Source of the DNA: Syntrophobacteraceae bacterium
GTDB lineage: Bacteria > Desulfobacterota > Syntrophobacteria > Syntrophobacterales > Syntrophobacteraceae
NCBI GenBank assembly: GCA_018053185.1
Contig: JAGPLX010000002.1
Location: forward strand, 1-64,000
Direction: 5' to 3'
DNA: 64,000 bases
Position 1 is the stretch's first letter. Each line of letters begins with the position of its first letter. The notes beneath the pieces were generated by a model. That model was given only the letters and a program-made list of their open reading frames with translations. It was not told the DNA's origin and ran no database searches. This document shows positions 1-64,000 of this stretch, one piece after another. The position numbers and the translations under genes are program-made.

Positions 1-21
1 GGTAAGGCAGGGAAATCCCGC

Positions 22-366
22 CTACTGGATTTTCTTGAAGGACAAGGTTCCCGTGCCGGGCAGGTTTATACGGATGATATCTTTCTCGATGCTGCCGACG
101 ATCACACCCCCACCCCTGGTGTTCACTCGAAGCTCTCCCCGTTTGAGGTACCAGGAAAACGGCACTTCCTCCCCACCGATTTTCCACGTGCCCTCCCCGT
201 TTGCCTTGAGGTCCACGAGGATTCCAACCTGTTTTCCGGATTCCATGGGTTCGGCTTTGTAGGTGCCGACCACATCGACGTCCGGTCCGCAAGACAGGAG
301 GAACACCAAGGCCACAACCCAGGGAAGGGGCCACAAACGAGCATGAAATCTTGATTCTTTCATCAT
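22..366 (-). CDS. Small predicted lipoprotein, last gene of a redox operon
   Basis: A 114-residue protein that opens with a basic/hydrophobic signal sequence ending in the lipobox LLSC, so Cys26 is the likely lipidated residue and the mature protein should be anchored to a membrane facing the periplasm. The mature part is a short, glycine-rich, probably beta-stranded domain (motifs GTYKAEP, GTWKIGG, GTLSF) that resembles small lipocalin-like or META-like folds only in general character; I do not recognise a family. It lies 8 bases downstream of the MauE-like gene on the same strand and is probably the last gene of the operon that starts with the thioredoxin-like gene. The function is unknown. 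The call as a real gene rests on the signal peptide, the lipobox and its operon position. Confidence 0.7.
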   Translation of the reverse strand: MMKESRFHARLWPLPWVVALVFLLSCGPDVDVVGTYKAEPMESGKQVGILVDLKANGEGTWKIGGEEVPFSWYLKRGELRVNTRGGGVIVGSIEKDIIRINLPGTGTLSFKKIQ

Positions 367-374
367 GGAACGAC

Positions 375-878
375 CTACCGTGAGGTGGCGGGAGATGGCA
401 CCCTTTTCTTGGCAGACATAGAGAACTCTCCCCGCCGGAAAATGAAAAGTCGGTCATAAAAGTAAATTTGGATCGTAAAGACAAGCAAGGTGATATTTTC
501 CAGGATTTTCTTCCATCCAATGGGCTCTCCCACCGTGTCATAGCAGCCGCAACTGATGGGTGCCCCCCGGTACATGTTGATAAGAACCATGACATTGAAC
601 ATGACCAGCAAGCCCCCAATGATTACAACGGATGCTCGTGACTTGAATCCAATGATGAGAAACAGGCCGCAAACAAATTCGATCCACGGCAGAAAGACCG
701 CTCCGAGGTTGAGCATCCAATAGGGGATGAGCTGGTAGTTGGCTACTGCTTCGGCAAACTGTGCAGGGTAAGGGATCTTGCTCATGCTGGCGTAGATGAA
801 AAAATAGCCGACACAAATCCTGAGAATAAAAGCCAGGTACTCGCTGGTGATGATTCGTTTAATCACGGATCCCATCAT
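375..878 (-). CDS. MauE/DoxX-like integral membrane protein
   Basis: A 167-residue polytopic protein with about four hydrophobic helices and the motif CGC (in SCGCYDT), typical of the MauE branch of the DoxX-like membrane family. MauE proteins are needed for maturation of periplasmic redox enzymes, probably in handling disulfides or electrons, and often sit beside thioredoxin-fold genes. Here the start codon overlaps the stop of the cyclic-nucleotide/rhodanese gene by four bases (ATGA), and a TlpA-like thioredoxin lies one gene further upstream. That context supports a role in envelope thiol or redox chemistry rather than methylamine use, because no mauA or mauB gene is present. The exact substrate is not inferable from the sequence. 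Confidence 0.78.
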   Translation of the reverse strand: MMGSVIKRIITSEYLAFILRICVGYFFIYASMSKIPYPAQFAEAVANYQLIPYWMLNLGAVFLPWIEFVCGLFLIIGFKSRASVVIIGGLLVMFNVMVLINMYRGAPISCGCYDTVGEPIGWKKILENITLLVFTIQIYFYDRLFIFRRGEFSMSAKKRVPSPATSR

Positions 879-1792
879 TTCTTCGTGTTCTCCACCACGG
901 GATAGCCGCTTCGCTCCCAGGCCGACAATCCGTCCTCCAGGATTTTGACGTTGGTATAGCCTCGAAGCATGAGTTTGCTGGCGACCTCGAGATCATACAG
1001 CTTGCTCACGGTCCTGCCGTAAACGATGATCTCCCTGTTTTTATCCTCTTCCGCGAAATTCATCATGTAGACAATGTCGAACAGGGCCAGGGGCATGTTG
1101 ACCGCCCCCTTGATGTGCCGCTTGCCGTAAAAATTGGGGGGCCTGGCATCCACAATGAGGGCATCTCCGCGCTGAACCTCTTCCATGGCCGATGCAGGAC
1201 TAATGGTGGGGATGGACCCTCGGTCGGGGAACTTGGGAAACAAGGGGATGCCGTTGGGGTTGGATGAATTGAATACGAGGGCCAGGACAATACTCACCCC
1301 GAACACCACCACAAAGTCCAGCCACGACAGCTTGGTGGCCTTGTAAGCTACTTGAGCTTCCGTTTCCAGGAGTTTCTGGCTTTGAAGAAGCCACCCTCTG
1401 ATTTCCTTCGCAAAGGCCCGGGAGACATCGGGACAATCCCTCAAAATGCGATCGAACTGATCCTTAGAAAGGACCATCAGGTGGGTCTCTTCCAGGGTCT
1501 CGATGTAAGCGGACCTGGGTTCTCCCGTCAGCAGGGCCATTTCTCCAAAGCTATCCCCGGGACCCAGAACCGCCAGGTCCGTTTCCATGTCCTCTCCCAA
1601 CCTTCGGAAGACCCGTACTTTTCCAGAACTGATGATGAAAAAGCTGTCCCCGGGGTCTCCTTCCCTGATAACGACCGTGTTTCCCGGAAAGACAACATTC
1701 CGTATCGCCCTGGCGATCTCGTCCAACTTCTCCCTGGGAACGTCGCGAAAAATGGTACTTTCCTTGAGTCGCTTCCTTTGGCTCTCGGCCAT
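875..1792 (-). CDS. Cyclic-nucleotide-binding domain / membrane helix / rhodanese-like protein
   Basis: A 305-residue fusion. Residues 10-125 are a CRP-type cyclic-nucleotide-binding domain with a recognisable phosphate-binding cassette (FGEMALLTGEPRSA, about 82-95). A single hydrophobic helix follows near 157-175. Residues 195-300 are a rhodanese fold (IVDARPPNFYGKRHIKGAVNMP). The position of the rhodanese catalytic cysteine is occupied by glycine (IIVYGRTVS, about G259), so sulfur transfer by the usual mechanism is not expected and the domain probably binds a ligand or partner. There is no DNA-binding helix-turn-helix, so this is not a transcription factor. The gene starts 6 bases after the thioredoxin-like gene and overlaps the MauE-like gene, which indicates translational coupling in one operon. 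Confidence 0.85.
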   Translation of the reverse strand: MAESQRKRLKESTIFRDVPREKLDEIARAIRNVVFPGNTVVIREGDPGDSFFIISSGKVRVFRRLGEDMETDLAVLGPGDSFGEMALLTGEPRSAYIETLEETHLMVLSKDQFDRILRDCPDVSRAFAKEIRGWLLQSQKLLETEAQVAYKATKLSWLDFVVVFGVSIVLALVFNSSNPNGIPLFPKFPDRGSIPTISPASAMEEVQRGDALIVDARPPNFYGKRHIKGAVNMPLALFDIVYMMNFAEEDKNREIIVYGRTVSKLYDLEVASKLMLRGYTNVKILEDGLSAWERSGYPVVENTKK

Positions 1793-1798
1793 GGCTCT

Positions 1799-2374
1799 CT
1801 ACAGCTTCTTGTGGAATTCTCTCAATTGTTTCAGATAACCGTCAAAATCCTGGATGACTCCGCGATGGCTCGAGAGAATCTTCCCGCTGTTGGTCACCAG
1901 GATCGTGGTCGGTGTGTCCACTCCTCCTACAGCCACGGAAATGGAGAAGTCCTCGTCGGGGAAGATGGGAAAAGGAACCTTGAAGTTCTTCTTGTAGGCT
2001 TCAATCTGCGCCCGGTTATTCCCCACGGCAATGCCGATGATCTTCACATCCTTGGCCAGGGCCGGATCTCCCTGGATCACCTTGTAGAGCCTGTTCATCA
2101 ACGGCGCATGGGCGTGGCACTGGGGACACATAACTCCCAGAAACTCGATGCAAATGAGCTTGGCTCCGACCTTGGAAAGCGTGAAAGGGTCTTTGGTCTT
2201 CAGGCCCAGGTAGGTCTGGGTCTGGGTCGAGTCAGGTTCCGGAAACGTGAATGCAGCCAGTTGGGATCCCGGAGAAAACTGTTCATCTTCTGAACCGTGG
2301 GCAGGACAACACGGGAGGAGAGTAAACAGGCAAATCAGAAAAACAAAAACCCTCGCGCTCCATTTTGGATTCAT
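1799..2374 (-). CDS. TlpA-like periplasmic thioredoxin-fold protein
   Basis: A 191-residue AhpC/TSA or TlpA-type redoxin. I chose the ATG at 2374 because an AGGAGGT-like ribosome site (plus-strand acctcc, 2382-2387) lies seven bases upstream and a typical signal peptide begins there; a longer reading frame adds 19 residues without a ribosome site. The thioredoxin active site is CPQC at residues 83-86, preceded by a beta strand (LICIEFLG), with a cis-proline region at GVDTPTTILV. The protein is expected to be exported and to work as a thiol-disulfide reductant. It heads a four-gene minus-strand operon with a CNB/rhodanese protein, a MauE-like protein and a lipoprotein. A role in reducing or maturing an envelope protein is likely, but the partner is not visible. 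Confidence 0.85.
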   Translation of the reverse strand: MNPKWSARVFVFLICLFTLLPCCPAHGSEDEQFSPGSQLAAFTFPEPDSTQTQTYLGLKTKDPFTLSKVGAKLICIEFLGVMCPQCHAHAPLMNRLYKVIQGDPALAKDVKIIGIAVGNNRAQIEAYKKNFKVPFPIFPDEDFSISVAVGGVDTPTTILVTNSGKILSSHRGVIQDFDGYLKQLREFHKKL

Positions 2375-2740
2375 GGGCCATACCTCCATTTGCAGATGGG
2401 GATGTTGCGGTCGGATGGGTTCATTCAGCACCCCTGGGAGAAGAAAATCCGATAAGTACAGAGTGATTCCTAAACCATAAAAAGCCTAGTCGATCAAGTA
2501 ATTTGTGCAGACGCCCCGGGAATGGAGCCGGCAACAACAAACTAATCTGCCGAGCTGATGAGTTGTTGGGAAGAAACCCTTCTTCCCGGGTTCCCCCAAA
2601 AGAAACTCGATGGAATCCGGAGGGGACATCTTTGGGTTTCCCTTTCCATGGATTGGGGTTTCTGGTATAGATGAGTCGCGGCCTGGAAATGTGCCGGAGG
2701 TGAAATCGAGCGTGTTTTGGGAAAGGGGGAATTGAATGTC
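2375..2740. other. Intergenic region between divergent genes
   Basis: This gap separates the minus-strand thioredoxin operon from the plus-strand small membrane protein, so promoters for both should lie here. I see no convincing consensus promoter, RNA gene or repeat. Open frames on the minus strand across 2486-3222 are proline-rich, lack a recognisable domain and overlap the better-supported plus-strand gene, so I do not call them. Confidence 0.4.
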
Positions 2741-3010
2741 GTGAGCGACGGTTCTGGCTTGAACGATGCCGAATTGCAGACGGAAGTGAACATCCTCCTC
2801 AAGTGGGGGATTATTTTTGGATTTGGCTGGCTGCTCGGCTTTGGTTCCCTGGTGGCCGTCTTTTTCGGCGTTCGGGCATTCAGGATTGTGTGGATTTCCG
2901 GGGGGCTCGTCCATGGAACAGGAAAAGCGGTTTTCTGTATAATTTTAGGGATCTTGGGGCTTCTTCCATGGGTGTGGCGCGGGTATGTCGCGTTTCCAAA
3001 ACTCTTTTGA
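2741..3010 (+). CDS. Small DUF4190-like membrane protein
   Basis: An 89-residue protein with two hydrophobic segments separated by a short polar loop (VFFGVRAFRIVWISGG, then GKAVFCIILGILGLLPWV). The pattern of a helix, a loop with GG, then GKxxxxxxILGILGLL is that of DUF4190-type small membrane proteins, whose function is unknown. I prefer the GTG at 2741, which has a purine-rich AAGGGGG about ten bases upstream, over the TTG at 2717. Nothing in the neighbourhood, a rhomboid gene 250 bases downstream, fixes its role. It could be a chance frame, but its amino-acid composition is that of a real membrane protein. Confidence 0.5.
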   Translation: MSDGSGLNDAELQTEVNILLKWGIIFGFGWLLGFGSLVAVFFGVRAFRIVWISGGLVHGTGKAVFCIILGILGLLPWVWRGYVAFPKLF

Positions 3011-3263
3011 GCTCCGGTCGGGGTCTCGTAGAGCCGTCCAGGACGGACATCGGGAAACCGGAAAAGGCTGGAAAACCCGATTATCCGGCCCTTTTTTTCA
3101 GAGATTGCCCCACAGGGAATGAGAGAATCCGCTCCGAAAATGAACTTGTCGGTAAACAGAACAGGCCGAACAGGAAGGGAAGGATGGGACCCGGACTTCC
3201 CCTCCCACGTGGTGAAGACCATCCCTTTGCCCCTCGACCGGGATTGAAGGCAGGCGGAAAAAC

Positions 3264-4103
3264 ATGGGAGACCCCGAGCGATCCTCCATTCTTTGTCCCA
3301 ATTGCCGACGCTTGATCAGCAGGCATGAACCCATCTGTCCCCATTGCGGCCTCAGGCACCCGGGAACATGGAGTCACCTGGATGGGTGGATCCAGAAGAT
3401 CCGACACCCCGAAGACATCTTAAAAGCCATCATCTGGGTCAACGTCGGGATGTTTGTCCTCTCCCTGTTACTGAACCCTTCCTTGAGGGCGCTTTCCCTG
3501 GATCCCTTCTCGTTGCTTTCTCCCGACAACCGTAGTCTGCTCCTCCTCGGAGCCACGGGGAGCATTCCCATCGATCGTCTTCATCGTTGGTGGACCCTGT
3601 TGTCTGCGAACTACCTGCATGCAGGGATCCTCCATATTGCTTTCAACATGATTGCCCTGCGGCAAATCGGCCTCCTGATCCTCTATGAATTCGGGATTTC
3701 TCGAACGGTCATCCTCTATACACTCTCCGGGATGAGTGGTTACTTGCTTTCCTATCTTGCAGGGGTTCCTTTCACCCTTGGAGCTTCCACAGCCGTCTGC
3801 GGTCTGATCGGCGCAGCTCTTTATTTCGGCAGAAGCCGCGGTGGATCGTTTGGACGAATGGTGTACCGGCAGGTGGGAGGATGGGCCCTGGGGATCTTCC
3901 TTTTCGGGCTCCTGGTTCCCGGAATCAACAACTGGGGGCACGGCGGAGGGTTGCTTTCGGGGGCCGGGCTGGCTTTCCTGCTGGGATACCAGGAGCGAAA
4001 GCCCGAGAATCTTTTCCACAAATTCCTGGCCGTCGCTTGCATGGTTTCGACCCTGGCTGTTCTCGGGTGGGCGGTGATGTCAGCCCTGCTGATTCGTTCC
4101 TGA
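3264..4103 (+). CDS. Rhomboid-family intramembrane serine protease with N-terminal zinc ribbon
   Basis: A 279-residue protein. Residues 11-28 carry two CxxC knuckles (CPNC, CPHC) forming a cytoplasmic zinc ribbon. The rest is a six-helix rhomboid core with the conserved HxxxxHxxxN element in the second helix (His119, His124, Asn128), a catalytic serine in GAST (about Ser175) and a catalytic histidine in NNWGHGGG (about His226). Rhomboids cut type I membrane proteins within the bilayer. The GxSx motif reads GASTAV rather than the more usual GASGAI, but the serine is retained, so activity is plausible. The gene appears monocistronic, with no substrate candidate next to it. Zinc-ribbon rhomboids are known in many bacteria and their regulation by the ribbon is not established. 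Confidence 0.88.
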   Translation: MGDPERSSILCPNCRRLISRHEPICPHCGLRHPGTWSHLDGWIQKIRHPEDILKAIIWVNVGMFVLSLLLNPSLRALSLDPFSLLSPDNRSLLLLGATGSIPIDRLHRWWTLLSANYLHAGILHIAFNMIALRQIGLLILYEFGISRTVILYTLSGMSGYLLSYLAGVPFTLGASTAVCGLIGAALYFGRSRGGSFGRMVYRQVGGWALGIFLFGLLVPGINNWGHGGGLLSGAGLAFLLGYQERKPENLFHKFLAVACMVSTLAVLGWAVMSALLIRS

Positions 4104-4633
4104 ACCATCGAGGAAATCTCCATGGGACCGGCTTTGCCGGTACCTTTCCTCTTCTTGTTCCTGCATCCGACGGCACTCGGGAATCCCTGGATCGCCGCCT
4201 CCGGGACAGGGTCTTTTTGTGCACTTTATGCAAATTTCATTTGACAGGACCAAACCCTCCAGGTAGTATCCGCTCATGTATTTTCCACTTCTCTTCTTTT
4301 TAGCCCCTTCCGCGGGAGCGGGGCCTGTCGGAAGGGGCAAGAACCCATTTTAAGGCATCCAGGGGACCGGCGTTTTTCGAGCAACCGTCTTTCCCCCAAA
4401 GGGGGGGTCACGCGGGCGGCATCTCTCTGCAGCGTCATTCATCGAGCAAATCGGCATGGAGGTCGTTCCTGTTCCTGGTAACGAGCTCTTTCCCCGGAAT
4501 TTCCGAGGCTTGAAGAAAACGGCGATCGAAGGCATTTTTCCATGGATTCGATGGAGCGACTCGGGTAAGTTTTTGAGCATTCGAACGGTTTCAGGCAAAT
4601 CATCTGTTCTCGGGAAAAGGTGGGGAGACAGAG
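4104..4633. other. Intergenic region with a perfect 10-bp inverted repeat
   Basis: No supported gene. The only clear structure is a perfect 10-base inverted repeat, with arms at 4303-4312 and 4329-4338 (GCCCCTTCCG / CGGAAGGGGC) around a 16-base loop. Neither strand has a U-run directly after the hairpin, so it is not a standard intrinsic terminator. Short open frames here lack protein-like composition. Confidence 0.45.
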
Positions 4634-4903
4634 ATGATCTTTTCCATTCAAGCCGTCCTGGGGGCTACTTTATTGTACGCCGGATGGATGACGCTGGATC
4701 GCCATTTCACCGCGGGGGTCGTCATGTGCCTCGTGGGTGTACTCTGCAGCGTGAGGCCGGTCCTGCAGGTGGGGGGGGTGGTGCGACAAATGTGGCCTGC
4801 TTCCCCGAAGGCCTCGAGAAAAAAGCGATCGGCCAAAATCATCGAGATCCAACCGCGTCATTCTCAGGACAGGCCCGAGAGGAAACCTCCCACAATCCAC
4901 TGA
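4634..4903 (+). CDS. Small hypothetical membrane protein
   Basis: An 89-residue frame with two hydrophobic stretches (IFSIQAVLGATLLYAGWM and AGVVMCLVGVLCSVRPVLQVGGVV) and a basic, polar tail rich in K, R, S and P. The amino-acid pattern is that of a small inner-membrane protein with a cytoplasmic tail. A weak purine-rich site (GGGGAGACAGAG) precedes the ATG. I do not recognise a family. It sits alone between the rhomboid gene and the SYLF gene, about 100 bases upstream of the latter, and may be co-transcribed with it. The main doubt is whether it is expressed at all. Confidence 0.45.
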   Translation: MIFSIQAVLGATLLYAGWMTLDRHFTAGVVMCLVGVLCSVRPVLQVGGVVRQMWPASPKASRKKRSAKIIEIQPRHSQDRPERKPPTIH

Positions 4904-5001
4904 TCGGATGGTTTGAAATTACCGAATAAAATTACAGGTCGGAGGGTGACTTCCCTTGGTTTTGCCCTTGGACAGCACGTAGAAGGGAGAATCTCCAGGA
5001 A

Positions 5002-5697
5002 ATGCCGTCCCTACGGGTTTTTATTTGGATCTTTTTCTTGTCTCTCGCACTCCTGGCCGCCCCTCACCAGTTGTGCGGAAGCACCAAGGAAGTGTCCAGG
5101 GTTCAGTCGGCCACGACGGTTTTGAACGAGATCATGGAGGTCCCCGAAAATGCCGTGCCTCCATCGTTGTTGAACAACGCTCGAGCCGTTGTCATCATCC
5201 CAAGCACGCTCAAGGCCGGATTCGTGATCGGCGCACGGTACGGGGAAGGAGTGCTGGTAGGCAGGAACTCCAGGGGCCAGTGGGGCAATCCTCTCTTTGT
5301 GAAGTTTTTCGGAGGAAGTGTCGGCTGGCAGATTGGAGCTCAGGCCACGGACGTGATTCTCGTCTTCAAGACAATGCGTGGTGTCGAAGCCGTCACGAGC
5401 GGAAAATTCACCTTGGGATTGGATGCCTCGGTAGCGGCGGGTCCGGTGGGCAGACATGCCGAAGCCGATACGGACATCCAGCTCAGGGTGGAGATCCTTT
5501 CCTACTCGAGGAGCAGGGGATTGTTCGCTGGCGTAGCCCTCGAAGGAACATCGCTCCAGATGAATTACTCGGCCAATGCAGCTTTCTATGGGATGGCCGG
5601 CTTGTTGCCGCTCCAAATCATTGAAAGCGAAGACCTGGAGGCACCCTCGGCCGCACTCGAGTTGAGGCAGGTCCTTGCCCGTCACGCGGGTGTTTAG
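5002..5697 (+). CDS. SYLF (Ysc84-type) lipid-binding domain protein, exported
   Basis: A 231-residue protein with an N-terminal signal peptide (IWIFFLSLALLAAPHQLCG) followed by one SYLF domain (about residues 35-225). Typical features are the IPxxxKAGFVIGARYGEGVL strand region, the glycine-rich FFGGSVGWQIGAQATDVILVF segment and the SYSRSRGLFAGVALEG segment near the end. SYLF domains bind phosphoinositides in eukaryotes; bacterial versions are periplasmic or envelope proteins of largely unknown function. The length is normal for the bacterial family. The start has a short purine-rich site (CCAGGA). No operon partner is evident downstream, where the next gene is an exported ankyrin protein 290 bases away. 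An envelope lipid-binding role is an inference from the family. Confidence 0.85.
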   Translation: MPSLRVFIWIFFLSLALLAAPHQLCGSTKEVSRVQSATTVLNEIMEVPENAVPPSLLNNARAVVIIPSTLKAGFVIGARYGEGVLVGRNSRGQWGNPLFVKFFGGSVGWQIGAQATDVILVFKTMRGVEAVTSGKFTLGLDASVAAGPVGRHAEADTDIQLRVEILSYSRSRGLFAGVALEGTSLQMNYSANAAFYGMAGLLPLQIIESEDLEAPSAALELRQVLARHAGV

Positions 5698-5990
5698 GCG
5701 GTTGGATTCACACCGTACTGTTCTCGGTTTGGCCGGGGGGGGTGGAGGTTCCTGAGCATGATGCCCGGGAAATGAGCGTCCGTCGTGCGGCAGGTGTAAC
5801 GGCAGAAGTTCCTGAAACTCATGAACACCCTGTCTTCTTCGAAGGGTCTACTCGACCCTTCCTTGTACTTTGCCGTGGCACCGGACGGAACCGTGGGTTT
5901 GCGTCGGTTTTTGAAGCAGGATTGAGGAGGAAAGCCGAACAATGAAGAAGTAGACGACCTGCACGGGAGTACTCGGAAAAGGAGGGCAAG

Positions 5991-6824
5991 ATGTTTGTCT
6001 CATACCGGAAAAAAGGAGGTTTGCGGCGATCACTCGTCATGTGCGTGGTCTTGATGGCAGGGGTGACAATCCTTGAGGGGGTCCCCCAGACTATGGCTCA
6101 GACCGCGGGTCCTTCAAAACAACAACTGGAACTCAATTCCAACCTCATCCAATGGGCCCGGGAAGGTGACGTCCGGAAGGTCGAGGACTTCCTGTCCCAA
6201 GGGGCCGATGTGAATGCAAGGGATGCGGACGGAATGACTCCCTTGATGCACGCGGCCATTCGGGGACATGATGCGGTCGTGCCGGTACTGCTTCACGCCG
6301 GTGCCGCCGTCAATCTTGGGGACGGAAACGGAGTCACCGCCCTCATGCATGCGTCCTGGGCCGGGAACATGGAGGTACTGCGGATCCTGCTCAACAACGG
6401 AGCGGACATCAACCTTCGCAACGCGGACAAGTGGCCCTGCTTGAAAAAGAAAGGCGTGACCGCCTTGATGGCGGCTGCCATGAACGGCAATCTCGAAATT
6501 GCTTCCCTCCTGATTGCCAACGGGGCATCCGTGAACGACCAGGACGATGACGGACAAACCCCGCTCATGCTGGCAACCCGTGGCGGTTATGTCCGGATGA
6601 TCAGGTTCCTGCTGAGTAGAAATGCCGACACCGAATTGAGGGACAAGTACGGTCGAACTCCCCTGACAGCCGCGGTGCAGCTGGGGGACATTCCTGCGGC
6701 CGTGACCTTGCTGAAGGGGGGGGCCGACATATACGCGTCGGACATCAACAAACTGAGTCCCCAAGATTACGCCTGGACTCTGGGGTATGACGACATCCTG
6801 CGTGTCATGAATCAACAACCCTGA
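5991..6824 (+). CDS. Exported ankyrin-repeat protein
   Basis: A 277-residue protein with a signal peptide (helix LVMCVVLMAGVTILEGV, probable cleavage near TMAQ) followed by about six ankyrin repeats between residues 45 and 272. Repeat hallmarks such as DVNARDADGMTPLMHAA, GNGVTALMHASWAGN and DDDGQTPLMLATRGG occur at about 33-residue spacing, with one repeat enlarged by a short insertion (NADKWPCLKKK). Ankyrin repeats form protein-binding solenoids. Exported ankyrin proteins are frequent in Proteobacteria and are sometimes encoded beside catalases, but here the catalase is 13 kb away. The ribosome site AGGAGGGCAAG lies directly upstream of the ATG. The binding partner is unknown. Confidence 0.88.
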   Translation: MFVSYRKKGGLRRSLVMCVVLMAGVTILEGVPQTMAQTAGPSKQQLELNSNLIQWAREGDVRKVEDFLSQGADVNARDADGMTPLMHAAIRGHDAVVPVLLHAGAAVNLGDGNGVTALMHASWAGNMEVLRILLNNGADINLRNADKWPCLKKKGVTALMAAAMNGNLEIASLLIANGASVNDQDDDGQTPLMLATRGGYVRMIRFLLSRNADTELRDKYGRTPLTAAVQLGDIPAAVTLLKGGADIYASDINKLSPQDYAWTLGYDDILRVMNQQP

Positions 6825-7016
6825 TGCCTGCGGCGACTGAAAATTTCCCAAGGTCCATCAAAAAATGACGTGAATAGCGATGACCCGGGAGAATGCGGAC
6901 AGTCGGGGGGATTCAATAGTTGTCAAGACACCCCTGGTTGCAGGGATTTCCATCACTTATCCTGTATTTCGATGACGCTGGTGTCCCCTTCCCCATCAAG
7001 GAGTAAGGTAAATAGT

Positions 7017-8809
7017 GTGAAGGAGAGCACCCCGAGACTGCCGTGGCGAACCGGGGTCCTTGAGAAGCATGGACGGCCTGGACATATTCAGGGTATCCTT
7101 TTGAGTGTTGTCGTCGGGGTCATTGCCGGATTAGGGGCCATCCTCTTTGAAGACCTGCTCCGACTGGTACTCCATCAGGTTCTTTTTTTGAACACCGGAT
7201 TTCGAGAACCCCTTCAAGGTTCCGAGGCGGCTCTCGTGGAGAACCTTGCGTCGGTGCGATCTTGGCTCTTCCTGATCATCCCGACCTTGGGCGGCCTAGC
7301 GGCCGGGCTGATGGTTTTCTTCGTGGCTCCCGAAGCCGAAGGTCATGGTACCGATGCCATGATCGATGCATTTCACCGCCGGGGAGGGTATATCCGCAAA
7401 AGGGTCCCCATTGTGAAGATTCTGGCCTCAGCCGTCACCATCGGCAGTGGGGGTTCCGCGGGAAAAGAGGGCCCCATCGCACAGATCGGGGCGGGATTTG
7501 GGTCGCTTCTGGCATCGATATTACGGCTTCGTCCGCGCGACCGGCGCATCCTGGTCCTGGCCGGGGCTTCGGGGGGCATAGGGGCGATCTTTCATGCTCC
7601 CTTGGGGGCGGCCCTGTTCGCGCCGGAGGTCCTTTACCGGGATACGGAATTCGAATCCGACGCAATCCTGCCCTGCATCATCTCTTCCATTGTGGCCTCC
7701 TCCCTGTTCGACCAGTATTTTGGACGCCAGGCCCTGTTTTTCCCGGTCCCGTGGATTTCAACGTGGTCGAACTCGCCGCTTACGGCCTTTTCGGGCTGGT
7801 ATGCGCGGGGGTCGGCTATGTGTATGTCAAAGTTTTCTACGGATCGAGGGACCGGATTTTCCGTCCCATCCGAATTCCCAAGGTGTTCAAACCGGCACTG
7901 GGAGGGTTCTTTCTGGGTCTGACGGCACTGCTCTGTCCCCCGATCATGAACGGCGGATATGGTTGGATTCAGGCAGCCATGGAAGGCAAGATTTTCTGGG
8001 GTACCATGTTTTTTCTGGTTTTCATGAAAATCGTGGCCACTTCCTGCACCATCAGTTCCGGGGGCAGCGGCGGAGTGTTCGGACCTTCGGTATTCATGGG
8101 GGCGATGCTGGGAGGAGCCTTCGGCTTTCTCGGCCACGGTCTCGTCCCCCAGTGGGTAGTGAATCCGTCGGCATTTGTGGTGGTGGGTATAGGGGGCTTT
8201 TTCGGGGGAGTTGCCAAAGTGCCCATCTCTTCCATCATCATGGCCTGTGAAATGTGCGGCAACTACACGTTGCTGGTCCCTCTAATGCTGGTTTCGGCCA
8301 TATCCTACACTGCTCTGGGAAAAGCGAGCCTCTACGAAAAACAGACCGGATCGCGACTTACCTCACCGGCCCACATAGGGGAATTTGCGGGGCAGATCCT
8401 GGAAGAGCTCCAGGTGCAACATGCGGTGTCCAACCGTCCCGTGACCTCCATACTGGAAAATACGCCTTTTCACGAGCTCCTGAAAGTTGTCGTCAATTCT
8501 CAGGACTTCCATTTTCCCGTGGTGAACGGCGAAGGGAAAATGACAGGGATTCTTTCCCTGAACGACATCCGGCAAGTGATGTTGGAGGAAAGCATCGCCG
8601 ATCTTATTGTGGCCAAGGATGTGGCCACCCCGAAAGTGGTGACTGTGTTTACGGATGAAAGCCTGCAGTCTGCCTTACACAAAATGATTCAGATCGATGT
8701 GGACGAGTTACCGGTCGTCCGCAGGGAAGAACCTCATTGCATCGTCACCATGATCTCCAAGCGGGACATCATCAGTCACTACTACGAACAAATTCGCTCG
8801 TTCAGTTGA
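7017..8809 (+). pseudogene. ClC-family chloride channel/transporter with CBS pair, frameshifted
   Basis: Two consecutive frames together encode one ClC protein of about 600 residues. The first (to about 7745) contains the selectivity region GSGGSAGKEGP and helices up to FDQYFGRQALFFP. The second (one base out of phase, from about 7745 to 8809) resumes at DFNVVELAAYGLFG and includes GSGGSGGVFGPSVFMG, further helices and two C-terminal CBS domains (PVTSILENTPFHELL and KVVTVFTDESLQSAL). The change of frame fits loss of one base near the T-run in CTGTTTTTCCC at about 7735-7745. No canonical slippery heptamer with a downstream structure is evident, so a sequencing indel or a recent inactivating mutation is more likely than programmed frameshifting. 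I prefer the GTG start at 7017, with AAGGAG 12 bases upstream; an ATG at 6972 is possible. Confidence 0.82.
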
Positions 8810-9334
8810 TTGACTGCCTGGAAGTCCTTCTGCTCATTCCCTGAGAATTTAAATCCCGGTCGGACTCATTTCCCGGATTTCAGTCCCCAGATCACCGAAA
8901 AATCCCATCTCTGGCGGTATCGCATGTGATTCTTGCCGGTCCGTCCTCTCCCTTTTCGAGGCGCTCGACGACCGGGGCATCCTCAAGAACGACGAATCCT
9001 TTAGACGCCGGTGAGCCGGCCTCCATCGGTCTGCCCATCATCAGTATGGTTGAGGAAATCACGATATGCTTGCCTGCCGGGGCACGCTTATGGTGTAGGT
9101 GCCGCGCGGGATGGATTCGTTGAGGGGGTGGTGAAGTAGGATGGGATTTGGTTCGAAGACTCGGTCAATGGTATGATTATGAGTGCCGTCCCCAGCGGTG
9201 AATCCCAGGGACATTATTTCCACTTGGATCATCCCCGTCAGGAGACATGAAGTCTTCCCCTGTCCATTGTTTCGGCCAATGCCGCAACCCGCGGGGAGGG
9301 TGCCTTTTGAACTCGATCCACGGAGGGTCTACTC
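8810..9334. other. Intergenic region with a possible decayed minus-strand gene
   Basis: No intact gene of normal size. On the minus strand an open frame starts with ATG at about 9230 and reads MIQVEIMSLGFTAGDG, continuing to NESIPRGTYTISVP near 9080. The adjacent frame then continues with AGKHIVISSTILMMGRP as far as about 8891. Joined by one frameshift this would be a roughly 115-residue protein, but high GC keeps several frames open here. I record it only as a possible decayed gene. Confidence 0.3.
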
Positions 9335-11428
9335 GTGTCTCGGAAACGAACCTACCGGGAGTTGGAAGAAAGGATCGCCGATCTCGAAAAGGAGATTCTC
9401 GCTCGGGAACAGATCGAAAAAGGCATGGTGGACGAATTGAGGAAATTCCGAGGTCTCTACGACTTGGCCATCGCCATGACCACGGACCAGACCCTGGACG
9501 AAAACCTTCAGCTCATAGTGGATCAATGCCGCGCCCTGCTTCATTCGGACATCTCCTACATCTCCCTCTACGACGAAAAGAAGGGGGATTTCTACAAGCA
9601 CACTTCCTCGGGCATTCATTCGGAGAACTTCCGCAAGGTCCGACTTCCTCTCGGCAAGGGACTGGGAGGGCTGGTGACCGCCACGCGGCAGGGTTACATC
9701 GTCGAGGACTATTTCGAAGAAGGGGGGTTGGACCGTATACGCGACGAAGGCATCGCCGAAGAGGGCATTGTTTCGGGAATGGCTGTGCCGATCCAGATGG
9801 GATCCAGAAACCTCGGAGTCTTGTATGTTTTCAATCGGAGCAGGACCCGCTTCTCTCCGTCCGACCTGGACAGCCTTTCTCTCATAGGGAATCTCGCCGC
9901 CGTCGAGATTGCCCGGAAGCAGGCCGAGGCTTCCCTTCGGGAGAGTGAGGAGCGTTTCCGCATCATGGCTCAAACCACGGGGGATGTTATCTACCGTCTG
10001 CACTATGATTCCATGACTTACGACTACCTGAGTCCGGGAATCAAGAAGTTGACAGGCTACTCGGCGGAGGAGATCCGGGAGATCGGGTTTTCAAGCTTGG
10101 TGGTGAGAATTGACCTGCCGGAACGGGAAGATGTTCCCCCAACAGAGATCGCGAGGAATCGAGTCGAGGGAAGGACGGGGGAATTTCGGGCCGACTACCT
10201 GATCCGGACCAGGAAGGGGGAACACAAATGGTTGCGGGATCATTCCTTTCCCTGGGCCGACAATTCGGGGGAGGTGGTCGGCTCCGTCGGGATTCTCAGC
10301 GACATCAGCGAATACCGGCGGACAGAGGCCCTGGTGCGGGAGAGAACGGCCGAGCTCATAGAATCCGAAGAGAAATACCGGACCCTGGTCGAGAATGTAC
10401 CCCTGGTGGTCTATCGCATGGGAGCGGGTGGACGGGTCCTTTTCCTCAATTCATTCATCGAGGAGGTGTTCGGGTACACGCCGGTGGAAATCCTTGCCGA
10501 TCCCGATCTCTGGGATGCGGCGGTGTACGAGGAAGACGCCGAGCGGGTCCGAAACCTCCGCCGCAAGGGCTTCAGCAGGGGGGAAGAGTGCATCGGCGAG
10601 TACCGGGTGCGACACAAGAACGGCCATCTGGTACATGTGCTCGATCACGCCATTCCTTCCCTCGGCCCCGACGGAACCGTGAGAAGTGTGGACGGCATCA
10701 TCATCGACGTCACGGGCAGGATCAAACTGCAGGAAAAGCTCATTCAAGCCGAAGGACTGCGGACCATCGGCGAAGTTTCCATGCGTCTCGCCCACGAAAT
10801 TCGAAATCCTCTGGTTTCAGCCGGAGGCTTTGCGCGGCGCCTGCTTTCTTCCATGAATCCTGAGGATCCCAACCGGGAGAAGGTGCAGATCATCGTCAAG
10901 GAGGTCGGACGCCTCGAACTGATCCTGCGCATGATTCTCACCTACATCCAGCCCCTGGAACTGGACATTTCCCCCATCCAGATCAACCGCCCGGTAGAAG
11001 CCGTCCTCAAGGCGGAGCAGCCGGCCATCGAGGAAAGGGGTCTTCATCTGGATCTTCAGCTGGGGACGGAGCTTCCGGAAATTCCGGCGGACCCCGTCCT
11101 CATGGAGCGCGCCATCAAAACTCTCATCAAAAACTCCGTGAACCAACTGCAGGAAGGGAGCACCCTGCGGATTTCCACCTGGCGGGAAGAAGATTTTCTC
11201 CACATGGAATTGCGATACCCAGGGGATCATTTGTCGTCGGACGACATCGAGCACTTCTTTTACCCGTTTGCCACCTTCCAGACGTCCTATTCGGACATCG
11301 ATCTTCCCATGGTCAAGATCATTGTGAACAAACATGGAGGGACCATCCAGGTCCGGCTCGATCCAGGGGGTGAGTTCGTCATCGACCTGGCCCTTCCCCT
11401 GAAATTGCATCGTCCCTATCGTCTGTGA
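9335..11428 (+). CDS. GAF-PAS-PAS sensor histidine kinase (soluble)
   Basis: A 697-residue cytoplasmic kinase with no membrane helices. Residues 1-40 are a coiled coil, about 45-195 a GAF domain, about 205-330 and 345-470 two PAS domains, and from about 475 a HisKA domain with the phospho-acceptor in RLAHEIRNPL (His487). The C-terminal ATPase domain keeps the N-box asparagine (TLIKNSVNQL), but the G1 motif is degenerate (YPGDHLSSDD instead of DxGxG) and the G2 region is TSYSDIDLPMVK. ATP binding may therefore be weakened or altered. The start is the GTG at 9335, preceded by GGAGGG seven bases upstream. No response regulator is adjacent, so it is an orphan kinase. Confidence 0.86.
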   Translation: MSRKRTYRELEERIADLEKEILAREQIEKGMVDELRKFRGLYDLAIAMTTDQTLDENLQLIVDQCRALLHSDISYISLYDEKKGDFYKHTSSGIHSENFRKVRLPLGKGLGGLVTATRQGYIVEDYFEEGGLDRIRDEGIAEEGIVSGMAVPIQMGSRNLGVLYVFNRSRTRFSPSDLDSLSLIGNLAAVEIARKQAEASLRESEERFRIMAQTTGDVIYRLHYDSMTYDYLSPGIKKLTGYSAEEIREIGFSSLVVRIDLPEREDVPPTEIARNRVEGRTGEFRADYLIRTRKGEHKWLRDHSFPWADNSGEVVGSVGILSDISEYRRTEALVRERTAELIESEEKYRTLVENVPLVVYRMGAGGRVLFLNSFIEEVFGYTPVEILADPDLWDAAVYEEDAERVRNLRRKGFSRGEECIGEYRVRHKNGHLVHVLDHAIPSLGPDGTVRSVDGIIIDVTGRIKLQEKLIQAEGLRTIGEVSMRLAHEIRNPLVSAGGFARRLLSSMNPEDPNREKVQIIVKEVGRLELILRMILTYIQPLELDISPIQINRPVEAVLKAEQPAIEERGLHLDLQLGTELPEIPADPVLMERAIKTLIKNSVNQLQEGSTLRISTWREEDFLHMELRYPGDHLSSDDIEHFFYPFATFQTSYSDIDLPMVKIIVNKHGGTIQVRLDPGGEFVIDLALPLKLHRPYRL

Positions 11429-11603
11429 GGTTTACCCCGGGTGTACGGGGACCGGCTGCACCCATGGCTCCGATAAGTTTACGAGGAACTCGGGTACTTT
11501 TGTAGATATTTCGACCGGCGGGGTCACCCCGGGGAATCTATTTGCGGGGCAGAGGGTTGGAGAGGAGAAGGGCCTGCGGATGGGCCGGACGTACAAAAAA
11601 AAA

Positions 11604-11626
11604 GCCGGAGCCCCGCGGGCTCCGGC
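11604..11626 (-). terminator. Rho-independent terminator of cspA
   Basis: A perfect 10-bp stem (arms 11604-11613 and 11617-11626, GC-rich) with a three-base loop. On the minus strand it is followed directly by nine U residues (plus-strand A-run 11595-11603). It lies about 30 bases after the cspA stop codon and is the clearest intrinsic terminator in the window. Confidence 0.92.
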
Positions 11627-11655
11627 CGGCATCCCACAATCCGGATACGATAAGC

Positions 11656-11856
11656 CTACAGCTTGCGCACCTTGGTTGCCTGAGGTCCTTTCCTGCCTGC
11701 CTCTTCGGTGAAGGTGACACGCTCCCCTTCACTCAGAGACTTGAACCCGGATCCTTCGATTGCGCTGAAGTGCACGAATACATCGTTTCCGGAGTCGCTT
11801 TCGATAAAACCATAGCCCTTGCTGTCATTGAACCACTTTACTTTACCTTCTGCCAT
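11656..11856 (-). CDS. cspA: Cold-shock domain protein (CspA family)
   Basis: A 66-residue single cold-shock domain protein. It has the two RNA-binding motifs in canonical form: RNP1 as KGYGFIE and RNP2 as VFVHFSAI, with the usual start GKVKWFND and the C-terminal GPQATKV. The family binds single-stranded RNA and DNA and acts as an RNA chaperone. The ATG at 11856 is chosen because it gives the standard family length and has AAGGA nine bases upstream; an in-frame extension of 25 residues upstream is not conserved in character. A putative promoter lies at 11996-12023, giving a leader of about 130 bases, the long 5' UTR typical of csp mRNAs, and a strong terminator follows the gene. Confidence 0.96.
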
Positions 11857-12362
11857 TTTTCTAAATCCTTCTTTTGATGTGTATTTTTTCTGCTTTTGGA
11901 CGCGGTACCTGGAGCTACTGCGAAACCTCACCTTTGCCGAAATGAAAGATCGATTTCCCGGATAACTCGCGGTCCCTCCAAATTAGCATCGGCTAATCAT
12001 AACGGGAAAGTCCGAAAAGGCAAGAGAAAAAGTGAGACATTTTCACAATTTCTGATACGGGTTCATTCGCGGTTTTGTTCTTCCTGATTTTTCCCCGGCT
12101 CGTCGGCCGGTTCCAATTCGAAGGAAGGGGAAACCCCGAGTTTCCGTTCGCAGGTTCAGAGGGAGGGGAGGTTTTTGTGGTATCTTTTAGAGAAGCGCGC
12201 TAGATTTACCATGCTGTTTCTCCGGGTCCCGGCTTGTGCCGTGACGACATGCCGATGGTTTCGTGGTTTTTTGAAACCTTCGCATGCTAAAGGAAAGGAC
12301 GGTTGCCGGAGAAGAAGAAATCCTCTCCTCGAGATCGAGTGGGACGGGGTGAAATCATACGA
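11857..12362. other. cspA leader and divergent intergenic region
   Basis: This 505-base gap holds the long cspA leader (minus strand), its candidate promoter and one of three copies of the 12-mer ACATTTTCACAA (12037-12048). On the plus strand it runs into the MCE transport operon. No protein-coding frame here is convincing. Confidence 0.45.
11996..12023 (-). promoter_or_regulatory. Candidate sigma-70 promoter of cspA
   Basis: On the minus strand, TTGCCT (plus 12018-12023) and TATGAT (plus 11996-12001) are separated by 16 bases. The matches are 4/6 and 5/6. Position and the resulting long leader fit a cold-shock gene. Confidence 0.5.
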
Positions 12363-13541
12363 ATGACGAAGCAACCAGTAATTACAGAAACTGTCGACGA
12401 AAATTCGGGAGATGGAAGGCCGCGGGTGATCTTTTCACGCCCGGACAAGGGAACCCTGGTGATCCGTCTGACAGGGCGCTGGAGCCTCGAGCAGGGTCTT
12501 CTCTCGGTGGATCTCGCCAAAGATGAGATCGAAAAAGATGCTGCACTGAAGATCGTCTCCTTCGAAGCCGTGGACCTGGCGGGCTGGGACAGCAGCCTTC
12601 TCAGCTTCCTCATTCAACTGAATCAGGTATGTGTTCAAAAGAACGTTCGCATAGAGTGGGATCAGTTGCCCGAGGGGGTGAGAAAGCTCCTGGCCCTGGC
12701 TACGGCAGTTCCTGAAACCAAGGAAGCCCGAAGGCAGGGAAGGGATACACCATTTTTTCAGCGCATCCAGGCCTTTTTATCGAGAATCGGCGATTCCGCC
12801 ATGAAGGTGGTGGAATTTCTTGGGGAGGTGTGTTTGGCTATGGGTCGTCTGGTCCGGGGCAAGGCCCGCTTTCGCCCCTCGGACCTTGGGTACCTGGTCC
12901 AGGAGTGCGGGGCCAATGCTTTGCCCATCGTCTCGCTCATCAGCGTCCTGGTGGGAATTATCCTGGCTTATGTGGGTGCCATTCAGCTGAGGCTTTTCGG
13001 AGCGCAAATTTACGTGGCGGACCTGGTGGGCCTCGGCATGGCCCGGGAAATGGGGGCCATGATGACGGCTATCATCATGGCGGGAAGAACGGGGGCGGCC
13101 TTTGCGGCTCAGCTGGGCACCATGCAGGTGAATGAGGAGATCGACGCGTTGAAGACCCTGGGTATTTCACCCATGGAATTCCTCGTCCTGCCCAGGATAA
13201 TCGCCCTGGTCCTCATGCTCCCGCCCCTTTGTCTCTATGCCGATTTCATGGGAATCCTGGGAGGAGCCGTTGTAGGGATCGGCTCCCTGGACCTCTCTCC
13301 CATGCTGTACTTTCAAGAAACCCGAGAGGCCGTGGGATTGCAGGATTTGGTGGCGGGCCTCATCAAGAGTGCCGTGTTCGGATCGCTCATCGCCGTAGCC
13401 GGTTGCCTGCGGGGCATGCGGTGCGGAAGAAGCGCGTCCGCGGTGGGAGAGGCGGCAACCTCGGCGGTGGTCACGGCCATTGTTGCCGTCATCGTATCGG
13501 ATGCCCTCCTCACGGTCATCTATGACGTCATTGGATTGTAG
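12363..13541 (+). CDS. mlaE: MlaE-type ABC transporter permease with N-terminal STAS domain
   Basis: A 392-residue protein. Residues 15-110 look like a STAS domain (GTLVIRLTGRWSLEQ, VDLAGWDSSLLSFLIQL). The rest is the MlaE/YrbE permease with the family-typical segment VADLVGLGMAREMGAMMTAIIMAGRTGAAFAAQLGTM, split here by motif: EMGAMM, AGRTGAA and the following TMQVNEEIDALKTLG loop. MlaE permeases form the inner-membrane core of MCE transporters, which move phospholipids or other hydrophobic molecules between membranes. The fused STAS domain replaces the separate MlaB of E. coli. It is the first gene of a four-gene operon with the ATPase 18 bases downstream. I use the ATG at 12363 rather than an upstream TTG because it has better spacing to a purine-rich site. 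Confidence 0.9.
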   Translation: MTKQPVITETVDENSGDGRPRVIFSRPDKGTLVIRLTGRWSLEQGLLSVDLAKDEIEKDAALKIVSFEAVDLAGWDSSLLSFLIQLNQVCVQKNVRIEWDQLPEGVRKLLALATAVPETKEARRQGRDTPFFQRIQAFLSRIGDSAMKVVEFLGEVCLAMGRLVRGKARFRPSDLGYLVQECGANALPIVSLISVLVGIILAYVGAIQLRLFGAQIYVADLVGLGMAREMGAMMTAIIMAGRTGAAFAAQLGTMQVNEEIDALKTLGISPMEFLVLPRIIALVLMLPPLCLYADFMGILGGAVVGIGSLDLSPMLYFQETREAVGLQDLVAGLIKSAVFGSLIAVAGCLRGMRCGRSASAVGEAATSAVVTAIVAVIVSDALLTVIYDVIGL

Positions 13542-13559
13542 GATTGCAGGGCTTCGTTC

Positions 13560-14360
13560 ATGGAATCAAAGGAATCGCCGGGAGAAGTTGTCATCGAGGT
13601 TCGAAACCTTACCATGGCGTATGGAAGTTTTGTGATCCAGCGAGACCTGAACTTCACCGTTCGGCGGGGGGACATTTTCGTCATCATGGGAGGGAGCGGA
13701 TGCGGGAAAAGCACCCTGCTTCGGCACATGGTGGGCTTGCAGGAACCCGCCCAGGGGGAGGTGCTCTATGATGGAGTCAGCTTTTGGGAGACGGCCCCGT
13801 GGGAGCGGGAGCGTCTCATGAGGCGCTTCGGAATCCTTTATCAGAGGGGTGCGCTTTGGAGTTCCATGACCCTTGCGGAAAACATCGCCCTTCCCCTGGA
13901 GGAATACACGGGGCTTTCTCGTGGCGAAATCCGGGAGATCGTAGCCTTGAAGCTGGCCCTGGTGGGGCTTTCGGGTTTCGAAGAGTTCTACCCCTCGGAA
14001 ATTAGCGGCGGGATGCAGAAACGGGCGGGTCTGGCAAGGGCTATGGCCCTGGATCCGGATATCTTCTTTTTTGACGAGCCGTCGGCGGGTCTCGACCCTG
14101 TGAGTGCCCGCAGGCTGGACGACCTTATCCTCGAACTTCGGGACAGCCTGGGGGCCACCGTTATCGTGGTCACCCATGAGCTGGCGAGCATTTTCGCCAT
14201 TGCCACCAACTCGGTTTTCCTGGATTCCGAGAGTAGAACGATCATTGCCTGCGGCGACCCACGCCGGCTGCTCCAGGAATCCAGGGACCCGAAGGTGTTG
14301 AGTTTTCTGACGCGAGGCGACTCCTCCCGTTCCTCCTGGCCGGGCCCCGAACTGTCATGA
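13560..14360 (+). CDS. mlaF: MlaF-type ABC transporter ATP-binding protein
   Basis: A 266-residue ABC ATPase with Walker A GGSGCGKST (about residues 45-53), a Q-loop region (ILYQRGALWSSMT) characteristic of MlaF, the signature ISGGMQKRAGLARAM and Walker B IFFFDEPSAGLDP followed by the switch histidine in VVTHEL. The Q-loop sequence with GALWSSMTLAENIALPL is the MlaF hallmark. It energises the MlaE permease and is encoded 18 bases after it. The C-terminal tail beyond the ATPase core is short and proline/serine-rich. Together with MlaE and MlaD it should form an inner-membrane lipid transporter. Confidence 0.92.
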   Translation: MESKESPGEVVIEVRNLTMAYGSFVIQRDLNFTVRRGDIFVIMGGSGCGKSTLLRHMVGLQEPAQGEVLYDGVSFWETAPWERERLMRRFGILYQRGALWSSMTLAENIALPLEEYTGLSRGEIREIVALKLALVGLSGFEEFYPSEISGGMQKRAGLARAMALDPDIFFFDEPSAGLDPVSARRLDDLILELRDSLGATVIVVTHELASIFAIATNSVFLDSESRTIIACGDPRRLLQESRDPKVLSFLTRGDSSRSSWPGPELS

Positions 14361-14448
14361 GCCTTCGCGGGTGGGGAGAGCGCCCAAGAACGGAGATTTC
14401 AGGCGGAACGTCTCAACCATTCAACCGAGGAGAAATCATCGAGCCGTT

Positions 14449-15528
14449 ATGAGCAAACAAGCCAGCCCCATGGCCATTGGTGCCTTTCTTGTCGGGACCG
14501 TCGTCCTGGTACTGCTAGGTTTTCTATTTTTTGGAAGCGGGCGGTTCCTGAAACACACGCAAAAGTACGTGCTCTTCTTTGAGGGTTCCGTGAAGGGTCT
14601 CTCCGTCGGATCACCCGTGGATTTCAAAGGTGTCAAGGTAGGGAATGTGACCGACATCCACGTGCTCATGAACCGGGAAGACCTGACAGTCAAAATTGCC
14701 GTCTATATCGAGATTGATCCGGGTAGGGTTACCCAGGTGACTGCAAATCATGGTTCCAGGGAAATCGTTGAGAAGGTTGGAGATAAGGCGGTGGTCGAGC
14801 GCTTGATCGAACGTGGGTTGCGTGCGCAGCTTGACATTCAAAGCCTGGTCACCGGCCAGTTGTACGTGCTCCTGGACTTCTTTCCCGACAAGCCTGGCAG
14901 GTTCTCGGGAGTGACATCCGAGTACCGCGAAATCCCGACGGTGCCGTCCACCCTCGAGACCATCTCCCAAACCATCGACAAGCTTCCCATCGAGGAGCTC
15001 AGCAACAAGATCGTGGCTGCCATCAATGGGATCGAGCAGTTCATCAACTCACCCGAGTTGAAGGAAACGATGACCGCCGTCAAGGCAACGGCTCAGAATG
15101 CTCGAACATTGGTCGAGACGGTCAATGGCGAGATCAAGCCCATGTCGGCGGGAGTTAGGGAAACCCTTGCCGATGTGCGAAAGCTCCTGAAAGATACCGA
15201 CAGGCAAATGCAACCCCTTTTGGCCAGGGCCAACGAGGTGGTGAAGGACACTCATGGTTTTGTGGTTGAGGCGAAAAACGGGATTAGTCCCCTGGTTGGG
15301 AGTGCGATCGAGGCGTTGAAACTGACCCAGGAAGCCGTACGAAGGGCCGAGAAAACATTTGCGTCCCTCGAGAACCTGACGGGAGAGAGATCAGCGGTGC
15401 AGCTCGAACTCACCGAGGCCCTCCGGGAAATCTCGTCGGCTGCCCGGTCCCTGCGGACCCTCGCGGATTACCTCGAAAGACACCCTGAAGCCCTCCTGAC
15501 GGGAAAGGGGCGGCATGGAGAAAGGTAG
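14449..15528 (+). CDS. mlaD: MCE-domain (MlaD-like) substrate-binding protein
   Basis: A 359-residue protein with one N-terminal membrane helix (AIGAFLVGTVVLVLLGFLFFG), a single MCE domain at about residues 38-120 (VKGLSVGSPVDFKGVKVG, QLDIQSLVTGQLYV) and a long, mostly helical C-terminal extension (about 170-345) with heptad-like spacing. MCE proteins form hexameric rings or tunnels in the periplasm that carry lipids. The long helical tail suggests a needle or tube-like extension like that of PqiB or YebT rather than the short E. coli MlaD. The ATG at 14449 follows a GAGGAGAAA site. The gene overlaps the lipoprotein gene boundary closely, consistent with one operon. Confidence 0.9.
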   Translation: MSKQASPMAIGAFLVGTVVLVLLGFLFFGSGRFLKHTQKYVLFFEGSVKGLSVGSPVDFKGVKVGNVTDIHVLMNREDLTVKIAVYIEIDPGRVTQVTANHGSREIVEKVGDKAVVERLIERGLRAQLDIQSLVTGQLYVLLDFFPDKPGRFSGVTSEYREIPTVPSTLETISQTIDKLPIEELSNKIVAAINGIEQFINSPELKETMTAVKATAQNARTLVETVNGEIKPMSAGVRETLADVRKLLKDTDRQMQPLLARANEVVKDTHGFVVEAKNGISPLVGSAIEALKLTQEAVRRAEKTFASLENLTGERSAVQLELTEALREISSAARSLRTLADYLERHPEALLTGKGRHGER

Positions 15529-15529
15529 A

Positions 15530-16138
15530 ATGAAGAGTAGTTTTGTAGGTCTACTGGCCATGATTCTGGTGGGCGCCGGTCTTCTGGCGGTATGGGGGTG
15601 TGCGGGTTCCGGGCCGGCGCGATTTTTTCTCCTCTCTTCTCAGCCCGGGATGGGGGCGGAGCCGTTCGAGGCCGAAGAAAACAAAAACCCCTCTCTCGGC
15701 ATTCTTCCTATTCGATTTCCGCAATACCTGGATCGGCCCCAGATCGTTACCCGTACGAACCGAAACGAAATCCGGCTGGCTGAATTCGACCGGTGGGCGG
15801 AACCCCTGAAGGTGAACTTCACCCGTGTGCTGGGAGAAAACCTCTCTCGATTGCTCCGTTCCGACGGGGTGGTCCTTTTTCCCGCACCGAGGTCCGTGGA
15901 GGTGCGGACCTTGCTGTCGTTGGAGGTCCTGCAATTTGATGGCGCCCTGGGTGGGGAGAGTCGATTGATCGCCCGGTGGGTCGTCTACGGTGGGGACGGC
16001 AAAACCGTCGTGACGACGGGAAGGTCCGAGGTGGTGGAGCGAGCGGACGCCCCTACCTTCGATGCCCTGGTCGCCGCTCAAAGTCGTGCCGTGGCGGCAT
16101 TGAGCCGCGATATCGCTCAGTCCCTGGCCGGGATGTAG
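15530..16138 (+). CDS. PqiC-like (ABC transport auxiliary) outer-membrane lipoprotein
   Basis: A 202-residue lipoprotein (signal helix then VWGC, Cys24 lipidated) of the ABC-type transport auxiliary or PqiC/DUF330 family. Recognisable parts are RFFLLSS near the start of the mature protein, the LGILPIRFPQYLDRPQIVTR segment and the FDRWAEPLKVNFTRVLGENLSRLL segment. In the Pqi system the matching lipoprotein docks the MCE tunnel to the outer membrane. The start at 15530 has GGAGAAAGG just upstream and lies inside a short overlap with the mlaD end; an ATG at 15515 is also possible. It completes a four-gene MCE transport operon. Confidence 0.88.
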   Translation: MKSSFVGLLAMILVGAGLLAVWGCAGSGPARFFLLSSQPGMGAEPFEAEENKNPSLGILPIRFPQYLDRPQIVTRTNRNEIRLAEFDRWAEPLKVNFTRVLGENLSRLLRSDGVVLFPAPRSVEVRTLLSLEVLQFDGALGGESRLIARWVVYGGDGKTVVTTGRSEVVERADAPTFDALVAAQSRAVAALSRDIAQSLAGM

Positions 16139-16479
16139 CCGATCCTCGGCCCTTTTGCCATACTCACCGTATTCTTCGACAACTTCTTTCCCAACCGGAC
16201 GAAAGGACCCGTACCGGTTCTCCCGAACTCATGATGGTAGCCCGGATCGAAATCCGTATAGCGTGGCGGGAGGGCGGTATCTTCGCAAAAGAAAGACCCA
16301 ACCCTCACGCAACATGAAGGCATCCGGTACAGCCCTGCATAAGAGAATGTCCGATATGCTCCAACCGTCAATTGAAACAGGCTTCAGGGGAAATCCAGGC
16401 TTTCCCGTCCCCGGACCTGCGCCGGAAGCATGCGGGGTGACGGTCGGTAAAATGATCATCCTGTCCTGTGGAGCTGTAC
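16139..16479. other. Intergenic region carrying dispersed repeat A (copy 1)
   Basis: The gap lies between the MCE operon (plus) and the TauE fragment gene (minus). Bases 16328-16475 match 57254-57405 at most positions. No gene is evident outside the repeat. Confidence 0.6.
16328..16475 (+). repeat. Dispersed repeat A, copy 1
   Basis: About 148 bases that align along their length with 57254-57405. Shared blocks include TACAGCCCTGCA at the left end, AAATCCAGGCTTTCCC, CCGGAAGCAT and TAAAATGATCA near the right end, with scattered substitutions and a few small indels. It does not encode a recognisable protein. The left and right boundaries are sharp, as expected for a mobile or structured element. 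Confidence 0.8.
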
Positions 16480-16869
16480 TCAGTAGAGTCCCAGGAGGTT
16501 CGCTGCGAGAATGAGCAATCCGATCACCGCCACCCGCTTCACCACAATCGGGCTCACCCTCTTTGCTATTTGCGGCGCGATGAACCCGCCCAGGATCGCC
16601 GCCGGAAACATGATCAGAAAGAAGGTCAAGTCGAAATTTCCAAACTGGAAGTGCCGTGCCGAGCCCACGACGGTATTGAAGAATATGGCCAGGAGAGAGC
16701 TACCTACCACCACGTACATGGGGAGCCCCAGTCCCACCGTCATGAGAGGGACCATGAAAGGCCCACCCCCAAATCCGAACATGGATGATAGAACCGCAAT
16801 CAGAAACCCACCAATACAGCCCAAAATCACATTCACCTTGAACTCTACACCCCAGAACTCGATAATCAT
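16480..16869 (-). CDS. TauE/SafE permease, C-terminal half (separate gene)
   Basis: A 129-residue protein with four hydrophobic helices and the TauE/SafE motif GFGGGPFMVPLM near residues 32-43. TauE/SafE anion permeases (sulfite, sulfoacetate and related exporters) normally have two homologous halves in one chain; this gene encodes only the second half. The upstream gene (16910-18184) ends with the first half, and the two are only 40 bases apart on the same strand, so they probably form a two-subunit permease. The protein begins at a natural ATG and is not a frameshift remnant: there is no continuous homologous reading between the two genes. Confidence 0.75.
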   Translation of the reverse strand: MIIEFWGVEFKVNVILGCIGGFLIAVLSSMFGFGGGPFMVPLMTVGLGLPMYVVVGSSLLAIFFNTVVGSARHFQFGNFDLTFFLIMFPAAILGGFIAPQIAKRVSPIVVKRVAVIGLLILAANLLGLY

Positions 16870-16909
16870 AATCTATGCTCCTCTCATCCGAAAACTCGAA
16901 AGACCGGTC

Positions 16910-18184
16910 TCACTTTGCACGGGCCGCTTCTTCCGCTCTCTTCTTGAATTCCCGCAAAATTGCCTGTTCCTTCTTGTTTTTGGATAAATATCCGGGTGTT
17001 GTCTGCCAAAACATGAGGCCTGCCAGGATCACCAGGATCCATCCAAAAATGAACTTATATTGACTCAGTGTGATCAATTCGGTGAGTTTCGGTCCGATGA
17101 AGGCACCCGCTACCATGGCAATGCCTATGGTGGTTCCGAGCTTCCAGCTGATGAACTTGATCTTGGAGTAGTTCAAAATTCCGCTGGCCTGGGAAAAGGC
17201 GACGGTGGGCATGACCGTTCCAGCCACAATGGTGTGAGGGAAAGGAAATAGAGAAACCAGCAGGGGATTCAGAATGAACCCGCCGCCGGCTCCCATGAGG
17301 ACCCCAAAGACAGCGATGGCAAGAGCGAGGAAGAATGGACCGAAGAGATTGACGCTCGTTCCGGCATTGTCCAGGTAGACATTTGGAAAGCTGATGCTGT
17401 TTTCGACGGTGAGCGCTTCACTCTTCACATCCTTGTCTACTACAGCCCTGATAAAAAACTTACCGGGAGGCGCCCCGGAGTCGATGTCCAGTCTTGCGGT
17501 ATAAGCCCCGTCCGGGCTCACTTCCACATTGGGAATGAAAATTTTATCCGGGCTTCGGAAGCGTGCCTTCACCAACTGCATGGAGCGTCTCCTGGTTTCC
17601 TTCCCGTCCATGGCCGGCAGCAAATCGCCCCGGGAACCCATGACACTTCCAAGCAGCGTTGCCTGATAACGATCAATCTTTGCTTTTGCCGGGGCGGAAT
17701 AGGCATTGTCTGCGCCAAGGTCTTTCAGTGCCTGGGATACGCTCCACTTGCTCCCTTCTTTCTTGATTTCTTCGAGTTTTCCCTGCATGTCCCTGGGAAG
17801 GAAAATCTTGTAGTAAGCGGGCATCTCATGGGTCATATAAAGTATATAAGGTCTCTTGCCCGTTTCTTTGTCGGGATCCGCGTCGAATCGCGAGGCACGT
17901 ACTTTATCCTCGCTCCAGACTTCCAGGTAAACCGGCTTGCCGGGGATGGCCGTTCCAGTTACCACGATGCTGCCTCCATTGCTGAGGGCCGTCTTATCCG
18001 CCTTGATGAAAACGGTCCCTGCATCGAGTTTTTCCCCTTCGCTTTTCACCTCGGGTTTCGGCGTTTCAACCGGGGGGGCAGTTTGCGCCCCCCGGGATTG
18101 CTGTTGGGCAAACGAGCCTCCCTGATACAGCATGATGGACGTGGCGCCCAAAGCGACAATCAACGACAACCATAAACGCTTCAT
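16910..18184 (-). CDS. TauE/SafE permease N-terminal half with large exported N-terminal domain
   Basis: A 424-residue protein. It opens with a signal-type helix (WLSLIVALGATSIMLYQGG), followed by a polar, probably periplasmic domain of about 240 residues (beta-rich, with TVFIKADKTALSNGG and GAYTARLDIDSGAPPGKFFIRAVV). It then has four membrane helices carrying the TauE/SafE motif GAGGGFILNPLLV, and a basic cytoplasmic tail. The ATG at 18184 is chosen because AAGGAGG lies eight bases upstream; a longer frame adds 21 residues without support. With the 129-residue gene just downstream it should complete an anion-transport unit. The substrate is not inferable; sulfite or a sulfonate is the family expectation. 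Confidence 0.75.
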   Translation of the reverse strand: MKRLWLSLIVALGATSIMLYQGGSFAQQQSRGAQTAPPVETPKPEVKSEGEKLDAGTVFIKADKTALSNGGSIVVTGTAIPGKPVYLEVWSEDKVRASRFDADPDKETGKRPYILYMTHEMPAYYKIFLPRDMQGKLEEIKKEGSKWSVSQALKDLGADNAYSAPAKAKIDRYQATLLGSVMGSRGDLLPAMDGKETRRRSMQLVKARFRSPDKIFIPNVEVSPDGAYTARLDIDSGAPPGKFFIRAVVDKDVKSEALTVENSISFPNVYLDNAGTSVNLFGPFFLALAIAVFGVLMGAGGGFILNPLLVSLFPFPHTIVAGTVMPTVAFSQASGILNYSKIKFISWKLGTTIGIAMVAGAFIGPKLTELITLSQYKFIFGWILVILAGLMFWQTTPGYLSKNKKEQAILREFKKRAEEAARAK

Positions 18185-19009
18185 CAATTCCTCCTTTATC
18201 TTCATCGTGGTCATCTTCTCGTCCCCCCTCGCTACGATCTTCGTCACAAGGAGCTTCGACTATCAATCATCTCCACTGCCGGATGTCATGATTTTACGCG
18301 GAAATTCCCGGAAGAAGCGAGGCTGATCCAGTGAATTCCCCCACTTTGACTCCGAAATATTTACGGACAAATCTATAAACTTTTATTGCTGTTTCAGCAA
18401 GTTAAATCATCTCCGGGAATTGCTATATTTTATTTGTCTTTTGCTGAACATGAATAAGTGGTTGAAAAAAAAGGGAAGAGGGGCTATAGATTTTAGGGAC
18501 TTCCGCCAGGAAACTTAAGGAGGTATAGCCGACTTCTTCCCCGGACACATTGTACCCTGTGGGGAATTTTTTTGGGGCTGTTTTCACTCAAGTGGACCTC
18601 GATACTTCCCTGGGTTCGTTTGGGCCGGTGTTAGGAAAGTCCCGCCGGAAACGGACTCAATTGTTGAAATGGCTGCATTTCGTCATGAAAACTCAACGAA
18701 AATCTCAGAACATTTTCACAACAGGATCAAAGGTTTGAGTGGTCACCGGGAATTGCCGGGTCTGTGTCGGATTGAGAGACGGGAGATGTCTTACTCGCTT
18801 TGGAGCCGACCGCCTTCTTATCGAGAGGCATGTAAGGAGCTGGAGCCGCTTTTTCAGTGAGAGTCCATGGAACCCGGAGACTCTTCGATCGACTCAAGGG
18901 CAAAAGGTTGAATCCGGATTCTCCATATTTCTTGCAGAGCACGTGCTCAGCTCGCCCCGTTGGTCGGGTTCCGTCTACTGCTAACCGGGGAAGGGAAAGG
19001 GATACAACA
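18185..19009. other. Intergenic region with AT-rich stretch and degenerate repeat X (copy 1)
   Basis: An 825-base gap. At 18330-18450 it is unusually AT-rich and holds a small palindrome (TTGCTG-TTT-CAGCAA). Bases 18462-18610 are a degenerate copy of the segment at 59384-59535, and one of three ACATTTTCACAA copies is at 18710-18721. No intact gene is visible before wrbA. Confidence 0.5.
18462..18610 (+). pseudogene. Repeat X, copy 1: degenerate copy of a short coding segment
   Basis: Translated in one frame this reads LKKKGRGAIDFRDFRQET, stop, GGIADFFPGHIVPCGEFFWGCFHS. The intact copy at 59384 reads LKRKGRKAIDLEDLRQETWGGTAMNLFPDQIVPVLEFFRNRFHAG. Here a TAA replaces the tryptophan codon and one codon, the one supplying the ATG start in the other copy, is deleted, while the Shine-Dalgarno-like AAGGAGG is kept. 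Similarity fades after about 18610. The pair shows common descent of a coding segment whose function I do not recognise. Confidence 0.65.
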
Positions 19010-19612
19010 ATGGCAAAAGTTCTCGTTCTTTACTACAGCATGTACGGTCACACGGAAACCATGGCGAAAGCGGTGGCGGAAGGCGCGGGCAGCGTCGAAG
19101 GGATCGAGGTCGTGGTCAAACGCGTGCCCGAGCTGGTACCGGAAGATGTGGCACGGAAAGCCGGTGCCAAGCTCGATCAAGGGGCACCGGTTGCTACGGT
19201 GGATGAGTTGCCGAACTATGATGCCGTCATTTTTGGAACGCCGACACGTTTCGGCGGCATGTGCGCCCAGATGCGAAATTTTCTTGACCAGACCGGAAGG
19301 TTGTGGGCCGGAGGAGGGCTGATCGGGAAAGTGGGCAGCGTGTTTACTTCCACAGCCACCCAGCACGGCGGACAGGAAACGACCCTTACCTCCTTTCACA
19401 CTACCCTGTTACATCACGGCATGATCATCGTGGGGGTTCCGTATTCCTGCAAAGAACTCACGAACATGAGCGAAATCACAGGCGGAACCCCCTATGGAGC
19501 GAGCACTCTTGCCGGCGAGGACGGGAGTCGTCAGCCGTCGGAGAATGAAATGAAAATTGCTCGCTTCCAGGGAGCCTACGTTGCAGGAGTTGCCAAGAAG
19601 CTATCAGCCTGA
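19010..19612 (+). CDS. wrbA: NAD(P)H:quinone oxidoreductase, WrbA family
   Basis: A 200-residue flavodoxin-fold enzyme. The FMN phosphate loop [14 protein letters not shown] is at residues 8-21, and the WrbA-typical segments [21 protein letters not shown] and [13 protein letters not shown] (FMN ring contacts) are present, as is the tetramer-forming insert [20 protein letters not shown]. WrbA reduces quinones by two electrons and so limits semiquinone and superoxide formation. Length and motifs are standard. The ATG at 19010 has GGGAAAGGG upstream; upstream in-frame codons belong to the intergenic region. The neighbouring catalase on the same strand suggests a small oxidative-stress locus, possibly acquired together. 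Confidence 0.96.
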
Positions 19613-19743
19613 CGAATAAGGAGTCATCCGACAACCAACTCCGGTAAGCGGTATACAGCCGCCGCTGATTCAGGGCGTCAGCGTATCAGGCGGATCGGAA
19701 AGCTCGGACAGTCCACGGACAAAAAACTGAAAGGAGCACAACC

Positions 19744-21198
19744 ATGAAAGACAACGACCGCAAACCCTTAACCAACGATGCGGGTATCCCCGTATCCAGC
19801 GACGAGTTTTCCCTCACCGTAGGACCCGACGGCCCGATTCTGCTGCACGATCATTACCTGATGGAGCAGATGGCCAACTTCAACCGGGAGATGATTCCGG
19901 ATCGCCAACCCCATGCGAAGGGCTCAGGAGCTTTCGGATACTTCCAGGTGACCCGGGACGTCAGCTCCTACACCAAGGCGGCTGTGTTCCAACCGGGTAC
20001 GAAGACCGAGGTGCTGGCCAGGTTCTCCACGGTGGCCGGTGAAAGCGGCAGCCCCGACACCTGGCGGGACGTGCGCGGCTTTGCCCTCAAGTTCTACACC
20101 ACCGAGGGCAATTACGACATGGTAGGGAACAACACGCCGGTATTCTTCGTGCGCGATCCCATGAAGTTCCAGCATTTCATTCATTCGCAGAAGCGCCGTG
20201 CGGACAACGGTCTGCGCGACAACGACATGCAGTGGGACTTCTGGACCCTGTCTCCCGAGTCCGCCCACCAGGTTACCATCCTGATGGGCGATCGCGGAAT
20301 TCCCAAGAGTTATCGGCACATGAACGGCTACTCGAGCCACACTTACATGTGGGTCAACGCCAAAGGCGAACGCTTCTGGGTCAAGTACCATTTCGAGACC
20401 GACCAGGGTATTGAGACTCTCACCCAGGAGGAGGCCGACCGGATCGCCGGTGTGGATGCCGACTACCACCGCCGCGACCTGTTCGAGGCGATCAAGCGGG
20501 GAGATTACCCCGGCTGGACCCTCAAGGTGCAGATCATGCCCTTTGAAGAAGCCGACACCTATCGGTTCAATCCGTTCGATTTGACCAAAGTCTGGCCGCA
20601 CGGCGACTATCCACTCCACGAAGTGGGCCGGCTCACCCTGGACCGTAATCCAATCGATTTTCACTCCGAGATCGAACAGGCGGCATTCGAGCCGAACAAC
20701 CTCGTACCCGGTATTGGACCGAGCCCCGACAAGATGCTGCTTGCCCGCCTGGTTTCCTACGCCGACGCCCACCGGGCGCGCCTCGGGGTCAACTACAAGC
20801 AGATCCCGGTCAACCGACCCAAGAGCCCGGTCCACAGCTACAGCAAGGGCGGGGCCATGCGGATCGACAAAGTCTCGGATCCGGTGTACGCACCGAACTC
20901 CAAGGGCGGTCCCAAGGCCGACGCCGAGCGGTATCCCGAGATGGCCGTCTGGAGCGCCGGCGGTGAGTTCATCCGAGCCGCTTACACCAAGCGCAAGGAC
21001 GATGATGATTTCGGCCAGGCCGGCACACTGGTGCGCAAGGTCATGGACGATGCCCAGCGCGACCGGCTGGTATCGAACGTGGTGGGGCACCTGAAGAGCG
21101 GCGTATCCGAACCCGTGTTGAAGCGCGCTTTTGAATACTGGCGCAACATCGACAGGGAGATCGGCGATCGTATCGCCAAGGGTGTACAAGGGAGCTGA
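19744..21198 (+). CDS. katA: Monofunctional heme catalase (KatA type)
   Basis: A 484-residue small-subunit clade 3-type catalase that dismutates hydrogen peroxide. The distal histidine lies in [12 protein letters not shown], the distal asparagine in [12 protein letters not shown], and the proximal heme-ligand tyrosine in [14 protein letters not shown]. The usual substrate-channel and NADPH-pocket region follows. No residue essential to the family is missing. The ribosome site AAAGGAG precedes the ATG. It lies 130 bases downstream of wrbA on the same strand. In a predicted anaerobe the pair serves oxygen exposure; base composition looks similar to the surroundings, so lateral transfer is possible but not shown. 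Confidence 0.97.
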
Positions 21199-21556
21199 TC
21201 TCAGGTACTTGGGACAGGGCTCAAGAAATAGAAGCAATCCACAATCTTATATCGGTTGGGCGCATTCTGGTCGACGTTTCCATAAAATTCGGGAATGCGC
21301 CCTTTCCCGCCTCGTGAAATGAAACAAGGCGCCTGCCTGTCACCGGGTGGGCAGACAGCTTCCATGCCGTGCCGATTTCATGACCTCCGCCCTGGTTGTC
21401 ATCCCCTTTACCCATCGCGATTCTTCCTGGTTTTCCTGTTGTGTTTGCCGGTGGCATCCGATAGTCTGATTGTCAAATGGAATCGAGTATTTTCCGGTGT
21501 GGGGAACTCGGTTTCGTCCGGGATCAGATACGGCTTCGCGTTCGAGGAAAGGATTG
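21199..21556. other. Intergenic region with a 10-bp inverted repeat after katA
   Basis: No gene is supported. A perfect 10-base inverted repeat (GGGCGCATTC / GAATGCGCCC) lies at 21258-21267 and 21293-21302 with a 25-base loop and TTT just after the right arm. It may be a weak terminator for katA or a binding site. Confidence 0.5.
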
Positions 21557-23932
21557 ATGTCCCGCAGACAGCCCTTTCTCGTAAGTATCTTGATGATCGC
21601 CTTTCTACTCCTTTTGAGTTTCGCCTTCCATCATCTTCACAACGCTCCCGTTCTGGGCATCACCACGGCCTGGAGCCAAGCGGACCACCGCTATCATGTC
21701 CTGACCTCCTCTCCCTGGAGCCCCCTCAAGCCGGGGGATGTGATCCTGCGCATGGGGGACCTCGATGTGGGATTCACCCATTTACTGACGGACAATATCT
21801 ATATCCATGGGAAGAACGAGCTCTTCGAGTGGCTCAGGATCAAGAAGGACGTTTTCCGCACCCTGATGAACCCACCGGTCCCGTTCATCGTGGAACGCGA
21901 CGGCCGGATCGTTCAGGTCTTCACAACTCCCAGGAAGGCCGGCCTGGAATTTCTCGCCCACCTTGAAGTGTTGCACCTTTTTGCGGGCATTGTTTTTTTC
22001 CTGGTGGGCACGATTGTCTTCTACAAGCAGAAGGCAAGTGAGCAAGGTATCGTCTTTTTTGGCATGTGCATGTTCCTCATGCTGGTATTCGTGACCAACG
22101 CCACCTCCCTCATGAGTGAAATCGTTTACGATCCCGTCTACCTGGCCGTGAACAACATCTCGAACATCATTTCACTGCTGCTCGGCAATGCGTTTGTCCT
22201 GCATCTTTCCCTTCTGATTCCCCGCAAGCGAAGGTTCCTCGATCGTTTCCCCGCCCTCGCGTATCTCTTCTATGCACTCAATGTCCTTGTCGCGGCTTCA
22301 CTCGACATCCGGATCATCAATTTTCTCCTGGCATTGTACGGACCCCTGGCCGCCCTGGCCGTTGTCCAGGCCTTTTTCACCTACAGGCAGCCCATCGAGC
22401 GTCAACAAATGCGTTGGATTGGTGTCGGGTTCGTCTTCGGGCTCGCTCCATGGGTTGTCATCAACGCCATTCCCATGCTGGTCACGGGCGATCGGCTCAT
22501 GAAGGATACCATCCCAGCCGCCTTCGTGGTCTGCATTCCCGTGTCCATGGCCTTTGCGATACAGAAATACCGTCTCCTGGATATCGACGCTTTTCTCGAG
22601 GGAGCTTATGTCTACACGATCACGCTGCTGCTGCTGAGCATTGCGGATTTGACCTTCATGGGGTTGCTGGCCTCTCATTTCAGTAGGTCCATGGACATGA
22701 GTCCGGCTGTCCAGGGGCTTTTGTCCGTGGCTCTAGCCATCGCCCTGTACGCCGCTTTGAGAGACAGGGTCCGGTTCCTGGTCCGAAAGCTCTTCAAACG
22801 GACTCGCCTGGACGAAGCGACCGTTCTTGCCTCTTTTGTGGAACAAGCCGGCGGGCTGTCGCCGACCGCCGCCATGAAGGCCTTTTCCGATGCGGTCCAT
22901 GAGGCCTTTCGGCCCGACAAGATCCTGACCGTACACCGGGAGGACCCGGATGCACGGGACTTTGTGAAGCCGTTTCAGGGGGAACTCGGCCCGGTCAACC
23001 TCTGGGAAAGTTCGTTCGAGGCTCGGCTTCCGGACAACGATCTCTACGTAGCCCTTCCGGTCGGGAAAGGAGAAGAAGTGCACCACGTGCTTCTCCTCGG
23101 AGGGCTCCCCGGAGGCCGGTTCTATTCCCGGCACGACATGGCGGTCCTCAAGACCCTGCTCACCCAGGCCAGGATGACCTATGAAAATGCGCTCCTCTAC
23201 GAGGAGAACCTGAAGCATCATCATGACCGCCTGGCCGAAGCCCGGAGGCATATGCGTGAGAAGGAAAAGATGGTGAAAGACCTCCATGATGGGATCGGAG
23301 GCATCACCACCAACATAAGCCTTCTGGCTGAACTGGCTCTGCAAAAGCAGTCGTTGGACGAGGTGCGGGAGACCCTGGCGACCATCTCATCCCTCTCCCG
23401 CGAAAGCCTGTCCGAGATCAGAGGCTTCATGCAGAGCCTCGACCCGAACGAAGCCGACTGGGAGGCGCTGACCTGCGAATTGCGCCACCTGGGAAGCACT
23501 ATGATCCACGCCCACCGGATGGGTTTCGAGATATGCTCCTCCTGCGACCTGCTCGACGAAAAACCGGGCAGCCTGCTTTTCCTCAATGTCTTCAGGATAT
23601 ATAGGGAGGCACTCACCAACCTTATCAAGCATTCCCGTGCGAGGGTGGTGAAGGTTGTGTTCACGGCGACCCGGGAAAAGCTCGTGCTTTCGGTTCACGA
23701 CGATGGAATCGGGCTGGAACGATCCGAAGGGAGGGGGACGGGCAGGGGCATCTCCAATATGAAGGCCAGGGCGGAGGAGGTGGGAGGACGTTTGCAGGTG
23801 GTATCGGACCACGGCACGCGCGTGCTCCTGGAAGTCCCCCTTCCAGTGAATCATTCCCCCGGGGACAAGGAACCGGAGATGTTAACCCAAGGGGTGGGTC
23901 AGGCGTGCATTTATGAAGATCGTCATCGTTGA
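21557..23932 (+). CDS. Membrane sensor histidine kinase, NarL/LiaS type (HisKA_3)
   Basis: A 791-residue kinase. Residues 8-25 are a membrane helix, followed by an extracytoplasmic region with a PDZ-like stretch (SPLKPGDVILRMGDLDVG) and then about seven to eight hydrophobic helices (about 155-405). A GAF-like region and coiled coil (RLAEARRHMREKEKMV) follow. The phospho-acceptor is in KDLHDGIGGITTNISLL (His577), the HisKA_3 signature. The ATPase domain has the N-box REALTNLIKHS and the G1 motif VHDDGIGL with GTGRGISNMKAR. I chose the ATG at 21557 for its GAGGAAAGG ribosome site. The response-regulator gene overlaps its end by 20 bases, so the two are a cognate pair. Confidence 0.9.
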   Translation: MSRRQPFLVSILMIAFLLLLSFAFHHLHNAPVLGITTAWSQADHRYHVLTSSPWSPLKPGDVILRMGDLDVGFTHLLTDNIYIHGKNELFEWLRIKKDVFRTLMNPPVPFIVERDGRIVQVFTTPRKAGLEFLAHLEVLHLFAGIVFFLVGTIVFYKQKASEQGIVFFGMCMFLMLVFVTNATSLMSEIVYDPVYLAVNNISNIISLLLGNAFVLHLSLLIPRKRRFLDRFPALAYLFYALNVLVAASLDIRIINFLLALYGPLAALAVVQAFFTYRQPIERQQMRWIGVGFVFGLAPWVVINAIPMLVTGDRLMKDTIPAAFVVCIPVSMAFAIQKYRLLDIDAFLEGAYVYTITLLLLSIADLTFMGLLASHFSRSMDMSPAVQGLLSVALAIALYAALRDRVRFLVRKLFKRTRLDEATVLASFVEQAGGLSPTAAMKAFSDAVHEAFRPDKILTVHREDPDARDFVKPFQGELGPVNLWESSFEARLPDNDLYVALPVGKGEEVHHVLLLGGLPGGRFYSRHDMAVLKTLLTQARMTYENALLYEENLKHHHDRLAEARRHMREKEKMVKDLHDGIGGITTNISLLAELALQKQSLDEVRETLATISSLSRESLSEIRGFMQSLDPNEADWEALTCELRHLGSTMIHAHRMGFEICSSCDLLDEKPGSLLFLNVFRIYREALTNLIKHSRARVVKVVFTATREKLVLSVHDDGIGLERSEGRGTGRGISNMKARAEEVGGRLQVVSDHGTRVLLEVPLPVNHSPGDKEPEMLTQGVGQACIYEDRHR

Positions 23933-24536
23933 GGACAATACCCTGTTGGCGGAAAACCTCCGATTGATCTTGGGCATGGAGTCCGGGATCACGGTGGCGG
24001 GTACGTTCGGGACCGCCGAAGAGGCCCTGGTCTCTCTGAAGGATTGCTCTCCCGACATCGTGCTTGTGGACCTGGGGCTGCCGGGCATGTCCGGCATCGA
24101 GCTCATCCGGGCCGCGAGAGACGCGCTGCCGGAGCTCGAAATCATGGCCTACACCGTCTTCGAGGACAGGCAGACCATTTTCGCGGCCCTCAAGGCCGGC
24201 GCTACGGGGTATATCCTGAAGGGGTGCACTCCCAGGGAACTCATCGAAGCCCTCTTCAATCTGCACCGGGGAGGGGCGCCTATGAGCCCGAAGGTCGCCC
24301 GTCTTGTCATCCGGGAGCTCCAGGGCGAGGAAACGGAGGAAGCGAACCTCCTGAGCCGAAGGGAACAGGAGATTCTCGGTAGCCTCGGCAGAGGGCTTAC
24401 CTACAAGGAAGTCGCGGTTTCGCTTCACATCAGCCCCCACACCGTCCACGCACATATCAAGAAGATCTATGGAAAACTCCAGGCAAAAGACCGCCGGCAG
24501 GCCCTCCGAAAGGCCGGCAGAAAGGGCCTCCTCTGA
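23913..24536 (+). CDS. NarL/FixJ-family response regulator
   Basis: A 207-residue response regulator. The receiver domain (1-120) has the acidic pair VEDN near the start, the phospho-acceptor Asp53 in IVLVDLGLPG, the conserved T/Y switch region (MAYTVFED) and the lysine in YILKG. The C-terminal domain (about 140-205) is a LuxR-type helix-turn-helix (LLSRREQEILGSLGRGLTYKEVA, SPHTVHAHIKKIYGKL). It overlaps the kinase gene by 20 bases, which implies coupled translation. Its most likely target, by position, is the large secreted-protein gene starting 270 bases downstream, but this is an inference. Confidence 0.95.
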   Translation: MKIVIVEDNTLLAENLRLILGMESGITVAGTFGTAEEALVSLKDCSPDIVLVDLGLPGMSGIELIRAARDALPELEIMAYTVFEDRQTIFAALKAGATGYILKGCTPRELIEALFNLHRGGAPMSPKVARLVIRELQGEETEEANLLSRREQEILGSLGRGLTYKEVAVSLHISPHTVHAHIKKIYGKLQAKDRRQALRKAGRKGLL

Positions 24537-24803
24537 ACTTTTCCGAAAAGACCCTGAAAGAGGGGATGTGTTCTAGGCCCCATGGCGGAGTGACCCGATG
24601 AGGGGCGAATATCCCCTGAAAATACCCCGACCCGGGGATTGACGGGCTATGGACTTTCCATGGGAAACTGCCCCGCGAGGATTTGGGCGCACCGAACAGC
24701 GACAGCGATGAAGAGGCGTTAGACGTCTCCCTTTCCCACAAGGGCGAGAAGGCGACCTCTCCATGCGGCGACATCGAGTCACAACGAAGGGGAAGGGTCC
24801 GTC

Positions 24804-27800
24804 ATGAAAAAAGGCAGAGAAGGTCTCGGAGCGATCGGGTTGTTGTTGGCGATGTGCCTGGTTTTCATTTCCACCCTGGTTTTGGCTGCGCATCCTGTCA
24901 ACATCCAGAAAACGGGACAGGACCAATGTTTCGACGAAATGGGCGAAGAGATCGGCTGTGGGGGGACCGGCCAGGACGGCGGCGTGCAGGCGGGAATCGA
25001 GTGGCCGATCCCGCGGTTCGAGTCCCTGGGGACGGGCTGCCTGCTGGACCGGCTTACGGGTCTCACCTGGACCTCCCAAAACGTGAGTATGGCCTACGAA
25101 GTAATGGCAGACTACCTGCACGACCTGAACGGAGGTTCGGGACCATGCGGGTACATGGACTGGCGGGTCCCAACCGTCATCGAGCTCATGACCCTGATGA
25201 ACCTCGGAGCGGAGAACCGTGCCGAATACCTGAACAACAACGGATTCGAGATCTCGGAGGGCCAGTATGTCTCCGACACGGGTACCCACGTTCTGTTCTG
25301 CCTTTGGAGCGTGCATCTGGGTACCGCTACCAAGTTAACGGGCTATGTGGGCCCGAGCGACGTCGCCCAATGGTTGTTCGTGCGGGGAGGTGCCTTTGGA
25401 AAGCCGGACGGCGAATATCCGGCCAATCCGTGGAACCAGTATCCCGGCCGTGGGGGACCCGGTGTCGACTGGCCCGCCCGTGCTGTCGACAACGGAGATA
25501 ACACCATCACCGACAAGCTAACGGGCCTCATGTGGGCAAAAAACACCACGGCCGACGTCCGGGAGTGCAATGAAGACTTGAGCACGTACATGACCTGGCA
25601 GGAAGCCCTCGACTACATTCAGTGCCTCAATGGGATAAACTATCTGGGCCATGGGGATTGGCGGCTGCCCAACGTCATGGAAGCCCTCAGCACCGTGAAT
25701 TGGGACAATGGTTCGTCTGTATTTCGGGGGGTGGCGATCCTCCCGGCCGACCCCAACACGTACTCCAACTGGTTTTGGACGTCCGACAGCGGCCTCAGAT
25801 ACAAGGATTACGCCATTATATTCGAGGTTTCGGGGCCCAATGCCGGCCCTCACCAATTCGATCAAAAGTTACGGGCCAACCACGTTTGGCCCGTGCGGGG
25901 GGAGCCGGGGTACAATCTCATGGGAATTGTGACGGAAAAAGGATCCCCCCTGGCGGGGGTGACGCTCACCCTGAGCGGGACGGATTCGGGGACCACCCAG
26001 ACGGATTTCGACGGTACCTATGCTTTTATAGGGCTTGCCCGGGGATCATACACGATCACTCCCAGCATGGACCAGTGCATCTTCGATCCAGGGAAAAGGT
26101 CGGTCATTCTTGGGGGAAGCACCATTCGCCGCCTCGATTTCGCTGGCACCCGCCTGACCTATTCTATTTCAGGGAGTGTGAAGACAGCCGCCGGGGAGCC
26201 GCTTCCGAGCGTCCCGGTAAACCTGGACGGCACCGCGAAGAAGACCACCACAACGGCGGCTGACGGGTCCTACAGGTTCACCGGCCTGACCAACGGCACT
26301 TATACCCTCCAGCCGGCAAAGACCTCCTACCTTTTCAAACCGGAGCAAAGGACCCTGAACATCGCGGGCAAGGACGTCGCCGGACAGGACTTCCAGGGAT
26401 CCTACGGTCTGGGTTTTCTCAAGACCTCTATTTCACCGCAGGAAGCCGTGGATGCCGGGGCCCGATGGAGGGTGGACGACGGCTCATGGCAGGCATCCGG
26501 GACCAAGGTTCAGGTCTCGGTGGGCCTCCACCAAGTCTCGTTCAAGGACATCTCCGGCTGGACCACTCCCGCGACCCGGAAGGTCGTCGTCAAGAGCGGA
26601 GGGACCTCGACCGTTGTCGGAAAATACCGCACGGACGGGTCCCTGAAGGTGACTCTCTCGCCGGATGGGGCCGTGGGTGCCGGTGCCCGGTGGAGCGTGG
26701 ACGCGGGGGCCTGGCGGAAAAGCGGGACCACGGTCGAGGGCCTCTCGGTCGGTCCCCACGAGGTTGCCTTTAAAGACCTCAAGGGCTGGACCCCTCCCAC
26801 GGTCATGAAGGTCCCGGTGAAAGCCGGCAAGACCACAACCATCATCGGGAGCTATGTTCCGGACGGGTCTCTCAAGGTGACCATCTCCCCGAAGGGGGCC
26901 GTCAGTGCCGGTGCCAGGTGGAGGCTGGACGGAGGGGCCTGGAGGAAGAGCGGGACTATGCTCGACAACCTTTCCGCCGGTTCCCATGAAATATCCTTCA
27001 AGGACCTCCGGGGCTGGACGCCCGAGGCCGCCCGAACGGTGACCGTTGACAGCGGCAGGTCCGTCACGGTCAAGGGAACGTATACGCGGGACGGATCGTT
27101 GAAGGTGACGATCTCCCCAGAGAGTGCGGTCAATGCGGGCGCCCGGTGGAGGGCGGACGGAGGGGCGTGGCAGGAAAGCGGGACCACGCTCGACAACCTT
27201 TCCGCCGGTTCCCACGAGATCTCGTTCAAGGACCTCTCCGGCTGGACCGCTCCCGGACCCAGCACGGTCACCGTCGCAAGCGGCCGGACCACCACAGCCG
27301 CGGGAGAGTACACGGCCATGCCCCTCTCCAATACATCCAACCGGAACACCTGGTTTACCAACGGGACCGTGTACGCGGTGGCCACCACCGGGGATACCAC
27401 CTACATCGGTGGATTATTCTCCTACGTGGGACCCTATACGGGCTGCGGTGTGCCCTTCGATGTATCCACCGGGGCGATGCAAACCACCTATCCTGCCGTC
27501 AACGGTACGGTTTTTGCCGTTGTCCCGGACGGTTCCGGCGGATGGTTCGTGGGAGGAAGCTTCTCCGAAGCCGGCGGGACGACGCGAAACAACCTGGCCC
27601 ATATCCGGTCCGACGGCAGTCTGGATCCTTCCTGGGACCCCGATGCCAATGACAAAGTGTCCGCTCTGTCCGTGAGCGGAGGCACGGTCTACGTCGGGGG
27701 AAGCTTCACCCGGATCGGTGGACTGGAGCGTAACCGTATAGCCGCCGTCGACGCTTCCACCGGTGCCGTCACGGATTGGGACCCGAACGCGGATGCCGCC

Positions 27801-29369
27801 GTGTCGGCCCTGGTTGTGAATGACGGTCTCGTCTATGTCGGAGGAGATTTCAGCACGATCGGGGGCCAATCGAGGAGTTACATCGCCGCGCTGGACGCAT
27901 CCACGGGAGACGCCACTCCTTGGGATCCTTATTCGAGCGGTTCGGTAAACTCCCTGGCGGTCGGAGGCAACACGTTATACGTGGGTGGAAATTTCCTCCA
28001 CATCGGAGGAACCAATCGACGAGGGCTTGCGGCTATCGACGCTTATGGACACGCAACGTCGTGGAACCCCGACCCCAATGGCTCCGTGTATGCCCTGGCG
28101 GTGAACGGAGAAACGATTTACGCAGGAGGCTTCTTCACGAGCATCGGGGGGCAATCCCGCAGATTCCTTGCCGCTCTTGACGCATCCACCGGGGATGCCA
28201 CCGACTGGAACCCGGATCCTGACCAAAACGGCTATATATACGCCCTGGCGGCAAACGCTGCGACCGTCTACGTCGGAGGGAGCTTCACGAGCATCGGGGG
28301 GGAGGCGCGCAGCCACCTGGCCGCCGTTGATCCGGCTACGGGCCGCGCCACCGATTGGAACCCCGGCGGCACCGGCGGCACGGTGACGGCATTGGCGGCA
28401 AGCGGCGGGACCGTATACGTCGGGGGAACGGCCAACAGCATGGGAGGCTACGCACGCAACAACCTGGCGGCACTGGATGCCTCCGGCAAGGCCACTTCCT
28501 GGGACCCCGGGGCCGACAACACGGTTCTGGCCCTGACGGTGAACGGCGACACGGTGTATGCGGGAGGTCGCTTCACCAACATCGGTGGCAGGCCGCGGAA
28601 CTACGTTGCCGCCCTGGACGCCGCGACGGGCGCCGCCACCGATTGGGACCCAGGAGCAGATCGCGAGGTGCTGACCCTCCTGGTGAACGGCGACACGGTG
28701 TATGCGGGAGGTCGCTTCACCGGCATCGGGGGGCAGTCGCGGAATCGAATCGCCGCCCTGGACGTCTCGACGGGTGTCGCCACCAATTGGAACCCCGGGG
28801 CCGACAACCTGGTAGAGGCCCTCGGAGTGAAGGGTGACCGGGTCTACGCAGGTGGAACGTTCACCAGCATCGGGGGGCAGTCGCGGAGCCGAATCGCCGC
28901 CCTGGACGCCGCGACGGGCGCCGCCACCGATTGGAATCCCGGCACCAGCGGCACCTACGAGGTAGCCGCCCTGGCCGTGAGCGGTGACATGGTATATGTC
29001 GGAGGGAATTTCTCCTCGATCGGCGGCCAGTCGCGGACCCACATCGCCGCCTTAGACGTGGCGACCGGGAATGCGTCCTCCTTTCAGCCATCTCCCAACC
29101 AGAGGGTGCTTGCGCTGGCTGTGAGCGGCGATACGGTTTACGCCGGAGGCTTTTTCAGCACCATGGGAGGGCAGTCCCGAATCAGCGTGGCCGGCTTGGA
29201 TGCTTCCACCGGCAGCCCCACCTCCTGGGCCCCCAACGTATCGGCGACGGGGGTCAAGTGCCTGGCCGTCCTGGATGACCGGCTCTATGTCGGTGGAGGT
29301 GGATTCATGGTGGATAAGACCCAATCCAACTTTGCCCGGTTCGATGGTCGAACCGATCCTATCGAATAG
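24804..29369 (+). CDS. Very large modular secreted protein (DUF1566, CNA-B-like, PEGA-like repeats, DUF5122 propeller)
   Basis: A 1,521-residue protein with a signal peptide (GAIGLLLAMCLVFISTLVLAA). It has two Lcl/DUF1566-type domains at about residues 75-200 and 225-360 (each with LTGLTW or LTGLMW, and DWRVP or DWRLP). Two carboxypeptidase-regulatory/SdrD-B-like beta domains lie at about 370-535. Four PEGA-like repeats of 75-76 residues start at 26412, 26637, 26865 and 27093 (GSLKVTISP, AGARWR, GWTPP). A run of about 14 DUF5122/delta-60-type repeats of about 48 residues fills the rest (VYVGGSFTSIGG, AALDASTG, TDWNP). This is a probable cell-surface or extracellular adhesin or sensor with a beta-propeller end. 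It lies directly downstream of a two-component pair. Confidence 0.9.
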   Translation: MKKGREGLGAIGLLLAMCLVFISTLVLAAHPVNIQKTGQDQCFDEMGEEIGCGGTGQDGGVQAGIEWPIPRFESLGTGCLLDRLTGLTWTSQNVSMAYEVMADYLHDLNGGSGPCGYMDWRVPTVIELMTLMNLGAENRAEYLNNNGFEISEGQYVSDTGTHVLFCLWSVHLGTATKLTGYVGPSDVAQWLFVRGGAFGKPDGEYPANPWNQYPGRGGPGVDWPARAVDNGDNTITDKLTGLMWAKNTTADVRECNEDLSTYMTWQEALDYIQCLNGINYLGHGDWRLPNVMEALSTVNWDNGSSVFRGVAILPADPNTYSNWFWTSDSGLRYKDYAIIFEVSGPNAGPHQFDQKLRANHVWPVRGEPGYNLMGIVTEKGSPLAGVTLTLSGTDSGTTQTDFDGTYAFIGLARGSYTITPSMDQCIFDPGKRSVILGGSTIRRLDFAGTRLTYSISGSVKTAAGEPLPSVPVNLDGTAKKTTTTAADGSYRFTGLTNGTYTLQPAKTSYLFKPEQRTLNIAGKDVAGQDFQGSYGLGFLKTSISPQEAVDAGARWRVDDGSWQASGTKVQVSVGLHQVSFKDISGWTTPATRKVVVKSGGTSTVVGKYRTDGSLKVTLSPDGAVGAGARWSVDAGAWRKSGTTVEGLSVGPHEVAFKDLKGWTPPTVMKVPVKAGKTTTIIGSYVPDGSLKVTISPKGAVSAGARWRLDGGAWRKSGTMLDNLSAGSHEISFKDLRGWTPEAARTVTVDSGRSVTVKGTYTRDGSLKVTISPESAVNAGARWRADGGAWQESGTTLDNLSAGSHEISFKDLSGWTAPGPSTVTVASGRTTTAAGEYTAMPLSNTSNRNTWFTNGTVYAVATTGDTTYIGGLFSYVGPYTGCGVPFDVSTGAMQTTYPAVNGTVFAVVPDGSGGWFVGGSFSEAGGTTRNNLAHIRSDGSLDPSWDPDANDKVSALSVSGGTVYVGGSFTRIGGLERNRIAAVDASTGAVTDWDPNADAAVSALVVNDGLVYVGGDFSTIGGQSRSYIAALDASTGDATPWDPYSSGSVNSLAVGGNTLYVGGNFLHIGGTNRRGLAAIDAYGHATSWNPDPNGSVYALAVNGETIYAGGFFTSIGGQSRRFLAALDASTGDATDWNPDPDQNGYIYALAANAATVYVGGSFTSIGGEARSHLAAVDPATGRATDWNPGGTGGTVTALAASGGTVYVGGTANSMGGYARNNLAALDASGKATSWDPGADNTVLALTVNGDTVYAGGRFTNIGGRPRNYVAALDAATGAATDWDPGADREVLTLLVNGDTVYAGGRFTGIGGQSRNRIAALDVSTGVATNWNPGADNLVEALGVKGDRVYAGGTFTSIGGQSRSRIAALDAATGAATDWNPGTSGTYEVAALAVSGDMVYVGGNFSSIGGQSRTHIAALDVATGNASSFQPSPNQRVLALAVSGDTVYAGGFFSTMGGQSRISVAGLDASTGSPTSWAPNVSATGVKCLAVLDDRLYVGGGGFMVDKTQSNFARFDGRTDPIE
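26412..27317 (+). repeat. Four in-frame tandem repeats of 225-228 bp (PEGA-like)
   Basis: Repeat starts at 26412, 26637, 26865 and 27093 are 225, 228 and 228 bases apart. Each encodes the pattern GSLKV-(T/S)-(I/L)-SP, AGARW, GAW, HE(I/V), F, D, GWT. Copies 3 and 4 are the most similar, including a shared block LDNLSAGSHEISFKDL, so they derive from a recent duplication. They lie inside the large secreted-protein gene. Confidence 0.9.
27318..29366 (+). repeat. About 14 in-frame DUF5122/delta-60-type repeats
   Basis: Units of roughly 144-160 bases encode the recurring pattern VYVGG-(S/N/R)-F-(T/S)-IGG, RN or RS, IAALDA-(S/A)-TG, A-T-(D/S)-W-(N/D)-P. Identical blocks recur, for example GGQSRSRIAALDAATGAATDW and close variants, so the region is prone to recombination. 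The fold expected is a beta-propeller. Confidence 0.88.
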
Positions 29370-29763
29370 ATGGGTTATCCGGTAAGGTCACGGCTTTTCC
29401 GAAAACCCGTCGGAAAAGCTTCCGTGTTTTGGGTGCGTCGGCTCAAAGAGAGCAGGAATGCAGGCCGTTCATTGCCTGGATGCCTGCTTTCGCCGGGCGG
29501 AGCAAGAGGGGGAGGGGGCGCGGAGGGACAACAACCCGGCATGGACGGCTCTTCAAGGTAGGTCGGGAGAAAACAGACCGTGGTCTCGTCTCGATGGATT
29601 TCATCCTCGATACGGTCACGGTCTTTCATTTTATGTGATGGCTTGCGGGTTTTTCATCCGAGGGGGAGGATCGGAACATCGGGAACGACACAGTCCCCAT
29701 GTTCGAGACGGGATGAACCGGGATTTGTCGAAAGAGGGCGCTTTCGCGGCGGATGCCCCTGCC
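29370..29763. other. Intergenic region downstream of the large secreted-protein gene
   Basis: No gene is supported. It begins with a hairpin that may end transcription of the large gene (29393-29419). The short frames seen here are rich in G, R and P and have no recognisable domain. Confidence 0.4.
29393..29419 (+). terminator. Possible terminator of the large secreted-protein gene
   Basis: A perfect 9-bp stem (GCTTTTCCG at 29393-29401, CGGAAAAGC at 29411-29419) with a nine-base loop lies 24 bases after the stop codon. Only a weak T-rich tract (TTCCGTGTTTT) follows, so termination strength is uncertain. Confidence 0.5.
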
Positions 29764-30003
29764 TCAGGCCTCCTTGGATTCCTGGCCCGTCTTCTCGCTC
29801 CTGTGGTGGTGGCGTCCTCTCGGGCGTCGCGGAGGGCGGGGGCGAAGAAAATCCACCCGGATATACTCATGCTTGTTCACAAAGGACACGAAGACTCGGT
29901 CGATATTGAGCTCCTTCTGCACAACGGCTCGAATCAACGACAGGTCTGAATACTTGCTGATTCCATGCTTACGGTAATCTTCGGTTTTGATGTACAGCGA
30001 CAT
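29764..30003 (-). CDS. Small basic hypothetical protein
   Basis: A 79-residue frame with a protein-like N-terminal part (YIKTEDYRKHGISKYSDLSL and LIRAVVQKELNIDRVFVSF) that alternates charged and hydrophobic residues, followed by a strongly basic tail (PRPPRRPRGRHHHRS). I chose the ATG at 30003, preceded by GGTGAGAGG; a longer frame to 30168 looks less natural. No family is recognised. The basic tail could bind nucleic acid, but that is a guess from composition. The gene is divergent from recD2 with about 290 bases between the two starts. Confidence 0.42.
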   Translation of the reverse strand: MSLYIKTEDYRKHGISKYSDLSLIRAVVQKELNIDRVFVSFVNKHEYIRVDFLRPRPPRRPRGRHHHRSEKTGQESKEA

Positions 30004-30294
30004 GGGTTGGCCTCTCACCTGCCCTCGGAAGTTCACAACCGCAAAGCCCCCTCCCTTTCCCCTATTGCGAAAGCTCGAAGGCCACCGCTCCCCTAGGTGC
30101 GCATCGATGTTTTCAGAGCGCCCCCGGAAAGATTTGATCCTATATATCATGGGCCGGGAGATTGTCAAAGTGATATTTATCCATGATTCCAGTAGGTTCT
30201 CGAACTCAAAGATGATACATTTTCACAAGGGTCAACTCGGTTGGGAATTCCGGCTCGGCAATCGAGCTCCAAGGGGACTTGCCTGAGAGGTGAC

Positions 30295-32487
30295 ATGACT
30301 CAAAAATTGCACGGACGCATCGAGCGAATCACCTACAGCAATGAAGAAAACGGCTATTGCGTTCTCAGGGTCAAGCTGCCCGGCCAAAAGGTTCCCATCA
30401 CGGTGGTGGGCAATTTTGTTTCAGTGACCCCCGGAGAAGTTCTTCGCATGGAGGGGGACTGGGATCACCACAGCCGATTCGGTCTGCAGTTTAAAGTGGA
30501 TCGATATGAGACGGCGGCGCCCGATTCCGTGGAGGGAATCCGAAAATACCTGGGGTCCGGACTGATCAAGGGGATCGGCCCCGTCATGGCTACTCGCGTC
30601 GTGAGCCATTTTGGGGAGAAGACCCTCGAGGTCATCGACCTGGAACCTCACCGGCTTCTCGATGTGGAGGGGATTGGAGCCTATCGGCTGAGGCAGATCC
30701 AGAAGGCGTGGGAAGACCAGAAGGACATCCGGGAATTGATGGTGTTCCTGCGGGGCCATGGAGTCAGCGCCGGGTATGCGGTGCGGATCTTCAAGCACTA
30801 TGGAAAAGGTTCCCTCGATGTGGTGAAGGAGAACCCGTACCGGTTGGCCATGGAGGTGCCCGGTATCGGGTTCCTCTCGGCGGACAAGATCGCGGGAAAC
30901 CTGGGGTTTGCCGTAGACTCGCCCCTTCGGGCCGAGGGAGGGGTGTTTTACCTTCTGCAGCAGGCCATGGATGAGGGGCACGCATGCGTCCCACGGAGCC
31001 GACTCCTGGAGAAATGCGGAGAGCTTCTGGAGATCCCGGCCGCCATCCTCGAATCGGCCCTGGACCGACTAATTGCCGGTCGTCACATCGTTGCCCAGCC
31101 TTTGTCTCCTGAAGTCAGCCAGACCTTCGGGGACAAGACAGCCATCTATTTGAGAGGCCTTTACCTGGCGGAAACCCAGGTAGCCAAACGCTTGGTCCAC
31201 CTCAAGACCTTCCAGGCGCTTCAGCGCAAGGTGGATCAAGAAGAAGCGCTCCGGTGGCTGCAGAAGGAACTTCCCTTCAGGTTGGCTCCCCTCCAGGAGG
31301 AAGCCGTAAGACGAGTCCTCACCGACAAGGTGGTGGTGATCACCGGAGGACCGGGAACGGGGAAAACCACCCTGGTTCGAGCCATCCTAGCCGTGTTCAA
31401 GCGCATGAAGGCCGGTGTCTGCCTGGCGGCTCCCACAGGAAGGGCAGCCAAGCGCCTGAGTGAAGCCACTCACTATACAGCCCGCACCATTCATCGAGTT
31501 TTGGAATTCAGCCCCCAGGGTGGTTTTCAGCGCAACGAGCAAAAACCCCTGCCCGCAGACCTCGTCCTCGTGGACGAGACCTCAATGGTGGATATTTTGC
31601 TTCTTCACCATCTCTTAAAAGCAGTCTCTCCCCACGCGACCCTGGTGCTGGTGGGGGATGCGGACCAACTGCCCTCGGTGGGACCTGGAAATGTCCTCCA
31701 GGAAATCGTCCGTTCTGGGCAATTTCCCGTGGTACGGCTTACCGAAATCTTTCGACAGGCGCGGGAAAGCAAGATCATCGTGAATGCCCACCTGGTCCAG
31801 CAGGGGAAGTTCCCCGTGCTCCGGTCCGAATCCCGGGGACTGCAGGACTTTTACTTCATTCAGAAGGAAGATCCCGAGGAAGCCGTCCAGGTCATTCTAC
31901 GCCTGTGTTCCGAGAGGATTCCGGCCCGGTTCCACCTCGATCCCGTGGACGAGATCCAGGTGTTGAGCCCCATGCACCGAGGGGTGATCGGGACCCAGAG
32001 GTTGAACAGCCTTCTCCAGGAGGCCCTCAATCCCCAGACCGTGTCTCTCGAAAGAGGAGGCCAGGTCTTTCGCGTCCAGGACAAGGTCATGCAGATTCGA
32101 AACAATTACGACAAGGACGTGTTCAACGGGGACCTGGGGCGCATCCGAAAGATCGACACAGAAAACCAGGAGGTCCATGTGGAGATGGACGGCCGCAGGG
32201 TGGTCTATGATTTTTCCGAAATGGATGAACTCGTCCTGGCCTATGCAGTGACGGTTCACAAGGCTCAGGGAAGTGAATACCCCGCCGTGGTCCTTCCTCT
32301 TCTCACCCAACACTACATGATGCTTCAGAGAAACCTCCTCTACACGGCCATTACCCGGGCCAGGAAGCTGATGGTGCTGGTGGGAAGCACGAAGGCTCTG
32401 GCCATCGCTATCAACAACGACAAGCTCCAGCATCGTTTCAGTCTGCTCGGGGAGCGCCTCATGGGTTTGCCGGGGCTGGAAGGGTGA
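30295..32487 (+). CDS. recD2: RecD2-type (RecD/TraA family) ATP-dependent DNA helicase
   Basis: A 730-residue superfamily 1B 5'-3' DNA helicase of the RecD2 type found in bacteria without RecBC. Residues 1-85 are an OB-like N-terminal domain, followed by helix-hairpin-helix-like segments (GSGLIKGIGPVMATRVV, EGIGAYRLRQI). Walker A is GGPGTGKTTL (about residues 350-358), motif II is VLVDETSMVD, motif III VGDADQLPSVGPGN, and the C-terminal motif is YAVTVHKAQGSEYPAV. The ATG at 30295 is chosen because GAGAGGTG precedes it and the family N-terminus (HGRIERITY) starts there. It is followed after six bases by trmO, suggesting an operon. Confidence 0.95.
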   Translation: MTQKLHGRIERITYSNEENGYCVLRVKLPGQKVPITVVGNFVSVTPGEVLRMEGDWDHHSRFGLQFKVDRYETAAPDSVEGIRKYLGSGLIKGIGPVMATRVVSHFGEKTLEVIDLEPHRLLDVEGIGAYRLRQIQKAWEDQKDIRELMVFLRGHGVSAGYAVRIFKHYGKGSLDVVKENPYRLAMEVPGIGFLSADKIAGNLGFAVDSPLRAEGGVFYLLQQAMDEGHACVPRSRLLEKCGELLEIPAAILESALDRLIAGRHIVAQPLSPEVSQTFGDKTAIYLRGLYLAETQVAKRLVHLKTFQALQRKVDQEEALRWLQKELPFRLAPLQEEAVRRVLTDKVVVITGGPGTGKTTLVRAILAVFKRMKAGVCLAAPTGRAAKRLSEATHYTARTIHRVLEFSPQGGFQRNEQKPLPADLVLVDETSMVDILLLHHLLKAVSPHATLVLVGDADQLPSVGPGNVLQEIVRSGQFPVVRLTEIFRQARESKIIVNAHLVQQGKFPVLRSESRGLQDFYFIQKEDPEEAVQVILRLCSERIPARFHLDPVDEIQVLSPMHRGVIGTQRLNSLLQEALNPQTVSLERGGQVFRVQDKVMQIRNNYDKDVFNGDLGRIRKIDTENQEVHVEMDGRRVVYDFSEMDELVLAYAVTVHKAQGSEYPAVVLPLLTQHYMMLQRNLLYTAITRARKLMVLVGSTKALAIAINNDKLQHRFSLLGERLMGLPGLEG

Positions 32488-32493
32488 TGGGGG

Positions 32494-32895
32494 ATGAAGA
32501 TGGAAGAGCCCATCGTCGTCGAGCCCATCGGGATCATCCGCAGTCCCTTGCGCACCCTCGAGGAGGCGCCTCCCCTCGGAAGTGAGGCGGGGGTCGAGGG
32601 AGAGCTCGTGGTAGACCCGAAGTATCTCGATGCCATGCTTGGGCTCGAGGTGGGACGAAAAGTGCTGATCCTCTACTGGCTTCACCTGGGAGACCGGAAA
32701 CGACTGCAGGTTCACCCGCGGGGAGACCTGTCCCGGCCTCTTCGGGGAGTCTTCGCCACCAGAAGCCCTCATCGGCCCAATCCCATCGGCGCCGACCTGG
32801 TAGAGATCCTCGAGATACGGGGAAACGTCATCCGGGTCAAAGGCCTGGATGCCCTGGACGGCACACGACTCTTGGACATCAAGAAGGATGTGTGA
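32494..32895 (+). CDS. trmO: tRNA (t6A37) methyltransferase TrmO / TsaA family
   Basis: A 133-residue single-domain protein of the TsaA/YaeB (UPF0066) family. TrmO methylates N6-threonylcarbamoyladenosine at position 37 of certain tRNAs using S-adenosylmethionine. The family signature is clear: PIGIIRSP near the start, the HPRGD motif and the long GVFATRSPHRPNPIG motif at about residues 88-102. The protein lacks the C-terminal extension of E. coli TrmO, as is common in short bacterial and archaeal members, so the substrate may differ. The gene lies six bases after recD2 and 230 bases before moaA on the same strand. An association of such short TsaA proteins with molybdopterin genes is suggested only by position here. 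Confidence 0.85.
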   Translation: MKMEEPIVVEPIGIIRSPLRTLEEAPPLGSEAGVEGELVVDPKYLDAMLGLEVGRKVLILYWLHLGDRKRLQVHPRGDLSRPLRGVFATRSPHRPNPIGADLVEILEIRGNVIRVKGLDALDGTRLLDIKKDV

Positions 32896-33122
32896 CAAAA
32901 CGGCGCAAGGGAGGTTCGAGCGTTTTGCATTGGGCTGGCTTATCCGGGGTTTTTCCGTTATAGTGCCGGGAGCGGCGTTCCCCCGGCAGTGGAAGTTTCG
33001 GTCCTGTTCGTGTACGGAGGGGTCGGGGGGTGAAGTGTTCGCCGCAAATCAAGGCAAAGAACCTCCCTGGAGGGAGGAGGACCGCCCCCAGGGGAAGCGC
33101 TTCAATGCGGAAGGAACGGTTC
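32896..33122 (+). promoter_or_regulatory. moaA leader region with hairpins, possible regulatory RNA
   Basis: The 227 bases before moaA are GC-rich. They contain a perfect hairpin CCTCCC-TGGA-GGGAGG (about 33063-33078) and further potential stems. moaA leaders in many Proteobacteria carry a molybdenum-cofactor-responsive RNA; I could not match its conserved core by eye, so this is recorded only as a structured leader. Confidence 0.3.
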
Positions 33123-34115
33123 ATGATTCCCCCTCCCCAGGATCCCTACCGGCGCTGTATCGACTATCTGAGGCTCTCCATCACCGACCGCTGCAATCTG
33201 CGATGCACTTACTGCATGCCCCGGGAAGGGGTGCGGAAGCTCACCCACCAGGAAATCCTCCGGTACGAGGAAATCCTTCACCTGGGCCGAATCGTCACGG
33301 CCATGGGCATCAGCAAGATTCGCATCACGGGCGGGGAACCCCTGGTGCGAAAGGACCTGCTCTACTTGTGTGAAGGCCTCGCGGCACTCCCGGGTCTCAA
33401 GAGCCTGAGCGTTACCACCAACGGCGTACTGTTGTCTCATTTCGCCAAAGGCCTGTTCGAAGCCGGCATCAAACGGATCAATGTGAGCCTGGACACGATG
33501 CAGGTCGACAAATACGCGGCCATCACCCACGGGGACTGCTTCCATCAGGTGTGGGACGGCATCGTGAAAGCCCAGGAGATCGGGTTCCATCCCATCAAGC
33601 TCAACGCCGTGGTGATGCGGGGCATCAATGACGATGAAATCGAGGATTTGGGCAGGCTGACGTTCCAATTTCCCTTCCATGTGCGTTTCATCGAATTCAT
33701 GCCTTTTCAGGCGGAAGCGGGAGACCGGCGATTCCTGTCCGCGGACGAGATCCTGCGGAGGCTCTCCCGTGTGGCTCCCCTCATCGTGGTCCAGAAAGAC
33801 GGCGACACCAACGGTCCGGCCGACCATTTCCAGTTCCAGGGCGCTTTGGGAAAGATCGGGATCATCAGCCCCGTGAGCCACCACTTCTGTCCCACCTGCA
33901 ACCGGCTGCGGGTGACTGCAGACGGAGGTTTGCGTACCTGCCTGTTTTCGCGAACCGAGGTGGATCTTCGAACCCCCTTACGCCGGGGGATTCCGGATGA
34001 ACAGATCGTGGAAATCATCCGGAAGGCCATCGTCGACAAGCCCGAAAGGCATTCCCTGGACAGCGAGGTCTTTCGCAGGTGTATCAGCCGCCCGATGTTC
34101 TCCATCGGGGGATAG
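33123..34115 (+). CDS. moaA: GTP 3',8-cyclase MoaA (molybdenum cofactor synthesis)
   Basis: A 330-residue radical SAM enzyme that converts GTP to 3',8-cyclo-GTP, the first step of molybdenum cofactor synthesis. The radical SAM cluster motif is CNLRCTYC (CxxxCxxC). ITGGEPLVRKDL and SVTTNGVLL are also present. The second, GTP-binding cluster is CPTCNRLRVTADGGLRTCLF, and the C-terminal dipeptide GG needed for activity is kept (MFSIGG). The ATG at 33123 is chosen for its GGAAGGAA ribosome site and family length. No other moa gene is in the window. The cofactor would serve formate dehydrogenases or similar enzymes elsewhere. Confidence 0.96.
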   Translation: MIPPPQDPYRRCIDYLRLSITDRCNLRCTYCMPREGVRKLTHQEILRYEEILHLGRIVTAMGISKIRITGGEPLVRKDLLYLCEGLAALPGLKSLSVTTNGVLLSHFAKGLFEAGIKRINVSLDTMQVDKYAAITHGDCFHQVWDGIVKAQEIGFHPIKLNAVVMRGINDDEIEDLGRLTFQFPFHVRFIEFMPFQAEAGDRRFLSADEILRRLSRVAPLIVVQKDGDTNGPADHFQFQGALGKIGIISPVSHHFCPTCNRLRVTADGGLRTCLFSRTEVDLRTPLRRGIPDEQIVEIIRKAIVDKPERHSLDSEVFRRCISRPMFSIGG

Positions 34116-34262
34116 TGGACGTGTGGATGTTTCCTGGAATGGATGGAAGGCAATGACCTCGAGGCGGGATCGCCCCGGGGGCAGGTTCTGCGCAAAAGAG
34201 GGCATCCCGCCGTCCGGGCGGCACGAGGAAGGTTGATCCGGCCTGGGGGTTGGGGGCCGGGG

Positions 34263-35273
34263 TTAGGCCTCCCTGCCTTGGACACGCGAACCGCGCGATT
34301 CCTGATTGTACCTTTCCCAGGCCAGCCTGGCTGCGCCCAGGAGTGCGGCTCGATCCCCCAATTCACTTCGACGAACGACGGCGTCTTTAGGGTCCAGCAT
34401 GGAGGAATACCTCGAGAGGCTCTCCAGGAGGAATCCGTGGAACTGGTCCCAGGAGGCGCTGACCCCTCCGCCCAGGATAGCATGGCGAACACCCAGCACG
34501 GTGAACAGGCTTGCAAGGGCCAAGCCCAGGGCCCATCCCATCCTCCGGAAGAGTTCCCGGGCTGCCGGTTCTCCCGTTCGGGCGTATTGATGGATGCGCT
34601 CCGGGTTGAGCCTCCCCTGTTCCCAATCCTTCCGCAACGGCGGACTCACCCCGTGGCCCTTCTCAATGGCTTCCTCGATTCCCCGCATCAGGGCGGAGCC
34701 GGAGGCGTGGGCTTCCAGGCATCCCTGGAGGCCGCATCCGCATCGAGGTCCATGGGGATCCACGATCATGTGGCCGATCTCCCCCGAGAAGCCCAAGTGG
34801 TCCCCCTGCCACAGGCGGCCGTCGAAAAGCAGGCATCCGCCGACACCTGTTCCCAGGGTGAGCCCCACCCAGTTGGGAATTCCTCGGGCGGCGCCGACCC
34901 AACCCTCTCCCACCCCGAACGCGTTGGCATCGTTCTCCATGAAAACAGGGATCCCGAGGGCCTCCTGAAGCTCGAGTCCCAGGGGATAGTTTCTCACGGT
35001 GGGCAGATTGGGTGAGAAAATCACCGTACCTCGCCGGCTGTCGATCTTGCCGGCGACTCCCATGCCGACCGCTTCCACCTTTCGATTCGTCCTTTGGGAT
35101 TCCTCGAGGAGGAGCCGACACTCATTGATGAGCCTCAAGGAAAGGTTTCGTGGATCTTCGACGGAACCTATGCCGATCTTGCGATGTTCGAGGATGGTTC
35201 CGCCGCCGTCCACCAGAGCCGACCGCAGATGAGTGCCGCCAAGGTCTATGCCGATGAATCTTTTGTCTTTCAT
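34263..35273 (-). CDS. ROK-family sugar kinase (glucokinase-like)
   Basis: A 336-residue ROK kinase. ATP-binding motifs are GIDLGGTHLRSALVD near the start and TLGTGVGGCLL in the middle. The catalytic aspartate lies in FMENDANAFGVGE, and the ROK zinc site is CGCGLQGCLEAHASG with an upstream histidine in EIGHMIVDP. These define the ROK group of glucokinases; the zinc motif and length fit a bacterial glucokinase. The ATG at 35273 is chosen over an upstream ATG because the fold begins at KDKRFIGIDLGG. It is the last of three minus-strand genes (CBS protein, unknown 208-residue protein, ROK kinase), about 150 bases after the second. Confidence 0.88.
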   Translation of the reverse strand: MKDKRFIGIDLGGTHLRSALVDGGGTILEHRKIGIGSVEDPRNLSLRLINECRLLLEESQRTNRKVEAVGMGVAGKIDSRRGTVIFSPNLPTVRNYPLGLELQEALGIPVFMENDANAFGVGEGWVGAARGIPNWVGLTLGTGVGGCLLFDGRLWQGDHLGFSGEIGHMIVDPHGPRCGCGLQGCLEAHASGSALMRGIEEAIEKGHGVSPPLRKDWEQGRLNPERIHQYARTGEPAARELFRRMGWALGLALASLFTVLGVRHAILGGGVSASWDQFHGFLLESLSRYSSMLDPKDAVVRRSELGDRAALLGAARLAWERYNQESRGSRVQGREA

Positions 35274-35423
35274 ACCCCACCTGTCTGAGTTCAAGCCTCG
35301 ATGCATGGGGAGCCGTGTTCTTCCACCCTCCCCGACCAGAGTGTGAATTCCACCCGGCGGGCGAATGGACGGGCGTTCGGCGTCATGCCGCCGAACATTC
35401 CAGGCCCGTGTCGAGGTTGCAAG

Positions 35424-36050
35424 CTAATTCCCGCGCGGATCTTCAGCATCCGGGGTCGGAAAGTTTTCCGGGACGTAGAAAACGTAATTGCCGGCAAGGA
35501 GTGCGAACTGAGCGTCGGTCTGTGCCCGGACGGCCTCGAACAGGTCCTTCAGGGATCCGGCGGCGGCTACTGCATGGAGGAAAAGATTGGGATTGTAGTA
35601 CTCGGGATGAAGGGGAAAGAGAAAGTGACTGGTCCTCCCTCTCCAGACCACCTTCAGTTCCTCCCGCTCCTCCAGGATCGTCCGATAGAAGCGCCGCAGC
35701 AAATCCGTTCGCAGGATGGGAGAAGGCGCACTGGTCACACATTCCATGAGCCCGGCCAGCCGGTAGACGCGGCGCATCCGGCCTTCATCCCTGCGGTATC
35801 GGAAAAGTCCCAGGAGGGTGTAGTGATATCCGCCGTCCAGGGTGAAATGGGTCGGGAGCGTGGCCGCATGGCGATGGCCCGTCGTCTTCAGCGCCTCCTC
35901 GAGATGCGCCTCGTACCGGGCGGATTCCAGGCGGGTGCACATCATGGTAAAACCACGCCGCCATTCTCCCCGGCGAAATTCCAGGGGAGTCGAGACAATG
36001 AGATTGTCCCTTGGGGGCAGCCGGCGGGGCAAATGGATGAGTTCGGCCAC
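35424..36050 (-). CDS. Conserved-looking hypothetical protein (208 aa)
   Basis: A soluble 208-residue protein with balanced composition and no signal peptide or membrane helix. Visible features are a basic N-terminal region, a segment rich in aromatic residues (LDGGYHYTLLGLFRYRRDEG) and RRFYRTILEEREEL, and a C-terminal hydrophobic stretch (FALLAGNYVFYVPENF). I do not recognise the family. The GTG start at 36050 lies 18 bases after the stop of the CBS-domain gene, so the two are almost certainly co-transcribed. The opposite strand also has a long open frame, but its composition is not protein-like. The CBS and ROK neighbours suggest a link to energy sensing or sugar metabolism, which is only an inference. 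Confidence 0.72.
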   Translation of the reverse strand: MAELIHLPRRLPPRDNLIVSTPLEFRRGEWRRGFTMMCTRLESARYEAHLEEALKTTGHRHAATLPTHFTLDGGYHYTLLGLFRYRRDEGRMRRVYRLAGLMECVTSAPSPILRTDLLRRFYRTILEEREELKVVWRGRTSHFLFPLHPEYYNPNLFLHAVAAAGSLKDLFEAVRAQTDAQFALLAGNYVFYVPENFPTPDAEDPRGN

Positions 36051-36068
36051 AAAAAGTCTTTCTTTTAC

Positions 36069-36740
36069 CTACATGGGCAGGTAAGGGGCCAAGTCCTCGG
36101 CGTAGTCCGTGAGCACTTTGAATCCGCCGTCCCCAAGGATTTTGAGCGCCTTTTCATAATCGGCGAGGCCCACCCGGAAGATCAGTTGCCAGATATCCGT
36201 GTGGCCTTGGAGGGGAACCGTTACAATGCTCCGAATGGTGATGCCCGCCTCCTTCATCCGTAGACCCACCTCGGCGAACACCTCGCTTCGGTGCTTGACC
36301 AGAAGAGATACCCGCCTGCTGTCCTCGCTCATGCCCAGGGCTGTGAGCAGGACCTCCATAAGGTCCGTGGTGGTGATGATTCCCACCAGCCGGTCCCCTT
36401 TCACCACCGGCAGGGCCCCGATCTTCTTGTCATGAATGATGAGGGCGGCTTGCTCGATGGGCATGTCGGGGGTGGCGGTGACGACGTCCCGAGTCATGAT
36501 GTTGGCGATGGTGAGTTTCTGTAACACGTACGCGAGTTCATGAATGCTCAAGGTGGTGGCCGGAGATGCCCAGGCTTCCTTGATGTCCCGGTCCGTCACG
36601 ATCCCCGCCAGCCGCCCCTTTCTGTCGGTGACGGGCAGGTGGGAAATCCGGTGCGCATCCATGATCTCTCGAGCCCTGAATACGGAAGTCTCGGGAGTCA
36701 CCGTGATGGGATCGGACTTCATGCTCCAGCCGACGTACAT
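36069..36740 (-). CDS. CBS-domain pair with C-terminal ACT-like domain
   Basis: A 223-residue AcuB-like protein. Two CBS domains occupy about residues 5-145 (MKSDPITVTPETSVFRAREIM, ISHLPVTDRKGRLAGIVTDRDIK; then IMTRDVVTATPDMPIEQAALI, GALPVVKGDRLVGIITTTDLM). An ACT-like ligand-binding fold follows (about 150-220, SLLVKHRSEVFAEVGLRMKEAG). CBS pairs bind adenosine nucleotides, and ACT domains bind amino acids or similar small molecules, so the protein looks like a metabolic sensor. No enzyme domain is fused. It heads a minus-strand operon with an unknown protein and a ROK kinase. A sigma-70-like promoter with a doubled TTGACA lies 46-81 bases upstream. Confidence 0.88.
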   Translation of the reverse strand: MYVGWSMKSDPITVTPETSVFRAREIMDAHRISHLPVTDRKGRLAGIVTDRDIKEAWASPATTLSIHELAYVLQKLTIANIMTRDVVTATPDMPIEQAALIIHDKKIGALPVVKGDRLVGIITTTDLMEVLLTALGMSEDSRRVSLLVKHRSEVFAEVGLRMKEAGITIRSIVTVPLQGHTDIWQLIFRVGLADYEKALKILGDGGFKVLTDYAEDLAPYLPM

Positions 36741-36785
36741 AGTTGGGCTCTCATTTTTTTGTTTTCATCCCTTGGGTGAGGTTCT

Positions 36786-36821
36786 AGAATAGATATAGAC
36801 GCTTGAAGGTGTCAATGTCAA
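36786..36821 (-). promoter_or_regulatory. Candidate promoter of the CBS-domain operon (doubled TTGACA)
   Basis: On the minus strand two consensus -35 boxes TTGACA occur back to back (plus 36816-36821 and 36810-36815). Possible -10 boxes are TATATC (plus 36792-36797) and TATTCT (plus 36786-36791), each 18 bases away. Perfect -35 boxes with weaker -10 boxes suggest two alternative start points. Confidence 0.5.
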
Positions 36822-36867
36822 ATGACACGAAGGCCCAGAGGAGTCTGCGGTGCCCCCAAGGAAAACG

Positions 36868-37260
36868 ATGGACGACAGGAAGCTTCTGGAGGAGCTCTTC
36901 AATGCCATCGAACTCTGGGAGGATTCCCCGTACTACCTGCCGTCCGAAGAGCTGTTCGACCTGGAACGGTTTTTGCTAGAGCACAATGCCCACCGCATGA
37001 AACAGGACCTCGAAAATATCTACGGGTCCCCCCTCAACCAGAAATTCTGGTCCTCTTTCCTGGCCTACCACCGACTGAAGAAGGTGAGGGAAGAGATCCG
37101 AGCCCAGGAGACGTTGCAGGAGGAACGAAGACGCCGATACCTGGAAGCGGTGGAAGAGGAAAAACGGGCGTGGCGGGAATGGCTGAAAGACTGGTTCCAC
37201 TGCCGGCAGAGGCAGAAACTCCGTCTCCTCCCCGGAGGAAAAAGAGACGATCCTTCCTAG
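36868..37260 (+). CDS. Small charged helical hypothetical protein
   Basis: A 130-residue, highly charged and probably all-helical protein. It has an acidic N-terminal part (LLEELFNAIELWEDSPYYLPSEELFDLERFLLE) and a long basic and glutamate-rich helix towards the C-terminus (EERRRRYLEAVEEEKRAWREWLKDWF). The pattern suggests a coiled coil or a protein-protein adaptor. I do not recognise a family. The ATG at 36868, with AAGGAAA upstream, is preferred over the GTG at 36850. It is divergent from the CBS gene and ends about 120 bases before the mreB stop on the other strand, so no operon partner gives a hint of function. Confidence 0.65.
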   Translation: MDDRKLLEELFNAIELWEDSPYYLPSEELFDLERFLLEHNAHRMKQDLENIYGSPLNQKFWSSFLAYHRLKKVREEIRAQETLQEERRRRYLEAVEEEKRAWREWLKDWFHCRQRQKLRLLPGGKRDDPS

Positions 37261-37376
37261 GGCCCTGCAGGTTTCGTTTCTCCGCTGCCGCCGAGCGGGT
37301 TCATTCGAAAGCCTGGTTCCCGTCGGTCCTTTCCACATCGATCGGGGAGTCGGGAGATTTCAGGGGCGGAGTTCGA

Positions 37377-38399
37377 TCAATTGATGAAAACTTGCCGGTA
37401 GTAGTCCATTTGATCGATGACGGCTCCCGCACCCCGGACGATGGCGGTGAGGGGGTCCTCGGCGATGTTCACCTTGAGGTTGGTGGTTTGAGACAATAAC
37501 AGATCGAGCCCTTTGAGGAGAGCTCCTCCTCCCGCAAGCCAGAAACCTTTTTCGTGGATGTCTGAGGCCAGGTCCGGGGGGGTCTTTTCCAGAGCTCGCT
37601 TGACGGATTCCACAATGGCCATCACCGGTTCTCGAATGGCTTCCCGAATTTCCTCGTCCGTGACGGTGAATGTCCTGGGGATTCCCGTCAGGATTTCCTT
37701 TCCCGTAATCTCCATGGATTGCGGCCCTTCCAGGGGGGCGGCGGTCCCGATCTTCATTTTTACATTCTCCGCCAGGACTTCGCTGATGATCATCTGGCGT
37801 TCCCGCTGCATGTAGCGGAGAATGGCCTCGTTAGCTTCATCCCCCGCCACTCGAACGGATTCACTGTAGGCAACGGCAAACATCGAGATGACCGCCACCT
37901 CGGTTGTGCCTCCACCGATGTCCACCACCATGTTTCCGAAGGGTTTGTCGATGGGAAGTCCCGCACCGATGGCCGCCGCCATAGGTTCCTCGATGAGATG
38001 GATGTGCCTTGCTCCCGCCTGCTCCGCCGCTTCGATCACGGCCCGTTTCTCCACGGCGGTGATGCCGGTGGGGACGGCCACCACGAGCTTGGGGCGCACC
38101 AGCTGGCGCCTCTTGAGGATCTTGGCCAGGAAATACTTGATCATGACGCTGGTCACTTCAAAGTCCGCAATGACGCCGTCCTTGAGAGGCCGTATGGTCA
38201 CCACGCGCTGCCCGTGACGCCCGATCATGCTTCTGGCTTCTTGACCGACGGCGATCACCTGGTGGCTGTCCTGGTTGATGGCCACGACGGAGGGTTCGTT
38301 GAGCACGATTCCCCTGCCGCGCAGGTAGATCAGCGTGTTGGCGGTGCCCAGGTCCATCGCCAGATCCTTGGAGAAATAGCTCAGTAGTCGATCCAACAT
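37377..38399 (-). CDS. mreB: Rod shape-determining actin homologue MreB
   Basis: A 340-residue MreB. It has the actin-fold phosphate motifs DLGTANTLIY (residues 16-25) and VVDIGGGTTEVAVIS, the adenosine motif GFWLAGGGALLKGL, and the family segment PKLVVAVPTGITAVEKRAV. MreB forms ATP-dependent filaments under the inner membrane that direct cell-wall elongation. Full length, with no change in key residues. mreC and mreD are not adjacent, so this may be a second or stand-alone mreB, as found in many Desulfobacterota. It has a candidate promoter at 38466-38493 and an unusual doubled ribosome-binding site just upstream. Confidence 0.96.
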   Translation of the reverse strand: MLDRLLSYFSKDLAMDLGTANTLIYLRGRGIVLNEPSVVAINQDSHQVIAVGQEARSMIGRHGQRVVTIRPLKDGVIADFEVTSVMIKYFLAKILKRRQLVRPKLVVAVPTGITAVEKRAVIEAAEQAGARHIHLIEEPMAAAIGAGLPIDKPFGNMVVDIGGGTTEVAVISMFAVAYSESVRVAGDEANEAILRYMQRERQMIISEVLAENVKMKIGTAAPLEGPQSMEITGKEILTGIPRTFTVTDEEIREAIREPVMAIVESVKRALEKTPPDLASDIHEKGFWLAGGGALLKGLDLLLSQTTNLKVNIAEDPLTAIVRGAGAVIDQMDYYRQVFIN

Positions 38400-38400
38400 T

Positions 38401-38428
38401 TATGACCCTTCCTGTATGACCCTTCCTG
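38401..38428 (-). repeat. Tandem 14-bp duplication of the mreB ribosome-binding site
   Basis: The 14-mer TATGACCCTTCCTG occurs twice in a row (38401-38414, 38415-38428). On the minus strand each copy contains AGGAAGGGTCATA, so two Shine-Dalgarno-like sites precede the mreB start at 38399. Confidence 0.85.
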
Positions 38429-38465
38429 TCCCTGCCGGTGGAAGCAGATTTCAACGGTGACAGAG

Positions 38466-38493
38466 TCTATAAAACAATGGTTTCAATGGTCAA
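38466..38493 (-). promoter_or_regulatory. Candidate sigma-70 promoter of mreB
   Basis: On the minus strand TTGACC (plus 38488-38493) and TATAGA (plus 38466-38471) are 16 bases apart. The matches to consensus are 5/6 and 4/6. It lies 67-94 bases upstream of the mreB ATG. Confidence 0.45.
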
Positions 38494-38501
38494 TTGCTTT
38501 G

Positions 38502-39947
38502 TTAGCCCATATAGGTGGTTTTTGCCCGAAAGGCGGCGTAGAGGCGCTGATGGGCCGTCGGCCACAATTCCTCGATACGTGTCCCGTCCTGGGGGAACGC
38601 GACCATGCCGATGTAAGGTTTGAGGCGAATCCCTTTGGTCCTCCCGGCGACCCCCCTGGAATCGAACTCCATGAGGTGGGCCTGGTGATTCCTGGCTTCC
38701 TCGAGAGTTGTGCCAGGAAGCAAAAGGCCGAACCGGTTTTCCGCCAACTGTCCCACCAGGCTGTTGGAGGGCAGGGATTCGCAGACGATGGAGGCCAGTT
38801 CCATCTGGTAGCGGCGCACTTCCCTGGGAGAAGCTTTGGTCCAGAGCAGTTGCCACGGTTCGAACTGGACTAGGGTGAAGGTCAAAGGGCTGCTCTCCTG
38901 CATGGAAACGGAAAGAAGGGCTTCCATTCTCGATTCGAATGCCGGAGCGTTGTAGAGACCGGTGGAGAAGTCGTAGCACCGGAGGTGTTTGCATTCGTCC
39001 TGAAGATAGAATCGATCGAGGAAAAGATTCAGGAAAAGCAGCACGTGGGAGAGGGCGTACTGGTCGTCCGCCGACCATTCCCCTGGGGTTCGGGTCAGGA
39101 AGGACAACACGACGGCATGACCCAGGGAGAGTTCGATAGGCATTCCCCAGAAGGTCCCATGGTGAGGAAGGGCTTCGGAAGGGCCGAACAGGAAGTGCTC
39201 CGGACTCTGAGGGTTCATCCGGGGGATTACCAGGGGCTTGAGATTCTCGAAGACCCATCCCACCAGACCCTGCTTTGTCAGGAATCGCTGGGAGAGAAGG
39301 TTGCGCGGCACGTTGGGCGTGCAGGCAAAGAGGTAGGGATGGGCTTCGTTGGGTTCCCGGACGGCGAGAAATCCGTATTCTGCATCCAGAAACCGCGTGA
39401 GCTGCTGAACCACCTCACCGCAATACTCCTCGATAGGACCATGCTTCAGGGTCGCCTGGTCCAGGGAATGAAGAAGCTCGAGAATGCGTCCGTAGGTCTT
39501 CTGCCGGCCCAGGCGATTCTGGCGTTCCACCAGTTCCCCCAGGACGGAGGCGATTTCTCGTATCCACTTCTGCTGTTTGTCGTTGAACCCCCAGCTGTAT
39601 TTGGTGTCCACGTAGAGAACCCCGGAACCGTCTCCCACGGGCATGGCGAAAAGGCCTTTGATGTGAGACTCCCCCTCGCGATAAAAGGGAACGGTCGTAG
39701 CCAGGTTCGAGGAAGCTTCGTGCACCTTGTCCAGGTGGACTGTTTGGCCCATTTTGTAGACCTGCGAAAGGATCCCGCTCTTCTCCATGGGCAGGGTGAT
39801 TCGATCGGGAAGATGCTTGCTCAGGGTTTGGGAAGCCGCAAGTTTGAGTTGCCGGTCCTTGGGATCCCAAATGAAAAAGGCTGTTGTGTACGCTTCCAGT
39901 ATGTTACTGAGAAGACTCACGAGGGATTGGTAAGGGTTCGGTTGCAT
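38502..39947 (-). CDS. Double GAF / degenerate GGDEF protein
   Basis: A 481-residue soluble protein. A GAF-like domain spans about residues 15-145 (AYTTAFFIWDPKDRQLKLAASQ). A second GAF domain spans about 160-315 (FLDAEYGFLAVREPNEAHPYLF). A C-terminal diguanylate-cyclase-like fold starts at YDFSTGLYNAPAFESRM. The catalytic GG(D/E)EF motif is replaced by LAENRFGLLLPG, so c-di-GMP synthesis is unlikely; the domain may bind a nucleotide or act as a signalling scaffold. The protein is probably a cytoplasmic sensor. It is divergent from mutL, with about 140 bases between the starts, and no partner enzyme is adjacent. Confidence 0.8.
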   Translation of the reverse strand: MQPNPYQSLVSLLSNILEAYTTAFFIWDPKDRQLKLAASQTLSKHLPDRITLPMEKSGILSQVYKMGQTVHLDKVHEASSNLATTVPFYREGESHIKGLFAMPVGDGSGVLYVDTKYSWGFNDKQQKWIREIASVLGELVERQNRLGRQKTYGRILELLHSLDQATLKHGPIEEYCGEVVQQLTRFLDAEYGFLAVREPNEAHPYLFACTPNVPRNLLSQRFLTKQGLVGWVFENLKPLVIPRMNPQSPEHFLFGPSEALPHHGTFWGMPIELSLGHAVVLSFLTRTPGEWSADDQYALSHVLLFLNLFLDRFYLQDECKHLRCYDFSTGLYNAPAFESRMEALLSVSMQESSPLTFTLVQFEPWQLLWTKASPREVRRYQMELASIVCESLPSNSLVGQLAENRFGLLLPGTTLEEARNHQAHLMEFDSRGVAGRTKGIRLKPYIGMVAFPQDGTRIEELWPTAHQRLYAAFRAKTTYMG

Positions 39948-40088
39948 TCGTGCGTTCTCCCCAGAGTGGCTGCCGTTGAATCACCTGTCTGTGTCCTTGG
40001 GGGCAGGGCTGCTGCCGTCCGGTCTTGTCCTCTGCAAGCTTCTATACCCCAAAGAGGCAGGAAGAACCAAATGTAAAGTGAGAATAAG

Positions 40089-41897
40089 ATGGGAAAAATC
40101 GTTATACTGCCCGATATCGTCTGCAATCAGATCGCGGCCGGGGAGGTGGTCGAGCGACCCTCCGCCGTGGTCAAGGAACTCATGGAGAACAGCATCGATG
40201 CTGGCGGCAGGCGCATCTCGGTTCATGTGCTCCAGGGAGGGCGAAAAGAGATTCGAGTGGCGGATACGGGAACGGGCATGTCCTCGGAAGACGCCCTCCT
40301 GGCCCTCGAGCGGCATGCCACGAGCAAGATCCGTGCGGCGGAAGACCTGCAGGCCATCAGCTCCCTGGGGTTTCGAGGGGAGGCGTTGCCGAGCATTGCG
40401 GCGGTGAGTCGGTTCGAGCTGGTGACCCGGGACGGGGACTCCATGTGCGGAGTCAAGATCCGGGTGGAAGGTGGGGTCCTCCGGGATGTGCGGGAGACGG
40501 GCTGTCCCGTGGGGACCATGATCACCGTCCGGGACCTTTTTTTCAATCTCCCGGCCCGACGCAAGTTTCTTCGTTCCGTGGACACGGAGATGTCCCACGT
40601 TTCGGACCACTTTCTGCGGCTGGCCCTGGCACATCCGGGGATTCATCTTCAGCTCTTCCAGGAAGAGAGACTCCAGTACGACTTCCTCCCCTCGGGAAAC
40701 CTCGAGGAGCGGGCGGCACAGGTCCTGGGGCCGGACTCGGTCCGGAAGCTTCGGCCCTTTTCCGGGTCCGGCGCCTCCCTGTCGGTTCGAGGGCTGGCCG
40801 GAGTTCCGGAACTCCGGCGCGCCAACACCCATTCCTTGTTTGTGTTCGTCAACGGCCGGCCGGTGTGGGAACGAACCCTGACCCGCGCCGTTCTGAGTGC
40901 CTACGACACCATGCTGCCCGCAGGCAGATATCCCGTGACGGTGCTCTTTGTGGATCTGCCTCCCGGGCTCGTGGATGTGAACGTTCACCCCACCAAGAGA
41001 GAGGTCCGTTTCCGGAATCCCGGGGAAGTCCTCGAGACGGTCCGAAACGTCATTCGGGAAGCCCTGGTGAATCGATCGTCCGTCATGGACGCCGGGAAGG
41101 GGACTTCCTGGCCCGTTGCGCCCGAGTCCCTGTGGACCCGGCGGCAATACCATTCCATGGAAAGACAGAGCCGGATCGAGGGGTCCTTGGTCGGTCAGCC
41201 TGACGTTTCGGCAAACGTCTCCCAATCGATGCGGGCAGAGGGGTCCCCTGAACCTCTCGATTCCGGGGAAGCGGGCGGAGAGGAGCATGGGCGAGACCGG
41301 TTCCCGTCGGCGCCCCTCCGCCATCCCTTTTCCTCCCTCCACGTCCTGGGGCAGCTTGCCAACACCTATATCCTCTTGGAGTCCCCCGACGGCCTGGTTC
41401 TCATCGATCAGCACGCAGCCCATGAGCGGATCCTCTACGAGGAGCTCTCGGCCAAATCCCCGTCGGCCGGGGGCCAACGGCTCACTCATCCGGTGGTGCT
41501 TCACCTTCTGCCCCGGGAAGCGGCCGTACTGCGCCGCTGGCTGCCTCAACTGGAGGAAGCGGGTTTTGGGGTGGAACCCTTCGGTCAAGACAGTTTTCTC
41601 GTCCATACGGCCCCCTCTGTCCTGGGCCCGTGCCGTCCCGATGAACTGCTTCGGGAGTTTCTGAGCACGACCCAGGAAGAGGAGAAGACCGCCCGCTGGG
41701 ATTTTCCGGCGGTCCTGGCAAAAACTGCGGCCTGCCATGGGTCCGTTCGTGCCGGGCAAAGGTTGACCCCCCAGGAGATCCGCCACCTGCTTGAAACCCT
41801 GGACCGCATGAAGATCCCCCCCACCTGTCCCCACGGGCGTCCCATCTGGCACAAGCTGACGTTGCCCGAAATCGCCCGGTTTTTTCGGCGAACCTAG
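40089..41897 (+). CDS. mutL: DNA mismatch repair protein MutL
   Basis: A 602-residue MutL. The GHKL ATPase domain has motif I ELMENSIDAGG, motif II VADTGTGM and motif III LGFRGEALPSI, with NVHPTKREVRF near residue 300. The C-terminal dimerisation domain carries DQHAAHERILYEE, matching the DQHAxxExxxxE metal-binding motif of MutL proteins with latent endonuclease activity. This implies a MutH-independent repair pathway. The linker between domains is about 130 residues and poorly conserved, as usual. miaA follows after eight bases, an arrangement also seen in other bacteria. Confidence 0.97.
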   Translation: MGKIVILPDIVCNQIAAGEVVERPSAVVKELMENSIDAGGRRISVHVLQGGRKEIRVADTGTGMSSEDALLALERHATSKIRAAEDLQAISSLGFRGEALPSIAAVSRFELVTRDGDSMCGVKIRVEGGVLRDVRETGCPVGTMITVRDLFFNLPARRKFLRSVDTEMSHVSDHFLRLALAHPGIHLQLFQEERLQYDFLPSGNLEERAAQVLGPDSVRKLRPFSGSGASLSVRGLAGVPELRRANTHSLFVFVNGRPVWERTLTRAVLSAYDTMLPAGRYPVTVLFVDLPPGLVDVNVHPTKREVRFRNPGEVLETVRNVIREALVNRSSVMDAGKGTSWPVAPESLWTRRQYHSMERQSRIEGSLVGQPDVSANVSQSMRAEGSPEPLDSGEAGGEEHGRDRFPSAPLRHPFSSLHVLGQLANTYILLESPDGLVLIDQHAAHERILYEELSAKSPSAGGQRLTHPVVLHLLPREAAVLRRWLPQLEEAGFGVEPFGQDSFLVHTAPSVLGPCRPDELLREFLSTTQEEEKTARWDFPAVLAKTAACHGSVRAGQRLTPQEIRHLLETLDRMKIPPTCPHGRPIWHKLTLPEIARFFRRT

Positions 41898-41905
41898 GGC
41901 CCTCC

Positions 41906-42856
41906 ATGGAAAGACCCGCCTTTTCCCAGCCGGTCATTCTCCTTGCGGGCCCCACCGCCGTGGGCAAAACGGCCGTCTCCCTGGAACTGGCCGCCCGCCT
42001 GGGCTGTGAAATCGTCAACGCTGATTCCATGCAGATTTACCGCTACATGGACCTTGGCACGGCCAAGCCGACCAGGGAGGAACGGGCTGGAATTCCCCAT
42101 CATCTCCTGGACGTGGCCGACCCGGACGAACCTTTCGATGCCGCCCGTTACCTCCGCATGGGACGAGCCGTCCTCCACGAACTCCACCGGAGGGAAGTCC
42201 TCCCGCTGGTGGTCGGTGGCACCGGCCTCTACATGAAAGCTCTCACGCGGGGTTTGTGCGAGGGGGCCCCCTCGGACGAAGGAATTCGGGCGGAGATCCG
42301 CAGAGAGGAACGAGAGAAGGGCCTGGAGTCCCTGTTCGGGGAGCTCTCTCGGGTGGATCCCACTTTGGCCCGAAGGCTCCATCCCCACGACCGCCAGAGG
42401 ATTCTTCGGGCACTTGAGGTGTTTCGCCTGACGGGCAGGCCCCTGTCCGGCCGGCAGGAACAGCATGGTTTTTCCCAAAGGCCCTACCGGACCATCAAGG
42501 TATGCCTCCATCGGGATCGGCAGGAACTCTACGAGAGGATCAACCGGCGGGTGGAATGGATGATGGGGAGCGGGTTTGTGGACGAGGTTCGCCGCCTGCT
42601 CGAGATGGGCTGCGACCCGGGGTTGAAGCCCATGCAGTCCCTGGGCTATCGGCAGATCGTCGCCTTTCTTCACGGCAAGCTGTCCCTGGAATCGGCCGTC
42701 GACTTGATCCAGCGGGACACCCGCCGCTATGCCAAGAGGCAGATTACCTGGTTTCGCGGGGATATCGAGTTTCGGTGGTTTCATCCCGAGGACCTGGAGG
42801 GAGTGATCGGGTTTGTCCGGGAGGAACTCGAAAAGGCGGAAAGAGGGACCGGGTGA
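41906..42856 (+). CDS. miaA: tRNA dimethylallyltransferase MiaA
   Basis: A 316-residue enzyme that transfers a dimethylallyl group to N6 of adenosine 37 in tRNAs reading UNN codons. The P-loop AGPTAVGKTAVSLELA is at residues 13-29. The substrate region IVNADSMQIYRYMDLGTAKP and the GGTGLYMKAL motif follow. The C-terminal tRNA-binding part has SLGYRQI and TRRYAKRQITWFRGD. All family landmarks are present and the length is normal. It is directly downstream of mutL in the same operon. The next gene (nspC) is convergent and ends three bases after it. Confidence 0.97.
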   Translation: MERPAFSQPVILLAGPTAVGKTAVSLELAARLGCEIVNADSMQIYRYMDLGTAKPTREERAGIPHHLLDVADPDEPFDAARYLRMGRAVLHELHRREVLPLVVGGTGLYMKALTRGLCEGAPSDEGIRAEIRREEREKGLESLFGELSRVDPTLARRLHPHDRQRILRALEVFRLTGRPLSGRQEQHGFSQRPYRTIKVCLHRDRQELYERINRRVEWMMGSGFVDEVRRLLEMGCDPGLKPMQSLGYRQIVAFLHGKLSLESAVDLIQRDTRRYAKRQITWFRGDIEFRWFHPEDLEGVIGFVREELEKAERGTG

Positions 42857-42859
42857 GCG

Positions 42860-43996
42860 CTACCCGAGTCGGTTGCGGTAGTCTTGGTAGCCGAAGCTCC
42901 GAAGGATGTGCACCCGGTTTTCCAGGTCCCGGAGGGCGATCGATGGGAGTGGAACTCCGTTGAAGGTGTTGTTTTTCACCATGGTGTAGTGGGCCATGTC
43001 CAGGAAAACCAGCCTGGAGCCAATTCGAAGAGGTTCCGGAAAGGAATAATCCCCGATGACATCTCCCGCAAGGCAGGTGATTCCTCCCAGGCGGTAGGTG
43101 TGGGGAAACTCCCCGGGCAGTCCCGCCCCGAGGATTTCCGGACGGTAGGGCATTTCCAGTACATCCGGCATGTGGGCCGCCGCCGAAGTATCCAGGACCG
43201 CGATATCCATCCGATTGTGAACAATGTCCACCACCGTGCTCACCAGCCATCCGGCGTTGAGAGCCACAGCCTCCCCCGGTTCCAGGTAGATGTCGAGTGG
43301 GTGACGTTCCCTGAAATCCGCCAGGATACGGCAGAGGCGTTCCAGGTCGTAGTCCTGCCGCGTGATGTGATGTCCTCCCCCGAAGTTCACCCATTCCATG
43401 CCGTCGAGGTGGTCCCCGAACTTTTCCTCGAAGACCGCAAGGGTTCGTTCGAGGGAATCGGCGTTGAGCTCACAGAGGGTATGGAAATGAAGACCCGAGA
43501 TGCCTTCCAGATCCTGGCCTCGGAAACGGTCGAGGGTGACCCCCAACCTCGAGAAAGGAGCGCAGGGGTCGTAGAGGGACACCTTCACCTCGGAGTGTTC
43601 GGGGTTCACCCGGATGCCGGCCCGCACCTTCCTGGGAGAGGACTGAAGGATGGGCCGAAAAGAGCTCCACTGGGCGAAGGAGTTGAGCACCACATGGGAG
43701 CAGTATTGCAGCAGCTCCCGGAATTCGGATTCCTTGAGCGCGGGGGAACAGGCATGGACCTCGCCTCCGAATTCCTCGAAGCCCAGGCGTGCCTCGTGAA
43801 CCGAGCTTGCGGCCACCCCGTGGAGGTACTGCCGGATGAGAGGAAAGAGCGGGAACATGGCAAAGCCCTTGAGAGCCAGGAGGATCCTGCATCCCGTGCG
43901 CTGCTGCACCGAGTCCAGGACTCGGAGGTTCCTCAGGATGGAGGCCTCGTCGACCAGGTAGCAGGGAGTGGGGAGTTCGGTCGGTTCGTGGATCAT
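42860..43996 (-). CDS. nspC: Carboxynorspermidine/carboxyspermidine decarboxylase NspC
   Basis: A 378-residue PLP-dependent decarboxylase of the alanine-racemase-like fold. The PLP lysine is in ILLALKGFAMF (about Lys43). The region GISGLHFHTLCE and the glycine-rich GMEWVNFGGGHHIT motif bind the cofactor. It removes CO2 from carboxyspermidine or carboxynorspermidine to give the triamine, the last step of the alternative polyamine route. It is preceded after 13 bases by the gene for the matching carboxyspermidine synthase on the same strand, which confirms the pathway assignment. Length and motifs are normal. Confidence 0.93.
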   Translation of the reverse strand: MIHEPTELPTPCYLVDEASILRNLRVLDSVQQRTGCRILLALKGFAMFPLFPLIRQYLHGVAASSVHEARLGFEEFGGEVHACSPALKESEFRELLQYCSHVVLNSFAQWSSFRPILQSSPRKVRAGIRVNPEHSEVKVSLYDPCAPFSRLGVTLDRFRGQDLEGISGLHFHTLCELNADSLERTLAVFEEKFGDHLDGMEWVNFGGGHHITRQDYDLERLCRILADFRERHPLDIYLEPGEAVALNAGWLVSTVVDIVHNRMDIAVLDTSAAAHMPDVLEMPYRPEILGAGLPGEFPHTYRLGGITCLAGDVIGDYSFPEPLRIGSRLVFLDMAHYTMVKNNTFNGVPLPSIALRDLENRVHILRSFGYQDYRNRLG

Positions 43997-44009
43997 GGTT
44001 CTTTAAGGG

Positions 44010-45191
44010 TCAAGAGTCCGGGAATTCTTCGGTCCAGGGAAGCCCGTACATCCCAAGCTTTTCCATGAAGGGCGTCGGGTCGAATTGCTCGACGTTGAAA
44101 ACCCCTGCGCCCTTCCATGCCCCGGTCAGGACCATCATGGCCCCGATCATGGCGGGGACGCCCGTGGTGTAGGAGACGGCCTGGGCTTTCAGTTCCCGGT
44201 AGGCCTCCTGGTGGTCGCAGATGTTGTAAATGTAATACTTTCTTGGTTTTCCGTCCTTCAGCCCCTGGATCATGCAGCCGATGTTGGTTTTTCCGGAATA
44301 TTCGGGTGCCAGGGAGGCGGGGTCGGGGAGAAGAGCCTTGAGAAACTGGAGGGGAACGATCTTGCGGCCCTGGAAATCCACGGGGTCGATTCGAGTCATG
44401 CCCACGTTTTGGAGGACCCTCAGGTGCGTCAGGTATTCCTGGGAAAAGGTCATCCAGAAGCGGATTCTCTTGATTCCGGGAATGTTCACGGCCAAAGATT
44501 CAAGTTCCTCGTGGTACATGAGGTACATTTCCCTGGGTCCGATCCCCGGAAAATCGAAGGTCTCATGAATCGAAAGGGGATCTGTCTCGATCCACCGGCC
44601 GTTTTCAAAGTATTTGCCCGGAGCTGTGACCTCCCGTATGTTGATCTCCGGGTTGAAGTTGGTGGCGAAGGGGTGCCCGTGTTCCCCGGCGTTGCAGTCC
44701 ATGATGTCCACGAAGTGAATCTCGTCGAAGTGATGCTTGAGGGCGTGGGCACAGAATATGTTGGTAACCCCGGGATCGAACCCGCAGCCCAGGACGGCCG
44801 TGATTCCCCGTTGGCGAAACCTGTCCCGGTAGTCCCATTGCCACCGGTAGCAAAACCGGGCTTCATGGGGGGGTTCGTAGTTGGCCGTGTCCAGGTAGTG
44901 GACTCCCGTCTCGAGGCAGGCGTCCATGATGGTGAGATCCTGGTAGGGCAGGGCCACGTTGATGACCAGTTGCGGGCCTGTTCGCCGGATGAGCTCGACC
45001 AGTTGCTCCACCTTGTCGGCATCCACCTGGGCGATCTCGATGGGGCGATTCATCTGGTCCCGGATCTTCCGGCATTTTTCCACGGTGCGACTGGCCAGAA
45101 CGATCCTGGAGAAGACCTCCGGGACCTGTGCACACTTATGGGTCACGACACTCCCGACACCCCCCGCGCCGATGATCAAGACCGTGCTCAT
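44010..45191 (-). CDS. Carboxynorspermidine/carboxyspermidine synthase (saccharopine dehydrogenase family)
   Basis: A 393-residue NAD(P)-dependent enzyme with a Rossmann motif at the very start (VLIIGAGGVGSVVTHKC) and the saccharopine-dehydrogenase fold. Typical segments are DTANYEPPHEARF, VLGCGFDPGVTNIFCAHAL and DCNAGEHGHPFATNFNPEINIREV. It condenses aspartate semialdehyde with putrescine (or diaminopropane) and reduces the imine to carboxyspermidine, the product that NspC then decarboxylates. The ATG at 45191 is the first in frame with this fold. A near-consensus sigma-70 promoter lies about 110 bases upstream. The two-gene operon gives a complete alternative spermidine pathway. Confidence 0.92.
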   Translation of the reverse strand: MSTVLIIGAGGVGSVVTHKCAQVPEVFSRIVLASRTVEKCRKIRDQMNRPIEIAQVDADKVEQLVELIRRTGPQLVINVALPYQDLTIMDACLETGVHYLDTANYEPPHEARFCYRWQWDYRDRFRQRGITAVLGCGFDPGVTNIFCAHALKHHFDEIHFVDIMDCNAGEHGHPFATNFNPEINIREVTAPGKYFENGRWIETDPLSIHETFDFPGIGPREMYLMYHEELESLAVNIPGIKRIRFWMTFSQEYLTHLRVLQNVGMTRIDPVDFQGRKIVPLQFLKALLPDPASLAPEYSGKTNIGCMIQGLKDGKPRKYYIYNICDHQEAYRELKAQAVSYTTGVPAMIGAMMVLTGAWKGAGVFNVEQFDPTPFMEKLGMYGLPWTEEFPDS

Positions 45192-45827
45192 TGGAAGGGA
45201 ATCCCTTTCGTCTCAAGCTGTTGAACGCCTTCTCTCCATGGGGCACATTGCGGACATCCACAGGAGTGTGGAATTTCACGGCTTCTCTCAAGAGAGCAGT
45301 ATTATAAAAACACACCGGGAGGGAGTCAATCGGCCGCCGGACCAGGACGGTCCAGCCAAAAGCCTGCCTTGGGCCGGACGCTCGAAGGCTTCCCCGGGAT
45401 TCCCGATGACCGAACCCGGCATGTTCATTCTCTTTCATGGGAGGCACGGTGGACTTCCCTCCTCGATCCCATGGAGGATGAACTCATGAATGTCACCGGC
45501 AGGGACCATCAAAACCCTTCTTTCGACGGCTCCCGGTCCTCGTCGATCTTGCCTTTTCCCCTCTTCTATTTCAAGAATGACGGCTCGGGGGCGTGGATAC
45601 CGTCGGCAAGCACTTTCCTCCCGCCGGGAAAGGCGGCTTCGGGGTTTTTCCTGACTGCGCCTGCCCATGAATTATTCGGTATTGGGTTCGGGGAGAGATC
45701 ATGAGATATAGGGACGGGATCCCTCGATTTCCCATGACGGACGGAAGCCTCTCATAGAGAGCGTTCGACGAACCCCATTGATTTCTGAAACCTCATCCTC
45801 ATCCACCTGCGGGTGAAACGGAGAACC
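45192..45827. other. Divergent intergenic region between polyamine and dynamin-like genes
   Basis: It contains the promoter of the polyamine operon at 45301-45329 and its leader of about 100 bases with a small hairpin (CCACA-GGAG-TGTGG). No gene is convincing; the short frames at 45369-45704 have no recognisable motif. Confidence 0.45.
45301..45329 (-). promoter_or_regulatory. Near-consensus sigma-70 promoter of the spermidine operon
   Basis: On the minus strand TTGACT (plus 45324-45329, 5/6 match) and a perfect TATAAT (plus 45301-45306) are separated by exactly 17 bases. The start point would be near 45293, about 100 bases before the carboxyspermidine synthase ATG. Confidence 0.8.
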
Positions 45828-48068
45828 ATGGAAGCATACCCTCATTTGAAACACAAGATCCGACAACGCATCGAAATACTTGAGGAAACCATCCAGGAAC
45901 TGGACGGACTCGGCATGACCGAGGCTGAAACCACCCGGCGCTGGGAGATTCACCTGGCCAAGATCCGCCGTTCTCTCGAGGATTTTGTTTTGAGAGTTGC
46001 GGTCGTGGGTTCGGTCAAGTCCGGCAAGAGCACTCTCATCAATGCCCTGGTGGGTTCCGACCTGCTGCGGCGGGGAGCGGGGATCGTCACGGCCTTTGTT
46101 ACCCGGGTCCGTGTGTCGGATCAGCTGGGGGGGTGGGTGGAGCTCAAACCATGGGGGGAGGTTTTGGGAGAACTGAACGAGGCCGCCCGCATGCTCCCGG
46201 ATTTCGACCGGGAAACAAACGGAGACCCGATCGACATCCGCAATGCCGAGGAGCGGCAACGGCTGTGGGAACACTTGGAAAGAGTGCGCAACGAATGGCA
46301 ACAGGTCCGGGGGCACGTGGACCCGAGTTTCCTCGCAATCAAGGCATACCTGGACGGCTACGACCTGCTGAAAGATTCCATGGGAGAGAGCGTCAATCGC
46401 ATTCTCTTCGATCCTTCGTCCATCACCCGGCATCATCGTTTTGTGGGTGCCCAGGGCCAGGAAGTCTATATCCGGGACATGGAACTGCAGGTCCCCATCC
46501 CTTGGCTGGGAGAAAATGTCGAAATCGCCGATTGTCAGGGGAGCGATTCCCCGAATCCTCTTCATTTTGCCCGCCTGCAACAGCACCTGCTGGGCACTCA
46601 CCTGGTCCTCTACGTGATCAGCAGCCGTCATGGGCTTCGAGAAGCGGACTTCAAGCTCCTCGAATTCATCAAAACCATCGGGCTTGATCCCCACACCCTG
46701 TTCATCCTCAACACGGACCTGGATGTTCACCCCGACCGGGAAGACATCGAGGCGATGTGTCGCCGGGTGAGGAGTGAACTCGAATGGCTGGTGCCGAACC
46801 CCAGGCTCTATCATTTTTCCGCGCTGTATCACCTGGGGGAGCAGATGGGAGGTGTCCTCGGGGAGAAGGAGCGAAGGCTTCTTCGCCACTGGAAAAAGGA
46901 AAAGCTCGTGGTGAAGGAATCCTCGGAGAATTTTCTCCAGTTTCGGGAGCACCTGGGCGGGCAAATCCAGCTGCAGCGGGTCGCAACGCTGCTGAGGAGC
47001 ATTCTCCATCGGCTTTCCCTGGTGGCCGGGAGTGTGCTGGAGACGGTGAAGACCCGAAAGGTCTTTCTCGACCAGGACGTGGAGGAACTGAGGAATTCGG
47101 CGCAACCTCTCGAAGAAAAGCATTCCTCCATGCAGGGCATGCTCCAGGCCCTCCGGAATTCCATTTCCGGCCTCAGGGATACGCTCGTCCTGGAGCTGGA
47201 CCGTTCCGTGGACGCCTTCTTCCATCCAACCAGGGGGAAGATTGTGCCCCAGACCCTCGATGTCGTGGAAGGTTACCCCGTGGACCCCTACATTCGGAAG
47301 GAATTGTCCGATTTTCGGCAGGCCTTTCGCCGATTGTACCGGGTCTACCTCGAGTTCCGGGAGGGCATAACCCGGTACCTCGTGGATCACATCAACCTCC
47401 AGGTGATCGAGTTTGCCCGGGAACAGGAAGCGTATATCGAAACCCACCTTCGGCAGGCGTATGAATCTCTCTGCACCTTATTTCAGACCGCCGTCGAAGA
47501 ATACCGCAACGGGCTCGCCCAATACGGCATTCGGATCGAGAAGTTCGAGGGAAGCCGTGGGTGGGACGGCTCCCTCCCGCGCCAGTTCCGGCCGGCTTCC
47601 TTCAGTGCCGTGGCGGGTCGGGAATCGACACGCCGAGGAGTCCTGCTTCTCAAGTTCGGCCTGGGAAGATTGTCCGGTTGGCTCGGGGAGTTGAGGGCCT
47701 CGTCCCCGGAGAGCCGAGGCGGTGGGAAGTTGTTCCGGCGCAGGACGGCCGATCCCGAGGTGTTGCAGGAGGCCGTCGCCCTGATCAAGGCCGAAACCAA
47801 ATCGGAGCTGCTGCAGTCCTTTTCCGCGTACGCCCGGGAGTTCAAGACCCAGTATTTATGGAAGGTTCTGGAACAGGGTGTGTCGCAACTGCAGGACGAG
47901 TTTGCCGTCCGATCCGCCGTGGCGGGGATGGATTTGACACAACTCGTGAGCCGGAGCGAAGCCGCCGGCAAGGACCGGACGACCCTCCTCGAGGCATTGA
48001 TTCAGACCGAACAGGTACTGCAAGCCATGATGGAGGAACTGGAGCTCTGGTCCGTTTCTCTTTCTTGA
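45828..48068 (+). CDS. Dynamin-like GTPase (bacterial DLP)
   Basis: A 746-residue protein of the dynamin superfamily. The P-loop GSVKSGKSTLINALVGSDLLR (about residues 61-81) and the switch threonine region GIVTAFVTRVRV are clear. G3 is the unusual DCQGSD instead of DTPG, and G4 (N/TKxD) is only loosely represented by LNTDLD. The rest is a long helical region with heptad patterns (about 340-500) and a second helical block to the end, as in the neck and trunk of bacterial dynamins. Such proteins remodel membranes. Most bacterial dynamins come in pairs; here only one is present. The ATG at 45828 is preferred over the GTG at 45813. Confidence 0.82.
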   Translation: MEAYPHLKHKIRQRIEILEETIQELDGLGMTEAETTRRWEIHLAKIRRSLEDFVLRVAVVGSVKSGKSTLINALVGSDLLRRGAGIVTAFVTRVRVSDQLGGWVELKPWGEVLGELNEAARMLPDFDRETNGDPIDIRNAEERQRLWEHLERVRNEWQQVRGHVDPSFLAIKAYLDGYDLLKDSMGESVNRILFDPSSITRHHRFVGAQGQEVYIRDMELQVPIPWLGENVEIADCQGSDSPNPLHFARLQQHLLGTHLVLYVISSRHGLREADFKLLEFIKTIGLDPHTLFILNTDLDVHPDREDIEAMCRRVRSELEWLVPNPRLYHFSALYHLGEQMGGVLGEKERRLLRHWKKEKLVVKESSENFLQFREHLGGQIQLQRVATLLRSILHRLSLVAGSVLETVKTRKVFLDQDVEELRNSAQPLEEKHSSMQGMLQALRNSISGLRDTLVLELDRSVDAFFHPTRGKIVPQTLDVVEGYPVDPYIRKELSDFRQAFRRLYRVYLEFREGITRYLVDHINLQVIEFAREQEAYIETHLRQAYESLCTLFQTAVEEYRNGLAQYGIRIEKFEGSRGWDGSLPRQFRPASFSAVAGRESTRRGVLLLKFGLGRLSGWLGELRASSPESRGGGKLFRRRTADPEVLQEAVALIKAETKSELLQSFSAYAREFKTQYLWKVLEQGVSQLQDEFAVRSAVAGMDLTQLVSRSEAAGKDRTTLLEALIQTEQVLQAMMEELELWSVSLS

Positions 48069-48625
48069 AATCCGCCTCGGAATCCATACGCCGGAGCGCG
48101 CAGGATTTCCCATGGGCATGCCTCTGTGGAAATTTTTATGGCGACCCCACGGTAAAAGCCTTGCCGGCGGGGAAAAAGTCAGCCAACTGCCCGGTGGATT
48201 CCGGCAGACCCAAGTCGGTAACCCTAAACCGGGGAGGTTGCCGTTGGCAACCCGGGGTGTTTCCGGTCCGGACGAAACAGAAAGGCGGGTTGGTCTCCCG
48301 GCGTCTCAGGGCGTTACGAAAGCGAATTCCCAGCCCGTTTCGGCATTACTCCCCAACGTCCGCATCCCTCTCTCCGGTAGCTCCGGGGAGAAACCGCGTT
48401 GAAGGCGTCAAACGGCACCCCGGGGAGGACTTGCTTTAAAGTCGGTCCCTTGGTGTGGGTGGGCTCGCTTGTTGGACTCCATATCAGGGCGGCAATCAGG
48501 CGCGGCTGGAAGCGGGGTCACCTCGGACGCCGGCCGCCGTCGCCCGCATGCCGTGGTTCGGCCGTGGAGCCTCGATGAGCAGGCTAAGCTGGATGCCTTC
48601 CCCTGCCGGACGCGTCGTCCGGGAT
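48069..48625. other. GC-rich intergenic region with hairpins
   Basis: No gene is supported. It includes a perfect 7-bp hairpin GGTTGCC-GTT-GGCAACC (48236-48252) set within CCGGGG/CCCGGGG repeats. I compared it by eye with common riboswitch cores and found no match. Frames here are rich in P, G and R. Confidence 0.4.
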
Positions 48626-49693
48626 TCATGGGGAAGGCGCTTTCCAGATACCGCGTTCCTGCATCAGCGCAACCTGTCGGTCGATCACTTCCTTTTTATA
48701 CTCTGCGTGGTGGCCGGGGATACGATCCAGGTAGCGATTTTTGGGATAGATCGGCTGCTCGTAAATGATCTGGGCCAACTCCGCACGGATGTCCTTCAAC
48801 CAATTGGTGACCTGGGCATGTGCCCGATGATGGCGCAACGCCTCGATGTCAATCACCCCGGTCACGTACGTTGAGCCGTTCGTATCGCGCTGCTTCCCCA
48901 CGATGGCGCCTCTGTAGTCGACAATCATCGATTGGCCGCCGCCTGCATCAATCGGGGTCTCGCTGTCCGGGTAGAGGTAATAGCCGCCGATATTGGGCGC
49001 CAGAATGTACATATTGTTTTCCAGTGCCCTGGCCCGGTTCGAAATTTCGAACATATCATTCTGGGTGAACGGCGCCGGTAACGAGGCCCGGTAGACTACC
49101 TCCGCGCCATTCATGGCTAAGCCCCGACCGTTCTCGGGATAGCTGCCTTCCATCGCCATCATGATGCCGAGGCGCCCGATGGCGGTGTCGACCACGGGCC
49201 AGAAGGCATCGAGGGTCCGCCCGTATTTTTCAATCCACCAGTCGAAGAGGTCGTGGGGCGACACGGAACGTTCGCACGGGAGCAAGGCGGATATCTTGTA
49301 GTGTTTGAGGATCACGGCCCCTTCCGGGTCGAGAATAAAACCCACATTGAAGAACCGATCGGGCCAATCGGTATGCCGAGCCTTGGCCTGCGCTATGATG
49401 AATACATGATACTCACGCGCGAGCCGGCCCAGTTGGTCGGTTTCCGGTCCTGGAATGTCAATGGCACAGGTGCGGGCATATTCCGCGTGATCGACGTCGA
49501 GCACCTCATCGTTGAAGCCCTGTAACGCCCCTTCGGGAACGGCCAGGAGACGGACGGGAATGTCGAGATTCGACAGCCAGAAGGCTGCTTTCGTGAGACC
49601 CTTGAGATGCTCGATATTTTTCTGGATCTCTTCACGCTTGCGAATGCCCCAGAAGGTGGGCACCAATCCAACGGCATTGTACGGTTCAATCAT
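48626..49693 (-). CDS. Nitrilase-fold protein lacking the catalytic cysteine
   Basis: A 355-residue carbon-nitrogen hydrolase-fold protein. The catalytic glutamate position (AVPEGALQGF, about Glu54) and lysine region (DPEGAVILKHYK) are present. The segment that normally reads (I/V)C(Y/H)D is GIMMAMEGSYPE, so alanine replaces the nucleophilic cysteine. Classical amidase or nitrilase chemistry is therefore not expected unless another residue substitutes. The rest of the fold (MNGAEVVYRASLPAP, RARALENNMYILAPNIGG, GQSMIVDYRGAIVG) is well preserved, arguing for a selected function rather than decay. The ATG at 49693 has AGGAG seven bases upstream. The gene is isolated and flanked by long non-coding regions, as expected for an acquired gene. 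Confidence 0.8.
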   Translation of the reverse strand: MIEPYNAVGLVPTFWGIRKREEIQKNIEHLKGLTKAAFWLSNLDIPVRLLAVPEGALQGFNDEVLDVDHAEYARTCAIDIPGPETDQLGRLAREYHVFIIAQAKARHTDWPDRFFNVGFILDPEGAVILKHYKISALLPCERSVSPHDLFDWWIEKYGRTLDAFWPVVDTAIGRLGIMMAMEGSYPENGRGLAMNGAEVVYRASLPAPFTQNDMFEISNRARALENNMYILAPNIGGYYLYPDSETPIDAGGGQSMIVDYRGAIVGKQRDTNGSTYVTGVIDIEALRHHRAHAQVTNWLKDIRAELAQIIYEQPIYPKNRYLDRIPGHHAEYKKEVIDRQVALMQERGIWKAPSP

Positions 49694-49737
49694 CCTCACT
49701 CTCCTTTTTTTCGAAGCCGGACGTTTGCCCTAACCCA

Positions 49738-49772
49738 CGTGCAAAAGCAGAGCGAAGCGGTGCTTTTGCACG
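49738..49772. repeat. Perfect 12-bp inverted repeat
   Basis: Arms CGTGCAAAAGCA (49738-49749) and TGCTTTTGCACG (49761-49772) flank an 11-base loop GAGCGAAGCGG. There is no T-run after it. It lies 45-80 bases upstream of the nitrilase-fold gene. Confidence 0.8.
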
Positions 49773-49778
49773 GCCGAG

Positions 49779-49810
49779 TTGATGGCCTTGTTGGTTGATG
49801 GCCTTGTTGG
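49779..49810. repeat. Two adjacent copies of a 16-mer
   Basis: TTGATGGCCTTGTTGG occurs at 49779-49794 and again at 49795-49810 without a gap. It sits just beside the 12-bp inverted repeat. Confidence 0.85.
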
Positions 49811-50579
49811 ACGAAGCCGCTACGCGGCGAAAGAAGTCTCAAATCAGCGAATAACACCCATCGTTGCCCAATTCCGGGCACGATCAAACCAGGGGAGATA
49901 CTACACGACGGACCAGCCTGAAACGAAGCGGTTAGACGAGCTTTATCAGCGATACCTGCGCTTGCTCAGTCTTGCTGGACATTCATGTTGTTGCAGGACC
50001 GACACCCGCACGGCGGGCGAGGTCTGTTTCCAGTCCTTCCCGCCGACAGGCAAACCTCCCGGAAGATCCTGTAAAGACATCCCGGCACGCTCCAACTCGA
50101 ATTGCTTTTCGCCACATGTTCAATCTTTCATCCTCACGTACACGAAAACTGTCGGGTTGTCCTGTCAATAATGCGTGCCAAGGTAAAAAGTTATGCGCCT
50201 CCTGAACACTTACCTTCCTCCTCGGCTCAAGACGGACTCACAACCCCTGACGACGGCATTCGCACAAATCAGGATGACGGATTCATGTATGGGTATGCGT
50301 GTCAAACCGACGTGCACCCGCCCTCAGGCCGCATTGCCGCCGGTTGGTACGATCAGGCAGCTTTTGGCGGCAATTGGCCGGTTTTTTAATCATATTTCCC
50401 AGTATTTGTACGGGATTTGGCGGCCGCGTGGAGCAGGACGCCGATTAATCTCGCATCGCGGGCAACTTGAGACTTCCATTTAATTGTGAGATTAGGTATG
50501 TTTGTCGCCCTGAAGATGGCCCGGAAGATTCCGCTTTCACTTACAGTCCCGAGGGAAAAGAAGTGATGGAGTTTGTCTA

Positions 50580-52328
50580 ATGATCCACAAGATCCTGCTA
50601 ATTGCGGCCTATGTCATCTTCGGCATGGGAACGGCATGGAAGATATGGACGTGGTTCCGGCACTCGGTGGGACCGGCGGGCGGGAGGTTCTCCGCTTCGC
50701 AAAGGTTTGCCGCGGCCTTGAAGGGTGTCGTCCTGACGATTTTCAGCGGGAAGCTGCCGGCGCTCATCAAGGTCTTCTTCATGGAGGTCGTCTTCCAGGC
50801 GAGGGTGTTTCGCGAGGACCGCTTCCGGTGGTTCATGCACATGAGCATCTATCTCGGTTTCGCGATGCTCGTCCTTCTCCATGCCTTCGACAACTACCTA
50901 GTGGCCCCGTTTTATTCGGGGTACGCGGCCACACTGAATCCGTTTTTCTTCCTGCGGGATTTGGGAGGAGCACTCACCCTGGTGGGGGTGGTCCTGGCCT
51001 TCTACAGGCGCTTTGTGCGCAAAGCTCACCGCCCAACGACGAGCGGGAGAGACATCTACGCTATCGCCATCGTGGCCGTGATCGTTCTATCCGGCTTCGT
51101 ACTCGAAGCCACCAAGATAAGCTCCCACGAAGCCTTCCAGAGGATGGCCGACGAATACACCGTCGCGGCCGACGAGAGCGACATCAGGGCGCTGGAATCA
51201 TACTGGGTGGAAAATTTCGGCGTTGTCGCCCCGAAGCTCTCCGGACCCTTCGACGCCACCACGCTGGCGAAGGGAAAAGAGCTTCACGAGATGGTCTGCC
51301 GGCAGTGTCACGCCGACGCGAAGTGGGCATTCGGAGGGTATGCGGTCTCGGCCCTGCTGAGGCCCGCGGCCTCCGCGCTCGACGAGGCGGGACTTCCCGG
51401 AGTGCTCACCTGGGTGCACTTCCTGGCGACACTTCTCTTCCTGGCGTATCTTCCTTTCAGCAAGATGTTCCATATTTTCGCATCCCCTCTTAGCCTGATG
51501 GCCAACGCCGTCATGAACGAAAATTCGGACCCGGCCAATGTGGCTACAAAGCAGATGATCGAACTCGACGCCTGCACGCACTGCGGCACATGCACGATGC
51601 GCTGTTCAGTAGCCGTGGCCTTTGCCGACATTCCCAACATCAATATCCTGCCTTCCGAAAAGATCGCATCGCTCAAGACGCTGGCCTCCGGGGTGGCACT
51701 CGACAAGAAGACCCTTCGCACTATCCAGCAGGGGATCGTCCTTTGCACCAACTGTAACCGGTGCAGCGCGGTGTGCCCGGTGGGAATCGAGCTGAGGGAC
51801 CTGTGGTTTGAGGCGAGGGAGCGCCTGCTTGCAAACGCGATCGAGGAATACCAGCTCCTGTCTCCGCTTGCTTACTACCGGGGGCTGAAGCGCGAATCGG
51901 TGGACCCGGAAAGCTACAGGAAGCCCATCGAGCTTGCCGTGAGCGGCATCATCGGGAAGGACGCGGCGAAGGCGGGGCTGAACGGCTCGGCCCTGGAACT
52001 CGGTGACAAGGAGCTCACGGGCAAGCTGCACGAATCGATACAGGCGAACTCGTTTGCGAACTGTTTCCGGTGCGTGACCTGCACGAACTCCTGCCCGGTG
52101 GTCCGCAATTATGAATCTCCGGAAGAGGTCCTGGGGCTTTTGCCCCACCAGTTGATGCACGCGATCACGCTGCGGTCGTGGGACGTCCTGTTCGGCTCCA
52201 AGATGCTGTGGGACTGCCTGGGGTGTTACCAGTGCCAGGAAAACTGCCCGCAGGGCGTGGAGGTGACCGACATTCTCTATGAACTGAAGAACCGCGCTAT
52301 TTCCAAAAAATACGAAGAGATGGATTGA
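50580..52328 (+). CDS. HdrE/HdrC-type fused membrane and Fe-S subunit with a c-heme motif
   Basis: A 582-residue protein. The N-terminal half (about 1-310) has five or six membrane helices of the NarI/HdrE type, with histidines at the ends of helices (for example FMHMSIYLGFAMLVLLH). Between two helices lies the loop sequence VCRQCHADAK, a CxxCH motif (Cys240, Cys243, His244) that could bind a covalent heme c. The C-terminal half is HdrC-like with four Fe-S motifs: CTHCGTCTMRC (about 332), CTNCNRCSAVCP (about 389), CFRCVTCTNSCP (about 495) and CLGCYQCQENCP (about 546). It probably takes electrons from or gives them to the quinone pool or a periplasmic carrier and passes them to HdrB/HdrA. Its stop overlaps the hdrB start by one base. 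Confidence 0.85.
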   Translation: MIHKILLIAAYVIFGMGTAWKIWTWFRHSVGPAGGRFSASQRFAAALKGVVLTIFSGKLPALIKVFFMEVVFQARVFREDRFRWFMHMSIYLGFAMLVLLHAFDNYLVAPFYSGYAATLNPFFFLRDLGGALTLVGVVLAFYRRFVRKAHRPTTSGRDIYAIAIVAVIVLSGFVLEATKISSHEAFQRMADEYTVAADESDIRALESYWVENFGVVAPKLSGPFDATTLAKGKELHEMVCRQCHADAKWAFGGYAVSALLRPAASALDEAGLPGVLTWVHFLATLLFLAYLPFSKMFHIFASPLSLMANAVMNENSDPANVATKQMIELDACTHCGTCTMRCSVAVAFADIPNINILPSEKIASLKTLASGVALDKKTLRTIQQGIVLCTNCNRCSAVCPVGIELRDLWFEARERLLANAIEEYQLLSPLAYYRGLKRESVDPESYRKPIELAVSGIIGKDAAKAGLNGSALELGDKELTGKLHESIQANSFANCFRCVTCTNSCPVVRNYESPEEVLGLLPHQLMHAITLRSWDVLFGSKMLWDCLGCYQCQENCPQGVEVTDILYELKNRAISKKYEEMD

Positions 52329-53233
52329 TGAAGCTTGAAATTGACAACAAACTGGCCATTTTCCGCTGCTGCATCACCTCGATGGGCCTGGAACAATACG
52401 AATGGTCGTCCAATGCGGTCCTCAGGGAACTGGGCATAGAATTCGCCGACATCAAGGAATTCAACTGCTGCGGTTATCCGCTCAGGAACATCAGCTTCAA
52501 TGCCTATCTCAGGGCATCCGCGAGGAACCTCGCCCTCGCCGAAAGGCAGAAAAGCGACATCCTGACGTTTTGCGGCTGCTGCTATGGCAGTTTGAAATAC
52601 GCCGACCACGCGATGAAGGAAAACGGGGCGCTGCGAGACGAGATCAACTCAGAGCTCGGCAAGGAAGGCCTGAGCCATGGGGGGACCTCCAGGACGCTGC
52701 ATTTCCTGGAGGTCTTGAACGCTTCCGTAGGCGTGGAGAATATAAGAAAGAGGGTCAAGAAAAGCTGGGACGGTCTCAAGGTCGCCGTGCATTACGGGTG
52801 CCACCTGCTGCGGCCAAGAAAGATCGTGGGATTCGAAGACGCTTTCCCGCCCGTGCTCTTCGATACGCTCGTGGAAGCGACCGGGGCCGAAAGTGTTTCA
52901 TGGGGCGAAAAATACGAGTGCTGCGGCTCACCCCTTCTGGGTGTAAACGATGAACTTTCGATGGATTTGACCCTGAAAAAAATCGAAAGCGCGGCGGAGG
53001 CCGGGGCCGATTGCCTGTGTGTTGTCTGTCCGTTTTGCCAGATGCAGTTCGACCGGATACAGAAGAAAATGCTCGCCGGGCGCAGCTCTGTACAGGTCCC
53101 CTGCATGACGTTCCCGCATCTTCTTGGGCTCAGCCTCGGCATCGACCCGGCAGTGCTCGGCGTGGACAGAAACGAGATTGCGGACGATACGGACGGGTAC
53201 CCTTTGCGCGCATGCGCTTCCGCTTCGAAATAG
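52328..53233 (+). CDS. hdrB: HdrB-like subunit with two CCG domains
   Basis: A 301-residue protein with two CCG domains, the cysteine-rich units that bind the non-cubane [4Fe-4S] clusters of heterodisulfide reductase. The first has IFRCC, FNCCGYPL and CGCCYGSLK. The second has HYGCHLLRP, ECCGSPLLG and CPFCQMQF. All motif cysteines are present. In methanogens HdrB reduces the CoM-S-S-CoB disulfide; in Desulfobacterota the disulfide or other thiol substrate is unknown. The ATG at 52328 overlaps the stop of the membrane subunit gene (TGATG), implying coupled translation. hdrA begins 210 bases downstream with its own ribosome site AGGAGG. Confidence 0.92.
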   Translation: MKLEIDNKLAIFRCCITSMGLEQYEWSSNAVLRELGIEFADIKEFNCCGYPLRNISFNAYLRASARNLALAERQKSDILTFCGCCYGSLKYADHAMKENGALRDEINSELGKEGLSHGGTSRTLHFLEVLNASVGVENIRKRVKKSWDGLKVAVHYGCHLLRPRKIVGFEDAFPPVLFDTLVEATGAESVSWGEKYECCGSPLLGVNDELSMDLTLKKIESAAEAGADCLCVVCPFCQMQFDRIQKKMLAGRSSVQVPCMTFPHLLGLSLGIDPAVLGVDRNEIADDTDGYPLRACASASK

Positions 53234-53343
53234 ACCTCGCACCTCCAGCTCCCGGCTCCGCAAACAGGTTGGGGGAGTCGTCCGGCCGTTTGCCGGGTGA
53301 TTCCCACAATCAATTTGTTTTTCTTTGCATGTTCCAGGGGTCG

Positions 53344-53358
53344 CCGCCCCGCGGCGGC
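53344..53358 (+). promoter_or_regulatory. GC-rich hairpin between hdrB and hdrA
   Basis: GCCGCC (53343-53348) and GGCGGC (53353-53358) form a six-base stem with a four-base loop, about 85 bases before the hdrA start. There is no T-run, so it may attenuate or protect transcript ends rather than terminate. Confidence 0.35.
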
Positions 53359-53443
53359 ACATGATTTAGAACCGCGTCGAGCGATGCGAGTTCCCGCAGG
53401 CCTCCGGCTTCCTTGGGGTATCTGGCTTTCATCAGGAGGAAGT

Positions 53444-56400
53444 ATGACAGGTAAAGGCTCCGACAGCAATTCGATCGGCTCGGTCCTGGTCGTCGGCGGT
53501 GGTATCGCCGGCATGCAGGCCGCGCTCGACTTAGCCAATTCAGGGTATTTCGTCCATCTGCTCGAAAAAGGCCCGGCGATCGGCGGGGGAATGTCCCAGC
53601 TGGACAAGACCTTCCCCACGAACGAATGCGCCATGTGAATTATCTCCCCCAAGCTGGTCGAGGTCGGCCGGCACCTGAACATAAACCTCCTCCCCAATTC
53701 GCAGGTCGAAGGTATTGAGGGGGAGGAAGGAAATTTCACGGTAAAAATCCGCAAACAGCCGAGATATGTCAGGGCGGACAAGTGTATTTCCTGCGGAGCC
53801 TGCGCCGAGAAATGCCCAACTTCCGTCGTGGACGACTACCAGGCAGGGCTGGGCATCCGCAAGGCGATCTACAAATACTACCCCCAGGCGATTCCGTCCG
53901 CCTACTCCATCGACGCCAAAAACTGCCGCCAGTTGGGACTCGGGAAGAAGTGCGGCATCTGCGCCAAGGTGTGCCCGGCCGATGCCGTCGATTACGAGCA
54001 GAAAGAGGAAATGCTCGACCTGAACGTCGGGGCTGTGATCGTTTCCACCGGCTTCAAGACCTTCGACCCAAAGCGGTTCGACACGTACGGCTACGCGAGC
54101 CATCCGAACGTGGTGACGGCCATGGAATTCGAACGGCTGCTGAGTGCCGGCGGCCCCACCAAGGGCCACCTGGTGCTGCCCTCGGAAATCGCTCGGGAAG
54201 AAAAGATCGTCGCGGGCGAGAAGGAACTCGCGAAACTCAAACGGCAGGAAAAGGCGGAAAACGCCGAAAAGGTCGAAAAACTGGAGGAGGAGATCGCCCG
54301 GCTCAAATCGCTCCAAACACAGGCGGGCCCCAAGCGGATCGCGTGGCTTCAGTGCGTGGGCTCCCGCGACGTAAACCATTGCGACAACGGCTACTGCTCC
54401 GGCGTGTGCTGCATGTACGCCATTAAGGAAGCGGTGATCGCGAGGGAGCATGCGGGGGGCGACCTCGACGCGGCCATATTTTTCATGGATATGCGCACCT
54501 ACGGCAAGGAGTTCGAGCAGTATTATACGCGGGCAAAGGAAAACGGCGTCCGGTTCGTTCGGTCGCGTGTCTGCGCTCCGGTGCCCGTGGCCGGGTCCGA
54601 CCGCCTCGCCCTGCGCTACCGGACGGAATCGGGGATCATGAAGTCGGAGGAATTCGACATGGTGGTCCTCTCCGTGGGGCTGGAATCCTCTCCTGATGCC
54701 AGGGCGCTTTCCGAGAAGCTCGGCTTCGACCTCGACCGGTACAATTTTGCCGATACGTCGAGCTTCGAACCCGTTGCGACCTCCAGGCCCGGGATTTTCG
54801 TTTGCGGTGTGCTCCAGGGACCGAAGGACATCCCCCTCTCCGTCATGGAGGCATCGGCTGCGGCCGGTGCTGCGGCGAGCAGGCTCTCGGCGTCGCGCAA
54901 CACCCTGGTTCGGGAAAAGACCTTTCCCGAGGAACGCGACGTAAGCTCCGAGCCGCCGCGCATCGGTGTTTTCGTCTGCAACTGCGGTATCAACATATCC
55001 AGCGTGGTGAGGGTCCCGGAGGTTGCCGAGTACGCGAAGACGCTCCCGAACGTCGTCTACGTGCAGGAAAATCTTTTCTCCTGCTCCCAGGACGCCCAGG
55101 AAAAGCTGGTGGAGGTCATAAGAGAGCAGAATCTAAACCGCGTGGTCGTCGCGGCCTGTTCTCCCCGTACCCATGAGCCGCTTTTCCAGGAAACCATGCG
55201 GAACGCCGGCCTCAACAAGTACCTGTTCGAGCAGGCCAACATCCGCGAGCAGTGCTCCTGGGTGCACGCCTTCGACCGCGACGCGGCGACTGCCAAGGCC
55301 AAGGATCTTGTCCGGATGGCGGTCTCGCGCGCAGCTCTCCTCGAACCGCTGCCGATGCCTTCGGTTCCGGTCACCCCGTCGGCCCTGGTCATCGGGGGCG
55401 GGGTCGCGGGAATGGTGAGCGCCCTCACCCTTGCGCGGCAAGGGTTCAAGGCGAACATCGTCGAGGCGGCAGGGGTCCTCGGGGGGCGCGCCCTCAAGCT
55501 CAAGACCACCTGGAAGGGTGAAGACGTACAGGGCTACCTCCGCGGCCTGGTAGCGGAGATCGAGGCAAACGATAACATCGAGGTGCACCTCAACTCCAGG
55601 GTGACGGCTACCTCGGGATACATCGGAAACTTCCAGAGCACGCTTACCACAAATGGCGGGGAGTCCGCGCAAATCGACCATGGCGTCACCATCCTTGCCT
55701 CCGGGGCCGACTCGATCGAGCCCGACGAGTACGCCTACGGGCGCAGCAGCCGGGTCCTGCGCTGGCACGAACTCGACGAGGCCTGGGACACGGACCTCGT
55801 GAAGAACGCCCAAAGCGCCGTTTTCATCCAGTGCGTGGGCTCGCGCGAAGAGGGCCGACCACATTGCAGCAAGATCTGCTGCACCTTCTCCGTTCAGAAG
55901 GCGGTAGAGCTGAAGAAGCGAAATCCCGCGATGGACGTCGTCATTCTCTACCGGGACATCCGCACCTACGGGGAGCGCGAGGACCTCTACAGGGAGGCGC
56001 GCAGCGTCGGGGTGATCTTCATCCGCTACGACCTGGAGAACAAGCCGGAGGTGACGGAAACCGAGAGCGGAGGGCTGGTGGTCCGGGTGATCGACCGGGT
56101 GCTTCGCCGTCGCGTCATGCTGCGGCCCGATTTCATCACGCTTGCGAGCGCCATCGAGACAAGCGGCGCGGAAGAGCTGGCCCAGATGTTCAAGGTCCCC
56201 CTCAGCCAAGACAAGTTCTTTCTTGAAGTGCACATGAAGCTGCGTCCGGTGGACTTTGCGACCGACGGCGTCTACGTGGGCGGCCTCGCCCACTATCCCA
56301 AGCCCATAGACGAGAGCATCGCGCAGGCCCAGGCCGCCGCGGCGCGGGCCGCGACGGTGCTTGCGAGAAAGAGCATCGAGGTGGAAGGGGTGGTATCCAG

Positions 56401-56632
56401 CGTCGATGAAGAGCTTTGCCGCGGGTGCGGCAAATGCGTCGCGGTCTGCCCCTACGGAGCGCCGCAGCTCGTCGGAGTAAAGGAGGGCGTGGAGGTGAGC
56501 AGGATCCAGGAAGCGCTGTGCAAAGGCTGCGGGGCCTGTGCCGTCGCGTGCCCGACGGGTGCCGCCGCTATCAGGCACTTCGATGACCGGGAAATGCACT
56601 CGATGATCGATGCGGCGCTTAGCCGAAACTAA
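53444..56632 (+). CDS. hdrA: Selenocysteine-containing double HdrA (flavin/Fe-S subunit)
   Basis: Read through UGA 53636-53638 (codon 65) this is a 1,062-residue protein. The local sequence [21 protein letters not shown] matches the HdrA motif CAMCxxSPKLVE, with selenocysteine in place of cysteine. It holds two HdrA units in tandem. Unit 1 has an FAD motif [11 protein letters not shown] (residues 14-24), Fe-S motifs [12 protein letters not shown] (about 114) and CGICAKVCP. Unit 2 starts near residue 505 ([11 protein letters not shown]), with [11 protein letters not shown], a second FAD motif [11 protein letters not shown] (about 647) and two ferredoxin motifs at the end ([24 protein letters not shown]). 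The start ATG follows AGGAGGAAGT. In flavin-based bifurcating complexes HdrA hosts FAD. Standard gene callers would split it at the UGA and lose the first 128 codons. Confidence 0.92.
53636..53672 (+). promoter_or_regulatory. UGA-selenocysteine codon and bacterial SECIS-like hairpin
   Basis: UGA 53636-53638 is followed by a 7-bp stem (GCTGGTC 53653-53659, GGCCGGC 53666-53672, including two G-U pairs) with the six-base loop GAGGTC. The loop contains GGU at 53662-53664, the feature recognised by SelB. The spacing from UGA to GGU (23 bases) fits bacterial SECIS elements. Confidence 0.8.
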
Positions 56633-56647
56633 CTGTGAGATAGCCGG

Positions 56648-56691
56648 AGCCCACCCCGCCTGCGCGTCAAAATGCGCGGCCGGGTCGGGCT
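56648..56691 (+). terminator. Possible terminator of the Hdr cluster
   Basis: An imperfect GC-rich hairpin with outer arms AGCCC / GGGCT and an inner GCGC / GCGC stem, followed by TTTC. It lies 16 bases after the hdrA stop codon. The T-run is short, so efficiency is uncertain. Confidence 0.45.
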
Positions 56692-56890
56692 TTCGGCTGG
56701 AAATCACTGATTGGATAAGATGAAACCAGATGAGTGCCGATCTCGAGCCTAGCTCATTTTTCCCATCGGTAAATGACCACTGACCTCCTTGTCGATGGCT
56801 CTTAAAAGTAGGGACAACACCCCTGACAATCTCGTTCGCCGTTGCCTTTCCAGAGCCGCAACTATTCCGTCCTCATTTCATCGTCCTGGG

Positions 56891-57146
56891 GTAGTGTAAA
56901 AACTTTTGTGTAAATTCGAAAAGGGTAGAAAAGGGGCGCTTTTCCGCTGCTTGGGTTTGGCAAAAAAACGAACCCGGAAAGGAGAAGCGCCCATGAGAAT
57001 CGACATTAGTGTGCCCGAGGTAGTGGAAGTTTTTGAAGAGATTCAAAGTCAACCCCAGAAGATTTTAAGATGGTCCGACTGGTGGTCCGGGAAATGGTGG
57101 AGTGTTATTTGACTGAGATGATGAATGCGAAGCTGAGCCATTGCCC
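56891..57146 (+). pseudogene. Truncated, frameshifted IS256-type (mutator) transposase with left IS end
   Basis: The coding start ATG 56993 reads MRIDISVPEVVEVFEEIQSQPQKI, then the next frame continues FKMVRLVVREMVECYLTEMMNAKLSH. Together they match the N-terminus of IS256/mutator transposases. A one-base frameshift at about 57066 and loss of the remaining 350 or so residues make it non-functional. Upstream, GTAGTGTAAAAACTTTTGTGTAAA resembles an IS256-family terminal repeat. A hairpin (arms 56934-56945 and 56981-56992) covers the Shine-Dalgarno site. Confidence 0.75.
56934..56992 (+). promoter_or_regulatory. Hairpin sequestering the transposase ribosome site
   Basis: Arms GGGCGCTTTTCC (56934-56945) and GGAGAAGCGCCC (56981-56992) pair at 11 of 12 positions. 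The right arm includes the GGAG ribosome site and ends one base before the ATG. Such hairpins limit transposase translation from read-through transcripts in several IS families. Confidence 0.6.
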
Positions 57147-57253
57147 GAACTCGAAACGAAAGGCGTTCCAAGTGCAGCAATTCCCGTTGGCCTCGCAAAG
57201 CCAGACTTGAGGCGAGATTGAGATCTGGTCTTTCGTAAACTTTGTTGCCTTAG

Positions 57254-57405
57254 TACAGCCCTGCACAAGAGAGTGTCCCATATGCTCCGATCGCCAATCC
57301 CTTGAAACAGTCTTCAGGGAGAAATCCAGGCTTTCCCATCCCTGGCCCTTCGCCGGAAGCATACGGGACGACGGTCGTAAAATGATCACTCTATTCTGCG
57401 GAGCT
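57254..57405 (+). repeat. Dispersed repeat A, copy 2
   Basis: About 152 bases homologous to 16328-16475 (see that entry). This copy lies between the IS256 remnant and tRNA-Trp. Confidence 0.8.
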
Positions 57406-57437
57406 AAGTCTTCGATAATGCTGGAATTCCGGATTGC

Positions 57438-57514
57438 TGGCAGGCCAGGAGGGATTCGAACCCCCATCCCTCGGATTTGGAGTCCGATGCTCTAACCGTT
57501 AGAGCTACTGGCCT
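57438..57514 (-). tRNA. tRNA-Trp (anticodon CCA)
   Basis: On the minus strand the sequence folds as a tRNA: acceptor stem AGGCCAG / CTGGCCT, D arm GCTC...GAGC, anticodon stem CGGAC / ATCCG region with loop CTCCAAA giving anticodon CCA, a short variable loop, and T arm GGGGGTTCGAATCCCTC. The 3' CCA is encoded (plus-strand TGG, 57438-57440). Anticodon CCA reads UGG, so it charges tryptophan. Confidence 0.95.
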
Positions 57515-57865
57515 GCAAGCGGAATCCTATATATCGGTTTCTTTGGGGGATGTAAAGGCTGAACTTTTGCACCCGAGCTTTTGCAAAAAGGTCCGTTTAT
57601 CCATGGTACGTGGGGTAAACGCTTACATTGAACAAGGGATGCCGGGTCTCCGGGCCGGGATTTGTTTTTGTAGGAGACCGTGTTTGAACAAGCTCGCCGA
57701 TTCCGGAAGATGACCCAAGTGGCCGAAACGTCATAAGTAAGAGTGCGCAGGGTCCTTCGTAACCATATCAGATTCAAATGTAGGGAATTCAACAGGTTGG
57801 CCACTTTCTTCCGGGAATTGCTGAAACTTTCCTCCCTGCCGGTGAAAGCGAAGAGATTCCTGGAA
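57515..57865. other. Intergenic region beside tRNA-Trp
   Basis: The 350 bases between the tRNA and the corrinoid-protein gene end. No gene or repeat is convincing. The tRNA promoter (minus strand) should lie in the left part; I see no strong consensus. Confidence 0.4.
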
Positions 57866-58513
57866 CTATCCAAGCTGGCTCACCAGCTTCTTGGACACAG
57901 GCACTGCTGCTGCTGCATCATGGGCATAACCATCCGCACCAATCCGGTCGGCGAAATCCTGAGACACGGGAGCTCCGCCAATGATCACCTTGAGGGAGTT
58001 TCTCAATCCTTCTTCTTCGAGTTTCTTGAGGATCAGGGGCATCACATCCATGGTATTGGTCAGCAGGGCCGACAGTCCGAGCAATTTCGGCCTTTCTTCC
58101 TTCACCGCGGCAATGATCTTCTCCGTGGGTACATCCGATCCCATGAAGACTACATCAAAGCCTGAACTCCCCAGCATGGTGGCGACAAGTTCCAGACCGA
58201 TATCGTGCACATCCCCTTCCACAGTGGCAAGTACTACCTTTCCAAGGTTGCCCGCCCCCTCCGATCCTGCGGCCAGGTAGGGTTTCAGGATCTTCATGGA
58301 AGACTTCATGGCTTCCGCGGCCAGGAGGATCTCGGGAATGAATTTCTGCCCCGCTTCATAACCGGCGCCGCAGTCCTGGAGTCCTTTCACCAGCCCGTTA
58401 TCCACAATCTCCTGAGCGGGAATTCCCTCGCTGAGGGCTTTATTCACGAGATCCGTGGTCTTGGACTCGTCTCCATCAAAAACCGCTTTTTGAATTTCAG
58501 CTAATAGGTTCAA
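57866..58513 (-). CDS. Corrinoid (B12-binding) protein, MtbC/MtmC type
   Basis: A 215-residue two-domain corrinoid protein. Residues 1-85 are the helical cap (methionine-synthase-like). Residues 90-213 are the Rossmann-like B12 domain with the histidine motif DVHDIG (in EGDVHDIGLELV), the downstream SALLTNT segment and the nucleotide-tail motif GGAPVS. These proteins carry methyl groups between a substrate-specific methyltransferase and a central one in methylamine, methoxyaromatic or glycine-betaine metabolism. No methyltransferase gene is adjacent in this window, so its substrate is unknown. Length and motifs are normal. Confidence 0.92.
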   Translation of the reverse strand: MNLLAEIQKAVFDGDESKTTDLVNKALSEGIPAQEIVDNGLVKGLQDCGAGYEAGQKFIPEILLAAEAMKSSMKILKPYLAAGSEGAGNLGKVVLATVEGDVHDIGLELVATMLGSSGFDVVFMGSDVPTEKIIAAVKEERPKLLGLSALLTNTMDVMPLILKKLEEEGLRNSLKVIIGGAPVSQDFADRIGADGYAHDAAAAVPVSKKLVSQLG

Positions 58514-58657
58514 TTTACTCCTCCCGGTTCCTGCTCAAAAGCGACGGGTCGAGGCGGCCTCCTTCGCCTAATTCCGCAGGACTCGTCCACCTACAGGATA
58601 AGATCGCGGGTCGCTTCGCTCTCACGATCCATCCTTATTCGTCGGGCATTTGCCCTG

Positions 58658-59345
58658 TTACTTTTCTTCACTACCGATAAAGCGATAGATAGCTGCACCA
58701 ATCAAGGCGCCCACAATCGGTGCTACCCAGAACAGCCAAAGCTGGGAAATTGCCCAATCACCCACAAATACCGCAACCCCGGTACTACGAGCCGGGTTCA
58801 CGGATGTATTGGTAATGGGAATAGATATCAAATGGATGAGGGTTAGACACAAGCCGATGGCTATTGGGGCGAACCCTTGCGGCGCGCTTGTCTGTTGCGC
58901 CAAGTATGACAAGAAGGAACATCATGGTCATGACAATTTCGGTTATCAGTGCCGCCAGCAGGCTATACCCGCCAGGTGAATGGGCCCCGTAGCCGTTCGA
59001 CGCAAACCCGGCGGAAAGCTCAAAACCCGTTTTGCCACTGGCAATGAGATAGAGAACTCCCCCCGCTACAACAGCACCCAATACCTGAGAGATGATGTAA
59101 GGCAATAATTGCTTTGCTGGAAATCGGCCACCGGCCCAAAGACCAACCGAGACAGCCGGATTTAGGTGGCAACCCGATATGTGCCCGATGGCGAAGGCCA
59201 TCGTCAGCACAGTCAAACCAAAGGCGATGGAAACACCAAGAAGGCCTATGCCGACATTCGGGAACGCCGAAGCCAGCACAGCACTGCCACATCCGCCAAG
59301 AACGAGCCAAAACGTACCAAAGAACTCTGCACCATACGTTTTCAT
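58658..59345 (-). pseudogene. aqpZ: Aquaporin Z-like water channel, frameshifted
   Basis: Two overlapping frames together give a complete aquaporin of about 229 residues. The first (59345 to about 58910) contains the first NPA box in [13 protein letters not shown]. The second (to 58658) resumes at [27 protein letters not shown] and has the second NPA box in SVNPARS with the selectivity-filter arginine. The total length 59345-58658 is 3n+1, so one extra base or two missing bases near 58905-58915 (in AAGCGCGCCGCAAGGG) breaks the frame. This may be a sequencing error in a GC-rich run or a recent mutation, because both halves are otherwise well conserved. Confidence 0.85.
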
Positions 59346-59383
59346 ACTCTATCTCCTTTATTTACCGGACTGATGGTAAAGGT

Positions 59384-59535
59384 TTGAAAAGAAAGGGAAG
59401 GAAGGCTATCGACCTCGAGGATCTCCGGCAAGAAACCTGGGGAGGCACAGCCATGAACCTCTTCCCGGACCAGATTGTACCCGTTTTGGAATTTTTTCGG
59501 AACCGTTTTCATGCAGGTGAATTTCGTGGAGCTCA
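59384..59535 (+). repeat. Repeat X, copy 2 (intact reading frame)
   Basis: Homologous to 18462-18610 over about 150 bases, with the same reading frame and a conserved ribosome-site-like GGGGAGG. It forms the 5' part of the small gene at 59453-59683. Confidence 0.75.
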
Positions 59536-59683
59536 AGCTCTCGGCCCTGAGAAAACACGAGCCAAAAACTTTTCCGCCTGGAAAAGGGGAAGGTTTGTAC
59601 CCGGCCCCATGGAAATGAAGGAGGCGCTGCAATTCTCGGTCAAGGATCAGGTGGTGGAACTTTCACCTGTCAGTAATTTTTGA
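59453..59683 (+). CDS. Small protein of unknown function, with a degenerate paralogue at 18.5 kb
   Basis: A 76-residue frame starting ATG 59453 with GGGGAGG six bases upstream. Its N-terminal part (NLFPDQIVPVLEFFRNRFHAG) is conserved in the decayed copy at 18462-18610. The C-terminal part (MEMKEALQFSVKDQVVELSPVSNF) has no visible counterpart there. Composition is protein-like. It overlaps the DUF167 gene on the other strand by 37 bases. No family is recognised. Conservation of a reading frame in two places suggests that it was once a functional gene, possibly part of a mobile element. Confidence 0.45.
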   Translation: MNLFPDQIVPVLEFFRNRFHAGEFRGAQALGPEKTRAKNFSAWKRGRFVPGPMEMKEALQFSVKDQVVELSPVSNF

Positions 59684-59955
59684 ACGGCTTCCGGCGGGAG
59701 TCCACGTACCAGGAGGGTCTTCCTTCGAGATTTGTGCCCATGAAGAATGTCCATGGAAGACCTGGATACCCGAAGCAGACCCGCCAGGTACCGAAGGCAC
59801 GCCTCATTGGCCTGGCCTTCCACGGGAGGTGCCGTCAAACGAACCCTGAGAACCCCGTCCCGAACCCCGGCCAATTCGTTTTTGCTCGCCTTCGGTTGTA
59901 CCAGGACCTGGATCACGGTCCCTTCCCGGTTCTCTTTCACCAGCAACGCGCTCAT
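59647..59955 (-). CDS. DUF167 (YggU) family protein
   Basis: A 102-residue protein with a single DUF167 domain. The motif VQPKASKNELAGVRDGVLRVRLTAPPVEGQANEACLRYLAGLL, here cited by its parts (VQPKASKNE, LRVRLTAPPVEGQAN), is diagnostic. The family is widespread, single-domain and of unknown biochemical role. The ATG at 59955 gives the domain its usual length; an upstream in-frame extension to 60054 is less likely. The gene is divergent from the ABC exporter genes, with about 215 bases between the starts. Confidence 0.88.
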   Translation of the reverse strand: MSALLVKENREGTVIQVLVQPKASKNELAGVRDGVLRVRLTAPPVEGQANEACLRYLAGLLRVSRSSMDILHGHKSRRKTLLVRGLPPEAVQKLLTGESSTT

Positions 59956-60169
59956 TGCCGCCCTCGGTTCCTCATTCCCCGCTCCTCCCACGTTTCCCCG
60001 CGGATGGGTTCGATCCGGCCGGACCTGAATAGGCAGGTTTACAAGAAGCTTCAAGTGTGATTAGAAGTTTTCATGAAAGCCCACTGCGATTTGGATCCCT
60101 TCGACATTCCCGCCCCAAAGCGGGAATTAATGACCAGGAAGGATGTCACGTCCACCGGAAGGTATCAGA

Positions 60170-61153
60170 ATGATCTTACCCAACACAAGGAGAACGTCCA
60201 TTCCCATTTCTTCATCGACCCTTCGACATTCAGAGGAAAATTTGCATCCGATCATCGAAGCCAAGGATTTGCGCAAGACATTCGGCGGTTTTGTCGCCGT
60301 GGACGGAATCACCTTCCGAATGCCGCCCGGAGAGTGCCTGGGGCTGCTGGGTCCCAACGGAGCGGGCAAGACCACGACCATTCGCATGGTCTATGGCTTC
60401 TCCCCCATCACCGAGGGTAGTCTGCGGGTGTTCGGACTCGACATTCGGACGGATTGGCGAACCATCAAGGCAAGGATCGGTGTGTGCCAACAGGAAAACA
60501 ACCCGGACCCTGACCTCAGCCTCATCGACAACCTGGTCGTTTTTGCCCGGTACTTCGATATCCCCCGCAAGGAGGCTCTGGAGAGGGCGCAGACATTGCT
60601 CCGTTTCATGGGCCTCGATCACCGCAGGGACTCCAAGGTCACCGAGCTTTCGGGGGGCATGATGCGTCGTCTCATCCTGGCGCGATCTCTTCTGAACAAC
60701 CCGGATCTGCTGATCCTGGACGAACCCACCACGGGCCTTGATCCCCAATCCCGCCATCAGGTCTGGGATCGGCTCGAGGACCTCCGATCCAATGGATTGT
60801 CCATTCTTCTCACCACCCACTACATGGATGAGGCCGCGCGTTTGTGCGACCGGCTCATCATCCTGGACCATGGAAAGATCCTCGTGGAAGGGAGTCCTTC
60901 CCAGCTCATTGCCGAGCACGTGGGCCGAGACGTCATTGAGTGGATCCATCCCTCCCCGGATATTCGCCGGCTGGTTCTTTCCAGCGGCTTCGAATACGAT
61001 GATCTGGACCACCGCCTGATCGTCTACGGGAAGGAGGGGGAAGGACTCTTTGACCGGGTTGGAAAGGCCTATTGTAGTGAGGAGTGCATTTTCCGAATGG
61101 CAACTCTCGAGGATGTTTTCTTGCGCTTGACCGGAAGGGAGCTCCGAGAATGA
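60170..61153 (+). CDS. ABC transporter ATP-binding protein, NodI/DrrA type
   Basis: A 327-residue ABC ATPase with Walker A GPNGAGKTTTIRMVYG, Q-loop VCQQENNPDPDLS, signature ELSGGMMRRLILARSL, Walker B LLILDEPTTGLDP and switch histidine LLTTHYMDEAARL. The C-terminal extension after residue 230 is the DrrA/NodI-type regulatory tail. NodI/DrrA ATPases drive export of lipids, nodulation factors or drugs. The ATG at 60170 follows GGAAGG; an ATG at 60143 is also possible. Its stop overlaps the permease start by four bases (ATGA), which marks a two-gene operon. Confidence 0.93.
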   Translation: MILPNTRRTSIPISSSTLRHSEENLHPIIEAKDLRKTFGGFVAVDGITFRMPPGECLGLLGPNGAGKTTTIRMVYGFSPITEGSLRVFGLDIRTDWRTIKARIGVCQQENNPDPDLSLIDNLVVFARYFDIPRKEALERAQTLLRFMGLDHRRDSKVTELSGGMMRRLILARSLLNNPDLLILDEPTTGLDPQSRHQVWDRLEDLRSNGLSILLTTHYMDEAARLCDRLIILDHGKILVEGSPSQLIAEHVGRDVIEWIHPSPDIRRLVLSSGFEYDDLDHRLIVYGKEGEGLFDRVGKAYCSEECIFRMATLEDVFLRLTGRELRE

Positions 61154-61941
61154 CGGGGATCCCACTGCAAACCATTTCCATGCGCTTTGTCCGCGTTTGG
61201 CAGCGAAACTTCATGGTCTACCGGCGGATTTGGAAGATCAATTTCCTCCCGCCTCTCCTGGAACCATTCTTCTACCTGCTTGCCTTCGGTGTGGGATTGA
61301 GCGGACTGGTGGGCAAGGTGTCGTACCAGGGACGAGACCTCTCCTACACCGCCTTCATCACTCCGGCCCTGCTCGCCATCAACATGATGCAAAACGCTTT
61401 CTTTGAAAACACCTATGCATCATTCGTTCGAATGTACTACCAGAAAACCTTTGATGCGATGATGGCCACTCCTTTATCCCTCCAGGAGATCATCCTGGCT
61501 GAAATCATCTGGGGAGCGACCAAGTCCTTCCTGGCCACGGGCGTCATGCTTTTCGTGGTGAGCCTTTTCGGTCTGGTGCACTATCCTCATGGCCTGCTGA
61601 TTCTTCCCCTGTCCTTTCTTGCAGGGATTGCCTTCGGTTCCATGGGAATGCTGTTTACCGGGATCGTCCCTTCCATCGACCTTTTCAACCTGCCGGTTTT
61701 CCTGTTCATCACGCCCATGTTTCTGTTCAGCGGGACGTTTTTCCCCCTCGAGAGCCTGCCCTCGTGGGCACAGCAACTCGCCATGGTGTTGCCTCTCACT
61801 CATCTGGTGGAAGCCACCAGACGGCTGTGTATCGGGGAACTCCCAGCAAGCCTCCTCTGGGGGCTGGGCTACCTGGTCCTCCTTTCCGCCCTTTTTTTGC
61901 CCCTCAGCACCGCCGTGATGTATCGGCGCCTGATTCACTGA
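61150..61941 (+). CDS. ABC-2 type permease, NodJ type
   Basis: A 263-residue ABC-2 permease with six hydrophobic helices. Family features are the N-terminal RVWQRNFMVYRR, the conserved FENTYASFVRM and TFDAMMATPLSLQEIILAEI cytoplasmic motifs, and the final LYPxxxLP-like segment FSGTFFPLESLPSWAQQLAMVLPLTHLVEATR. This is the NodJ pattern. With the overlapping NodI-type ATPase it should form a homodimeric exporter; the substrate is not inferable, since nodulation genes are absent. The start at 61150 is set by the ATGA overlap. Confidence 0.93.
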   Translation: MTGIPLQTISMRFVRVWQRNFMVYRRIWKINFLPPLLEPFFYLLAFGVGLSGLVGKVSYQGRDLSYTAFITPALLAINMMQNAFFENTYASFVRMYYQKTFDAMMATPLSLQEIILAEIIWGATKSFLATGVMLFVVSLFGLVHYPHGLLILPLSFLAGIAFGSMGMLFTGIVPSIDLFNLPVFLFITPMFLFSGTFFPLESLPSWAQQLAMVLPLTHLVEATRRLCIGELPASLLWGLGYLVLLSALFLPLSTAVMYRRLIH

Positions 61942-62112
61942 GCGCCATTGCCCACACACCCTGCCGATGCCGACCGCGTTCCCCGGATGGGACGGTCGTC
62001 CCGGCGAACGGGCCGGCGGTCACGAACGGCGGTTTCCGTTTATGACTGCCGGGAACGTTCTACTCACATGCCCGGTCCCGATCAATCCGGCCATGCCGTC
62101 GGGAGAAAGGAG
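61942..62112. other. Convergent intergenic region
   Basis: A 171-base gap between the convergent permease and prfB genes. No strong terminator hairpin with a T-run is visible on either strand. Confidence 0.4.
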
Positions 62113-63244
62113 CTAGGCTGCCGCGTTTCGTTCCTTGGAGCTCATCCGAGAAAGCAGATAGGCCTTGATGAACTCGTCCAGGTCGCCGTCCAGAATGTTC
62201 TCCACATCCCCCCGCTCGGTATTGGTGCGATGGTCCTTGACCAGTCGATAGGGTTGGAGAACATAGGACCGTATTTGATTTCCCCAGGCGATCTCTCCCA
62301 GGTTGTCGTGGATTTCCTGCATCTTGTCCTGCTGTGCCTGGCGCTCCCGTTCATAAAGACGGGAGCGAAGAATCTTCATGGCAATTTCCCGGTTTCGATG
62401 CTGGGATTTTTCATTCTGGCACTGGACGACAATTCCCGTCGGCAGGTGGGTGATACGAACGGCGGAGCTGGTCTTGTTCACATGCTGCCCCCCCGCCCCG
62501 CTGGCTCGATAGGTGTCCACCCGCAGATCGGAGGTCTTGATGTCGATGACGATCTCGTCATCCAGTTCGGGGTACACAAATACTGCGGCAAAGGACGTGT
62601 GGCGCCGTCCGCTGGCATCGAAAGGTGAAATCCGCACCAATCGGTGGATGCCGGTCTCCGCCTTCAAATATCCATAGGCGAAGCGCCCCGTAACGGTGAA
62701 GGTCGCATTCTTGATTCCCGCTTCCTCTCCTTCGAGCAGGTCCACCATCTGAGTCTTGAAGCCTTTTCGCTCACACCAGCGCAGGTACATCCGCAGAAGC
62801 ATCTCGGCCCAGTCCTGAGCCTCGGTGCCTCCGGCACCGGCATTGATGCTGACGATGGCATTGTGCTCGTCATTTTCTCCTCCGAGCATTCGGCGAAATT
62901 CGAGTGCCCGCAGGCTCCTGTGGATGGTCGGCAGTTTTTCCTGGACCTCCTTCAGGGTGGCCTCGTCGTTTTCCTCGAGGGCCATCTGAAGAAGAAGGTC
63001 GCATTCCTCGAAGTCCTGAAGCAGGGCTTGCCATTCCTCGAGGATTTCCAACAAGGAAGACCGCTCTTTCAGAACTTCCTTGCCCTCCTCGGGATGATCC
63101 CAGAAATCAGGTTTGAGGAGCTGTTTTTCCAGTTCAGAGGAGCGTTTCTTGCGAGCCTCGATGTCAAAGATAGCCTCCAAGGTTTTGAATGCGTTGAGAA
63201 AGTTCTTTCATATCGGATCTGATTTCCGCGATGTCCGTGTTCAT
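62113..63244 (-). CDS. prfB: Peptide chain release factor 2 with programmed +1 frameshift
   Basis: A 376-residue RF2 produced from two frames. Translation starts at ATG 63244 (AGGAGGT upstream) and reads 26 codons to GGYL, where CTT-TGA (UGA at plus 63164-63166) sits behind an internal GGAGG-like site (CTTGGAGGCTATCTTTGAC). This is the standard RF2 autoregulatory frameshift: low RF2 lets the ribosome slip +1 and continue with DIEARKKRSSELEKQ. Downstream are the stop-codon-recognition motif SPF (RISPFDASGR) and the peptidyl-hydrolysis motif GGQ (SGAGGQHVNK). It is probably co-transcribed with the upstream lnt gene. Confidence 0.96.
63164..63169 (-). promoter_or_regulatory. prfB programmed +1 frameshift site (CTTTGA)
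   Basis: On the minus strand CTT TGA, preceded by an internal ribosome-site-like GGAGG six bases upstream, matches the universal RF2 frameshift signal. The in-frame stop is UGA, the codon RF2 itself recognises. Confidence 0.95.
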
Positions 63245-63391
63245 GGCCCTGACCTCCTGCTTTTTTTTCGATTGCCCCACCGGAGCGTTCCGATGGGGTG
63301 ATAGATCGAGGGTGACACGAAGGTGCATCCCCTCGTTTTGGTTCCACGGGTCCGATACCCGATGTTACTTCACTCTGCCAAACGGCCGCCT

Positions 63392-64000
63392 CTAAAAGAT
63401 GCTTCCACGGCGTCTCTTTATCAGCGTGAAGAACAGGCAACTTCCAGCGGCGACCACACAAATCCATGCAAAAAAATCCCCCCAGGAAGCATACAGAGTT
63501 TGAATTCCCAGGGATCTCACCGGACAAACCAGAAAGCCTTCTTCGTCCAGGGGAATCCGTCCATGATCCGCTCCTGTGGCATCAAAGAGAGTGCTGATCC
63601 CCGTATTGGCTGCACGAATCAGAGACCTTCTGAACTCGATGGCGCGCCAGCGCGATATCTCCAGGTGCTGGTAGGGTGCGCTGGTCTTTCCATACCAGGC
63701 ATCGTTGGTCACATTCACCAGAGTGGCGGCTCCGTGCTTTACGGCGGACCGTGCCAGGTCCGGGAAGATTCCTTCATAGCAGATGAGAACCCCGAGAGCC
63801 CCTTTCTCGAACCGAATGGGCGCAGGATCATGCCCCGCACTAAAATCCCCCGCCGCCTGAACCAGGCGGTGAACGAAAAAAAGCAACTTCTTGAAGGGAA
63901 CATACTCCCCGAAGGGAACGAGATGCCGCTTGGCATAGGCCCCCTCGATCCTGCCGGTCGGACTCACCAGGTAGGCCCGGTTCTGAAAGCTCGGTTCCCC
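63392..64000 (-). CDS. lnt: Apolipoprotein N-acyltransferase, C-terminal part (runs off the window)
   Basis: The C-terminal 202 residues of Lnt, open to the end of the window. The nitrilase-like catalytic domain is recognisable: KRHLVPFGEYVPFKKL with the catalytic lysine region, GVLICYEGIFPDLARSAV with the catalytic cysteine (ICYE), VNVTNDAWYGKTSAPYQHL and RAANTGIST. The protein ends with a single C-terminal membrane helix (FFAWICVVAAGSCLFFTL) and a basic tail. Lnt adds the third acyl chain to lipoproteins in the inner membrane. The N-terminal membrane part lies beyond the window. prfB follows after about 150 bases on the same strand. Confidence 0.95.
   Translation of the reverse strand, partial: GEPSFQNRAYLVSPTGRIEGAYAKRHLVPFGEYVPFKKLLFFVHRLVQAAGDFSAGHDPAPIRFEKGALGVLICYEGIFPDLARSAVKHGAATLVNVTNDAWYGKTSAPYQHLEISRWRAIEFRRSLIRAANTGISTLFDATGADHGRIPLDEEGFLVCPVRSLGIQTLYASWGDFFAWICVVAAGSCLFFTLIKRRRGSIF

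Follow-up and report, generated by a model that had tools for sequence, protein, structure and literature searches.

The large gene and its neighbourhood

The window, that is, the whole 64,000-nucleotide stretch analysed here (Syntrophobacteraceae bacterium, contig JAGPLX010000002.1, positions 1 to 64,000), carries a gene for a 1,521-residue protein next to the genes of a two-component system. The location, size and neighbours that a preliminary description had given for this open reading frame were confirmed. The features of the locus, in window coordinates, are as follows.

21557 to 23932, + strand: sensor histidine kinase, with a transmembrane segment, a PDZ-like part, about 8 transmembrane segments, HisKA_3 and HATPase_c; a TTG start at 21470 is also possible
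23913 to 24536, + strand: NarL/LuxR-type response regulator (Response_reg, GerE), overlapping the kinase gene by 20 nt
24538 to 24550, no strand: palindrome CTTTTCCGAAAAG immediately following the regulator gene
24804 to 29369, + strand: open reading frame for the predicted exported modular protein of 1,521 residues (ORF list and Pfam architecture)
24804 to 24890, + strand: predicted signal peptide, hydrophobic core at residues 7-29, cleavage near A28/A29 by inspection
25011 to 25391, + strand: first Lcl_C/DUF1566 domain, from a Pfam Lcl_C stretch with approximate limits set by eye
25500 to 25898, + strand: second Lcl_C/DUF1566 domain, residues 233-365, the best Lcl_C stretch in Pfam
25914 to 26405, + strand: two transthyretin/SdrD-B/CNA-B-like domains, residues about 371-534 (PF13620, PF13715, PF17210 and PF17802, two stretches each)
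26406 to 27314, + strand: four PEGA-like 'GARW' repeats of 75 or 76 residues, residues 535-837, seen as 228-nt direct repeats
27366 to 28379, + strand: DUF5122 blades 1-7, putative first propeller (anchors, DUF5122 match, structure matches over model residues 13-342)
28380 to 29366, + strand: DUF5122 blades 8-14, putative second propeller (anchors, tandem seven-bladed matches 1nr0 and 2ymu)
29392 to 29420, + strand: terminator-like hairpin of 11 pairs, with T-rich tail, downstream of the large gene

Pfam analysis of the 1,521-residue protein revealed Lcl_C at 113.3 bits against a curated cut-off of 34.9, in two stretches, and DUF5122 (PF17164) at 81.6 bits against a curated cut-off of 27. The prealbumin-like part matched CarboxypepD_reg, CarbopepD_reg_2, SdrD_B (44.2 bits, cut-off 29.7) and SpaA (32.2 bits, cut-off 23.1), each above its cut-off and in two stretches; the CNA_B family itself was absent from the Pfam matches. 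The core of the predicted signal peptide had a mean Kyte-Doolittle hydropathy of 2.68, the hydropathy scan revealed no comparable segment at the C-terminus, and no sortase signal was found there by eye. The architecture proposed earlier (two Lcl_C domains, two CNA-B-like domains, four repeats and 14 DUF5122 blades) stood as a whole, except that the four repeats have no Pfam PEGA match. This is a real, correctly located multidomain protein whose novelty lies in how known modules are combined, so that the weight of the protein itself is modest.

Divergence and number of the DUF5122 blades

Fourteen blades were delimited by VYVGG-type anchors with a spacing of 47-50 residues. The 91 blade pairs had a mean identity of 45% (amino acid) and 55% (nucleotide), and the closest pair, blades 9 and 10, reached 71% and 78%, respectively. 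At these values the term 'near-identical', which had been applied to the repeat units of this gene, is wrong for the blades, and the PEGA-like units are also well short of it (best pair, units 3 and 4, 74% amino acid and 75% nucleotide). Blades 9-11 are linked by no more than short exact tracts of 40, 39 and 21 nt, a mark of past local exchange. The median blade identity was 53.8% for all blades and 56.5% for the inner blades, and the within-protein median of the relative L070 was 75%. A published survey takes a median above 60% as a sign of recent amplification in 'highly repetitive' propellers (PMC9218822), and the 1,521-residue protein lies below this mark.

We also examined blade number in the window and 26 further DUF5122-like loci, which gave 26 distinct sequences as L130 duplicates L099. 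Automatic totals were off (window 16, L068 15, L128 20, L077 6, L185 18) owing to off-array matches under a lax domain threshold or to merged split hits, and the spacings between units were used instead. In this small, non-random sample, with completeness judged by hand from the printed spacings, 16 of the 26 arrays were complete, eight with 14 units and eight with 7. Fourteen units were counted in the window protein, L067 (Chitinophagaceae), L068 (Kryptonia), L070, L091 (with one imputed unit), L092, L099 and L128; seven were counted in L076, L077, L078, L086, L089, L129, L182 and L183, where L086 and L089 are open reading frames cut on the N-terminal side whose arrays begin well inside. Proteins of both sizes (L128 and L129) occur in a single genome, G415. 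The remaining ten (L069, L072, L087, L088, L090, L093, L095, L181, L184 and L185) were left out as cut, broken or irregular. They include L072 with three units and internal stops, L184 with six units in a split gene, and L087 with three or four units in a closed 226-residue open reading frame, which was taken as a fragment and counts against the sevens if it is an intact gene. L069, at 8923-11249 of its locus in a Melioribacter MAG, is a DUF5122 gene in which 13 units were counted and a frameshift interrupts blade 11, the product of assembly collapse or a decaying gene; if intact, it counts against the rule of seven. The counts of 14 or 7 in complete arrays suggest closed seven-bladed propellers, and blade number, as read from these sequences, looks fixed rather than labile.

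Searches with the blade part also revealed matches in 14 plasmid and three phage records, all below 60% identity, and five of these were fetched and counted. Two Leptospira phages (L182, 4884-6035; L183, 4929-6074) carry a seven-unit DUF5122 protein beside the portal gene. It is possibly a structural or receptor-binding propeller, and the position beside the portal gene fits a binding role without showing one.

An AlphaFold2 model of residues 838-1521, built on four sequences, had moderate confidence (mean pLDDT 69.1, pTM 0.50), and Foldseek searches with it returned propellers throughout. The top VIA-align match was the two-propeller structure 1nr0 (Z 23.3, 452 residues aligned, rmsd 22.8), and the 14-blade structure 2ymu was also listed (Z 22.1). 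Many seven-bladed single rings matched model residues 13-342 at 3-4 A, and the eight-bladed designs 8prj, 6tjg and 6g6m matched over about 11-392. As the rmsd over both rings was about 23 A, the split into two rings draws on the one-ring matches and the unit counts; two seven-bladed rings are the best reading of the modelled blade region, short of proof. The best solved relative by sequence was the designed protein SAKeCEref (8pjs, E 5.7e-18).

A PEGA-like module shared among secreted proteins

The four repeats between the prealbumin-like domains and the blades gave no Pfam match at E values up to 10 (the four units) or up to 0.1 (the whole protein), and no NCBIfam family was found in residues 535-837. 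When 47 distinct units from the window and its family relatives were compared with 23 PEGA domains of relatives, the two sets were colinear over 58 columns. The hhalign match to PEGA was weak (probability 37.7%, P = 0.00034), with both reversed controls at 0.3%. This weak, colinear match makes 'PEGA-like' a fair description of the repeats but does not extend to Pfam membership. The predicted structure of the repeat (mean pLDDT 46.6) was too poor to use.

Of the 26 genomes in the window's family, 11 had matches within residues 523-848, and no clear match to this stretch was identified in the other 33 genomes; a match in G045, at 444-615, spans its border. No match to the PEGA-like part was found among 72,556 plasmid records. 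The 76-residue repeat is fused in relatives to papain-like peptidases, to prokumamolisin-type proteins and to a beta-helix protein, and the window's own genome has it also on a Calx-beta protein (L079) and a papain-like peptidase (L080). In L070 it is fused to a DUF5122 propeller, with a module order that differs from that of the window protein. Across these different proteins its copy number ranges from 1 to 7, and pairs of units reach 92% identity in relatives, a level not seen in the window gene. The relative at locus L071 has four neighbouring genes (2822-5722, 6029-9178, 9228-12395 and 12399-16061) with 1, 2, 2 and 4 units, a tandem array of secreted proteins; the two of these genes that were scanned are prokumamolisin-type. 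The papain-like protease L073 (3102-6257, the same protein as L011) has seven repeats, and its units three apart are 88% identical, which suggests block duplication. A 76-residue module that no Pfam or NCBIfam model matched thus recurs on secreted proteins of many kinds within this bacterial family, a by-product that could be of wider importance than the protein itself.

Evolution of the repeats

To compare blades between proteins, an anchor-based tree was built on 42 columns from the 67 blades of the window protein, L067, L068, L069 and L070. An identity comparison of the window protein with L070 (diagonal 60.8%, rest 56.3%) had been set aside as a measure of positional orthology: L070 gave 15 matches, which left the register unsure, and the anchor-based tree was used for this reason. 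The tree is weak, with 50 of its 64 inner forks open, and only label counts and its one starred clade were used. Among the 53 inner blades the label 'protein' needed 17 changes, whereas 300 shuffles gave a mean of 32.6 and never fewer than 27. For the label 'position' the number was 42, compared with 40.7 when shuffled. Taken protein by protein, the clustering was clear in three (the window protein, L068 and L070) and weak in L069, and L067 did not show it. The starred clade comprised blade 2 of all five proteins. Since inner blades group by protein and not by position, the blades seem to have been homogenised inside each protein; composition or host bias may have contributed to this clustering.

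We propose, with odds close to even but somewhat below it, that DUF5122 arrays undergo concerted evolution under a closure constraint. Blades would be repeatedly homogenised within each protein, by gene conversion or by paired gain and loss, and their count would stay at 7 or 14 since a seven-bladed ring would have to be complete in order to fold. On this view the window protein combines conserved end blades with an interior that has been turned over. With counts that look quantised at 7 and 14 and sequences grouping by protein, these arrays could serve as a natural case in which to study how ring closure limits change in repeat number.

The preliminary description had instead proposed ongoing expansion or contraction of the repeats. 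An active array of this kind would make the protein differ from strain to strain. The exact tracts in blades 9-11, the clustering of inner blades by protein and the 2.7-2.8 copies reported by Tandem Repeats Finder in each of the repeat regions are on the side of such an array, as are the highly similar PEGA-like pairs and variable copy numbers of relatives. The blades of this gene are nevertheless well diverged, with a median below the mark of the published survey (PMC9218822), all 16 arrays judged complete had 14 or 7 units, and the PEGA-like copy numbers compare different proteins, not strains. We therefore consider an active array unlikely. The proposal is not supported where the blades are concerned; for the PEGA-like part it survives in another form, as the copy numbers and highly similar pairs of relatives make expansion of the module plausible in the family, although it is not visible in this gene. 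Diversification of the Lcl_C domains by a diversity-generating retroelement is less likely still. Such elements often target DUF1566 (PMC4159848), but the window's genome, which is 93.8% complete, had 0 RVT_1 matches, and with no reverse transcriptase found there this candidate was disfavoured to the point of being scarcely credible.

The adjacent two-component system and flanking DNA

All four expected domains of a NarL/LuxR-type pair (HisKA_3, HATPase_c, Response_reg and GerE) were matched in Pfam. The earlier account of a kinase with PDZ-like and multi-helix parts appears to hold. The PDZ-like part of the window's kinase gave no Pfam match, and PDZ_2 was found in three of six sensor homologues scanned (E 2.9e-7, 1.5e-5 and 0.059), of which only the first was above the 27-bit cut-off. 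A search of the 395 genomes of the phylum with the sensor part, residues 1-451 counted from the ATG at 21557, gave matches in 20, the window's own genome included, with 21-30% identity in the others. Among the six homologues scanned the terminal part was a kinase in four, a guanylate cyclase in one and SpoIIE in one, so the sensor part appears to be a general input module. None of 16 loci that carry relatives of the large protein or its modules had a kinase homologue, and regulator-like matches occurred at three of these loci (L069, L079 and L074); conversely, the modules of the large protein were found at 0 of 10 sensor-homologue loci, drawn from 10 of the 19 other matching genomes.

The 12-mer CTTTTCCGAAAA has three copies in the 2.63-Mb genome, and two of them (24538-24549 and 29394-29405) bracket the large gene. 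It was considered as an insertion footprint or a regulator site; the two flanks of the gene share no longer similarity (best E 0.05), and the 12-mer is noted as a curiosity. Upstream of RecD2, similarity to the congener G001 ends at window position 29792, and a DNA search of this 88% complete draft with 16000-24800 revealed nothing in the kinase or regulator. By this comparison the unit looks accessory. A transposase-like open reading frame of about 524 residues, identified by eye upstream of RecD2 in G001 (L162), lies past the end of this similarity and near the place that the large gene has in the window.

Control of the large gene by the kinase and regulator, as the preliminary description suggested, is possible from adjacency and shared strand, but less probable than not. 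All three genes lie on one strand, with an overlap between the first two and 267 nt between the regulator and the start of the large gene, the + strand has no terminator-like site between regulator and large-gene start, and one copy of the 12-mer lies just after the regulator and another just after the large gene. Against this, no sigma-70-like promoter was found, kinase homologues and the large protein's modules are found apart at the 16 and 10 loci above, and the 12-mer may be chance, its downstream copy sitting in the terminator-like hairpin. A closer relationship, in which the exported protein is the kinase's ligand-binding partner and the extracytoplasmic PDZ-like domain reads, for example, its free C-terminal tail, is very improbable. 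The adjoining genes, the PDZ-like part of the sensor family and the top Foldseek match of the propeller model, the extracellular domain of the sensor BT4673 (with BT4663 also high), are consistent with it; the TM-scores for these two sensors are low (0.24-0.28), the same loci count against co-occurrence, and a cyclase and a SpoIIE domain are driven by homologues of the sensor part where no such partner was seen.

Function and comparison with known systems

The product of the large gene is probably a multidomain protein that is exported by the Sec route, unanchored, and has a ligand- or surface-binding role. It would present two C-type-lectin-like Lcl_C domains at one end and tandem seven-bladed DUF5122 propellers at the other, and the beta domains between them, two of them transthyretin-like and four PEGA-like, would form the joining spacer. 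The protein may act outside the cell or at its surface as an adhesin, or as a binder of polysaccharide or another surface, and may have originated by shuffling of modules common in its bacterial family. Propellers commonly bind partners; both propellers and Lcl_C domains are also capable of structural or enzymatic roles. A binding role is favoured because of this property of propellers and because of the nature of Lcl_C. The latter resembles C-type lectins, and in Legionella Lcl it binds glycosaminoglycans (PMC11162425).

The two Lcl_C domains, known here from sequence at 113 bits, are the likeness to the C-terminal domain of Legionella Lcl, which has a collagen-like stalk; the 1,521-residue protein has none and carries other modules. 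Its likeness to SdrD_B, SpaA and CarboxypepD_reg prealbumin-like domains lies in PF13620, PF13715, PF17210 and PF17802, all above cut-off. It is not an MSCRAMM, with 23 bits compared with the 2500 needed and no sortase signal seen by eye. True PEGA domains (PF08308) of relatives score 22-68 bits in Pfam, whereas the window repeats have no match and carry some five additional residues ahead of the GARW motif. The putative propellers resemble the tandem 14-blade WD40 structures 2ymu and AIP1 (1nr0) in having 14 blades and in the match of the model to these two-ring structures; the WD40 proteins belong to another sequence family, and the blades of the 1,521-residue protein are not near-identical. 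WD40 blade counts peak at 7 and 14 (PMC9218822). With the DUF5122 or 'delta-60 repeat' propellers L067, L068 and L070 the protein shares the Pfam match, 48-residue units and a count of 14. Their arrays directly follow an N-terminal signal-like region, whereas the array of the 1,521-residue protein is C-terminal, behind Lcl_C, transthyretin-like and PEGA-like modules.
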